From: Chrysoperla carnea | Lineage: Eukaryota > Arthropoda > Insecta > Neuroptera > Chrysopidae | Assembly (NCBI RefSeq): GCF_905475395.1 | Contig: NC_058338.1 | Location: 40,149,935-40,213,934 of the forward strand | DNA length: 64,000 bases | Reading direction: 5' to 3' | Part shown: one piece after another, positions 1-64,000 of the stretch | Numbering within the stretch: position 1 is the stretch's first letter | How the letters are laid out: every line of letters starts with the position of its first letter | Program-made: the position numbers and the translations under genes | The notes under the pieces: model-generated | What the model was told of the DNA's origin: nothing | The model's input: only the letters and a program-made list of their open reading frames with translations | The model's database searches: none

Positions 1-167
1 TATTCCAACCAATAAGAAAATGCAAAATTTAAAGTTGCAAAATTCTTTTGTGTTGAAGTATACCTAATTTCTGTTTTTTCGAAAAAAAAAATTTCAAACA
101 AATACAATTACATTTTTATGAGAAAGTAAAACTTTGTTGTACCTATATATTACCCTTTTTGAAATAG

Positions 168-214
168 GATTTCCGGATGCAACTTGGAGGTGATATCAAT
201 ATTGAATTTAGTTG
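168..214 (+). pseudogene. Possible damaged HGFPE exon of the first epoxide hydrolase
   Basis: A TAG acceptor at 165-167 and a GTAAAAG donor at 215 bound 47 bases whose 3' end has the right phase for the exon at 344 (EFS then W, CVALD). Read one frame over, the same bases give GFPDATWR, a stop, then YQY, which resembles the family block HGFPE..WYSWRHQL in the relative at 16157-16281. The pattern fits the oxyanion-loop exon damaged by an in-frame stop, a frameshift and a small deletion. In the splice-compatible frame the segment is open but lacks the motif. It could instead be a chance match, with the true exon off the left edge. Confidence 0.35.
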
Positions 215-343
215 GTAAAAGTTCAGTTTAGTTTAACGGTGTCTATTTTCATCATGACATCTAAATTCATTTTGGAAATATTCTATTTACTTGTCTTACT
301 TGTTACTACTTTTTATTAACTTGTTTTCTTATTTATTTCGAAG

Positions 344-3078
344 GTGTGTAGCATTGGATATGAAAGGCTATGGAGACAGCGATAAACCTAAAGGTACTAC
401 CCCTTACGGATTATTAACTCTTGTCGAAGATTTACGCCAATTTATTGAAAAAATAGGTAAATATTAATTGTTGATAATAGCATTTTGTTCGAATTTATTT
501 CACATATATTTTTTGATGGAACTGCCAGTTTTAAGGTAAATTTTTATTTTTGTATGTGCAATTTCCGATAATGCACAGAAAGATTAAAAATAAATCTTTG
601 TTCTACTGTCGTTCCAAGAACTAATTTATGTTTATAAGCTGCTGTCAAAAGCAGATTCAAAGCGGAAATTTTATGTTCATATCGAAATAGTTAAAATAAC
701 TTAATCTGAGTCATCTTGGTAATATGTTTGGGTTTTGGCTTTGCGCTAAGAATTATCATATCTCATTCAATGCGTCTAATACTCTTATCTGATTCAAGAC
801 GCTCCTCAATTTTTGAGTGCAGTAATTACACAATACATAATAGGTATGATAGATAATTACATTATAATTTATATTATAACTTCCTGACCTTTGACCAACT
901 ATTCCGTTGTCTTAAGTTCCCAATTTAATGCTTAGAGTCACTGGCAGGCACACTTACGGTATTTTAACAAACTGATTGTAGGCGCAGTCACTATAGAATC
1001 ACAAAAGTTTGTGATTGTTCATATGCGAAAAACTGATTTTTTATCCTTATTTACATTTACAATTATTTTTGTACATTCTATAAACTGCTTATAGCCCAGT
1101 TTCCATCGATTTCGAAAATTTTTCAAGCTCATGGTGAAATTTTGATTCTAATTCCTATACTAATAATGTACCACAATCAAGGATTGCAAAAATTGTAGTT
1201 ACAATTACAAATTGCAAGTCATAATTGTAAATATAGGCGCGTCAAACCTTTTTTATTTATGAACTGCGATTTATTTATTTTTTAGAAAAAACGTGTGAAA
1301 ACGTGATTTTCTTAATAGGTACTCTGTTTAATTTATAAACGGAAAATTACTCAAATAAATATAAACTCTCATTTTTTTCGCATATTATCGGTAAAATAGT
1401 ATCATAAATTTGTTATTTTAAATTTGAGAATTCCGATAGATATTTTACTGGAAACCAAGTATGTTAGGAATTAGGTGAAAATATCGATTTCGATAAAGTA
1501 TTGATTTTTCGATATAAACTTTGAATATTTTTTTAAAATTTGTCCTCAAACTTGTGCAGCATCACTAAACTCATATTTTCATGGGACATTGGGATTTTTT
1601 TTTCATTTTTTGAAAACAAGAAATATGGGCATAAGTTTGGTGAGGCTGTATATACATGTTCAAAGCCATAAAGACAGCGAAATAACAAAATATATTGAAA
1701 TAAAAATGGAAAAAGGTGGCTGGGAAATTGACGCCGATAAAAGACACCTTCTTGAGTTTAGACATTAACTCAACTTTACTGCTTACATAACGATTTTTGA
1801 TAATCTATCTCAATTTTGGTCTGTACATATGTTCAAAGCTATAATATAGCGAAAAAATTCTCAATCCCAATATTTCGACATAAAAAGATAGGAGCACCCA
1901 ACTTTAATACATACGTAATTTCAACCTTCTAGACAAATTTGAAAAGGTTGAACTGCATTTCAAATCCATAAAAACGTTGAAAAAAGCGGTGTTTCCTCTG
2001 AGAATATTTCGTGTTGGGTATTAAATTAAATTAAAAAACACAATGGCTCCGATTATAATTCCTTAAGATATCGTTTCTGTATGAGAAATTTCACATCTCC
2101 GATTAGTTTATTAAAACAATTGTTTTCTTTTTTAGATCATAATGGTTGTATACTTGTCGGACATGATTGGGGTGGTGCTGTATGTTGGGTTTTATTGGAT
2201 AATTATCCGCATTTAGTTGATAAATATATAATCATGAATGCACCACATTATAAAGTCTATGGAAAGTTATACGCCACTAATGATACCCAACGTCGTATGG
2301 CTTGGTATGTGAATTTCTTTCAGCTACCATACTTACCTGAACTTTCGTTACGCTTTGGTGATTTTGAATTCTTTGATACATTATTTCGACAATTTGGAAC
2401 ACCAGAGGATGTTGAAGCTTATAAATATACATTTAGTCAACCAGGTAAGACGAAACGTAATAAAAAAGTTAAAAGTTAACAAGGCTAAATAGAGCGAAAC
2501 TTTGTAGTTTTTTTTAAATGTATCCTCCTGATATTAACTAAATTTTTCTTGCTTTCTTGATCTTAAATTTCAACAAGTAATTTATACCTTTCTATCTTCT
2601 GTTCTTTAATATTTTAAGTTATTGGCAATTAATAGTGGCAAAAAATATCATCGAATTATATATATACTTCTTTTTTGCAACCCAAGTCCAATAAAGCCTC
2701 TATCATATTTTTCTTTCTTTTTCTTTTGAACATATTTGGCACATTTTCGAAAAAAGCTAAATTGATATGAAATTCAATTAAAAACCTATTTTAATAGTAC
2801 ATTTTTATATTTTAGGTGCACTAACATCACCATTGAATTATTATCGAAATATCCCATTTAATAAAATCGAAAAGCAGCCTGTTTTAAACGATTCACATCC
2901 TCAAGGTCTGTTTTTATTTGGTTCAGACGATATGTATATTGTTAAAGATTCAGTTCAAATGACTGCAACAGTCGTACCAAATTTAACAACAAAATTAGTA
3001 GACAATGTTGGACATTTTATTCATCAAGAAATTCCAAATGAAGTGAATGAAATAATGCGAACGTTTTTAAAAGAATAA
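344..3078 (+). CDS. Epoxide hydrolase 4-like protein, 3' part (5' end off window)
   Basis: Exons 344-456, 2136-2444 and 2816-3078 join in frame and end at TAA. They encode an alpha/beta-hydrolase of the EPHX3/EPHX4 epoxide hydrolase group, which opens epoxides to diols and is usually membrane-associated. Visible motifs are the CVALDMKGYGDSDKP strand/turn, the nucleophile elbow GHDWGGAVCW (Asp nucleophile), a lid tyrosine in the NYYRN block, the acid in FGSDDMYI and the catalytic His in VGHFIHQE. All introns are GT-AG. An AATAAA lies at 3131-3136. The upstream exons with the N-terminal anchor and the HGFPE oxyanion loop are not in the window, except for a possible damaged exon at 168-214. The phase-1 intron just before DHNGCILVGHDWGG is absent from the relative at 15854-18886, which instead has an intron in the lid region. 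The gene could be functional or a decaying copy. Confidence 0.85.
457..2135. other. Intron of the first epoxide hydrolase with diverged direct repeats
   Basis: No coding exon is visible. Two diverged direct copies of a segment reading like ACATGTTCAAAGCCATAA plus an AGCGAAA tail lie near 1655-1685 and 1826-1856. The rest is AT-rich intron sequence. Confidence 0.5.
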
Positions 3079-5257
3079 GTATTATTTAATTGTATGTACC
3101 TAGTTGAATTCAATTTATTAATTGAGTTTAAATAAACTGATCTGTTACTAGATCCTCATGACTGATGGGTACTTTAATTTTATTGAAAATTGGTTTTCCT
3201 AGAAGAAAATCGATATTGCTTTATATTTTTTAAATTTGTAAGCAATGATTTTTTTCTTATATTTGTAATTTAAAATATTTTTTTGTATAAACTTAAATAT
3301 TTTTGATGTAATTAATTATTTACGTAAGCCAACAAGCCATGCTTCTTAATTTACTGTGTAATTAATGCTGTACCTAAATGAAAAAAAAAAAAAAATTTAA
3401 ATGAGAAAACACATATTTATTTACTTTTTTTGATTTTTATAATCATTGAGGGACGTAAGTCTTACAATAAATGATTGAATGTAAGATCAGTCAAAAAGTT
3501 GTCAAGAAATCTGTCAAGTAATGTAGATTCGATTCGTTACGTTCGATTAGTATAAAATTAATATCTTTTTGAAATTCCAAACTTCTATCATCAGCGATTC
3601 AGGCTGGGCGTCGATATATCAGCCGAGACATTGCCTATTCCCCCTCCAGATTATTTCTCCCATCTGAAATGTTTCTGATTTTAAATAATATAGGTACAAA
3701 AAGAAATAATATGAAAAAAAAATCATCAAAATCGGAGCTGTCATTGAGGACTCCCGACTAAAAACATTCATTGATGCGACTATTTATCATTCGAAAAAAT
3801 AGAAAATATAAGTACAAATACTACGCCGAGAAATGAACCCGATTTTATGCACGCTATAAAAATTACAAATAAATTAAATACTTAAAAAAATTCAAATAGG
3901 TAATTACATATATACAATAATTCAAATAAATTAATAGGTTTTAATCAGAATTCAGTAATTAAAAGCTAAAAGCTCCCTGTTTAATTATTTTTCTTTTAAT
4001 TTTTATAACGTGCTTCTAATGATTTCGTGAGAATCAATAAGCCCACCCTGAAATAATAAGTACAAAATATTTATATTACATTTTTCAGTAATTATATTTA
4101 AATATATAGTAAGATACATTTAAATGTATGGTTTTCTAGTAAGAAAACAAAGCCCTTTTAAAAAAACAGTAAAAATTTGTAGGTATTATTATGACGAGCC
4201 CTAAAACATTTTTTAATTAAGAATAAATTCTCATAAATGATAAAAATCTTTGCACAAAGTAAAAAATTTAGTGCAATTCCAAATTTTCAGTTTTCAGATT
4301 AGCAAGGAAATATCCATTTTAATTTTTATCTTCATCTTTTTCATCTGAATACATGTTCAAACAATTTCAACAAAGTGCACGTATAAGGCGTGTTTCGCGT
4401 TATCAAAAAACCACTACCAATAAAATGTTGAAATTTTGTGTTTAGGATTTTTTAACATCTAGTTGCGAATCTTCCTTTTTGATAACAAACGCCTGGACCC
4501 AAAATGTGTAAATTAGGTCAGAAAATTAATTAAAGAAAGGTTTTAATTTTGTATTATTTGATCTTCGATCTCCTTCAGTTAAGCGCTTTAGATTGCTTAC
4601 TCAAATATTGTTGTTTTTCATTTTTAAAATTTGTATATTTCATATTTTACAAATCAAATGTTACCTGTATATCATTCTATTTCTCTCTTCCTGGCTTAAC
4701 GTCAGACCACGCCCATCCAATCCCTATTATCCAGAGCTTGACTGGCTATTAATACACCTCTCGTGATCTCTTAAGATAATTAAGATAATAAAGTTCTTAT
4801 TATAAAGTAATCTTCTGAGAACATGAAAAGTAAAAATAATCAATATCGAAAATCTCAAAAACTAGACTACAACTTGAGTAAGTATGAGCAAGATGTCCGC
4901 ATGATTACTTGAATGGGATAGAGAGACTAAATATATTTACTATTCATATTTAAACGAAATGCAAGCTGTAGGTATACTCATGTTTCATGTATAGTATACA
5001 CTTGGTATCACAATAAGTCTCAGCCAGGTGTAATTTTAATAAGAACGTTTAGGTATTCATTATTTTATCTTTTCACACCCAAATGTTTCCAGAGAACCTA
5101 CGATCGGAATTTTGAATCCCATTCCATATACAAGAAACCCAAGACAATGGTTTAATGTATTCTCAAACCTTATAAATGCTATTTATTTCAGTTCAAATAT
5201 TTTATGCCGTTGAACAATCCATATGCAGAATTCTAACTATTGTTGGTCTTCATTTTC
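3079..5257. other. Intergenic region, no gene seen
   Basis: This runs from the 3' end of the first epoxide hydrolase to the repeat at 5258. The first 60 bases carry the AATAAA signal. A weak 67-codon open frame at 4549-4752 has composition typical of chance AT-rich translation. Nothing else is supported. Confidence 0.5.
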
Positions 5258-5816
5258 ATATAAACAAGCGAAAACAAACAATTGACAGAGTTAACTGTTA
5301 AAATACCATGAAAAAACAGTGTTGATTACTCTATCACATTACACATACATACATGTCACACATTCATAACTAATATAACTGATATTGCCCTATAATACAT
5401 ACTATACAATTTGCGCCCTCGCGGGTAAACAGTGATGTTTACGAAAAAATGTATCAAACAAAAGTTGTTTTGCTTTTCATAAGGAACATTTTTTTACATT
5501 TAAACTTTTGTTCTATATCAAACGGTTTACAAGAGACCCAATTGACCTATGTTGCTTATTTACGAACTCGGCCTAACTTTTTACGTCCTGAGTACGCGGT
5601 AAAAATTTCATCTTGATATCTTTTTTCGTTTTTGAGTTATCATGTTGGCAGACAGACGGACAGACGGACAGACAACCGGAAATGGACTAATTAGGTGATT
5701 CTTTGAACACCTATAGCAAAATTTTTTTTCGTAGCATCAATATTTTTAAACGTTACAAACTTGGGACTAAACTTAGTATACCTTGCATAATATTACATAT
5801 ATGCATGGTATAAAAA
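5258..5816 (+). repeat. Interspersed repeat R1, copy A
   Basis: The element begins near AAGCGAAAACAAACAATTGAC and ends GCATGGTATAAAAA. It has a GACAGACGGACAGACG tract and a block AACCGGAAATGGACTAATTA. A closely similar copy in the same orientation lies at 59022-59546, and truncated reverse-oriented parts lie at 39745-39966 and 43964-44155. There is no long open frame, so it is probably a non-autonomous transposable element. Class unknown. Confidence 0.75.
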
Positions 5817-5932
5817 TTTTCGGATATTGTTATACTGATTGTTGATCCATACTAGTTTTGTTGTTGCAAAATTTACAAAAAAATGTAAAATAAAAAAAAT
5901 TATCCTGTAGCAAATAAAATAACGCCGGTTAC
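5816..5932 (-). repeat. Inverted copy of IR75-like intron 1/exon 2 boundary
   Basis: This segment is the reverse complement, with differences and a gap of about 35 bases, of 7169-7334. That region holds the 3' part of intron 1 and the first roughly 60 bases of exon 2 of the downstream IR75-like gene. Anchors are GGATCAACAATCAGT of exon 2 and ATTATCCTGTAGCAAATAAAATAACGCC of the intron (given here as short anchors around 5898-5925). The arms are about 1.2 kb apart with exon 1 between them. Confidence 0.75.
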
Positions 5933-6169
5933 AGGCGCGTGGACATTGTCGTAATACTTAATACTCAACTTATTTAAATGCGTGGTATAAATTGAAACAT
6001 CTGCATTATAAGTTATTATGCAGATGTTTTTAATTAGATTTTATTTTTACCTATACCAATTTAAAAATACTAATTTCTATATTTAAAAATATTGGAAAAT
6101 CGAGAATATAAAAATAGAAATATTTTTAAAACGAAGTAGTTGATGGTAAATTATTGGTAAACATACACG

Positions 6170-9100
6170 ATGTATTGTCGTTGGAGTATTTTTCTTTTAG
6201 CATATTTTTGTATACTTTCAACGAATAAAGCACATGAAAATCAAATGAAAATTGGTTTTATAAGAGATTATTTTAAATTTGAGCAGAATACAAGATTTCT
6301 TCTATATATTTGCTTTCCAATAGGTAAGTATTATATTTATGCGCGAATAAAGAATCCTAAATTTAACAACATCAAAATGGGATGGTCTGTAATGTAGCGG
6401 GCTTAAGGTAATCAAATTTGTGTAAAAAAAAATTCAACTGTCTATACTCAAATAATTACATACAAATACAATAACACAATAAGTTCACAATACTTTTATT
6501 TTAATGTTACGCTGATAGTTGAGTTTTTCATTTTACTCGTTCTGTAGTTAACTTGAAGAGTCTGTATTGTAATCTCCTCTATTGTAATCTCACTTATTGT
6601 AATCTCATTTTTTGTAATCTGACTGTATCGCACACTATTCTCCGTCTATATAGTCACAATCAACAGTCTAGCAAATTCTAGAACTGACACGTATGTTCTA
6701 TTGCATATATTTTATTTGTAATTATTAATGTATAGTCTAACAAATTCTAGAACTGTCACGTATGTTCCATTGCATATATTTTACTATAAAACGATATTGT
6801 TTGTTTCTTTTTAGAATTGTTTAGATTACATTTGTTTATAATATAGTACTGTCTGTGTGTGTTAATTGTTAACACCACAGTAAAAAGAATGTTTTCAACG
6901 TAACACTTAATCTCAAACAATTCAAGAGAAACGCATAAATAATAAATAGTTTATAAAAATTGTCAAAGATTTTGAGTTTTGATTTAGCAAGCTTTACATT
7001 CTATCCATACCATGTTATTTTATATATTCTTAATTGCTACCTAAATACAACTTTATGAGCTTGGGGACACTGACACAAAACTTCCAAACCGTTTGTAAAA
7101 GTATGACAATCCGCTTATGGGTTAGCAATTATCGGCGGCGCATAATTCAAGCACAATTGAAAGAATTTGTAACAGGCGTTATTTTATTTGCTACAGGATA
7201 ATTTTTAAACAAATATTTTCCCTTCTGTACGTGAGTGAAATCTAATTTGTTTTATTTAACATTTTTGCATAGATTTTGAAACTAAAAAACAATTATGGAT
7301 CAACAATCAGTTTAACATTATAAAATATCCGAAAGACTTTTTAAATGAAAATGAAGACCATCAAATAGTTAGAGTTCTGGATATGGATTGTCCAACGGCA
7401 CAAAATATTTTAATTGAAGTAAATATCATTTGTAATGTTTTAGAACCAGCAGTTAAACCATTCTCTTGAGTTTCTTGTATATGGAATGGGAATTCAAAAT
7501 TCCGGTCGTGTGAAAAGATAAAAAAATTCGTAGGGCAGACAAAAATAATTTTTTTTGGAAAAAATCCAAATTTTTGTAATTTGCGTAAACCACCTCCCCC
7601 AACCCTTGTCTATAAGTCGATTTTTTTCATTAAGGAAGTTGACCTTTCAAATAACAAAACTTCTTGATCCAAAATTTTATTCAAATCGAACTTAAATTTC
7701 GACCGCTAGAGAGCTTACAGACACATTAACGTATAGATACATACATTTATATATATAAATTTTAACTGTGGTCATTTTTGACATCTATGAGGTAGGATCA
7801 TTTGAAGAAATTTTTTTTAAAATTCTATCATCAGTATAAAAGAAATTGCTTCATCTCCTTCGGTAATTCACTAATAATCAATACCCAAAACTTTCTTATT
7901 AAAAATTACACCTGGCAGAACCTTATTTTGGTACCAAGTGTACTTTAAAGAAAATACCTACAGCTTCCATTTCGTTAAAGTATGTTTAGGATTGTAATTA
8001 CTCTCTTTATACCATTCAAGTAATCATGCGGTGATATTGTTTGAACATACTCAAGTAATAGTATTGTACCTATTTGAGTTTATCGACATTGTTTATTATT
8101 TTTGCTTTTCATGTTCGCAGAAGACTACTTCATATTTCCAAAGAAACTTATTACCGGAATTCAAATTCCTATTCCATGCACGGGAAGATAGTAGTATTAG
8201 TTCTTTTAAGAGAAATTTGATATTATGTATGGAAACTGTTAATTTTATTGTTTACTTTAGGCAAACTCGACAAAACATTTTGTGTCACCCAATAAATGGG
8301 TTCTTTTGCTTGGAAAAAACACAAGGACCGTAAATGATTCTTTATTATTGGATATTGATAGCAATGTTATTATAGCGAAAATATATGATGAAGGGCGAAT
8401 AAATTTAAATCAGCAATATAAAAAAAATAGATTCGAGACATTTTTAGGTACAATTTAAACATTTTTTATTATTACGGTTTAATTTTAAAGAAGGTATATC
8501 TGATACAGTCGTAATATGTAAATATTGACTTATTTGGATACTTTACAACCTATTCATTTACGAAAAGTTTCCATGCCTTTTCTAGAAAAAAATCATTCAA
8601 ATATATCAATCAATTTTTAATTCAACCTCCATTTTTGTAGTATGCGTAACCTACCAAAAATATAGATATCTGATGGTTTCGTCCATCTATCTGTTTTAGT
8701 TCTGCCGTGACTCCCTTTTACACCTTAGTGATAAGTGCCAAGCCTACTTCTATTAACACGAGTTGTGTTTATTTTGCCATGTTACGATCTACTCTAAATC
8801 CATATTTCTTAAAAAACATATTATATCGACATATGATCGAAACATCTTTAATCAGTATTTTATAATATCAATATACTGTTGCCACCTCGATACGCATGTA
8901 CCTATGTATATAGATTTTCGACAAAGTTGCATAAATATCATGAATATAGTAAATTATCTTCAATTTTCTTTTTAAGTTAATGAAACATTTGGATTTTGGA
9001 CTAAGCATAACGGAATTTTCGACCAAAGATCTAATAAAGTAATTACACAAAGACGGCGAAATTTGAATGGCTATGAAATGAAACAATCATATTATTTCAC

Positions 9101-9323
9101 TTCGAAAGATACACTGAATCATCTCGAAGATTTTGTGTAAGGATTAAAAATTTTTATTGTTTTTGATAAATAATCAAAATCAGAGCTAGGATATTACCAC
9201 ATCTTTTGTGTAAATGAACTTTAGCATCCCAAAACACCTACATAAAATACAAATATAATAAGAATAATGTCGAATAAAGTCTGGTTCTGTCCGATGTATG
9301 AGCACGGTAGTGGGTACACAAAT

Positions 9324-9374
<51 letters not shown>

Positions 9375-12300
9375 TTTCAATTTTGAAGGGAAATTATGTT
9401 ATAACTAGACAATATAAAACGAAAAGTAATAAAATATTTCGATACTGGAATAATTCTCAAAATATGGGCAATTTTTTTTTAATATTTAGCTTTCGATATT
9501 TCGAAAATCAAAGCAGGTATCAAAAAATTAATTCTTATTTTTCGTCGGCATTCATGAAGTTGAAACATTTTTTTTCAACCTGATAATATGAGTTTTTGCG
9601 TTCATGACGATTTTAGCTATTTCAATCACTCAACAGATTTTGGTTCCCATATTTTGCATGCTCAATTTCTTGCAGAACCTGCTGTATTAAAAAAAAAATT
9701 AGTATAAAAATAATTTTCTTATTATTTTTAAGCAATCGTCAGAAAGATACCATTAATAAATTTTCATTTGCTCTTAATAAATTGTTATGTTATTACATGA
9801 ATGCAACCCAAAAATTTGATGTAGTCGATGCTTGGCATCGGCAATTACCAAATGGGACATGGATTGGTATGATAGAAAGGGTACATTTAGGAGAAGATGA
9901 TGTTACTGGTAAAAAATTGCTTGAAATTTCAATGAAAATAATCAATTACGATTTAAAAAATTTGTAGGTTCAGGAATAGCTATGTTACGAAAACGATGCG
10001 ATATGATTCGTTATATCGGTAGAACATTCAAGTGTCGTGTGAATTTCGTATTTCGAATGCCGCCTCTTTCGTTAGTGAGTAACATTCTAACTTTGTCGTT
10101 CCAAGCCAAAGTATGGATTTTTGGTGGAGCTCTGCTATTGTTGATGTTTTTAATGTTGAAGTATATGTTCATAGCAGAAGCTAAATTAACTGCAAGTATT
10201 AAACAAATTTCCTATGGTTTTTGTAACTAATATTTCAGCTTTCAGCTATTTCTTCTTAAGTTGGTGTTTAGACGTGTAAAACAGGAAATGGGGTTGTGTA
10301 CTTAAAATCGATCAAGTTTAATGCCTGCGTAAGATGTGCGCCTATACATACACCCAAAATTTTTCACAGGAAGCATTTTTATCGATATTCAAGCACATGT
10401 CAACTTAAAAAAGTTGAAAGACACCCTGTATGTTTTTACATGGAGTTTTGATCGGGATCTTTCATTTTCGTCTCTATAAGCGTTGTTATAGCCGATTTTT
10501 ACCATAGAGAGAAAAATTGCTTATTAGTTCAAGCTAAAAATTTATCGATTATATGATCAATTTTATAATGAACACAATAGATCTTAAATCTATAGTTTCT
10601 AGCCTGAATTTTACATATTATAAATGGTTGCTTATGTTTTGACTCTATTTTGCTTTTCTTTTTTACTTACCTGAATAAATTTACGTGGGCTGCCTTTTGA
10701 CGAGCTAGATTGGTACTAAATCTTTCTTTATTAAACATTATAATATTTTTTTTTTTACTTTTTGGTTCTTTTACTTTATTTTTTTTGCACATATTTATAG
10801 AAAAATATTATATCCATTTAAATATTTGTATCTAAGTGTGTCTTGTTTTGGAGAATTAATGAATATATCATTTGTTTGCATATTTTTAGCAAGGTGAAAA
10901 ACAAAACATGAACAATGCTTTGTCATTACAAGGATGGTCATCCACTTCGCTGTTTCTTGTAGGTTCTTTATGCCAACAAGGTAAATTCATTTATCTAATT
11001 TGAAAAACGTTGCCAAAAGGCTTAACATGTTTTAAACCGATGAAAGTATTTAATACATAAACCTAGCTTTGACTGATTATTAGAAAAATGAAGTAATCAA
11101 ATGAAGTAAATTTCAATGAATTTATCATACAATCAAATTGATCAAAATGAATGATCAAATTGAATCATCGGTAGAAACAGCCCTGTTTTTGGTAAAACAT
11201 ATTAATCAACAAATAATTATCAAAATGTAATGAAATTTAGCATGTACTTAACATGAAAATGGACATTTTGAGACTTCTAAGTATTAAATAATTTCTTCCA
11301 ATTTAAGGATGTACGAGCGAAAGGGTTATTTTGGATAAAAGCTTGATTTTTTTGTATATGAAGTTGAACTAAGTCTAAATCAATTCTGAAAACTTTAGGG
11401 AGGGTGGTTTGCCCGAATATTTAAATAAATAAATGACTTCAAAAGTAGGCATATTTAACATTGGTCTTAAGGGAAAACGGTAGATGGATGTAGATGGTAG
11501 ATGGATATGTTTTCATAAATTTCTCCTTGGCGCTCGTACTACCTAAAACGAAATACTAAAACATTTTCTATACATATTTAGGTTAGTAAAAGCTTTAAAT
11601 AATAAATATTTTCTAAAATTTTTTGTTTAAGGTGTTGAGAAGGAACCAGAAACTATTGCAGGACGCATTGGTACAATTTTTGTACTTTTAGTTATGCTAT
11701 TTATGTATACATCATATTCAGCTAACATTGTAGTTCTTTTACAAGGAACCGCTTCGGGTCTTGATACAGTTGAAGAATTTTTACAAAGTCCAATTAAAGT
11801 TGGATTTCTAGATTTTGAATTTTCAAGAACAATGTTTATTGTAATGAAAATTATATTTTAAAGCATTTTCATAATTCGAATTATAATTCGTTTGTAAATT
11901 TTAGAACTCATCTCATCCTATACGAAAATTGATTTTCGAAAAGAAGAGTGGTCCAAATGAATTTTATTCTTACGCAAAAGGTGTAGAAAAAATAAGAAAT
12001 GATTTTTTTGCATTTTATGGAGAACCAGGTCTAATATACGATTCAGTATCCAAGACATATGAAGAATATGAAAAATGCGACTTTAAAGAAATCTTTACAC
12101 CCGGTGAAGTAAATAAAAATTTAAAGGTTTATTGTTTGTTTTAAACAAATTAAAATATTAAAATTTTCTATTTAAGATTTCATCCATATTTCATGCAACT
12201 CCACATAAATCTCCTTATATTGAGATATTTCGAACCGGGTAAGTAAATAGTGGAAAAAGATTTGCATTTTTAAACAGATTACAAATATTTGATTGTTGTA

Positions 12301-12524
12301 GATTAATTCGTCTGGAAGAGACTGGATTACAACAAAAATTCGAATCAAGATATTATAGCCCGCAACCAAAATGTGGAATTTCTAATGCTAAATTTGTTGA
12401 AGTAGGAGCTACTGAAATTTATTTTGCTTTTCAGGTTTTGTTTTGTGGTATTGGTGTCTCTATAGTGATATTTATAATCGAATATTGCGTTTATAAAAAA
12501 ATTAGAGTTAAAAGATTGGATTAA
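6170..12524 (+). CDS. Ionotropic receptor, IR75 group, 626 aa, 11 exons
   Basis: A variant ionotropic glutamate receptor, in insects a ligand-gated channel subunit of sensory neurons; IR75-clade receptors commonly detect acids or amines. Exons: 6170-6323, 7273-7418, 8261-8447, 8977-9136, 9733-9908, 9968-10222, 10894-10980, 11632-11840, 11905-12126, 12177-12238, 12302-12524. Phases agree throughout, giving 626 residues, the usual IR75 length. The start has a signal peptide-like stretch (WSIFLLAYFCILS). An IR75-type N-terminal domain follows (KHFVSPNKWVLLLG, then RRRNLNGYEM), then S1, M1 at about 323-344, the pore exon at about 360-388, M2/M3 ending in SYSAN (416-420) and the last membrane helix at about 592-616. 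The join at 10222/10894 is the least certain: two AGs lie 4 bases apart at the acceptor, and only the second keeps the frame. The exact subfamily member cannot be named. Confidence 0.9.
6566..6625 (+). repeat. 15-bp tandem repeat, four units
   Basis: The core TTGTAATCT starts at a strict 15-base spacing in units beginning 6566, 6581, 6596 and 6611. It lies in intron 1 of the IR75-like gene. Confidence 0.85.
6665..6783 (+). repeat. Direct repeat, about 50 bp, two copies
   Basis: Copies at about 6665-6714 and 6734-6783 begin AGTCTAGCAAATTCTAGAAC and AGTCTAACAAATTCTAGAAC and differ at only a few bases. They lie in intron 1 of the IR75-like gene. Confidence 0.85.
7169..7334 (+). repeat. Parent arm of the inverted duplication, overlapping exon 2
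   Basis: This is the counterpart of 5816-5932. It holds the end of intron 1, its TAG acceptor at 7270-7272 and the first codons of exon 2. Because it sits at the correct place in the gene, it is the source of the duplicated segment. Confidence 0.75.
9328..9371. repeat. (TA)n dinucleotide microsatellite
   Basis: About 22 TA units in an intron of the IR75-like gene. It explains the Tyr-Ile open frame read through it on the minus strand. Confidence 0.95.
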
Positions 12525-15500
12525 GCAACTTTAATCTTTACCTAAAGTTTATGTCTAAAAGGAAATGATAGAATAGAATAGTATAATCTAAATGAATTTG
12601 AAACTATACTAGCGAGTTTATATGTGGGTTTTTGAAATCAAATACAAATTTCCAAATTCAGGAGCACCATGTTTTGTCCCGCAAAAATTCTAGCAACTTT
12701 TATGCAAATTATTTTTTGATATCTTGTTATCCCGTCAATTTATTCAGCTGTTATTTGGGCATCCATTGTATATAGTTATATAACGGTGGCCCGGGAAAAA
12801 ATCCTTTTTCTTTTAGAATGTTGAAATAGAATAGAATAGAACAAATAGTTCTTTAAAAAATCAAGAACAAAAAACAAATGTTAATATCCAAGACAGGCAT
12901 TAAGTAGGTTTTAATAAAAACACTAATTATGAAATGAGATTAAAAAGCTCTAAAGCATTAAAACCGGAATAGCTTCCGGGTAGATAGAAATAAAACACTT
13001 TTTATCGTTCTTAGAATGCACCAATTGGAAGTGGATGAAAGCTGAACTAGAAAATCGGACCCATTACAATAACTTCCTTTAGTGGGAAGTTAAAAAAGAA
13101 AAAACAACTATTACCAAAAGTATCTTTTTTATATTACACAATTTACTGAATCTAAATTCAACACACTCAATTGGCTACTTTCATGGGCCTAGAAATATGG
13201 GGGCTTATAATCTAAAACTCCACATTCATTGTCGATGAATTGATGGTAAACTTAACTTTTATTTTCTTGTCCTATAAAACAATGTCAATGTACCCAATTT
13301 TGGCAAATTAGTATTTCCAGTTTATAGAGTTAGCCGCCTAGGTCCCAAACAAAACGACTTGGTACCAAGGCAAGTCTAGTTAAATCGATTTTTTTTTAGC
13401 TGGACTACATCCGGTAGAACGTTGTTTAGACCTTTCAGAAATACCCCGTATGTATTTAAATGCTTAATTGGAATAATGCAAATTAAACTACACCTTGAAA
13501 TCTTCAATATTTTTTATGTAATTTATGAACAATAAACTGTATAATTTCATCCTATTTTTATATTTATTAAAATAATTTTATTTCAATACAATATATCATG
13601 GTTTTGTCAATTATCTTTTTTTTTATTATTGTTTGTACTTTGATCCAAAGCAATTTTTTTATTATTTAAATTATTATTGTGTTTTTGGTTTGATGAAGTA
13701 ATGCCCGACATTGTCTGATTCAAAGAGGATCATTGCCTGAAGTTTCAAAAGATTCAAGAATATTCTGCCATGTTTTTCTAATAAATCTTTTCTTTTCTTT
13801 TGATATCTAATAAATTCAAATATTTTCGTAAATTAGGCCTGTAAATTTTTTACGACATTCTTCACATGCATTTAAAATGATTTTAATTTAATTAATTTTT
13901 ATATTTGGTTTGTGGTAGAACAGACTATAATTAACATAATTAAAAAATAATAATAAATAATTTTATTATTAGTGTATGACTAAGTTTTTTTATAATATCT
14001 CGGAATTTTTTGAACTTTCGTTCCTTCTCAAGAGATTAAATTAATTTATTGCTTGTATATTCACTTTGGACTTCAGGTATTATTATGTTTATTATTAGGC
14101 AGCTTCAAATATATTATTATGAATTATTACTATGAAGATTACAAACCTATCTAGAAAATATTGATAACTTTTTTTATCGTCTACTGCGGCCTGTTCACTT
14201 GAAGTCACAGTTACTGAGTCTATTCTCAAATATTCGGAATCAATTTGGGGTTATTTTACATTATACTCAGTGGGGCACAGTGAAATCTGGGGTACACTAA
14301 AACAGACATCATATTTGTTACTCCAAGAAAATTTTGGTACGAATCACCACACAGACTTATTGATTAAGCAGTCGTTTTAGTGTTGTTTCCAATTTTTAGT
14401 TGATATTGTTTGGTTATTAGCAGCTAAAGACGCTCTTAGTTGAACTGGTCGCTCAGTATTACTTAGTTAGAATCGGCCGTATCTCAAAGATATCTCTTAT
14501 TATAGAATTAAATTAAGATTTCTCCGTAGGCAGCCATTTAGCCTTGCCCATTTAAGAATATCGAAAATAAGAGTCTGAACACGGATCTCTTCTTATAAAC
14601 CACCATCATCTTGTTTACTTACACATACACACATGATGCACAAAATCGGATAAGAAACCTCCTGTTGGATAGCATTTGGTAATGCTGCCATTGGCGAAGT
14701 CTTTTTCGCTAAAATTTATATTCCAGGCTTTTATTTTCCTAAAACTTTTTGATATTCCTGAATACATTAGGATAATGCTACAAATTCGTAATTACCTTTG
14801 ATGCGTTTTTAGCCATAGTTTGTTAAACCTCGACTTTTTCTGGAAGTTTATCCTGTTTACAATTCTTTCCGAATGAAATAGTTACAGAACGCTCCATATA
14901 CAACTCAAAAAATAACACTTGTAAGAATTCTATAAAAAATTATCCTTCATTTTGTATTTTTATCCATTTATCAACGTGGAATGTTACCTTTTTAGATGAT
15001 ATATTGTTTTAAATTATTATGTTTGCATGTACCGGGCTGAACAAAATTATCTAACTATTAATATATCTTTGTTTAAATGAAAGAAAAAACTAAAAATATT
15101 TGCATGTCTACCTTGACACAAGCACTATTAGTCGTTTTTCTTTCATTGTAGTCAAAAGTGAAATGAACCCCGGCTAAGTAGAAATGATATTATTTAATTT
15201 CTAGAAAACACATTTCTGAATCAAAGAAAGTTTTAACTTATCTATCTGGCTCAGAAACTTTAAAACTTCCTAATTAAAAGTTTTCTATAAGATAATACGA
15301 AGTTACGAGAACATACAAATTCGGATGTTCCTAGCAATTTGGGCTAAGGAATCTTGAAACTTCTTCTATTCTAATAGCGGAGAATTTCAGCTTTTATTTA
15401 GTGACAATTTCAAGCAATGATAAATGTTACTTTAATTTTTTCATAGTATCAACCACTTTCGAAGCCAACCATAGTGCATTATTTTTTATGTATCTACTAT

Positions 15501-15853
15501 GTTTCCTGAAAATATCATCCTTAACGAAATGAACTCCACATTTTTATGTCGGGCTCTCGGACCATTACATTTTAACCAATTTTAAACATTAAAATATCTA
15601 TCCCTGTTTGACTTTGAAGTCAACATGTATAATACAATTAATTTTTATTAATTTTATCGAACATTTTTAAAGTATCATTATTACATACAATTAGCAAGGG
15701 ACATCACTCACTGATAAAATTATACGATTAAATTAGTCAGCATTTATTGCAACTTGTAATGTTTAAACGCTGTACAAAAGACTATTATTTTTTTTAAGTA
15801 ATGTATTATTTTTTTTAAGTAATAGGTATTGTTAATTTATACTTTTATAAAAA
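12525..15853. other. Intergenic region between IR75-like gene and second epoxide hydrolase
   Basis: No exon or RNA gene is supported. Small ATAGAATAG clusters occur near 12570 and 12826. The phrase ACCCCGTATGTATTTAAATG near 13443 resembles ends of insect repeats, and a similar ACACCCTGTATGT occurs at about 10422. The rest is unremarkable AT-rich sequence. Confidence 0.5.
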
Positions 15854-18800
15854 ATGGCTAAATTAGGTTGTTTGCAATTATGTGTCATATATTCATTATC
15901 CTTATATTATACAATCCAATTTTGTTTTCAATTATTGTATTACTATTTACGTGGAATTAAATTTTGGAAAATTAAAGAGCGTCGAGTACCACCATCTAAA
16001 ATACTTATGCCAGAGGTTGGGCATCATTCCCATATACAATTAAAAGTAAGTTTAAAATCATTAATTTGTGAATTACATTTCCCGACAGTGATTAAATAAA
16101 TAATAATATTACATTCTATCCAGACTGACTCAAAAAGTTTTTTTGAATATTTTCAGAACATAAAAATGCATTATGTTGAAGCTGGGGACAAATCTAAGCC
16201 TTTAATGGTATTTATGCATGGTTTTCCAGAATTTTGGTACTCTTGGCGACATCAATTGAAAGAATTTCATAACGAATATTGGTAAGTCCTTAAAATATTT
16301 TAAATCAATTCAGATCAAGTTTATGATTATTTTAAGATAAACTATGAGGTACAGATGCTAGGTGATATCTAATTATCGTTGCCCTCAGTAGGGATTCAAG
16401 GAGTTGTAAGATATGCATAACATAAACATTAAATAGATTTTAGACTTAACTTTCTCGGTGTCTCTAATGTGTCTATTTTTCTGCATTGTTAATACAACCA
16501 TTATTATTTTTATTTCGAGGTGCGTTGCCGTGGATATGAGAGGATATGGCGATACTAGTAAACCACCAAAAGTAAGCGATTATAAAATTGCTGATATAGC
16601 AGGAGATATCAAAGAATTAGTAGAAGCTTTAGGCCGTAAAAAGTTCATAATGATTGCTCATGATTGGGGTGGAGTTGTTGGCTGGTCATTTTTAGATTTA
16701 TACGCTGATATGGTAGAAAAATATGTAATAATGAATGCTCCACACACTGATGCATGGGATAAATTAATGGAAATTGATAAAACTCAATTTTCTAAATCAT
16801 GGTGAGTAAATAAGGTAGCATCTTAGATAATTCAATTCTAATCAAACTATCAATGATCAAAAATGCCTATGGCTTTAAAAATTGTGTAAATGAACCTTCA
16901 AGGTGTATAAACGTCTAGGATAACGCATAAAAAGAAACTAAATGTGTGTTGTAAACGCATAAACGTAAACTATCGTAGTATACCTACATAGGATTCATTA
17001 CTAATAAGTCACTTTCGTACCCAACATCCATTTCTTTATGCATTTTTGCAATGTATCTTTTCCCTCCGTTCTCATAGGTAACAGCATTAGACAGTCATAC
17101 CATCCTAACCCACTATTACGTAACTTTCCAGATTCATAAATAAAATTCAAATATTTCTTACAAAAATAACTAAACATTAGACATTTATCATTTCTCGTAA
17201 ATTCTTCTCGTTGCGTAACTTAAACAAAAACAGTCATTTCGTAGTTACTTTCCCTTCTATTTAAACAAAAACTTAATGATGAATGATGTACCCATTAGTA
17301 CATATTCGCGACTCCAAGATCTTATTAAGTGGTACTACCTTGTTGTTTGATAAGGTATATCAGTATATGCATAGCTCTGGCTCATAAGTCAACTAATTGA
17401 CTTTAGTATAAAAATGATCAAAGATACTAATTGAGATCTCTAGGATATTTCGATTTCTAGGATGTGCAGACCGTTGCCAAACTAGCAACGAGTAATATAC
17501 ACAATAAGAGTTATTATGATTAGCTAATTCATACTGATGATGACTTCTTGGCAGTCGAAATACGTATTCATATGATACAAAAGTTTATCTAAGAAATTGG
17601 GGCAAAAATCGTAATTTAATTGACTTTAGCTTCTTTGCTAATTTTACTCATAATTTTTACACCCCACTCGCGGGCTTATAAATAAGTGAGTAGAAATCAG
17701 GTAATTATTTTGGAGTCACGAACTGGAGTGGTATATAACATTAGGTTTTCTCGTATGCACATTCGAATCCATCTTAAGTATTAATTATATTATACGATAG
17801 CAAGACAGGCGTTAGTTTTGTCCAAACTTCTAATATTATGGCGTTTTATTTAAATAAAACTGTTTCAAATTCTGAATTCTGTTTATTTACAAATTTTTAA
17901 GTGCTATGTTTATTTCAGGTATGTAATATTTTATCAAATGCCATATTTCCCAGAATTACATGTATCTTTGAATGATTTTGAACTAATGGATGACATCTAT
18001 GCATTTGGTCCGAATAAAGTTAAAAATGAAGAAGATATTGAGGCATATAAATATACGTTCAGCAAACCAGGTACGTGGACACTACACCTCAAAGGATACC
18101 GTAACAATAATTCAAATTGAGAGCTGATTGTTTAAAATAATACCAAAAGATAAAATAGATTTCGCGGAATATAGAACCACACTACAAGCGGAATAAGGCT
18201 AAATTACAATAATTAGAACAAACATTACATGTGATTCCCATATAATGTTATAGTTAAAATACTTAGAATGGTAAATCAAGTGCTTTTTTTTCGTTTTCTT
18301 TTTGTGATAGAGTGAAAATGAATATGATACAAAAAAATTAAAATTTTATATATCGGTTAATCACCCGTTTGTGGAAAATTCATACCGATTCTCTATACGG
18401 TTTATTCATTGGATCCATTTATTTCATATCGGTGCTCAGTTTCGACAAGACTTCTTATGGTAGAGTTATTATTAATAAGATGACTTAGATATACAGCCAG
18501 CTTTCAGGATATACATATTACAAACCAAAGTGGCACTAAGCAAAAGAGAGTATATATTTCTTGCTCAGAGCCACTTTGATTTGATAGAACTCTCTAACGA
18601 AATTAAATTCATATTGTTTCCAGGTGCTTTAACCCCTCCAATAAACTACTACAGGAACTTATTTACAACAGATCCAACAGTCAAACGACCAGTTGAAAAA
18701 GAACCTCCTGGATTATTTATTTTTGGTGATGCAGATATAGCTTTAAGTGTTGCGTACGTTGATATTATGCCACAAGTTGTTCCTAATTTAAAATCGAAAA

Positions 18801-18886
18801 TTATAAAAGGTGGCAGTCATTATGTGCAACAAGATGATCCAGTAGCCGTCAATAAAGCAATGCGTGAATTCTTAAATGAAAATTAA
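15854..18886 (+). CDS. Epoxide hydrolase 4-like, complete, 337 aa
   Basis: Five exons: 15854-16045, 16157-16281, 16520-16801, 17919-18070 and 18624-18886 (1014 nt, in frame). This is an alpha/beta-hydrolase epoxide hydrolase of the EPHX3/EPHX4 group. The N-terminus is a hydrophobic anchor (IYSLSLYYTIQFCFQLLYYY), suggesting an ER-membrane protein with the catalytic domain outside the bilayer. Motifs: HGFPEFWYSWRHQ (85-97, oxyanion loop), CVAVDMRGYGDTSKP (107-121), AHDWGGVVGW (152-161, nucleophile Asp154), lid Tyr near 205 (FYQMPYFPE) and Tyr259/260 (NYYRN), acid Asp288 in FGDADIAL and His316 in GGSHYVQQ. The set is complete, so the enzyme is probably active. The start is the first Met before the anchor. 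AATAAA occurs at 18913-18918. Substrate is unknown; insect juvenile hormone epoxide hydrolases belong to the EPHX1-like branch, which this does not resemble. Confidence 0.92.
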
Positions 18887-20734
18887 TTTTTTTTAAATAG
18901 ACTATTTTACAAAATAAAATTTAAACAAATAAAAATCATGTCCTTACAGGGAATTCTAGATAGTGTCATTTAGTGGCAATAACCAAATACAAACAGAAAT
19001 ACATTTTTTAAATTTTAATAACGTCAAGCTATTACATTTTATTTTCATACTATAGTTAAATAAAGACTTATTTTTTAACTTTTTCAAGGCTTTAGATAAT
19101 ACTAGCATAACTTTTAAGTATTTATGCTCCATTATTCCTAATCTATCTCATGCATAGTATAGCTTTTAAGCATTTATCCTCCATTTTGCCAACTTCCTTT
19201 TGAAAGATACTGGAATCAGGTCATGTTAAATTATTATTGCTGGTCTATTTTAAGAGATACAAATGAATAGAAGAAAAAGCTTACGCGACTCATTTTTAAT
19301 ATTTAAAAAAAAATATTGTTAAAGCTTTTTTATAAAACAAAAATAACTAATATTTTAGAAACGTGACGTGTTAGATGTTTTTCATTTTTTTGAAACTCAG
19401 TGCATCTCAACTGTTAAGAAAAAACATTTGTCATTTAAAGGACAAAAACCATGAACTAGGGTAGGTAATTGAAACTTCTATGAGTACTTTTAAATTTTGT
19501 TGATTATTTTCAAACATGTAAATTCTAACTGCACAGTTTAACTGCTCTAATTTAACACTATAAGCAGAAAAACTGGATGATTAACTAAACTGATAATGTA
19601 GTGCCAGATTTGAATTTTTATACTAGTTTACTCAATTTTCCTAGCGGTTTGGTCGTCTTTGATTTTTAGTTTTATTAGTATTATTAAACGATTTTTAAAC
19701 GTGTTCAGATAATACATTTGGACGAACAACCCGTGGCCGGCATATTCAAATTTATTGTAACAACAATTTAAAATTTTCTAGCTCTATGCGCAACTTTATG
19801 AAAACCGTCTACCCTGGTCAGAGTAATAAATCTGCAACTCTTGTAAAGTAGGTATACGACTATAAACACAGATTTTGCGAGAAATGCTTCTCTGTGGTAT
19901 ACTCTGACTTTGTATAATATATAAAAGACTTTGGATTGGACCATAGGTGCCATCATTTTTAAGGGATCAATAGACTTGCAGAAAATTATATTTGAAAAGT
20001 GGCCAGATGACACTCACTCCTCTTTGCTGTAAAAAATTATATTTGAAAAGTGGCCAGATGACACTCACTCCTTTTTGCTGCAAAAAACCTTTCGTATATT
20101 AAATACCACCTGAGCTTTCGTCTTATTGACCTTATATACGAAATCTCTGTAACTTAAATTAGAAGTTTCCAGAGCGATTTTGATTTAATTGAGCCGTTCC
20201 AAGATATCTCTTCCTAAAAATAGCATAGGTAATAATAATAATAATTTTTCTAATTCTAAGCAATTTAAGCTTGATGGCATAAAACTGCTTAGGTGGTACC
20301 TACATGACCATCAATGCATATTCTTGCATTACCATAGGTTTAATATTCGTTAACTTAAGTGGTTTACAGAACAGTCATCTTCGACATTTCCTTTGGTGAA
20401 TTTGAAATATTTGTATGTAACTGTACTTAAACCGGGTTTCTTTTATTCTAACGTTCGAACTGTTTAGAATTAGCAAAGAAATATTTGCGTTTTTTTAACT
20501 AGAAGGTGGAAAATTTTCGAACGTATTTTCAACGATTAATATATATGCAAAAGTAAGATGGTCTATAAGTAAGATGATTTTTACTAATGTACCTATTCAT
20601 TGCAAAAAATGCGAAGTTACAGATTTGGAAATTACTGTTAAATTTCATTCTCAAGCACGACTGGATTTTTAAGGCTGCAACCATTTCAACAACACGCATT
20701 TTTCAACGCACGTTGATATAAATTTACGTTGATT
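18887..20734. other. Intergenic region, no gene seen
   Basis: It holds the polyadenylation signals of the upstream epoxide hydrolase and a 51-bp tandem duplication near 20 kb. An 81-codon minus-strand open frame at 19768-20013 overlaps that duplication and has no recognisable features. Confidence 0.5.
19982..20084. repeat. 51-bp tandem duplication
   Basis: Two nearly identical 51-base units containing TTTGAAAAGTGGCCAGATGA lie head to tail, starting at 19982 and 20033. Only a few mismatches separate them, implying a fairly recent duplication. Confidence 0.9.
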
Positions 20735-21003
20735 AGATTTAGGGTAGGTTATCTTGGCTGTCCATGAACGACACTCTTAGGCTATAGAGCATTGTAATTC
20801 CATATATGTGTTTTACCAATTTTCCGCTGATAATTTCATTTATCAGCTCCTCTATTTCAGAGGCTGAGTGCACCTGCTTCATGCATATACCATGCACTAC
20901 ACCAGCCCATCTCAACTATTAATTAAATTAATTTTGTTGCGACGGTGGGAATAGAACCATCGAACCCGCTACGCCTTAACCAACTGAGCTAATAGAGCGA
21001 CTT
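20735..21003 (-). mobile_element. tRNA-derived SINE-like element
   Basis: Read on the minus strand, the head at about 21003 shows a pol III A box (TAGCTCAGTTGGTTAAGG, 20974-20991) and a B-box-like GGTTCTATTCCC (20947-20958). These are followed by a body unrelated to tRNA that includes GGTGCACTCAGCCTCTG and a small hairpin GCTGATAAATGAAATTATCAGC. The tRNA-like head does not look like an intact functional tRNA, so a SINE fits better. The 3' limit is approximate. Confidence 0.65.
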
Positions 21004-21468
21004 GATTTACATAGTGTTAAAAAGATCGCTAACTTTTTGAATTAGACGCTCGTGAGTAATGTTATTTTTAAAACAAGTCCATTTGACGCATCATGAGACT
21101 TCCAAATCCCAAATTCCCTCTAGGTGGGCAAAGGGTTGAGGTTGACAATTAACATAATTTAATAGAAAATTCATAATAATAAAAAAAACAATTACAAACA
21201 TCAATATTTTTAAAATATATAATTTCTTGTAAAATAAATACATAATATAAATATTATTTGTAAAATAAATAAAAATTCTTTTTTTTACAACACAATAATA
21301 TTATTTATTTATTTAATACGATACGTATTCTGTGTCTAGAATGTATTAGAGGGTGGAAAATAGGGATGTTAAAATGGTAGATTGGAGAGTTTGATTGGTG
21401 TAGAGTTAAAGGCTATGTGTACAACATTATTATGGCTTATGTTTTAAAAAATGAAAAAAAATAATTTT

Positions 21469-24400
21469 TTACAATTTTTCTATTTGTGAACGATATAAAG
21501 CACTACGTGCACGCCATTGCTTTGATGCCGATAATAATGTTTGCCAATCATCATTATTATTGTTATTATTATCGTTATTATTATTATTATTAACATTTTT
21601 ATTATCATTTAATTGTATAATATTTTCATCTAATTTCACTATTTCTTCAAATATATCGCCTGAGAATGGATTACATAATGTCGGTAAATTTTTCAATTTT
21701 TCTTTCACTGTTTCTAAATCAGCTAGAAAAAAGAGTAAATGATAGTAAACGATCTCGTTAGGTGATAAAAAGTTATCGTTAAGTGATTTAACTATGATTA
21801 AACTTGAAGTACAATTTTGAGAATTAATATTTTTCTTAAAATAAATCCCAAGCCCTGGATTACAATCAAAGGCGAAAACAAACTGTTTCATAGACTTCCA
21901 ATCATACAAAATTCACAGCCATATCTCTAAAATCGGGGATTGAATTTTTATAAAAGTTGAAATCACATTATTTATTACCTTACGTTAAATTAGGTAATTA
22001 GTGAAAATGTGTCAGATCAAAAAATGGAAAAGAGAACATTTTGTTTTAGAATTTAATTTTCTATTTGACACAACAAGGGCGACTGTTACTCCTGTCTTAT
22101 GCCTTTAAAAAAAAAAATTCTCATAAATTAAGGTTCCCTTTATTATCAAGACAAATCCCCATATGGTTTTTTATGCACCTCTTCTCTAAAAATTATGTAG
22201 GTATATAAGTAGGAGAATTAAACTGCATAATGCTTTATTTTGCAAGTGCTATTTTTCAAAAGATTTCACGATAGAAAAATTAATACTATTTCAAGCATGT
22301 TCAACGAATATTTACTTACCTATATAATCACTTCTACTAAATGCTCGAGATGTTGATGGCCTCATTTGATACAAATCGTCAGCAATTTTCGCAGATGAAG
22401 AAGGGATACTACTTGTTGTAGCCGGTCGATTATCGAATGGAGTTGAAATAATCCGAGTATTTTTTAATGGCGGTAGTTTTATTATATTACGTGTTAAGAT
22501 ATGAGGTTTTAGTGACGTTTCAAACTAAAACAATAGTATAAAAGGGTTGTATTTTGCACAAAATACATATTCATGAAACTTACAACATCGTTCTGCGATA
22601 TATTCAATATTTCAGTAATATCTTGTGATGAAGATGGTCTAGAAAAGTCGGATGAATTCCGAAGAAAGCTACTAGGATGTTGCTGTCGTGGTGTCGTGGC
22701 TTTGGGTGAAGAATGTGTGCTGCTATTATGTGTTCGCGTTGTTGAAGGCCTTTTGGGCATTTCTGTTGATTGTTTGTTATCATTCATAGACATCGAATTG
22801 CTTCCTTAACAAAATAACTTCCTTAAATAATGAAAACCATTTCAAAAAGAAAAAATAAATAAAAAATAGTAAGTAGGAAATGTCAAGCTTAACGGCGAAA
22901 ATGAATTTGGGCCTACATTTGTTTGCCAAGCTTTAATTTGTAAGCTCTTAGCCGAACTTTCCCTGAGATTTGCACAACATTGGTTTGGCAATACCAATGC
23001 GCTCCTGTCTTGACCAATGCTAATAAAGTTTGTTGTTAATTCATAATTATGTTATAACGATTGTAGAAATTAAGCTCATGTGAGAAAATCGCTGATGTTT
23101 ATATATCTTTATACAGATATTTAATATAAAGATAATATAAGGATAATATAATTGGTAACATTTGACTGAACAACTCTATGAATGCGGTACTGTAAAAATT
23201 AATTGGTTCACAAAAGTATAGTACATGAAGAATATCAAATTATAAAACGGAGAGATCTAAATAAAATCCAAATAAGATATCATAATAACACAAAATTAAA
23301 TTTTTTTATGCCCCAAGATTTAGGCGAAGATCGGAAACCACGCTTGCTGTAGAATCTGACAGCCAAGCTTGAAATTACGTTAACACTAAATTATAAATCA
23401 AGTGTAATTATAGTGAATTAATATTGTTTTTCTGTCCCGAAGGGAGACTGAAAAATTGATAGACCATGACATGAAAATACCATAAATCTTTTTTCTTTGA
23501 AGAATGTTTAAATATTGATTAAATAGTTTTAGTCGAGGCGGGAGTAGGATTCTTTTTTTTTGCTAGTATGTCGAGCTATGAGGCAACGTTGTATTGTTTC
23601 CATGGTAATAATAATTTTGATAAATAATGAAATAATATAAACATTGGCAAATGGCTAAAAATCATAAAAAAATGTAATATTAATCTTTTTTTTTTTTTAT
23701 TTTGAAAAAAAAACTTTTGTTCTGTAAAAATTAAAATATTTATATGAAATTTAAAGTAATGCTAATTTGCCGGAAACTTATAGGTATCGTACTTGCAGCA
23801 ACTTTATTATCTATCCATGTAAGTTTTTTAAGACTTTATATCGTCTCTCAGGCATAATACCAATTCATTAAAATCAAAATCAAAATGGCTACAGGGTGAA
23901 ATTCGAACTATTCTTTTACCCTTGTTCTTGGTCCATACGGTTTGTTTATCTGTACCTCGGACAATTCTCAAAAAATGTGTTACCTAAATTCGCCATAGAG
24001 ACATAGAGAAGCATTCCTGTTCAGCAATTTTCTAATCGTTTTCTGAATTTCTTTAGTTTGTAAAGATTGCATATGCAAGATTTAGTATCTCGCCTGATCA
24101 AATTTTAGTATCGAGCCAATTGTTTAATTCGTTAGACTTACAACAACAAACTGCAATTCTCGAATTTATTGAATTTACAAATCCAGCTTTAACTCTACTA
24201 TGTCTCAACAATCAAGCACTCTCATCGAAAATTGATGAAATTCGTCAAATAACTACGCATGTGAATACTCAATTAAGTCAAATACTTGAAAAGTTTATTT
24301 CAAAAAATTCAATATCACTTAGTAATCGTCTTTTAATTCGAGAAAATCAAAATGTTCTATGTAAACTATTAATTAAATGGTTAGACGAAGAGCTAGTGCA

Positions 24401-27017
24401 ACTAGAAACCTTATTGGAGGTAACTTGCATAAACTTGAGGACTATTCATGAAAATATAAGAAAACACATTATTGATGCACTAAATAAACTGCCTCAAACT
24501 TGCATAACGGATAACTTTGAAATAAATGAATTACTTGAATATTTACGATTGATAATTGATAATTGTATCAGTGAAAATTTGTGCAAATTGGATTTTTACT
24601 ACGAACAAATCGCATTTAATTTAAATGAAATAAAAGTTCAATTGCACGACCTTCCATTTAAATTTATAAAATGTATGGCGTCAAAATCATTGGCTAATGG
24701 AAGTTTGATCATGTGTATCCGTTTAATTGGCAGAGAAATCTCATTAGCTACACCGCCAGCCGAATTAGAAGTAGTTCGAAATCAATTATCTTCAACATTA
24801 TCAAATATAACTGAAGCTATTATTAACTGTTCGCAAACTTGTTTAAAATTTAGTTTTTAATCTTATTAAGAGCCCTGCAATATGCTTATATTTTAATTTA
24901 AATCCAAAAAAATATTGAAATAAACACAATATTTATACAATAAACCACAGTAAATAAGATGAAATCGTACCATATAATCAAAATGTGAATCAGTGAAACT
25001 CAATACCACTTTATTATACAGAGAAAAGAGTTTTAATAGCAAGCAAGGTACGGGAGATTTATTTTATAGCTCAATGTTATAATAGTGATCGTTGATTTCA
25101 CCACCTTGGAGAGGACTCACTGGAAGGAGACAAGATTTATTCGGCATTTTTATGGCTTTGAAAAAAATATACCGTCTATCCCAGATTAACCTAGAGCTAG
25201 GAGAGAAATGCAAGGAGTTTACCACAATGTTGATATGATATAAAGAAGTATCTATGATACTACACTAAACTTATGTAACTTGAATCATTTTACCTGGAAC
25301 TCCAAAACTTTGACCATCCAATGAAACTAATTGGGGCAGCAAATATTTCATAACACGTCGATAATCTGATGTTTTAGATACTGGACAGCCTTCCAAATAA
25401 ATATGACGTAGTTCCAAACACAATGACAAGAATCCAACACATTGAATATCAGAAACTTTATTGCTTAAATCAGGATATTAACATTTTTTTTAAATAAAAT
25501 TATCAGAGCCTCCGATAAACAATTGTTTTTTCAGAAAAGACAGATTTAAATGTTTGCTTAAAATAAATGCACATATTTCGAACCACGAAAAAAAACGTGT
25601 CTTGCGGGAAGACACATTTTTAATATGTAATGAAAGGAGTATAACAGATACATATAGAATAAAAGTTGTCCCAAAAGTATGGTCAACGGAAAAAAAGGAT
25701 TGTCAGAATTGTCCTTTTTGCCTCCGAAATAAGATCTTTGACCTTGGAATGACCTTGAAGATCATGGTCAAAGTCAAATTTGGATGTAAAATATTTTTCT
25801 TCACAAAAATAGGAGTTCCCATTTGAAAAATCATTTTTTGCAGGGTATAGCTTTAAGGTTATGTTCAAGGTCAAATCAAGGTCACCATTGGATTCCGTGC
25901 CGAAAAATATGTCGGATGTGGCGGTTCTGCAGAGATTATCATGGAAAAATTAACTTTGACCTATGAATGACCTTAAATATTGTGGTCGGGGCAAAAGTTA
26001 AGATCATATTAAAAAAAAAAAACCACTTCGGAAGTCCTTGAAACCTAGCATTACGTATGCTTTAAAAACGTTTGAAAATGGGGGAAGTTTACTTCCAAAG
26101 CAATACTATGTTCGCAAAAGTTATAAAGATGTATTTTTAACATAATCGATTTATATTTTTAGACTCTATAATTTTAATGTCTTTTTGTGATTAAAAAAAA
26201 AAAAACATCATTTTTAAAAGTCAGTAATTAAAAGCAAAATAAAGGACTCATACTTATTCAAATTCAGCGTTTTTATTCTAGATGTAAATGCACACGGTCC
26301 CACATCTTCAATGAAATTTGATTCAGCATACAACTCCTCTAAATTTGGCAGACCCATTAAACCATCCAACGATACTAAATTACATTTACCAATATTCAAT
26401 ATTTTTAAATTATCTAGTTCTGATCCTAATGCTCGTATTGTTTTTATAACACTACCATACAAATTAATTTTGTTTAAATTTGGTAAAAAAGTTGATAATT
26501 TTTGTAAACTTATATCTTCATCTTGAATTTTAAATTCAATTTCTTTTACCGAGTCCAAATCATTAGTTTCAGCTGTCTCAATCTATGAGAATAAACCAAA
26601 AAAAATAAATAAATAAATAAAAATAGGAATGTTCGATATCTGTTTAATCTTTTCTCGAAAGATGTTCCAAGAAAACTCTAGCCTTGATATATTTTAGGAT
26701 ATCCTTTGAAAATACATCAATACAACTTTTTTCTTTTTGTTCTTTTATGCTAGATAAATTTTGTATTATATCTTTTTAATAAAACAAGTACTTACTAACA
26801 TCTGTTGAATTGTCGTAATGGTTGGAACAACTACAGGTGAATATGTACGACCGTCACGATTTGTTGATGCTCCAGATTGATCCGATTCTAATGAAATTGA
26901 ATCATCACTTGATGAAGTTGTATTTAGTGAACCTTCTTCATCAGTAAGCGTTGATTGGCATCCAGCTTGATTCTGTTGACGATTTTCAGTAAGAACATTC
27001 AAATTATGAGGTGCCAT
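21469..27017 (-). CDS. LRRC56: LRRC56-like leucine-rich repeat protein, 466 aa
   Basis: Six minus-strand exons: 27017-26796, 26582-26254, 25463-25294, 22804-22584, 22524-22320 and 21722-21469 (1401 nt, all phases agree). The start context is AAAATATGG. A Ser/Thr-rich head (1-74) precedes four to five leucine-rich repeats: INLYGSVIKTI, LKILNIGKCNLVSL (133-146), LEELYAESNFIEDV (155-168), IKTLNLNNNKVSDI (177-190) and LRHIYLEGCPV (202-212). The LRR cap YRRVMKYLLPQLVSLDG follows. The C-terminal half is low-complexity and polar, with an asparagine run encoded by ATT/GTT triplets near 21550-21600. Repeat number, cap and layout match LRRC56, a factor for axonemal dynein delivery in ciliated cells; the human protein is somewhat longer. 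In an insect it would be expected in sperm or ciliated sensory neurons. Intron 3 (22805-25293) contains a separate plus-strand gene. Confidence 0.8.
23744..24860 (+). CDS. Secreted cysteine-rich helical protein, 292 aa, nested in LRRC56 intron
   Basis: Exons 23744-23818 and 24057-24860, with a GTAAGT donor, a TTTCTTTAG acceptor and a phase-0 join. Exon 1 and the start of exon 2 encode a signal peptide (IGIVLAATLLSIHFVKIAYA). The mature part is about 260 residues, predicted largely helical, with ten cysteines, an even number consistent with five disulfides, and several NxS/T sites. No membrane segment follows the signal. AATAAA-type signals follow near 24919. The gene lies wholly inside the third intron of the LRRC56-like gene on the opposite strand. 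I do not recognise the family. The length of open frame, the start and the splice sites all support a real gene. It could be a salivary, seminal or haemolymph protein, but nothing in the sequence decides this. Confidence 0.75.
25640..26040. repeat. Repeat-like block rich in AAGGTCA half-sites
   Basis: This block in LRRC56 intron 2 carries repeated phrases of GACCTTGAA and TCAAGGTCA in both orientations. Exact YCAAGGTCA sites are at 25739-25747 and 25750-25758 (minus) and 25865-25873 and 25876-25884 (plus). Related TGACCTTAA occurs at 25969-25977. The phrasing is typical of an interspersed or degenerate tandem repeat. The sites match the consensus of monomeric nuclear receptors such as FTZ-F1 or ERR, but binding is not shown. 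Confidence 0.5.
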
Positions 27018-28260
27018 ATTTTCGTAATTAGATTCCGCTGTTTTTTTTTCTGTTATTAATACATATATATTAAAACCATACTTTAAATAAGTTTTAAAAG
27101 GCGATATAAGGTTTTTATATTAAAAAAATTTTTAGATTTAACTTAAAACTTTAAAGTATTAAATTTAGAATTATTAATTTCAAAACTTAAACAATCGATT
27201 CTCACTACGATGGGTTTTTGTGGAATAGAAAAACTAAATTTTGGAAGATGTTTAGCAAATGTGATTTAGCGAGATTTGAGAAAAGAAATTTAAGTTTGAA
27301 TTTTAGACATCGAAATATCCAAAACGATATGATTTTTGGCATTTTTGCAGACAATGTTTTGTCTCCTGCCATAAGTTACCAAAGCAAACAAAAATCTTCA
27401 TGCAATCACTATTTTGTTGTATCTTCAAAAAGTGTACAAAAATTTTTAAAACGATTTCAGTTTTAAATGACTTCAACCCAATAAAGTTCCGTTGCAGTCA
27501 CAATGCGGCATGTTTTTATCCGTGCTCGAGATGTATTTTTGCCTCTCAAATTCCAGCAGTAAGACTTTTGTCGACTGTGATTATAATGTGTGATCAAAAA
27601 TGATAATTTTCGAAATACTACACCTCCAGACAGTCCTAGGCGGAGCTTTAGGTATATTTCTCAGAGAAAATAAAAGATAGTATATTAATTCGAAGCGACT
27701 CATACGAGTTGAAGATACGAAGTTGAATAACTTGGTTTCAAACTTGACTGAACAATTGAACTTGGTGAAAAATGGAATAGAGATAAGTAAATGGTTTGAT
27801 GAACTAGTTTTTGATTCAAAATAAAAAATTTTAGAGAATAATTCAGATACATGTATACAAATATAAACTTTTTCTTCCAAGAACTTAATAAATAGTTGGG
27901 GACAAAATGGTATCATTTACTTTTTACAACATAATAAAATCAATAATTCTAATAATATAAAATATATTTATTTTTATAGAGAAATCACTCACATTTTCTC
28001 ATTTTTATAAGTAGCATATACATAATATTTGAAACACAAACAAATATTTTCAAACAAATATTTTTTAGAAATTATACTTTTTTTAAAATAAATATTACTA
28101 TAATATTCAAAATATACCCAATAGACAAATTATAATAATTTTGTGGAAATATTACTATTTTCCTAACTTGTTTATTGTTTCCATGGTATCAACTATAGAG
28201 AAATTCAAGTACACTGATTTACAATAAAACTGATTCGTGGTCAAAGAAAAATAGGTATAA
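27018..28260. other. Region upstream of LRRC56-like gene
   Basis: This is presumed to hold the LRRC56 promoter, read leftward, but no clear core element was found. Open frames at 27218-27603 (+) and 27581-27916 (-) have no recognisable motif. Confidence 0.4.
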
Positions 28261-28261
28261 A

Positions 28262-28410
28262 GTTTCAGATTTATCTGGTTGTTAATAGGGCTTTTCATCA
28301 TTATATCATTTCATGATATAACTGAAAATCCAGCTCTTATTAAATTTTTCAATGATGTTGATGCTAATGAAAAATTGAAGCAAGTCCTATCTGAAGATTT
28401 TAAAACTGTT
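28262..28410 (+). pseudogene. Short coding-like fragment, unrecognised
   Basis: After a CAG, an open frame reads a hydrophobic stretch (FIWLLIGLFIIISF) followed by a charged segment (ENPALIKFFNDVDANEK, LKQVLSEDF) and ends at TAA. Acidic residues follow in another frame. It could be an exon or transposon remnant; no start codon or partner exon was found. Confidence 0.2.
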
Positions 28411-29461
28411 AATTACTAAAGGCGATGTAATATCTACATTGGTGAATCCTCAGATGAAAATAACGATGCCTCGGCCAGTGAACGGAAATATAGATCTACA
28501 TAGTAAAAAGCTAAGCCCAAGGCAAGTGTAGCTCGCTGGGAATAAAATTTTCAGATGTAGAATTTAAATTCTACGTCATATTCTCAAAATTCATGACAAA
28601 TTTCGATATCGCTTTATAAACCTGGTGATATTTTCTCCTAATCCTAAGTTTTGAAGATACAATTTTTTTAAAGTGTTAGTGATGTAATTGTTATTCAATT
28701 TTAACCTATGGTCAATCATATCACCAGCTTTATCGCAGTCATAAGGCGATATTGGACTTTTTCATGACCATTAAAATATAAAATATATTTAAATTCAAGG
28801 ATACATGATAATTAATTATAGGTTTTCAGTAATAAATTTAATGAAACGACGTAATTATAATTTTACTGATTACATCTGGTATATTTCCAACGCTATACTT
28901 CGATTTTATGACAACCGAGACAGTTTTTTTTTTAAATAACACCGAAGCTAAGAGACATTTAAATGTCAATATCTATTTGGTCAGAAGTCAATAAAGTCTG
29001 ATCAACCATAAAGAAATAACTTTATTTTTATTTATAGATACACCTCTGGAAATAGTACAGTACCTCAATTAGGAAAAATACTTTTTTGAGGTACACCATT
29101 CGTGATCTCTTCACCGCAATCTAATGAGGTGAAAACATGGTTTTAGTGATATAGCTCTGCTTCTCACGGGATTTTTAGTTTAAATGCCTTACCTAGGACA
29201 AGATAAGCTTTTTGGTTTTAAATATAAAATTTTGCCTATAATAATCATTATTATTAAAACCTAGATTGATAATCAGCCATTATTTTTGTTAAGTATTTTA
29301 CTACAAATATTCAAACAAATTAAATTTAATGTACCAAAATTATTCATTTATTTGTAGGTGAAAGACAATCATTTTGAAAAGGTAAATAGATATCATATAT
29401 CATACATAGAAAATCGTTTGTCCGCTGAACACTGTGTCATGACTACCTTAAAAAAAATTAA

Positions 29462-29530
29462 ACTGGTGAAAAACCTTTGATAAAATATTACGCTTGCAAA
29501 AGTATCTTTGTACAAAAATTCCATTGCAAG
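29462..29530 (+). pseudogene. Possible C2H2 zinc-finger relic
   Basis: One frame reads TGEKPLIKYYACKSIFVQK, where TGEKP is the zinc-finger linker and the Cys-x-Lys-Ser-x-Phe spacing is finger-like. A stop directly upstream and the loss of the second half of the finger indicate a dead fragment, if it is not chance. Confidence 0.3.
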
Positions 29531-29544
29531 ATTCTTTCTAATGA

Positions 29545-29710
29545 TTTCCGGGGCGGGCTGAATTCATGTTTTTTAATTTTCGCCTTGTGCATGACAAAGG
29601 AAAAAGAAAAGTGTTTCCAATTCGGAGCTAAATACGAGACTTGACTCCCACGATCGACAATTTTGAATAGCTAGCCTATGAATTAAGCAATTTAACCAGG
29701 GTAACCAGGT
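29545..29710 (-). mobile_element. Degenerate tRNA-like SINE fragment
   Basis: On the minus strand from about 29710, CCTGGTTAAATTGC (A-box-like) is followed by GATCGTGGGAGTCAAGTCTCG-type sequence (B-box-like; 29636-29656). A non-tRNA tail with CATGCACAAGGCG and CAGCCCGCCCCGGAAATCA follows. This is the second of three SINE-like heads in the window and is not closely similar to the other two. Confidence 0.4.
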
Positions 29711-31099
29711 AATATGGCGAAAGGTGATCCTATATTGGTTCACATATCGTGCACTTTTTGCGTATTACTTACATTATGAATATTTAAGGTAGCGTCCATC
29801 CGATGATAATTGCGTCAAATTTGCCATGTATGTTATTATTAATACATGCTTAAGGAAACAAACTACTGTGAAAAATAATATTTAAAATAATAATGTTTCT
29901 GTAGTAACGTAGACTTAAATATATCATTCTTAGTAAGGTCAAGAAAAACCCAGCTCTCCAGGCACAAAGTTTTTTTTTTTGCACATTTGAACTAAACAAA
30001 ACTGAACACCAATTTGATAATTAAAAGCAATTTCGTTTGAAGTAATTTTTGTTCATTCTAATTAAGAGTTAATTCTAAGCCAAACAAGTCTATTCAGATG
30101 TATTGGGCATTATAAAATTTACGACAATTTCCTTTCTTTTTTAATTAAAATAAAAATTTAGATGAAGAAAATATTGACTTTTCAACAAGCTTTGCGTTTA
30201 ATATTAATAATTCCATACAATTATTTTTATTTATTTGATAAAAAAGCTTATCATCAGTGTATTAGGTAGTCAATAAATAAATGGTGAGGTTAAAAAAGTT
30301 GTAAAACATATAATTTTATTTTGAATAACTTAATATTTATTTAATCGATAATGTTATAAAAAAATTCTTTTAAGCGTGTAAAGAAAATTTTACAATGTAT
30401 TTGTGATTCCGTACTAGTTAATGACGCACTTGTCAAATAGCCTAAGTTCTAGAATAATCTGATAATTCAGACTTCACCAGCTTCGATTTGAAGTTCTGAA
30501 AATATATGCTGATGATAATATACAGACAAAAAATATTATTATTTTTATTATTGTTGTTGATTTGTAATAATGCTCTAGGCTTATGGTTTCAGTAAAGTGG
30601 ATCTACGATAACAGGCTTTAAAATGGGTGCCCGCAGGCTTTATAAATAGATCGGTATTAAGAAACCATAAGAATTTACAACGATAATGGTAAAATGTACG
30701 AGTGAATTGTCTAATAAAAGAGCTGTTTCTCTTAATATCTATCATTCCTTAGACCTCTCTTTTTTTGCCAAATTAAGGTCTGTTTATGACTGTCTCAATA
30801 ACTGTTTGACATCGTTAGTGATTTTCACCATTGATTCACTAACATAAGAACGGCATAAAACTACGACCGAGTTCAAAGCTAAAGTATTCGCGCTAAATTT
30901 GGAATATTATTATTTACAAGATATTTTAATTCCAGCTTAATCTTCGTATAAACAAATCATATTTTGGAACCCGAAATAAAAACCATAGAATTACATGTCC
31001 ATCCATATGATTATAAAGATAAAGTAGTGCATGATACCATGGAAAACTCCAACAAGAGAACTCATGCACGGTACGAATAGTTATAAGAAAATATGTTAA

Positions 31100-32930
31100 T
31101 AATTTACATTTTTATGGTGATCCTAAAATAAAAACTACCTGTATTCTCATATATAGCTTACAAAACCATAATTTAGATCCCATAAATTTTACAAACCATT
31201 AACTACTACTCGAAGACACTAAAACTCATTTATTAACAAATAATTATCACAGGTTTTAGATCAACATATTTATTATAACATTGGCGACAAATTGAGACGA
31301 TATCCGTATTTGACTCGCTTACTACCCGACCATGCTATGACCCTGCCACATGCTTCACAGTTCTTTTATTGATAGTAAAAATACTAATAATGTAATAACA
31401 TGTAATAAAAAGTATTTTTATTAAGTAAGGAGTTTACTTTTTGTTATGTATTCAATAACAATTTTGAGCTTTAAAAGTTTATAATAAATTTATGAATTCA
31501 CATAATCATAATTCATGTGTACGAAAAAAAAAAAGACATTCAATTATGTATATTAAATTCGATTAAAATAATATTTTCATTTCTAATTTTTTATGCATTT
31601 ACCAACTTTTTATTTTATTTTCACAAAGGATATGATAAGTATATGTTCATTTACATATTAATAATTAATGAAAAAAATTTGTGAGCTTTATGTAAAGCTT
31701 TCAAAATATAATAGTTACAAAACCATGTAATTATATATGAAAAAGGGGCGGTTAAAATAAAGATTTACCCAAATATTTTATTTTATTTTGTTAAGAAAAC
31801 AACTTTTTCACTTACGCTGGCCATCAAAAAAATTGAGATAATTCAAAAATTTTTACTTTAAAGAAAAACTTACTTCGACTTGCTTATTTTTCAGCGCATC
31901 GATGCAAGAGGAAATAATCTCGCAAAATTAAAGTGCCATGTGGAATGGTGTGTGGTCTTCTTAGCTGTTACTATCCCACTCTCTAAATTTTATTAAAATT
32001 TAATTAAAATTTTATCAATCTATAAAAATTGTTAGCATTAATGGACTATTGTCCAAACGTACTCTATAATACGAAAAAAATAAGGGGGTAAAATTCATTT
32101 TGATTTGGTTTTGTTTTATTATAACTAATTTAAAAAATCAATTTTTACGTAAAACGGATTACCTGTGGGTCGATGAAACCAAGTTTGATTGCGATTACGT
32201 TCAAGGTGATTTAAAATCAAGACAAAACTTTACTAAGATTTTGAAATAGAGTTGAATTTCAAACCTTTTCTATCGTCTTTAACATCTTCCTAAACCAAAT
32301 TGCCAATTGGTAACATTATATCTAAGTTTAAGCTTTTGATCTGATATATGTTTCCTTTCCTCGCAGATTGTGGTTTATTGCTATGAAGCTGCCCTAGTTT
32401 GAATGAAACAAGGAATTATTTTGCTGAACCAAGAAAATATTTATTTACTACTATGTTAGGAACATATTTTCTTGCATCTATGACTTTTTTTAGTATATTT
32501 CTCGATGAGGTAGAGACCTGATATAAGCATTGATAAATTATCTAAAAATATATAATAAATTCTAATTGCATGAATATGGTGGAAGCGTTATAGAATTTAA
32601 ATTGATCTTATAACCTTCTTTACTGTTGAATAAAAAATTTAAAGTACAAGTGAAAACATAATTTAAAAAACTATCCACATATGCGGTTTTTTCTTTGTAT
32701 CTCTCATTGAATAGAACCAGTTTTCTGTTTTCTTGAAAGTTAGCTAGAAACACTCTCCATTAAATTATCTTTAAAAAACACACAATTGCTTCATCTTTTT
32801 AAGAGCTACGATGCCGCAGACAGGCTGACACAAATAGCGGTCAATTTTATCCCTTTTTTGCGTCGGGGGTTAAAAATACTTCCCCACATATTTGCATATG
32901 AGACTTTTTTGCATTTAAGCCTTTTATTAC
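31100..32930. other. Gene desert segment, repeat debris only
   Basis: No exon is supported. TTGGCGACAAATTGAGAC near 31282 resembles the base pattern following some retrotransposon LTRs, but no LTR pair was found. Near 32812-32870 the phrase GCGTCGGGGGTTAAAAATAC after a GACAGGCTGACAC tract looks like the end of a dispersed insect repeat. Confidence 0.35.
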
Positions 32931-32942
32931 ATTTATAACTTT

Positions 32943-33188
32943 ATAATAATAATAATAATAATAGGGTTTAACCTCCGTTTCTTTGAAATATACTTCTATA
33001 ACAGAGGTCACCCACATCATTATTTTTTAATCTTTATTTATTAAATTACATCCGTATACAATTATCCAAGCGAAGACAGTGTGATCAATTTTACCTCCCC
33101 ATTAATTATAATAGTTCACACTACCATGGTTCACACTGTAAGTCCTTAAGTCGATTTGCGCCTTAACCAGCTCGACTACTTAGCCCCT
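32943..33188 (-). mobile_element. tRNA-derived SINE-like element with (ATT)n tail
   Basis: Minus-strand head at about 33188: GGGGCTAAGTAGTCGAGC followed by TGGTTAAGGCGC is A-box-like. The body ends AACGGAGGTTAAACCC and a run of ATT triplets at 32943-32964, a typical SINE tail. The B box is degenerate (GTGTGAACCATGG). A tRNA-like head, a roughly 245-base length and a simple tail make a SINE the best reading. Confidence 0.55.
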
Positions 33189-34650
33189 TAATATAGTACA
33201 TTCAAAAACCACCGTATTATATTTACAATTTTTGGATCCTTGCTTCATTACATTTTGTTATTTTGATAAATATTCTTCCATGTAAATCGCTTTGTATGCT
33301 TAAAAAGCCATTTACATTCATTGTTCTACAACGCAAAATTTAAAATTTTTCATCATAAAATAAAATTTTGTATTTTAGAACTATAAATGTAAATAATATC
33401 TCTGTAATTACTAACCTACTTCACACTCTCGCGAAGTAGTTCATGTATAATGTTTAGCTCATATTTATTGTGTCTCGGCTGTCCTCGCCTCAACTTGTTC
33501 GACTTCACAAAAAGGCGATTTTTCTTGTCCCCGAGTTAAAGAAAACACGAGACACTCAGGCGAGTGAAGCTTATATAAAAAGCTTGTATATTGAAGATAG
33601 CTTGACTCATTAAAAATAGACTATATTTTAGGTCTAAAATCCAATAATATCCAAAGTCAGATATGTTTATTCGTAATAATAATTTTTTTTCTAGAATATC
33701 GACGCCAATCTTTCTTTACTTGACAGTTTAAAGCACCATCATATATTAAATATAGTTGAAGGTTTACAAAACTATATAATTATACTAAGGATATTATTTA
33801 TAATATTTATGTTAGTATCCGTAATATATGTGGGTAATGGTTTTATTTACATTAGACAAATGAATTTTTTGTACCTACGATTTTTTTATTGTTATCAATA
33901 ATTTGTACATAAATAAATAAATATATAACATTTTGATTTATGTGTCAAATTCGAAGGTACTTCAACTAATAATTTTGTGTTATGTCATGGTACGTCAAAA
34001 AACATTAAAATTTAAGAGTAGATAAAATCCTTAATTTAAGTAAAATGGGTCTCGGAAGTTAATAGAAATAGGCTGGTTAAGAAAGTGTGAAAACCCCAAA
34101 TTACCGTAACTCAACCTGATATAAGGCGAAAAACTGTGAAAATCTTAATTTTATAAACTTTTTTGTCACCTAATTATATAAAACCAAAGCATATACCATA
34201 AAATGATGTCAGATCAGAGTACCCCCAATTCATTGTCTCGTGTTTTTCAGAAGTAAAACATCATGACCAGGTAAGCTTAAGGGCCCAAAAAAAGAAAAAT
34301 AGATTTTTCAATACGTTATCCATCCGATTGATTCTCGAATGTTCCCTCGGTTTCGATAAACTGAAATACTTTTCAGAATTGAAGAATATGAGGCATCCAA
34401 ATATACATTACGATCCTAGAGTCTAATATTTAATATTGTGAAACTAATTATTACCATTATAATTAAAAACAGCTGCAGCCATAGTATTTTTAATTAGCTC
34501 ATCTCTGGAGTATTATAGCTCCAGCTGCGTCCATACGAGACGACCCAGACACTCGTCAGAAAGCTACGCCTTCAATTACTAAAAGAGCAATAATGTGATA
34601 CGAGGCAGCAGGGCACATTTTAAGTACATTTGTGTTAGCAATACAAAAAC

Positions 34651-35763
34651 TTTTAATTAATAAACTACTTTAGTCAACGTCTTTACTTTATTGGTTCATT
34701 TATTAGCGCACATAATTCCTTAACTATTGCGGTTTTTGGGCAATTTATATAAGGTACTTTCTTCGATTTAAAATTGTCCAAAGAATACTTTCTTAAGTGT
34801 ATAAGCAAAGTTGAAGAAGGTAAATTTTACGTAACTGATCAATTACGTATTATTTCCCAAACTATCTATGGCTTACCTATATATATAAAAAAATATTTAT
34901 TTTCGTTTAAAAGTTTTTTTATGTTCGTAACTAAGTTGTTAATTTGTTGGAAACTTTGTTACTAGTCATAAAAGATTGAAACTTTAATAATAAGAGACAT
35001 TAGGTAGGATTTATATACTTGTAATTCAAATAATTAAAGTTATTTAAGTACATGGATTGATTCGATATTAAATTGTTAATAATTCAAATTAGTTATTAAG
35101 TACCGTTAATGTTAATGATTAGTTTGTAAACTTTAATTGCCTATTCACATAATTACTTTGAAAATTATTTACCTATATTTTTGTATTTGATTACCTTTGT
35201 ATATTATAAAGACACTTTCGTAAATGATATAAAGACTATAGAAAATGTCTTTTAACAATAAGAGCTTGTTCACTGAATATTTTTTTAAATTTCCGCCGAA
35301 CAAGCTTTATGATAGAACTTTAATTTGATTTACCTTTGATGATTAATAAGATAGTTATTGTGTAACATCTTTCATTTATCTGTATTAGTAACATTTGGTA
35401 AAATCAAATGATAAACTTTACACCGAAACAATGTTTCAAAATTATGCCAATTTGCTCATTCGAATATCATATTCATCGACTAGCAGTTTAATAAATATGT
35501 TTGATCTTTAACTTCAGTTTGCATGAAGAGTTTAGCTAACAATAACATTAAAAATAATCAAGTTTCTGCGCTTAACAGGTACTTATTTCAAGTAATTATA
35601 CAGATTCACAATGTCTCAATTTTAAATTAATAAAATATTAAACTACTTTACTCCATGTCTTTATTGGTTAAATTTAATAGTGCACACATATCTTTTACTA
35701 TTGGGTTTTGGACACAAGTATGCAAGGCGCATTCGAAATAATATTGTCCATAATATCTTTTAA
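34651..35763 (+). repeat. Diverged direct repeat pair, about 970 bp apart
   Basis: Segments 34651-34790 and 35621-35763 align along their length: both have TTAATAAA, CTACTTTA, a TCTTTA..TTGGTT block, TTAGCGCACA against TAGTGCACAC, TTTTTGGGCA against TTTTGGACAC, and AATTGTCC against ATTGTCCATA. They could be two parts of one decayed element or an LTR-like pair. No coding sequence was recognised between them. Confidence 0.45.
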
Positions 35764-37183
35764 TCTAAGTCAATCGTGCTGTACAGACACTCTGTACAAT
35801 TACTGATTAAAATATATATTACTCTTCAATTACGTTCTTAAAATACATATCTCCTTCATTTAAGTGATAACATCTTTTTATATGACTTGTTGCTCCCATT
35901 TACTTCTTACTGAAGCATACTGTAGTAGAATTTGTGACAATATTCATGATTCAGGCTATACAATATTTCTATTTCAGGACTTTGGATACTCAGTACTAAC
36001 AATACATTATACATAATATCATAAGCTTAAGCAATATCTTTCTTTAAGCTCTTTTCTGGATACTTGTTGTGAAGATAAAGTTAGCCTTCGTCTTAGGTTC
36101 TTAATGCTCCAATTTTGTTAACGATAGCCCAGTTTTAATTCACCCAATAGTATTTCTATATCATACGTTCCATTTAATGACTTTGGTATATTAGTGTGGA
36201 CAGTTTCTCCACGCTAATGCCTAAATTTCAGTCTTAAAAAATATTTAATGTATATTAATGGTTAACACTTAATAATGCCACTGAATATTTTATATATTAA
36301 TTGCTCATAGTTTTCTGCATTTAAAGAAAAAAGTTTCCTTCAATCCATTATTTAACAATTATCTAAACATGTATCTAACATGCAATTTACGATAATAATA
36401 TGCCAATATTAAAGTTAAAAAAGAATACGAAGCAACTTCAAATAACCGTTCATTAATATTTGAAAAGTTCTATTTAGAAAGGAATAATTTGTGATTAATA
36501 CAAATAGATTTTAATTCCAGAAAGTTTTGTCCTGAATACACAGTCATCAACAAGTCATCTAAGGTGGTTTTGCTTAAATTTGAATGAAGTCATAGTTCAT
36601 ATCTTTTACCATTTCTTGCATGCAGATTTTCAACCAGAATTTCCCCGAATACTTTTGAGATCCAAATGGTATGACAAAAATCACTGTCATTAATTTAAAG
36701 TAACAACTATAGCTTAAATTCCAAGCATTGAGTGAATAATTTACTTTTTTTACCAGCAATCTCTACCCTTGTTCGATGTTTCAGTGAGAGTTTTATTTTT
36801 CTACATCACCATAGACAAGATCTATAGAGAGATTTTCAATGGAGAGATCTATAGAGAAATTTTCAAGTATCTATACTAGATGCTTGGAGATACAATTATA
36901 CAGAAATTCGATTTTTTTTAAGTATTTTGTTTCACAAACCTTTTTATACCTCTCGTTAATAAAAAAAAAACTTAGTTAAGAACTCTCTTAATAGTAGATA
37001 CAAATTGAATGATAAAAATAGCCACTCAAATTCGGTTTCTCTCCAAAATGTACTTTAATTTTCATTGATAACATACGTTTTTTCAATAATACCTAGTTCT
37101 ACCAAATTAGTGCTAGAGCACTAGCTTTGTGAAATAAAAATTTTTCAACACAGCACTTTTTTATACTGCGTATAATATATAGT

Positions 37184-37456
37184 AGTGTAATATATAATAT
37201 ATAATATATAATATATAATATATAATATATAATATATAATATATAATATATAATATATAATATATAATATATAATATATAATATATAATATATAATATAT
37301 AATATATAATATATAATATATAATATATAATATATAATATATAATATATAATATATAATATATAATATATAATATATAATATATAATATATAATATATAA
37401 TATATAATATATAATATATAATATATAATATATAATATATAATATATAATATATAA
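37184..37456. repeat. (ATATAAT)n 7-bp microsatellite, about 39 units
   Basis: About 270 bases of a near-perfect 7-base unit. Because 7 is not a multiple of 3, it reads through as a 7-residue YYILYII repeat on the minus strand, producing a spurious 119-codon open frame at 37161-37520. Confidence 0.97.
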
Positions 37457-38279
37457 AAAATTCGCCTAAAAACGGCGAAAAATCCGTTTTTCGGTTAGAT
37501 TCGAAAATCCATAATACCACAATCCTTTCTCTTCCCTCTTCCTTTAAATTACTTTTTGAATTTTTCCGATATCCGATATTAAACTTATTGAAATAATGGT
37601 AGTCGGATCAAAGCATAGCCAAAGGAGACAATTAAACTGAAACGATTAAATTTTCCTCACTTAGTGCAATATGTCTACATTTAGACTTTACTCGTTATCG
37701 AATTTAGCAGTTCGAATAAGACATTTTCGATATTTAATATATAGAATCGCCACGAACCAATTACAATTTTTTTCTGAACTAAATAACGCTATAAAGTGAA
37801 TTAGATACACATAAAAATTATGTAATTTGAATATAGATAGAAATTCAATTTTTTTAATCATTCTAATTTCTTTTAGAGAAAATTTTTCATATTTAAGTTT
37901 TACATATCATTTAAACTGACATTGAATATTTTTCAAAATTTATTACACTAAATATTTCAAGTTGTAATACAAATTATTATTGTTAATTTTTAAAATTGTT
38001 ATCTACGTTATAAAAATGATATCACATAAATTTTCTTTTTAGGGTCCAGTTGCAGCTATTTTATAGGAATTTTATTTTCTATCACAATCAAGGCCATTAT
38101 ATTAATACACTCATCACAAAGAATTTAAGAAACATTCCAAAAAACACAAAATGCTACCAAAATTTTAAACAGTTGTATATGGCAACTTGCCTTTCTAGTT
38201 TTAAAATCTATTGCTCACCAATTTTTGTAATCCCTTGTTGCTTTGCCTTGAGAGTCGAAGGATGAGAAATTTTTTTCTA

Positions 38280-40860
38280 AATTTGATGTTAAGCTTAGTA
38301 AAATTCTAAAATTTTAAAAATAATGCTGTTACAAATCCACCATTCGAATCGATCCATAAACATGCGATCTCTCGAAAGTTTATTTTTTTTGAAACTGAGC
38401 TATAACAAATGAAAACAAACAATTGACTGAGAAATTCGATAATATACAATAAAACTATTGCTCGAGGGTTCTCCTATAAAATTGTAATTTCTCAAATTCG
38501 ATCATTGATAGTGTACGTATATGTTCAAGAAGCAATTACAAACTCGTCTTTGCATTTTGAATTCAAATTCTAGTACACTATATCTTGTATTTGGATTTAA
38601 AATATATTCCTGATGAGACCCTCATTTACTAGGATTCAGGGCCAAAATATCCAAATTGATGATGTGCACTTCAGTTTCGTCGCTTGAACTTAAAGTGCCA
38701 TATCTTAATTTCATTCACCAAATAAAGTTTCTTACTCAATCCTTATTTCGAATAAATTCATAAGTATACCTACATTTACTTTTTCAAAGACGCTTGAGAT
38801 ACTACACTAAATATTATGATCGATGAAAAAAGCTCTTTTTACATTCCCGAACCTACTATGGTTTGGTGTAGCAATACACTTTTCATAACAATCAGTCAAT
38901 GTTATAGACGACCTTTGGACTTTAACGAAAATCATAATTTGTTGAATTTGTATATAATTAAATAGTTAATAGTGATGGTATAAGTGAAAATTAAAATACA
39001 TTTCATGTCAGTCATACCAAATACAGTTTTGTATGACTCATTACAAAAAATTAAAACATCTTTATAAATACCTAAATTTTACAAAATAAAATTGAATTGT
39101 AATTATTTAGAGTACAACTATACTTTCGTAGCTATAATGCAAATCGATTTCACTGACCCTATCACGAGCCTTATTACCATAACTGAACTTTAAATACAGC
39201 TCTATCTAACGTTTCTTAATTTTTGGCGAGAAGACATTAAGTACTGTCGGTGGAAAATACGGGTCCGTAAATTCTAAAAATTTACCTACCTTTTAAGTAG
39301 AAATAAGACCAATCATGTAAAATACTAAATAAGAAGATTTGAAGTTATTTGAAAACTTGTAGTTATTTGGGCGAAGATTTTAGTAGCACCGTGTAAGATA
39401 ATCCATGGTGCGAAAACTTATTAAAAAGATAATTCCAACCAAACTCCTTGTTTGGCCTTAGCAACAAAAGAAATAATATCTTATGAAATTTGATGAAGGA
39501 GGCTGGATTAATCATCTCGCGACACTTTTATTAATGAAACTCATCTAATTAAAGTCTTACCTATAAAGCATTCTATTACCATAAAATGTTGAGATTATAT
39601 TTCTTCTGCTACGCATCTTTATCGTTATTCAGTTATGTCCATCATCTGGTTTGACCAAATTCAACTTTATATTTTCCATTTGAAATCGAGTTTTCCAATT
39701 TGTGTGTTTTGTCTGTTGCGTTGATTTGAGTGTAAGTTATTAACAAAACAATACATAAAAAATAAGTTTGTAACGCTTAAAAATATTGATGCTACGAACT
39801 AAATTTTTGTATAGGTCTTCATAAAATTGGTCCGAAGGGATCACCCAATTGGTCCCTTTTCGATTGTCTGCCCGTCCGACGAAAACAGATAGCGTAAACA
39901 ACTTTTGTTTGAAACATTATTTCGTAAACATCACTGTTTAACCATGAGGGCGCAAATAAGCTTAAATACATTATATAGTTTGTATATACAGGTACCTATT
40001 GTTTATATTTTAAAATATGTTACATATATTATGTATGTGTTTGTTTGTTTATCTTTCTTTGCTTATAAAAAACATTTGTACATCAAATATGGTGAAAGCA
40101 ATGGAAAAATCATGCCATACTTACCATAAACATAGATTTTCATTAGAAAGAAACATGTGTGTCAAATTTCATTCTGAAAGCTTCAGTGGCAGTGGGTGAA
40201 ATATTGATTATAAAATTTCAGAAAATACATACCTACAAGTGAAGTTAAATAAAACCTTTCCAAATGGGCAAGAATTTTAAGAAAAAGCTACAGGAAGCCC
40301 TCATGTTTCAAGCATTACGAAGATTATCAATGGCAGACTCGAACATCCTCATCGAGAGTTAGCTTCAATATGAGGTCACGGTAAAAAAGATGGGGGCTTA
40401 TTTCACATAATTATGTGAATAGAACATTATTTTAAATTTTCGTTCAAAAGTGAAATCATCCAAATATTCCAATTAGATTCAAATGCCCAAATGTACAAAT
40501 GTAATGTTGAAAAAAATTCAAGGTTACAAAAAGTAATTGAACACGTGTAACGTGATCGAATGCTATTATTGTGACCCAGACGTCAAAATACAAGGTTCAA
40601 TCATTTTTGTACTTTGTAATTAGACAATTTGTAGCGACAACAAAATCTAGGAAGAACAAACTGCGATTGCGCTTTTATTAATTTTTATAGCAGGACACCT
40701 AATAATAAAAAAACTATTACAGATATATAAATACAATTACTATGTCGCAACTTCAGCTAAATCCACTCGATTAAAGTAACCCTAGCAAAAATGAAATGGA
40801 ACATTAGTTATGTTTCGTTCGTCGTTTAGTAAAGTTGAACTTTCTTTCTTATGTTTGTTG
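38280..40860. other. Gene desert segment with truncated R1 copies
   Basis: No gene is supported. A short R1-like piece (GAAAACAAACAATTGACTGAG) is at about 38408-38428 and a longer reverse-oriented R1 part at 39745-39966. Confidence 0.45.
39745..39966 (-). repeat. Interspersed repeat R1, copy C, truncated
   Basis: Reverse-complement match to the 3' half of the R1 copies: GTAGCATCAATATTTTTAAG, CGTTACAAACTT and ACAGTGATGTTTACGAAA blocks in reversed order. It is more diverged in its middle than copies A and B. Confidence 0.65.
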
Positions 40861-40861
40861 T

Positions 40862-41690
40862 CTTAATAGCTTCCCATAGATTTTTTACCCTTTTGGGCAA
40901 CATGCAAAATCTTCATTTCTTGGTCAGGAATGTGTCCTTCTTGTATTACGTGGCTCGCAAATGCTGATTCACTTAATTTCTTTTTCTAGTATCTCCAATG
41001 TTCACCTTTTGTAATTTTGAAACTTCTCCCGAATTGACCTATATACACCCCAGAACAGTCTTTACACTTTAGCTTATAGATTCACGATTGATTCAATTTG
41101 TCCGGTTTTTGTTTGCTGTTAATCATTATGTCACATAGTTTTATTGGTGCCTTGAATGCGACGTTAATAACCAGCTTTTAAGGTTCTTTTTTATTATGTC
41201 CGATGTGCGTCCATAAATTATGTCAAGAGTTTATAATTTGTGGGTTTAGATATTTCCCTTTGGTATGCCGCTTTTAGACATATTTTTCTTTGATGATTTT
41301 CCAATATCCGATCCACCATTGAAGTTTCAAAACCATTATTAATTGCAATAGTGTTTATTTCTTTTCTCTGTGGACGGTGGTATACATAATGCTCTATGGA
41401 CCATTGACTGATATGCTGCCATTTTGTGGTTAGTGGGATGTAACAAATCATTGGGAATCGTGACGTCTGAGATTGTAGGTTTTCGAAATATGTCATATTC
41501 GAATTTATTACCCTGATTTTTGGAAATTTTTAAATCCAAGAAGTTAATTTCCCCGTTGTGCTCTTTTTCTAGGGTAGAGCTAATGTTAGAATTTAAGGTA
41601 TTGATATATTTCAAAAACTGATTCAGTTGTCTGTCAGTACCATCGAAACAAATCATTATGTTATCTACTATCTATCTTATGTGCAAGACC
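40862..41690 (-). pseudogene. Penelope-like retroelement relic (RT plus GIY-YIG endonuclease)
   Basis: Minus-strand fragments read like a Penelope-like element. From 41690 down: a reverse-transcriptase motif C reading IVDNIMICFDGT (expected YVDD, so the second Asp is changed), then EINFLDLKISK and RKPTISDVTIPNDLLHPTNHK. After a frameshift near 41340, INNGFETSMVDRILE follows. At 41200-40862 come KAPIKLCDIMINSKQKPDKL, then YKLKCKDCSGVYIGQFGRSF (GIY-YIG nuclease) and a helical tail. Stops and frameshifts break every frame and the 5' half of the RT is missing, so the copy is dead. Such elements encode RT fused to a GIY-YIG endonuclease and copy themselves by target-primed reverse transcription. 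Confidence 0.85.
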
Positions 41691-42089
41691 AGTCTAACAA
41701 TCACGCTAGCCTTATTGTAATAAATGTGCTTTATAATAATGATGCAATTAATTGTAGGTATATACCAATATTGTATGATCACAAACCACCCCATATTACC
41801 CCATATTACATATAACAATGCATCATACCCCATTTCGTGTTAATGTTGATATATAAAATTCATTAAATATATTATTTTATCATTAAATGTATGTGGTCTA
41901 CGACTAACACAACGACAATGTGAAATTGTCACGTTCTATTGTCATAATACAAATCCATTATTTTTTTTATTTATTTTTTTTATTTCACATTATTGAACTT
42001 ACAAATTAAAATAACAAAAAAGAAAATTTTTTTTATTTAAATTAATTTTCTTTTCTTTTCAAAAAATTTCCAAATTTTTTCTTCTAACA

Positions 42090-42225
42090 ATGGAAAACGA
42101 AACTACGACACCTTTAACATTTTCTAGCACCGTTTCTAGTACGTTTACATTATTTTTAAGTGCTATTTGTGCAAATGATTCAAATTGTGATTTTTCAAGT
42201 ATTCCAATGCCAGAGGAATATTATT
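42090..42225 (+). CDS. Orphan 5' coding exon upstream of Ir93a
   Basis: An ATG at 42090 opens a 45-codon frame ending at a consensus GTAAGT donor at 42226. It begins MENETTTPLTFSSTVSST and ends with the acidic PMPEEYY, with three Asn-x-Ser/Thr-like or Cys positions but no clear signal peptide. Composition and donor look genuine. It lies on the Ir93a strand, 2.9 kb upstream of the first recognisable Ir93a exon, but joining it directly to that exon makes a TGA at the junction. At least one more exon would be needed if it belongs to Ir93a. It may be the 5' exon of another gene. Confidence 0.4.
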
Positions 42226-43963
42226 GTAAGTGTAAAAAAAAGTTAAAATGTATAATTAAATAGTTTTTATTAAGATTGTGGCAGAAATGATATCAAGTAC
42301 TAATAATAATATTTGATTTAAACACCCGGTAGCCCTAAAATAACTCATCTCAAATTAATTTGTTGTTAATTTCCTAAAAAGGTTTTTGTCAGTGTTGATT
42401 TTGATTATAGGTGTATTTCATAATACAATAAATAATTGCATTTGTTTTAAACAAAGTTTATAAAATTCAGTGTTAAAATATCCGATGTGAGCGCCAGATG
42501 TCTTCCTTGCACACTTATAAATTAGTTATAAAGGATTCAGAGATAGTCTAAAAGGATATTTCTAAAGAAATTTATAATCAAAACTTAATATATTAATAAC
42601 TTAATGCCATAACCATCCTAAATTCAGAATTTAAAACCTGTTCGGTAACGGTTTTTAAGTAAAGCGATGTATGGAATGTTAAAGGAACTGCAGAACAACA
42701 TATGATAACCTTCTTAAACTTAAAATTTCAACATTTTATAACTAATGATTTGCTACTGATGCGAAATATGGAAACATTTCTTCTTCTCTTTGTACACAAG
42801 GAAGTACTCAAGGGAGGCGCACAACTACATGCTACAACATTCCTAAATCCAAAATTTTAACATTCTAGGATTGAGGTTTTTACATATTATATATTATATC
42901 ATGATGAAACTAGTCAGTGGATTCAGGAATGCTCAAAATGAATATTTCCTTGAAAACTCAGCATCGATACTTTTTACTAACACAATATTTCCTTTCTTTA
43001 TAAATATGTACAAAAAGAAAAACTTTCCAATCAGTATTGGCTATATAAAATAAAGCTTAAACGAAATATTTTTGCGTTTTTAGAACGCATTATACGTTTT
43101 TGGTAATATTTTTATACTACTCCGAGTTTTTAATGTTTCCTTAATATTCATCAACTTGTAACCAGTCTGTCACGTATTTATTTGCGCAGAAATCGCCTGA
43201 CATTGATTCACAAAGATTTTATCTGTTATCTCTACAATTTGATTTTGGTTTTTCTTTCTGATTTAAGAAATCTTTACTTTTTTTTTAGTTACAAAAAAGA
43301 CTCTTTTTTTATTTATTTTCTTTTTATCAAACTAGAAATGAAAAAACGAGTAATAGGTAAGGAATCAAAAAATTCACCGTATCAATGGCAAACGGTTTCT
43401 GTAGGAATAAATACGCGGCAGACTTGCATCCAAATTGATGAAAATTAACGAAATATTAACAACTAGTTGTTATCATAAAAATGTTGTTATCGGAAGATAG
43501 AAAACATCCTAAAAACGTGAGAAAACAAAACTCAGACGATTGGGGGCAGTTAAGCCTATTCAAAGCTATTACTATACTTCTATACAGATTTTTCCTAGTT
43601 GATTGATATAGGGTAGAGACTTTTTTCTTTAAAACAGTTTTTGACTGACAAAAATAAAATCTGAAATATAGGTACTTCGGAAAATGTGTTAACGAGTAAA
43701 AACGTCAACTTCAAAATTATTCTACTAATTTTCTGAGCTCTAAAAAATTGAATGCAAAAAACAAACTTTTTTGTTTCTTAAATTCGATTTTACTAAAAGT
43801 TGGAATAATTCTTTGTCACTTAAATTTTCACAATATATATAAAATGTATAATGGATGGCATACCGGAATTAAACAAATAATTATCACATTTAATAAATCA
43901 ATCGACGATTTGACAAATCCGTTTGGGAAAATCTTTTGTTTTTTACACGTAGTTAAATCAGTC

Positions 43964-44155
43964 CTTTACGATATTTTACGAGGCGCAAATTGTATAGTAT
44001 GTATTGTATAGTATGGGAATATCAGTTATATGTGTATGACTTGTATGTATGTGTGGCTATCTTTCAAAAAAAACGATTGCGTAATTGATACTGTTAATAC
44101 ATGATATTTCAACAATTAACTCAGTCAATTGTTTGTTTTTACTTGTTTTAATTTA
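43964..44155 (-). repeat. Interspersed repeat R1, copy D, truncated
   Basis: Reverse-complement match to the 5' half of R1: AAACAAACAATTGACTGAGT, ATTGTTGAAATA and ATACTATACAATTTGCGC blocks in reversed order. Confidence 0.6.
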
Positions 44156-45135
44156 TAATTTTTAAATTTAAGATGTAAAACTAGCTTTGATACCAACAAA
44201 CATATTTCTTCCTGTCGCCAAAACCATTTAATTTTTTAAAATTTATTTCAAAAAATTTACTATATAAAATAGAATATAATATTTCAGTTTCTATTTTAAG
44301 TATATATTATGTTCCCTAGCAAAAAGCAACATGTCAACATGCTTGTTTAATAACGGGTAAACAAGCATATTTAATAAGGGTAACTGTTGCAACGGTTTCG
44401 TCGATCCAGATGTAATATATTTTGTTTAAAGTCACACAAAATAACCTAAAGGCGATAAATTCAGAGATTATGATGGCCATAAAATAGGTCCAGAGATAAA
44501 AGTTTTTACTAATTTTTTTTATTTATTTTAAACTACCCTGTAAATGCTACGAAAAGTTGTGTCAAGTTTTGAGTATATAATATTGTATTCTTTTCTTAAA
44601 TAGCCTTATATTTTCTTCATTTAAAATACATGTTAAAGTTACAATGATGTTCAACTAAGAAAAATTGTAGCTTTTTTTCCATTATTATTTGTAATCAACT
44701 CGAGACAATAGTCGATAATATGAAGAATATATGTACCTACTATACGGGGATTTAGGAAACAAATCCAATTGTTTCAACTCGAAGTAATTAACCTTAAGTC
44801 AACCTTAAAGGCAATTTTTTAGTGACTGATAAAAGATTGGCTCTGTGATTCCCCGTTTGTCTATTTGTAGGTACGCAATTTTTCACACTACGCAATCGCT
44901 TTTTTAAGATTCTTTCTTTGGGGTTTTCTATACATTTGGGGTACTATACTACTTGCTTATATTTAATTCAACTTATAAAATCATTTAAAGTCCATTCATT
45001 TATATTAAATTTAAAACTCATATTAAGGAATAATATATTTCATATAAGTTTTATCATTTTCTCAAACGAAATATATAATGTACACAAACGACTGTCCATA
45101 CTGAACCCGATTAATGAATTTCAAAATAGTTTCAG

Positions 45136-48100
45136 GATTAAATAACACTGTTGAAAGGTATGAAGAATTGGAACGTTCACTAAAAGGGCAAACAATCAAA
45201 GTTGTCACTTTTCAGGTAAATATAATTAATCTATTATGTATATAGATGGTTTGTTTTGAATGACTGATTGACTTGACTAACACAGACTAAACCAACCACT
45301 GACAATAGAGACCTGAAACTTGGCGGGTGTGTTTTTGCATGAAGCAAGCATTCGATAAGAAATTATTTTCCGAAATTCGACCCCTAAGAAGGTGAAAAAC
45401 GCGGGCAAAGTATGTATGAGACAACGTGATTCCTTGGTGTAATTATTTCAAATTTTGCATAAACATTCATTGATAGAAACGTGTTTCGTATTTTATTGAA
45501 ACTCATCGCCTAACAGGGTTAAAAAGGGGGTAGAAGGTTATTAGGAGGGTGATTTGCATCGAAGTTGATATTCTTCAATTTTGAATTAAATACTTAACCG
45601 ATTTTAAAAAATATTTCACCCTCTAAAGTTACATTATCAGCGAGTGTCATGGACTAAATGTTATTTTCCAAAAATTTAGAATTTCGCACCAAAAAGTTAA
45701 AATCAATAAAATTGTGAACAAAAGATTACCATTTTTCTAGTCATATAGGTACCACAGATATCTAGCTATAGGTTTCATTTTTAGAAAACGTCGTTTTATC
45801 TCAGAAACTTTAATCTCGGGAACTTAGTATGCAGGGCAATTAACTAACTTAAAATACTCTTAATATGAATTCACTGCTTACAGAATTCTCCTTTAAATAA
45901 TTATGAAGTCGATGAAAATGGAAATTATCGAGGTGGAGGAATCGCATTTACATTTCTGGATCTTTTAAGTAAAAAGTTTGAATTCAACTACACAATCATG
46001 ATACCAACTGATAAAGTTTTGGGTAATGAAAAAAAAGGAGTTTTTGGAGCTCTTGCGTCTGGGGTAAGTGGTAATTATACCTATTTCAGTACATTGTTAT
46101 TATGTTTCTATAATCAACTCGACAACATGAAATGCTTAAAAATCTTAAAATAAAACCACTTTTGTGAACTAATAATAAGATAACTCTAGGTTTTCTAGAT
46201 AAACTATGTACAATAGAGTAGTAGTATTAGTGTGTACGGTGAACGTATGGTAACATGGTAATAGATGTATGGTATGGTAATAGATGCTACAGGTAACGTA
46301 AAAATGACTTTACTTACAGTCTGAGGACCGATTCTTACATATTATGTTGTAGGGAACTGTAAATAATTTGAAATAAATACTGCCAGACACCTTATGTTGG
46401 CAGTTTATTACCAGACATTTCAAATATCGAAAGAAAAATCATAATATCTTGACACCTTCATAAAACTAATTTCACTTGATAATATATGTTTTAAGTATTA
46501 ACCCCCAATAAAATCGGAAAAACTACCCAAAATTACGTTTTTGGGCAGAAGGTGTCTGGCAGTATTAATTTCAAATCTTTTACAATATTCCCTACAGTGT
46601 ACATAAGAATCAGTCCTCAGACGGTAACCATAGTGAGTACAATTTTTACGTACCTGTAGCATGTAGTACAGAAAACATCAAAAAATTAGTTTAATTACCG
46701 TATACAAAACAGAATGACAAAAATTATATCCTGTATTGAATTTAATCACCATCGTAACATACATAAAATGCCGTATTCATGATAATAATTCTTAGCCATT
46801 CCATGGTGGCTCCTAGACTATAACTGTTTTGTAAAACAACTAAAAGTTACCTAATACAGCTGATTCGACAATCCATCTACGACATTTATACAGAATTATA
46901 TTGCCAACAGTCAAACGGTGTGGTCTGTAGCTTGTTCACTCAATAAATGCGGTACGCACAGATAAGCTATTGAATGAGCACAAAATGGTTCCAAAAGACC
47001 TCAAAACATGAAGTTTTTTGAAAACTCCAAATTTATCCTTTCAAGACAGTAACATCCTCTCAAAATTTGTCGCTGGTTTCAGGACAATATTGAAGAAATT
47101 CTGTATTTAAATTAATTTTTATTTAATACAAAACTCTACTAAATTAGGAAGCTGATGTGGCTGCAGCATTTTTACCCATTTTACCTTGGATACGTGGTGA
47201 TGTAATTGATTATTCATCACAATTGGATGTGGGTGAATGGATGGTATTACTAAAACGACCTAGTGAAAGTGCTACCGGATCTGGATTACTAGCACCATTT
47301 GATTATAAAGTTTGGATATTAATTTTTATATCATTGGTTATGGTTGGTCCAGTTATATATTGCATTATTGTGATGCGTAATAAATTGTGTCCTGGTGACG
47401 AAAAAAATAAAATTTTCTCCTTGCCGTCTTGTATATGGTTTGTGTATGGAGCGTTACTCAAGCAAGGATCGACACTTAGTCCAGCTTCTGGTAAGTCCAT
47501 GCATCTTTTTGAGAAAATTTTATATGCACAAGTTAAAATTTTTACAGTGTTACCTTTTTTTGCAAATTTTTTTAATAAGAAACTTGGAAAAAAATATTGG
47601 TAATTTAAAAAGGCATGGCTTTTTAGTTTCAAAAAAGACACTTTCTAGTATCTAGTAATCTTTTCGAAAACGGTACATATGTAAATTGATGTTTTTTATC
47701 AGTATTAATGTTGTTTAAATAATACAGGAACGGTTCTATTTTAAACGATTAAACGGTTTAGTTAGAAAAAAGTATTGTAAAAAAAATGTTTATTGTAGAT
47801 TATGTCTGAAATCGAAAAAAACAGCTATATTTACAAATTCTACTTCCTGTGTTTATTATGTCTCCTCAAGGAACTTTTTGAGCCAAGCCTCAATAGTTTA
47901 AAAAAGCGTTTTTATTGTTTCATTACCTACATTGTGTTTATTTAGTACCTATAATATTTTACTAAATCTACCATAGAGTACTGGTCGTAAAAATACGTGT
48001 GCTAACTCGTTGAATTCGGACAGATGTCTAGAAAAATGTGCCAGAAGCATTTTTCAGCACATAAAAAATTGCAAAAGTTATAAGCAGTTAAAGATCAAAA

Positions 48101-51100
48101 AACATATATATTTCGTTTTTAGCTAAAATTTTCTAAAATATTATTATTTAAGAAATTTAAGAGAAATATTCCTCAAGAAGAGGAAATTTTCAATAAAAAA
48201 CTCCAACTCCTGGAAGTCTATCTTGATTATTTATAATCTTAATTTAAGGCTAAAAAAAAGGTTTCTTTGCGCCATTTTTAGATTGTTGTTATATCGTCAA
48301 AAACGAATATCTCACACTAAATAAATTTTTTTAAGGTATTAAATATTAATTTAATAATTTGAAATAATTGTGTATTCTGAACACTCTAAAAAAAGTATTA
48401 GCGTTTGAAATTGGTCACTGTTTTGCCCGACATAAACACTGCACCGATGAGCTTGTAAACCACCTAAAACCGTATTTTCAATACATACGTAGTTCACTTA
48501 CGTAGTGTCCGAGAAATTCCCTGCTGCGTATTTTCAGACCGATAGCATAAATATGACGTAATCATGATCATTTGAAAACACTTTCGAAAAAAGTCGTAGA
48601 GAGAAAGTTTGGTAGACTCGCCAAAATGAACTCACTCACAAAGTTTAAAGTATGTATGCAAAGTCTCGCGGACTATTTGTTTGTACCCTCACCATTTTAA
48701 ACAAAGTAAAGTATTTGTGAGTTTAAACAGAGGGAAGAAATTTTAAGCAAAACATTTTCGCTAAAACTGCCCAACCATAATATTTGTAAGTAATTTTTCA
48801 AAAATAAAAAGCAATTATTTGGCGTTGAAATTAGTATTACAATTCAAATGGAATGAACTTGAAACAAAAAACAAAAATCAATACAGAATACTCTGTAAAT
48901 GCTAAAGTGGGTCTATGTTAATATAAAGTCAAATGACTTTAACATAATTTTGTTCAATTTCAATATTAGGTTTATGACATACAATAAAAAATAACATAAA
49001 ATTGTACTTTTCAATTACAAATATTTAACAATACCAAATGTAAATATTTAAGTATAGCATAATGATATGTAATCGAACTACTAGAATCATTCATAATTAT
49101 GTTTACATAGTGTTCGTTCGATCTATATATCAGGCACGCTTTTAAAATAATGAGTTTTTTAGCTAAAAGTCTGGTCATATTTACATACAGAGGAGTACTT
49201 AGTTCAAAACAACTAGACGAAAATCTGATTCACAATTTTCATTAAAGTGATTGTTATTTACTTGCATATTTTAAGCACATTAGTTCTATTAGCTAAAGTT
49301 GTAAACAAATCAATTATCAATTATTTTCAAACTATGCTAATTTTGTGACCGTTATTGCTAAGATGGCCTTATCTAGTTCACCATCTTATTTTTATGAAAC
49401 TGAGATTTGAAGATCACTTACAGGATCACTATTGTATCTGTAAGTCGATCACTTATCACAATTTGTCTCCGAATCTACTTAAATAAGAAACATTTCCCGA
49501 ATATATAGAAAATAGACTACTATCCAGACCCCCTTCCAACTTCTAATCACCACCGCAACTACGGAGCCTAAAATTTTGGATTGAAATTTAAAACACAAGG
49601 CCTCAGTCATAGTTTACAGGAAAACAACAAGAAAAGTCGAATTATGATTTTAAGTATTAATTTTGGGGAAAAAGTTATCAACGATAACTAAACTTTTTCA
49701 AGTGTATCATATACCTATAGATACACTACAAATACATCTATTATATATATTTCGTGTGTAAATGTTAGTAACTACTGTACTCCTCCTAAACGAACGGACC
49801 GTTTTTTATGAAATTTTTTTTATGTGTTCAAGTGGATCCGATGATGGTTTAGATTTACCATTAGGTCCACTACAACTGTTTTTGAGGATTCCGCACCAAA
49901 AAAATTAAATTTCATTAAATGGTGGGAGCGAATGTAAATCATATCCTACCTTATATTGCATACTATTTACAACGTATTTTTAATAATATTGAGGTATTAT
50001 TTATTATTATTCAAGTATTTTGAATAGGTACTTGTTAGAGCTCTATGCGAGCGCACCGAGCTCCACTGCCGAAGTCTCCAGCCAGACTGAAAGCCAGGCC
50101 AAAGGCCGAAGGTCAGGCCGTGGTCTTTCCAATTGATAGTTTATAGAATTCCGTATACAGGATTTTCATAAAGTATGGGCGAGCGCACCGAGCTCCACTG
50201 CCGAAGTCTCCAGCCAGACTGAAAGCCAGGCCAAAGGGATAGTATACAGAATTAGGTATACAGGATTTTCATAAAGTATGGGAAAAGTTGAAGAACTCGC
50301 GGAAAACATTTTGTTTTGAAAAACCGCATGTTCGTCTTCTAAGTTGGACGGTTAAACTTTTTCGGCTGTTTCCATTCTTTTTGAAAATTTTGTAACACCC
50401 GAATAAACTCTTTCTTTGTTCATAGAACCACTGTTAGTGCCAGCACTATAATGATTTAAACAAAACTTAATAATTAAAAAGTATTTTTTTATAGATTCAT
50501 CACGAATGCTATTTGCTACATGGTGGATTTTTATAACAATTTTGACAGCTTTTTATACGGCAAATTTAACAGCTTTCTTAACATTGTCCAAATTTACGTT
50601 ACCAATTGAGAAACCAGAAGATATTGCATTAAAAAAATATCCATGGGTAGCTCAAGAAGGTCACGCTATTGAAGCGTTAGTAAATGAAGGTTCATTATTA
50701 TCATTTCTACAAAAGTCAAATAAGGGAAAATTTGTTTCTGAGAATGATGCTATGATTATTAAAAATTTTGTGGACAAAGGTAATAAAAAACAATTTTTTT
50801 AAAGCATTCGATCGTAAATATTTAATGCCCATGAGACAGTATACTTTTTAACCCGTTTTAAAAACAGGGAAAAACGTTATAAAGTATCTTATATCTAGCT
50901 ATCAAATTTATTGGCTTGTCGCAGTTTAGCAGAATTATTCGAGTCGTTCTCGAGTTTTGGGTTTTTTTTTTACAACGCTTATTTTTATTTTATATTACAA
51001 TTCCTACCATATTTATGTCATTTATTGACACATCTCCTGCCATTTTTTGCGGAAGTTTTTAATAGCATCGGAAAACCGAGAAAGCAAATTAATAAAATCG

Positions 51101-52444
51101 TGGTAAAAAATTAAGATTTAAATATCTAATGAATTCTTATTTTATTGTAGGCTTTATGTTCCTGCGGGACAAACCTGCTGTTGAGCATATCATGTATGAC
51201 GATTATTTAAACAAAACACGTGAGGATATTGACGAGGATAAGCGATGTACTTATGTATTAACCACATGGCCAATAGTCAAATTACCACGAGCATTTGGAT
51301 TTCGGAAAAATTTTGAATGGACTCCGTTATTTGATGCAGTGTAAGTTTAAATAATATATCATTTTGACAAATATAAGTTAAATACTCCCCATTCCTTAAA
51401 CGATACATCTTCAGTTCGACTACACGAAGAACCTGATGTTTTCAAAATAATGGCCCAAGCATAAGCATTTGGAATGGCATAGAAAGCATTTTTGCATCTC
51501 CTACCTATTCCCTAAATCAAGTTTAAAAAACCCGTTCTTTGGCGTTTTTGAGTTTGAATGCAGTGTTTACATTCACAAAATATAACAGATTAATGTAGTT
51601 TGTGGTATGGAAATAGAAAATATTTGTTCCAAACGAAAACAACATAATTGACACCACGAAAAAATGTAGATACAGTTTCATTTAGTCATTTTTACTGCCT
51701 TACTTTTATCTCTTAGTGTTTGTTCGTCTGTTTGTATGCTTGCCTGCCGAATAAACGATCGATTTTTAAACCTTTTCCAGTGATCCAATCCAGCTGAAAC
51801 TTTGCAGACAGGCTCGTGGCGACGATAAGATTTTTAAAAAATCATAATGATTCCTAATAAGTTCTTCCTTTTATTTCAAATAAAAAAACATATAAACCTT
51901 TACTTTGTAAAGAATAGTTTTTAATCCAAAATTTTCATGTTTTTTAAATTTTCCTTTCAGTTTAAAAAAATTGGTTGAATCAGGTATTGTTAAATATAAA
52001 TTACGTGACAATTTACCAAATACTGTGATATGTCCACAAGATTTAGGTGAAAAGGGTAAAAAACTACATAATTCAGATTTATTGAAAACATACGAAGTTG
52101 TGGGTGTTGGCTTTGCAATATCAATTGTTGTTTTTGTCGTCGAATTCTTGTTTCGAAGATGCATGTCACTTAAGTCAACATTCAAACTCAATTCATCATC
52201 GTTAATGGGTAACAGAGATTCTGTATTGAAATCAAAAGAGACGACTAACAAATTCTTCGTTCCGCCTCCACCATCGTATCATACACTGTTCCAACCGTAT
52301 TCGAACAGTAGTATGTATCCACCAGATGGTAAAAAGAAAATTATTAATGGTCGCGATTATTGGGTGATTAAGGCAACAAATGGTGATACACGTTTAATAC
52401 CTGTCCGAACACCTTCTGCACTTTTATTTCAATACACGCAATAA
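45136..52444 (+). CDS. Ir93a: Ionotropic receptor co-receptor Ir93a, ligand-binding and channel part
   Basis: Exons 45136-45215, 45884-46063, 47148-47490, 50495-50779, 51151-51340 and 51961-52444 join in frame to TAA, giving about 520 residues. Ir93a is a conserved arthropod IR co-receptor that works with Ir25a and tuning IRs in dendrites of thermo- and hygrosensory neurons. In order: S1 (YRGGGIAFTFLDLLSKKF, DVAAAFLPILPW), M1 (VWILIFISLVMVGPVIY), pore (CIWFVYGALLKQGSTLSPAS), M2/M3 (FATWWIFITILTAFYTANLT), S2 and the last membrane helix (VGFAISIVVFVVEFLF). A long cytoplasmic tail ends RDYWVIKATNG, DTRLIPVRTPSALLF, a highly Ir93a-like ending. Full Ir93a proteins are about 850-900 residues. The amino-terminal domain of roughly 350 residues was not found upstream, so the 5' end is incomplete in this annotation. 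The start given is an exon edge, not a start codon. Confidence 0.9.
45240..45560. repeat. Dispersed-repeat-like sequence in an Ir93a intron
   Basis: The phrases GAGACCTGAAACTTGGCGGG and GTTAAAAAGGGGGTAGAAGG are typical of high-copy insect intronic repeats. A related phrase (CAGCTGAAACTTTGCAGACA) is at 51789-51808 in a later intron of the same gene. No ends were defined. Confidence 0.4.
46284..46662. mobile_element. Foldback element with about 110-bp inverted arms
   Basis: Left arm 46284-46392 and right arm 46550-46662 are imperfect reverse complements from the outer ATGCTACAGGTA to the inner ACTGCCAGACACCTT, enclosing about 155 bases. The length, terminal symmetry and intronic location fit a foldback or MITE-type non-autonomous DNA element. 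No target duplication is clear. Confidence 0.8.
47981..48082 (-). repeat. Partial copy of the MITE at 52492-52708
   Basis: It shares GTCGTAAAAATACG, GCTAACTCGTTG, ATGTCTAGAAAA and TTTTTCAGCACATAAAAAAT with the element at 52.5 kb, where these internal blocks are in inverted order. It lies in an Ir93a intron. Confidence 0.7.
50047..50281. repeat. GC-rich tandem duplication in an Ir93a intron
   Basis: Units 50047-50178 and 50179-50281 share an identical 59-base block (GCGAGCGCACCGAGCTCCAC to GAAAGCCAGGCCAAAGG) and a near-identical block TATACAGGATTTTCATAAAG. The second unit lacks about 29 internal bases. The GC-rich block stands out sharply from the AT-rich surroundings. No long open frame exists in it. 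Confidence 0.9.
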
Positions 52445-52491
52445 TTTATTATGTAATAGTTTTAGATATAGATTTGTTAACTGTTTGACTT

Positions 52492-52708
52492 TAGTCGACA
52501 AGTTCCAATTGGTGAAATATAGAAATAATGGTCGTAAAAATACGAGTGATAGCTCGTTGCAATTTAACTTTTAAAATAACTTTTGCAATTTTTTATGTGC
52601 TGAAAAACGATTCTAGGTTATTTTCTAGACATCATTCCGATTCCAACGAGCTAACGTATTCTTCCAACCATTATTTCTATATTTCACCAATTTGAACTTG
52701 TTGACTAG
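52492..52708. mobile_element. MITE-like element with 67-bp terminal inverted repeats
   Basis: Arms 52492-52559 and 52643-52708 are reverse complements with few mismatches (outer AGTCGACAAGTTCCAATTGG, inner AGCTCGTTG), enclosing about 80 bases. It begins about 48 bases after the Ir93a stop codon, so it probably lies in the 3' UTR or just past it. Confidence 0.85.
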
Positions 52709-55700
52709 ACTATATATCAATTATTTGGTTATTTAATTAAGCTACGGTCACATATGTGGTAAACATCATATCACTTCGCAAAATGAATGCAATCCCCAGA
52801 GGCGGATTATTACACATGATTAAAAGGCCGCCTAGAAAGTCTGAATTTGGAGAGTAAGATATCAGTATAATACTGGTACAGGATAGATAAATATTTCAGG
52901 ACTGTGAAGTACTGGGTAAATACAATTTCGATTTAATATGACAAAATATGATCGTACCTAGCCGATATGAATGTACCTACTTATTAGATTTAGAGCAAGC
53001 CCACAAGCTCACACTTTGCAATATATATCTAACTGCATATATTAAGCATAATGCCGTTCTTTGCTTGGGTAATCAGTTGCTGTAACAATTGCTTTAACAA
53101 TTGCTTTAAAGGTAATTGTTTTCACCCTTGCTAAAATCAAAACAAATATAGTGCAAAATTACCTATGTACTTGTACCGTTAGAATTGTAACATATCTAAT
53201 TTCTGTACCTTATTCAGCAATTCTAATAAATTATTTAATCCAAAGCAGCATTACTGTTTTATTTTGTAAACCTTCGCTTAGAGCATCGAAATTGCTAGAA
53301 ATGCACCTGGAAATGTTATACGTATAGATTGAAATCCTGTATTATACATAATTTTCGTCTATTGTTATATTTTGTGATGCATGATTTTTGCCATATAACT
53401 GACCGCTTCAACAGACTAGCGTCAATTATAGTTCTCAAATTTCAACGCACTATATATAATTAAACCCTAAACATTCTGACAGTTCTAAGAAACATGGAAG
53501 TTAACATTTACTGTAATCTCTCATCTTTATAAAATTACACATTTAATAATAGATAATAACCTGATTTGATAACTTACACCTCAAGAGAAATACCAAAATT
53601 CGAATTTTTCTTCTAATCAAGTTATTAGATATTCATCAGAATTTCTTCATTTGTAGTTTATCGATAAGTACTTTGTCTCTGAGACAATCTCAAAGTTTAG
53701 AGTCGATCGGAATCAATTCATACAATCTAAACGAGCAATTCCACACGCAAAAGTTAAATGGTGGTGTTATTTCGCAGCAAAGAGATGTGGATTGTTGGCT
53801 TAGATCATATAGTTAGATAAATGATTGCCGTTTTTTTATAAAGATATTCTTATAAATAATTCTCATAAAATATAAAATGTGTACAATTAAAAAATTGATA
53901 TGAATTACTGTCAGTCTGTTTTGGAAAACTTTTCAATGTACTTACCATAACAAGTAACTTTTTTTTAAATATCTAAATATAAAATTAATTTTAAGAGTAA
54001 TTCATTAATTTTAATACAGCTGGGTACCTTATAACAATAAATTTTATAAAATTTTTAAATTTATAACATTAGTTAGTTATAGCGCTTGTTAAAAAAACAT
54101 TTTAATAGTTTGCGTCACTATTTGTTTGTGAATTTTTAAATAAGATAAAAAGTTGAGACAGTTGAAAGGTATGAATTATAAATTTGGCGTGTAGATCAAA
54201 AATTTTTATATACGCAAGAAAAAAAGGTTTTTTTGGAAAAATCTACCATTTTCGGAGCTTTTTCGATGTTTTTTTGCAATTAACTTCAGAATTCGGTCTC
54301 AAGTTCTGGAACGTACAATTTCTTTACAACTTACTGAATTATTATTTTCCTTCGCGACTGAAGTATTCATTCTTCGCATTAAAACGTGAAAAATTGTTGA
54401 TTTTGCAAATAAAAATTTTTTTATACAAGTCAAAAAAAGGTTGCATTGCTGCGCTTTCACTTTATAAAATCAGCTATATTTCCTATAATTTTTATGGAGT
54501 ATTAGCGGAGGAAACAAGGTTGCAAATTAATTCAACGTGAATTGTTTTCTTGTGTAACACATATCTTTGTTTGTCTCTACCCCAATCGAAAACTGATATT
54601 AAATTGTTCAGAAATTGTTGTTGATACCTACATTAAATGTGTGTGATTCAATAATGTCATCAATTATTAAATAAAAAGAAAATAACTTTACCTAATTTTT
54701 ATATTTTTAGACAGAAATTGATTATAATTTTATATTTGTTCATATGGTAGCTTAAATAACTGAGCGCTTACCTCAGCTAAAAGTTCAGTAAAAGTATCCA
54801 TTTATTTACGAAAAAGAACAGAGAGACAACAGTTATTTATAATTGATTCAAATAGTATCTATTATACACACAAAATTATAACAATGTTGCAATTCTTTTA
54901 TCTTGATAGCAAGCCCAAATTATCATAACAGAGGCAGAATAGGTGCCGAGAGCGCCCCAAACCGGCACCGCATCGGCGCCTTCCTATAGAGGCTATATAC
55001 TATAAATTTTAAGGTCGTACATTCATGAAACTTGTTACTTTCATGAAAATTTTATTTAATGAATCTTTTATATTGTGTAAGTGTTGAGGCATACTTAGTA
55101 CTTACACAAATCATTTTATGTTAATAAACTTTCACACGCATTCCTTTGTAGCCTTTCGTCCATAGACACGTGTCTGACTTGCCTTAGCGATAATTCGTCT
55201 CTGGAATACATATCTTCGCTACAAGTTATTTAGAAGGAAGCATCACTCCTGTTTAAAATTATAATCAAATAATGTTCCAGAATGTGACAATTTCACTGAA
55301 ATATTTAGCATATGTTTAAAAGTATAAGAAACAAAGCGTTCGGAAAACTTTGCTTTAGGTATTTTATGAAGACGTAGATATTATTATTAAAATCAAATTT
55401 ATTTATTTTTCTTACATCAAATGAAATAAATTATATTTTCAATAATCAATATTTTTGTATCAATTAGAGATAAAATATTATAAAATTTTAGTATATATTT
55501 TTTGGACGTATTGTATGCACAGTTAGTCTTAGTCTCATATAATTATTATTATATGCATATATTTTTAGCTGAATTTGTAGGCTTGTAGTTTGAATAAATA
55601 AATAAAATTTTAATTAGAATTATTTTTTATTTAATGACATAGTTTAAATAAGAATCGTCCAGTCATATTTTCGCGTCTCTTAAATATTGCGCGAGATACG

Positions 55701-56160
55701 TATAAGCTCTCAAAGTCGAAAGAAGTACGACCGCTTTCCTCTAATTATTAGATACAACTTTTATCTAACTTGCAATGTATGTTCGGGTGGAATGTTGTAA
55801 TTCAATTTTGAAGAAGATATCTTCAACCGATAGGGCTAAAATTTTGTAGGGATTAGTTTGAATGACAATGCATTTTGAATGTAAGCATGATCTGATTCGC
55901 CCACCGCTTCCACCAAATTTGATATACATGCATTTTTTAGTTTTAAATTATAAATAAAAAATACTTTTTAAAGGACAAGCTTTTCTTGTACTAAAAAGTA
56001 GCACTCATTCATGTCTAAGGAAAACTTGAAAAATAATTTTAGAGCTTACTTTTCGTAGTTTCTTTCGAGAAAAATCATTTAAAACATTTAATTAGAGAGC
56101 CTAGTCTGATTTTCAACAGTCTGAAATAATCTATATATAGAAGAATTCAAGCTGACTGAT
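52709..56160. other. Intergenic region between Ir93a and the satellite
   Basis: An AATAAA-like signal for Ir93a is near 53224. A 118-codon frame at 54184-54540 starts with a non-ATG codon and shows no family features. No gene or RNA is supported. Confidence 0.45.
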
Positions 56161-56224
56161 CGATCAACGCACAGCTCAAACCGCCGGGTCTAGAAGCCTG
56201 AAATTATAATAAGTTACAATGCAA

Positions 56225-57042
56225 TCTCAAGAACTATTCGACCAGTCGTCAAATGCACCCGATTTTTGTACTTTTTTGGCAAAATTACCTTATACACTGA
56301 GTTTTTTCGAAATTGGAGATAACAAAAATTTCTCGATTTTTTTGCATTTTTTAAGGGGTACCTCTTTGATAAAATCGGGAAAATCGAAAAAAAAATTTTT
56401 GTTTTGGAATTTGATGACACTAGGTGGATTGGGTAATTTTGACCCAAAAAGTATAAAAATCAGGTTAATTTAATGATTGGATGCAGAGTTTCTGACATAT
56501 CGCAATATTTGGATCGATTTTAGTCCGTATCTCAAAAACTATTCGACCAGTCGTCAAATGCATCCGATTTTTGTACCTTTTGGGTCAAAATTACCTTATA
56601 TACTGAGTTTTATCGAAATTGGAGATAACAAAAAATTCTCGATTTTTTTGCATTTTTTTAAGGGGTACCCCTTTGATAAAATCGAGAAAATCGAAAAAAA
56701 AAAATTTTGTTTTGGAATTTGATGAAACTCGGTGGATGGGGTAATTTTGATCCAAAAAGTATAAAAATCAGGTTAATTTAATGATTGGATGCAGAGTTTC
56801 TGACATATCGCAATATTTGGATCGATTTTAGTCCGTATCTTAAAAACTATTCGTCCAGTCGTCAAATGCTTCCGATTTTTGTACTTTTTGGGTCAAAATT
56901 ACCTTATATACTGAGTTTTATCGAAATTGGAGATAACAAAAATTTCTCGATTTTTTTTGCATTTTTTAAGGGGTACCTGTTTGATAAAATCGAAAAAAAA
57001 AAATTTGTTTTGGAATTTGATGAAAATCGGTGGATGGGGTAA
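56225..57042. repeat. Satellite-like tandem repeat, 305-308 bp unit, about 2.7 copies
   Basis: Units start at 56225, 56530 and 56838 with TCTCAAGAACTATTCGACCA or close variants. All share GTCGTCAAATGC, GAAATTGGAGATAACAAAAA, TTTTTTAAGGGGTACC and TTGGAATTTGATGA. The last unit is truncated at about 57042. Parallel open frames in each unit, with shared starts such as MDAEFLTYRNIWIDF, are a product of the repetition. Confidence 0.95.
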
Positions 57043-57831
57043 CATAGAATTGGGTATTGTGTGTTGGGTAGTCACGAGCAATCACATAACGACGAACAAA
57101 CTAACAATGTAAAATCCTATAGTTAAAAGGTAATGGTTTTTTAGTTTTTAAAACATTTATATCATTTTATGATTTGTCGCCAATATGTTAACAATGTTGG
57201 AGACGGGGAGAACTGGGAGACCCTTACGGTCTGGTTGTTTTATGTGGCTGAAAAAATAACTTTCATTGGCTTAATTCTAGGGTTTAAACTTCTTCGCTAC
57301 ATCTACGGTTTCCATATAAAAATGGATATATTTCTAATTTCTAAATAAATAAAGTGAACGATAAAATAAAAATAAAGTACCTAAATAAAGTAAAAAAATA
57401 AAGCATGAAGAAAGAAATAATATATTGTTCATGGAATAAAAGGTGTTTAGTAAAGACTTGAACCAATATCTCTAAGTTTCATATTTAACTAACAGATAGC
57501 ACAAAATTTTGAAGTAATAAGTGAAAGTATTTATGTCATGCGCCATCGAACATAAGAATGGAGACATTCAGCAGGTGCACTCTAGAATAAAAATATGAAG
57601 TAATAAAGAAAATACTAATTGAAGTGGTATTAATAAAAAGTCATACCAAAAATAATTAAAATTTCTCGAATCATTCATTGTGACGAACGTTGGCTGATAC
57701 TATGTAGTAAACAAATAAATTATATGGGATTATTAAAGCAAAATATGTACTCACCGTGTTGTCATTGTAAAAGTATTATAGAATTAATCTAATTTTGAAC
57801 ATTACGGAAGAAACCCTTTAATTGTCTAACA

Positions 57832-60519
57832 ATGTCTATAACAATACATCAACTCATATCAGATGCAAAAGAATTAGCAAATCGTTTAAAGGAACGTGAA
57901 ATGACTGCAGATACATTGTTAAATGAAACACAGTCGATCAATAAAAAGATTGATGAAATCCGTCAATATCAAGAGGAAGTTGATGTGTTAAATGAAGTAG
58001 CTCGTCATAGACCACATTCACAATTAATTGCCAGTATGCAACAAGATAATCGAAATTTTCGTGAAATACAACAAGAAAATCGTGAGTTACGAGCTGCTTT
58101 GGAAGATCACCAGGCTGTTCTAGAACATATCATGTCAAAATATAGACAACATACAGCGTCATTAGTTAGAAATACACAAAAAGATTATTTACCAATGCAT
58201 TTTAATCAAGATTCAGAGGTAAGATGTAGTTTTTTAAGATTAATGTCTCCTCGAATAATGCTTTGCTTCAGATGAAAGTTTACAATTTAAAAAAATGTTT
58301 GTACAAGAATGTTCGTTTCTTTTTCTAGATTATAAGAAAACAAAGTGAAAAAATATCTGAAATGGCTGCTGTTATGAGAGCAGCATCTTGTTGTGAGGAT
58401 TCGCATATAATTAACATGGAAGAAACACTTCAACGGTTAATAACAGAAAATAAGGTAAATTTTTTAAAGCTCATTTCGCCTAAAAATCCACCGCCAAAGC
58501 GTGGGCGACAAAACATAAATTCTTATACAAAAACAATGAAACAGCAAATTTCTTTCAAAATAATGTTGGTATTGTAATTGTTAACATTAAAAAAATTCGA
58601 AGCCTTTTTTGAGCTATAATAATCTTAAATGTTCGATTTTAATACAAATTCAACGTGAAATTGTATTATCCTGGAAATTCCAGAAGAACTATCGTATATC
58701 TGAATTCTTAAAATGTTAAATTGTCAATGTCATTGAAAAATGAATAAATGATTAAGTAACTGCTGACCTTCCGCTAATATACAGATTACATAATTGATGT
58801 TTTTTGATAATCAATACTCTTGAATTAATTATATTGAAAAATTCAAACTTTGTAATCTAACAGAAAATTATTGCATCACTCCGAAAATCGAAACTAAAAA
58901 TTTTATCTCCTCAAATTTTAAAATGTCTACAACACTTTTATTAAGGACGTACATATATACAAGTTTAAATGATTTAAGAAAGAGTAAATATACTGTCATT
59001 GAATTAATTTTGTTTAATTTTAAGCTTAACAAGTGAAAACAAACAATTGACTGAGTTAGTTGTTGAAATACCATGTATAGACAGTGTTGATTACTCTGTC
59101 TCATTACACACGTACATGTCATACATATATAACTAATATAGCCATTACATACTATACAATTTGCGTTTCAAACAAAAGTTGTTTGTTTTTTTATAAGAAA
59201 CATTTTTTACATTTAAACTTTTGTTCTATCTCTAACGGTTTACAAGATAGGTCCTACGAACCCAAGACCCAATTGACCTATGTTGCTCATTTACGAACTT
59301 GACCTCACTTTTTACGTCCTCAGCACGCTATTCAAATTTCAGCTTGATATCTCTTTTCGTTTTTGAGTAATCGTGATGACAGACGTACAGACGACAGACA
59401 GACAGACAACCGGAAATGGACTAATTAGGTAAATCTCTAAACACCTATACCAAAATTTGTTTCGTAGCATCAATATTTTTTAGCGTTACAAACTTGGGAC
59501 TAAACTTAATATACTATGTATATTTCATATATACAGGGTATAAAAAGTAACAAAAAGCAGGGTTATACATGGGATTAAATGGAACTGTATCTTGAAACTT
59601 TTACTAGTTAATAATATTTATACTTTTGAACAGAATTTCATAAAATTTTACAATTTTCTACTAATGTAAAATTATTTAAAATTTACATGCTATTTCTCTA
59701 TGAACTCTAGAAGTAAAACATGGTTGTAAATGAACGTCCTTAACAAGTGTTGCGTGTAGAAACCGAAAAATTTACTCATTTTGAAAAATACTGCATTACT
59801 AAGATCTGTGTTTCTAGTAAATTTATTAGATGTAAAAAGCGGTTACAATTGGCAATAATTCCCAGTTATTTGTTACAAGCAAAGCATTCCTTATTTCCTT
59901 ATGTAATTGTTAAAGGAAAAAGTATTCATATTCCTTTTCAAAAGATAATAAATATTTGCCTGCTGTGACTGATCTATTATGTCGCTATTAAAAAATAAAT
60001 CTGTGTCCGTGAATACCTGTTCGAAAATAATTAGTTTAAAAAAATTTCATATTAAAAAAAGTAAAAAATAATTTTAAAAAAATTATTGTTTTTTAAGTTT
60101 TGTAGCGAACTTAAACCCGAACGTGTGAGTATGGCATTTAGCTTGCTCCGAGTTGTTTTTAATAGACTATCGTAATTTATCTGACAAGTTCGATTAAACG
60201 TTCTGCGATTATGTCCCGATAATCAGGGCCCAACCAATTTGCATATTATAACTACGAAAATCGCTCTATTAAAAATCGCCGTAACAAATTACTGAAAATT
60301 TGGTGTCAGATCATATCTTCAAGTGAAATTACCAAATTAAGAATATTATAAATACAATTACTTTATAACAATTTAATAATTTTTCAGGGTTTACGTGAAA
60401 TGTTGGAAATTTCATGCAAGTATGGTTCATGCAATATTGATAAATTATATAAAAAAGAAGATAAGGATAGTCAAACTGATTTAACAATTGAGACGGATTC
60501 GAATAAAAAAGATCAATGA
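57832..60519 (+). CDS. Fgop2: FGFR1OP2/SIKE-family coiled-coil protein, 214 aa
   Basis: Exons 57832-58218, 58329-58454 and 60388-60519, all phase 0, give 214 residues, the family's normal length. FGFR1OP2/SIKE proteins (Fgop2 in Drosophila) are coiled-coil subunits of the STRIPAK phosphatase-kinase complex, which tunes Hippo, JNK and cytoskeletal signalling. Diagnostic stretches are ITIHQLISDAKELANRLKER at the N-terminus, RHRPHSQLIASMQQDNR, ELRAALEDHQAVLEHIMSKY, the block EKISEMAAVMRAAS in exon 2, and ITENK followed by GLREMLEIS across the last splice. The body is heptad-rich and lacks membrane segments. The start is the ATG that aligns with the family N-terminus. The second intron (1.9 kb) contains repeat R1 copy B. 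AATAAA lies at 60644-60649. Confidence 0.95.
59022..59546 (+). repeat. Interspersed repeat R1, copy B
   Basis: A near full-length match to 5258-5816 in the same orientation, inside Fgop2 intron 2. It begins AACAAGTGAAAACAAACAAT and ends CAGGGTATAAAAA, lacking about 45 bases present in copy A near 5412-5455. The shared ends define the element limits. Confidence 0.75.
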
Positions 60520-63500
60520 ATTTAAAATATATCATCTTCTTAAACTAAGGAATTCTTGTCTGTTTTATTATTATCTAAAACATACAATGAATTATCAACA
60601 CTGTACTGCTGTGCCTAAGCTAATTTAATTTATTTACTCGTTGAATAAATGTCATGTCGTTCGTCTTATATAAAATAATTGCATGCAGAACTGATTTACA
60701 ATCTGCAGTAATTTAAAAAATATTTCTGAACTTTCTTATAAACTTTTAAAAAATTAATTTTTTATTTCTTTTATAAAGTAGATAAAAATTTTTGGTTCTA
60801 ACGCAACTTATGAAATTTAACTTTATAGATTCTAAAGTCATAAAGAGATATTTTTAGAAAATTTCTTTTTATTTTTTAACTAGTAAATCTTTTTCTTTTA
60901 ATATAAAAATCTTCGAACATGCTGGTAGTTGCTTTTCAAAAATTACACTCTTTAATTATTTGAAAGAAATGGAACAAATTCGCATATTTTTGTATAGATT
61001 GGAATAAAGAACTCGGTTCTAAAATAAGCGTAATTTTAGGATTAATCACATTTGATAAAATTTTAATTTTTTTAATGGGATACTAAAATATATTAAATTT
61101 AAGTACCTTCTATTTTTATATTTTATGCTCTGCAATGAATAGAAGCTAGTGATGATAGTCAGTCTTTAATTTGAAAATCTGAACAATAACATCCAGTCCA
61201 AGCTCCTATGACAGTAGCGAATGCAAAACAAAACATAAAACCAAAGAGAAGAAAGTGTTAGCATAGTTGGAGGTTTACGACCCTTTAATTTCTAATTTTT
61301 GAAAAAAAATTAATCGACGTTATAAAAACATCAATATTATATATACATATTTATGGAATACAACGTTTAATATTCGAAAAAAATAGCTTGTCACAGACAA
61401 AATGAATTTTGTCAGAGCAGAATAAATACTTAAGAAGCCTGCTTTGAAACACCTTTTTCTGAAGATCAGTTTTTTTTTAAACTTGACGATACTTGAGAGT
61501 GAGTTGAAGAGATGGTTTTATTATGTTGGTTAATATTTTTGTTTGTTTTTTCTTTTTAAATTTTGAAAAAATAGCATTTAACTTGTATTCATTAGTATGG
61601 CGTATTTGTAACTGCTGTCTGCTATGGGAGTTTAACGTATTAGAGTTTTTAAATTAACAATTTTTTGCAATGTTTACCAGTGTGAATGAAAATATAAGTG
61701 ATATAATGTCGTCACAAAAGAGACTGTGAATACACCATAAAGGTAATTTATCAATATTTTGAAAAATTTCATGATTTTGATATGAAAAAAACAAAGTTCG
61801 ACAATTTTTAAATCAAATTCATTATTTTATTTCCATAATTTAAATCAAAATAGTACAGGCGATACATGAATTTATACTGCACTTTTTTTAGCAAAAATTA
61901 TTTCTCCGTGAATTACAAAATTCTATTAAGTAGAGAAAAATTCCAAGGAAGGTAGTTTTTGGACACTAAAAATCGAGAAAAGCCTACAAATACCGGTCGA
62001 TCCCAGATTCTTCTAGAGTAACCAAACTTAGCTTATTTTTTGTTAATTTTTAGGGTAGATAATTATATAAAATCATTTTAAAATACACCTTGTATCTAAA
62101 ATACTAGTCTATGCTATTTTTGTGGGTTAATAATCCTTTATGTGAGATTCCAATTCAGTTTTCTGAACCTAATTTATTGAAAAATTGCCACAACACTCTA
62201 AACAATTTTGTCATCTTTAAAATATTTTTAATTAAATTGAACTCAACAAATCTTTCTAAAAATGTATAAAAAAGGATAGTTTGTGTGTAAAGAGTGCAGT
62301 ATAACAAATTTATCGCGTACGTCTACTGAAGATAAATCTAAAATTTTAATCAAAATATTCCAAACTGTTTTGCTCATAAATGATAAATTTTGTAAACAAG
62401 TATAAATCGATCCAATTTGATCGACTGGATTATTTTTTCATTAATCGTATTGTAATTATTAAATTCAATTTGACCGTAGGTAATTTTAATATACAGTTAT
62501 ATAGTTTTTGATTGTATTATTATTATTGAAACCGTACTAGTAATCGCCAAGTCCACATAACGGTTACTTTTTTTTTGTTATTTTTGTACATAATTAAAAC
62601 AGAATATTAATATTAATTTTTCTTTAAACATGTTTATAGAGTGTCAATAAAATAAGTTGAAATGAGCGGTTCATTGACATTCTGTATATTTGTCATATGT
62701 TTTTCTAATTTAACATGGTTCGGTTGAATTAATTAAATTAATTTATAAAAAGAAAAAAAAAACTTTTCCATGTGGTACAAATTTTTCTGTTACATTTTAT
62801 TTTAAAAATATTTTATTTGTTGTCATTTGTATAAACGTTAATAAAAAAATTATTAAATGTAATTTTAATTATTTTGTCTCTTTATGAAAATTATATCAAA
62901 AGTATAATCATACATTCCCAAATTTTAGAATAAGTAAATGCCCTTAAAAATTTTCAGTGACAAATCATCTACAGAACATACTGATGAAGAATTCAGGAAC
63001 ACTTTTTGATCAACAATTAATGAGAAAAAACTAGCCACAATAGTCTAATTAAGTCGGAAATGATGCTCCTTACTCCACTATTAAAAACTGAGCATGTAAT
63101 ATAATTTCCCTAACAATCCAGCCCCCCCCCCCAGGTGCTAAGTTTTTCGTGACAAATTTAAACATGGCTATTTTATCTTTTGAAACGCTAACAAAATAGT
63201 AAATCAATAATGGCGAAGTCCCACCAAAACGACAGAGCTTTCCAATGAGCCGTATCGAAATATGATTGGAAAATTTGTGGTTTAATTGTAATTTAATAGA
63301 TTTAATTGGGCAGATCTGTCACTAACGTGGATCCGTTGCATTGGTTGAATTTAATATTAGAATATAAGCGTAATACTTGATTCACACTGATATCAGAATC
63401 GTAATACCGCGGTTAATACCGCAATGCACATTCTATGGGATGGCAATAAAGGCTTATTTGCCTTTAAATATTTTATTTCATCGAAGAAATCAATCCCGTC

Positions 63501-63746
63501 ATCGGGGGTGGTTTGTTTAAGGAATTTTTAAATAAATACTAAAATAATTTAAGTCTTAATGTAAAAAAATGTAATTTTGTTAAATTCTTTAAATTTTGCG
63601 TTGAATAACTTTAATCATAATAAATGAGATTTAAATAGGTGATCAATATACTAAAAGAAGAAAAACCAAACAATTAACAATAAAAAAATCACAAGAATTT
63701 ATTGAAAATGTGCTGAACAGAAAATAAATTACGGTTCAAATATAAA
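60520..63746. other. Convergent intergenic region between Fgop2 and Spase22-23
   Basis: It holds the Fgop2 polyadenylation signal (60644-60649) and, for the minus-strand gene, TTTATT at 63698-63703 (AATAAA on the minus strand). A C run of 11 is at 63122-63132. Apart from a weak coding-like fragment at 61159-61257, nothing is supported. Confidence 0.5.
61159..61257 (-). other. Possible short minus-strand coding fragment, unrecognised
   Basis: A 32-codon open segment reads FLLFGFMFCFAFATVIGAW then TGCYCSDFQIKD and a stop, like one membrane helix with a short tail. The preceding bases include CTAAC and a pyrimidine tract, and a TAG before GAGCTTGG could act as an acceptor. No partner exon was found. 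It could be a last exon of an unseen gene or chance. Confidence 0.2.
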
Positions 63747-63980
63747 TTAAACTCTAGACGTTGTATATTCTGTCGGAAATTGGAATGAATGTTGGCCATG
63801 AGAAAATATGTTTGGTAACAAACCCGCGTTTGGAATGATATTCCAAGATAGAGTTAATGTAATATTATTGTTGCCTTTTAATCCATTACCATCATCCCAG
63901 AAATAATACTTAGTATTCATATTTTTCAAGTCTAAATTTGCATTTTCGCCACGTAAAATAATTTTGTCCCAAAGCACAAC
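63747..63980 (-). CDS. Spase22-23: Signal peptidase complex subunit 3, last exon (5' part off window)
   Basis: A minus-strand exon beginning at 63980 after a TTTTTAG acceptor and ending at the stop 63749-63747. It reads [57 protein letters not shown] and a C-terminus with HSFQFPTEY. This is the conserved luminal end of SPCS3/Spase22-23, the glycoprotein subunit of the ER signal peptidase complex that helps the catalytic subunit remove signal peptides. The N-terminal membrane anchor and first exons lie beyond the right edge. It converges with Fgop2. Confidence 0.95.
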
Positions 63981-64000
63981 CTAAAAATGTAAAATTGTGC

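What the first reader, a model, noticed from the sequence alone, without database searches (positions are those of the whole stretch)
23744..24860. Unrecognised secreted 10-cysteine protein gene nested antisense in an LRRC56 intron
A complete two-exon gene with signal peptide, consensus splice sites and 292 codons sits wholly inside intron 3 of the opposite-strand LRRC56-like gene. I cannot assign it to a family. The mature chain has an even number of cysteines and a helical look, so it may be an undescribed or lineage-specific secreted protein. The antisense nesting could also couple its expression to LRRC56.
Basis: partly seen in the sequence, partly recalled or inferred. Interest (0 to 1): 0.7.

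Follow-up and report, generated by a model that had tools for sequence, protein, structure and literature searches.

The report
Orphan secreted-protein gene inside LRRC56 intron
A real-looking, single-copy gene for a secreted, probably helical, cysteine-containing protein sits backwards inside an intron of what looks like an insect cilia gene; such nesting is common in insects, and what is unusual is only that the protein matched no known family that could be checked here.

Summary
Exon 1 (23744-23818) and exon 2 (24057-24860), joined by a GT-AG intron, encode 292 aa: a signal peptide (predicted cut A32|R33) and a 260-residue mature chain with ten cysteines. Exon 2 is the longest stop-free stretch in the 64-kb window (267 codons; about 7e-8 expected by chance in that intron). 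Two AATAAA signals follow the stop by 59 and 79 bases. The gene lies wholly inside a 2489-bp phase-1 intron (22805-25293) of a minus-strand LRRC56-like gene. Searches of its 559-Mb assembly found only itself. Nothing significant matched in Pfam, NCBIfam, PHROGs, PDB sequences, IMG/VR, GTDB contigs or phage records. No insect proteome or RNA-seq was available, so 'orphan' means 'no relative in these collections'. Codon usage is weaker than in the window's other genes. The AlphaFold model is helical but unreliable (pLDDT 45). Best reading: an independently transcribed, lineage-restricted, fast-evolving secreted helical protein with up to five disulfides. Opposite-strand intronic nesting is ordinary, and I found nothing that couples it to LRRC56. 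A distant TsetseEP/DUF725 relationship is possible but unsupported; the direct test never ran.

The parts
23744..23818 (+). coding exon 1: start codon and most of the signal peptide (25 codons)
   Evidence: in-frame upstream stop, hydrophobic core, GTAAGT donor
23819..24056 (+). intron, 238 bp, phase 0, GT-AG
   Evidence: donor CAT|GTAAGT, acceptor TTTCTTTAG
24057..24860 (+). coding exon 2: 267 codons plus TAA; end of the signal peptide (predicted cut after KIAYA) and the mature chain with ten Cys
   Evidence: longest stop-free frame of the window
24919..24944 (+). two AATAAA poly(A) signals (24919 and 24939)
23636..23641 (+). TATA-like motif 108 bp before the ATG; weak evidence in 71% AT sequence
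22805..25293 (-). host intron (phase 1, 2489 bp) of the LRRC56-like gene; intron 3 if one coding exon lies upstream of exon 2
25294..25463 (-). host exon 3 (end of the leucine-rich repeats by eye; no Pfam match on its own)
   Evidence: exons 2 and 3 join in frame
26254..26582 (-). host exon 2 (leucine-rich repeats)
   Evidence: Pfam LRR_4, E 1.8e-13
22512..22804 (-). host exon 4 region (low end not determined)
   Evidence: joins in frame to exon 3

Best explanation
It is an independently transcribed, single-copy, protein-coding gene for a secreted protein of about 30 kDa. The signal peptide sends the chain to the secretory pathway and is cut near A32|R33. The mature chain folds as a bundle of long helices that up to five disulfides tie together, and it may be N-glycosylated near its C-terminus (NGS 239, NIT 275, NCS 282). 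It acts outside the cell, most likely as a fast-evolving tissue secretion (gut, salivary, reproductive or haemolymph) restricted to its lineage. Its place inside the LRRC56 intron is neutral nesting, not a regulatory device. Shown: the gene structure on the DNA, signal-peptide-like sequence, cysteine content, no second copy found, nesting, and no match in the libraries searched. Inferred: expression, secretion, disulfides, helical fold, glycosylation, fast evolution, lineage restriction, tissue and role.
For: Open frame of 267 codons where chance expects about 7e-8, with splice sites, signal peptide and poly(A) signals in register. No second copy by DNA or by six-frame protein search of the 559-Mb assembly at E up to 10 (1 match, 2 first-look candidates scored). 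The host intron finds itself and four other pieces of 43 to 96 bases, none encoding a relative by tblastn at E up to 10. No significant family and no confirmed relative in viral, prokaryote or phage collections. All-helical secondary structure in the model, though unreliable. The Drosophila LRRC56 orthologue is reported as expressed exclusively in chordotonal neurons (PMC6367277, passages), which argues, by inference, against a shared role with a secreted protein.
Against: No transcript or homologue was seen, so neither expression nor purifying selection is shown. The codon-usage score is only about 1.6 sd above non-coding ORFs, at least 6 of 175 non-coding ORFs score higher, and exon 1 scores below the non-coding mean. 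Fast evolution and lineage restriction cannot be told from 'relatives exist but were not in the collections'. The genome search scores only the best candidates, so distant paralogues could be missed.
Confidence: 0.6

Rival explanations
1. A highly diverged member of a known insect family of secreted, helical, cysteine-containing proteins, such as the TsetseEP/DUF725 group (PF05267): gut or fat-body proteins with regularly spaced cysteines (description recalled).
For: Recalled only: cysteine spacings of about 20 to 30 residues (C127-C149-C174-C195-C201-C231; positions) and helical tendency resemble my memory of that family.
Against: hmmscan against Pfam-A up to E 10 gave no PF05267 match, only DUF6035 at E 0.084, below its cut-off. 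The intended search for PF05267 genes in the same genome did not complete (21 attempts, first, last).
Confidence: 0.18
2. An undetected viral or mobile-element gene captured in the intron.
For: No known family and atypical codon usage. Two short stretches of the host intron have weak copies elsewhere: 23658-23753 (AT-rich, overlapping the first 10 coding bases) and 25204-25246.
Against: No second copy of the coding part, an intron of its own, and no confirmed relative in IMG/VR, phages or PHROGs.
Confidence: 0.06
3. A recent pseudogene or non-coding open frame.
For: Weak codon bias; no transcript data.
Against: 267 stop-free codons against a 153-codon maximum in 400 simulations, plus complete gene signals.
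Confidence: 0.06
4. A nested gene whose antisense transcription regulates LRRC56.
For: It lies antisense inside the host intron. The start of the PMC8467205 abstract (seen in the listing only) cites evidence of transcriptional interference between Drosophila nested genes.
Against: The coding part does not overlap host exons, it has its own poly(A) signals, and nesting of this kind is common (PMC3786989, passages).
Confidence: 0.06

Closest known systems
Opposite-strand intronic nested genes of insects, e.g. 2mit in timeless2 (PMC3786989)
   Same: A complete protein-coding gene within one intron of its host, on the opposite strand; about 6% of D. melanogaster genes are nested (passages).
   Different: Different host and different protein; conservation of the nesting is untested here (the same paper says only 20-34% of such relationships are conserved among Drosophilidae).
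TsetseEP/DUF725 family (Pfam PF05267)
   Same: Secreted, helical, spaced cysteines (recalled).
   Different: No profile match.
Lineage-restricted (orphan) secreted insect proteins (recalled as a class)
   Same: Short two-exon gene, signal peptide, no recognised domain, weak codon bias.
   Different: Tissue and taxonomic spread unknown, so lineage restriction is untested.

Membership tests
TsetseEP/DUF725 (PF05267) | significant match to the Pfam profile | tested here: not met
   no match listed up to E 10 (HMMER filters drop most matches above about 0.1)
TsetseEP/DUF725 (PF05267) | similarity to this genome's own members of the family | not tested
   21 attempts, none answered (first, last)
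TsetseEP/DUF725 (PF05267) | signal peptide and helical, cysteine-spaced mature chain (recalled description) | tested here: inconclusive
   signal-peptide-like start and ten Cys present; helical model at pLDDT 45; these features are not specific
Opposite-strand intronic nested gene | whole coding sequence inside one host intron on the other strand | tested here: met
   host intron 22805-25293; gene 23744-24860
LRRC56/ODA8 (host gene) | leucine-rich repeats in a gene whose exons 2 to 4 join in one open frame | tested here: met
   exon 2 LRR_4 E 1.8e-13, exon 3 alone no Pfam match; open frame; exons 2+3 match LRR proteins, best E 5.1e-21
LRRC56/ODA8 (host gene) | orthology to LRRC56 rather than to another axonemal LRR protein | not tested
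Transposon or viral gene | multiple copies, or relatives in viral or mobile collections | tested here: not met
   PLSDB plasmids not searched

The most novel reading that the evidence does not exclude
It founds an undescribed family of secreted helical proteins with five disulfides, born or moved into the LRRC56 intron in one insect lineage, with a new extracellular role.
Probability: 0.3. Interest if true: 0.4.

Novelty: new member of a known kind. Interest (0 to 1): 0.22.

Why it matters
If transcribed, it is one more orphan secreted protein for annotation pipelines that may miss nested genes, and a candidate for lineage-specific extracellular biology. By itself the nesting and the lack of a recognised domain are common in insect genomes, so it changes no general picture.

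Tried and rejected
Internal duplication of the mature chain: best half-to-half BLOSUM62 score 39, reached by 30 of 100 shuffles (which were given fewer split points); rejected.

A paralogue hinted at by a 75% match of 97 aligned bases around the start codon (L004): its frame stops after four residues, and tblastn of the protein against L004-L007 gives nothing; taken as an AT-rich chance match.

Fold search: not run, because the single-sequence model has mean pLDDT 45.4 with no residue at 70 or above, so its matches would be meaningless.

Naming the organism: paper searches for the assembly size gave two unrelated papers and none. The window's genes, its AT content and the large contigs suggest an insect, perhaps a fly; that is recall, not a result.

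Family literature: a search for TsetseEP/DUF725 listed four papers; none was opened, so the family's description is recalled. RNA families: no Rfam match in the window. Tandem repeats at 22500-26500: one 30-bp array only, 23122-23151. The bacterial promoter scan was not used. PADLOC, PLSDB plasmids and E. coli genomes were not searched.

Full report
The gene. On the plus strand an ATG at 23744 opens a frame of 25 codons ending CAT|GTAAGT; after 238 bases the sequence TTTCTTTAG leads into a frame of 267 codons ending in TAA at 24860. The join is phase 0 and splits the signal peptide: exon 1 gives the charged start and hydrophobic core, and exon 2 begins FVKIAYA, with a small-residue cleavage site (A-Y-A) before R33 (my reading; no signal-peptide predictor was available). 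The mature chain has 260 residues and ten cysteines. Leucine and isoleucine make up 29%, and glycine and tryptophan together about 1%, of the 261 residues analysed (mature chain plus A32), with pI 5.3. Three N-glycosylation sequons lie at 239, 275 and 282.

More than chance. In a 28.8% G+C window, 267 stop-free codons are far outside expectation. In 400 first-order Markov simulations of the intron (taken there as 22810-25295) the longest stop-free stretch was 153 codons (mean of the maxima 83), and the expected number of frames as long as the one seen, extrapolated from the simulated stop frequency, is about 7e-8. The other five frames of exon 2 carry 13 to 34 stops. AATAAA follows the stop by 59 and 79 bases. 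Against this stands a codon-usage score trained on 13 pieces (1157 codons) that I judged to be exons of known genes in the window; not every piece has a Pfam match of its own. It puts exon 2 at -0.024: above the mean of 175 non-coding ORFs (-0.233, sd 0.129), but at least six of them score higher, and it lies below the 11 training pieces printed (0.141 to 0.369). Exon 1 scores -0.431. I read this as unusual amino-acid composition and fast evolution, but it is weaker support than the open frame.

The host. Exons 2, 3 and 4 of the minus-strand gene join in a single open frame through introns of phase 2 and phase 1. Exon 2 carries leucine-rich repeats (LRR_4 E 1.8e-13); exon 3 alone gave no Pfam match; exons 2 and 3 together match LRR proteins of many kinds in the PDB (117 sequences, 60 shown, best E 5.1e-21). 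The nested coding sequence lies in the phase-1 intron 22805-25293 without touching host exons. In Drosophila the LRRC56 orthologue CG14185 is reported as expressed exclusively in chordotonal neurons (PMC6367277, passages seen).

Copies and relatives. In the window's own 559-Mb assembly the exon matches only itself, as DNA and as protein in six frames (E up to 10; two first-look candidates scored, so distant paralogues could be missed). The whole host intron gives four other matches of 43 to 96 bases. One of them, 23658-23753, overlaps the first 10 coding bases but its counterpart's frame stops after four residues, and tblastn of the protein against the four loci gives nothing. Profile libraries gave no significant family: Pfam best DUF6035 at E 0.084, below its cut-off; PHROGs best E 0.049; NCBIfam, exon 2 only, best E 0.12; PDB sequences best E 1.6. 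In IMG/VR 10 stretches matched a short peptide pattern and none was confirmed; in GTDB contigs 61 matched and none was confirmed; these two scans find close relatives only. Phage records gave no match at E up to 1. None of these is an insect protein collection, so the word orphan is relative to them.

Structure. A single-sequence AlphaFold model is helical, with long helices at model residues 20-74, 86-135 and 146-200, but mean pLDDT is 45.4 and pTM 0.35, so only the helical tendency can be used, and that weakly. No internal repeat was found.

Interpretation. The best reading is an ordinary nested, independently expressed gene for a lineage-restricted secreted protein with a disulfide-tied helical fold. 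Its tissue is unknown. A far relationship to the TsetseEP/DUF725 group is a recalled idea; the Pfam scan does not support it, and the direct comparison with this genome's own members could not be run (21 attempts, first, last). Nothing ties it to LRRC56 beyond position. Nested genes make up about 6% of D. melanogaster genes, and in eukaryotes they are frequently on the strand opposite to the host (PMC3786989, passages).

Noticed in passing
2030-3075 and 16437-18883: Two alpha/beta hydrolase genes in tandem on the plus strand (Abhydrolase_1 E 2e-7 for 2030-2476; E 7.3e-18 for 16437-16802); epoxide-hydrolase-like by recall. The piece 18479-18883 alone gave no Pfam match.
   Followed up: partly
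9617-12521 and 45869-52441: Two ionotropic-receptor-like genes on the plus strand. Lig_chan passes its cut-off at 47148-47600 and 50455-50799; matches at 11631-11858 and 45869-46150 are below cut-off, 9617-9964 and 51911-52441 gave none.
   Followed up: partly
57799-58272: SIKE-family exon (PF05769, E 2.3e-43).
   Followed up: partly
56224-57027: Three tandem copies of a unit of about 307 bp, 66-94% alike depending on the stretch compared without gaps.
   Followed up: no
5239-5789, 59004-59522, 38380-38450, 39764-39957, 44075-44148: Copies of an interspersed repeat in both orientations.
   Followed up: no
41221-41671: Minus-strand open frames that look to me (recall) like a broken Penelope-type reverse transcriptase; Pfam gave no retroelement match, only two hits below cut-off.
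   Followed up: partly
37102-37607: Long AT-rich simple repeat that reads as YYILYII in translation.
   Followed up: no
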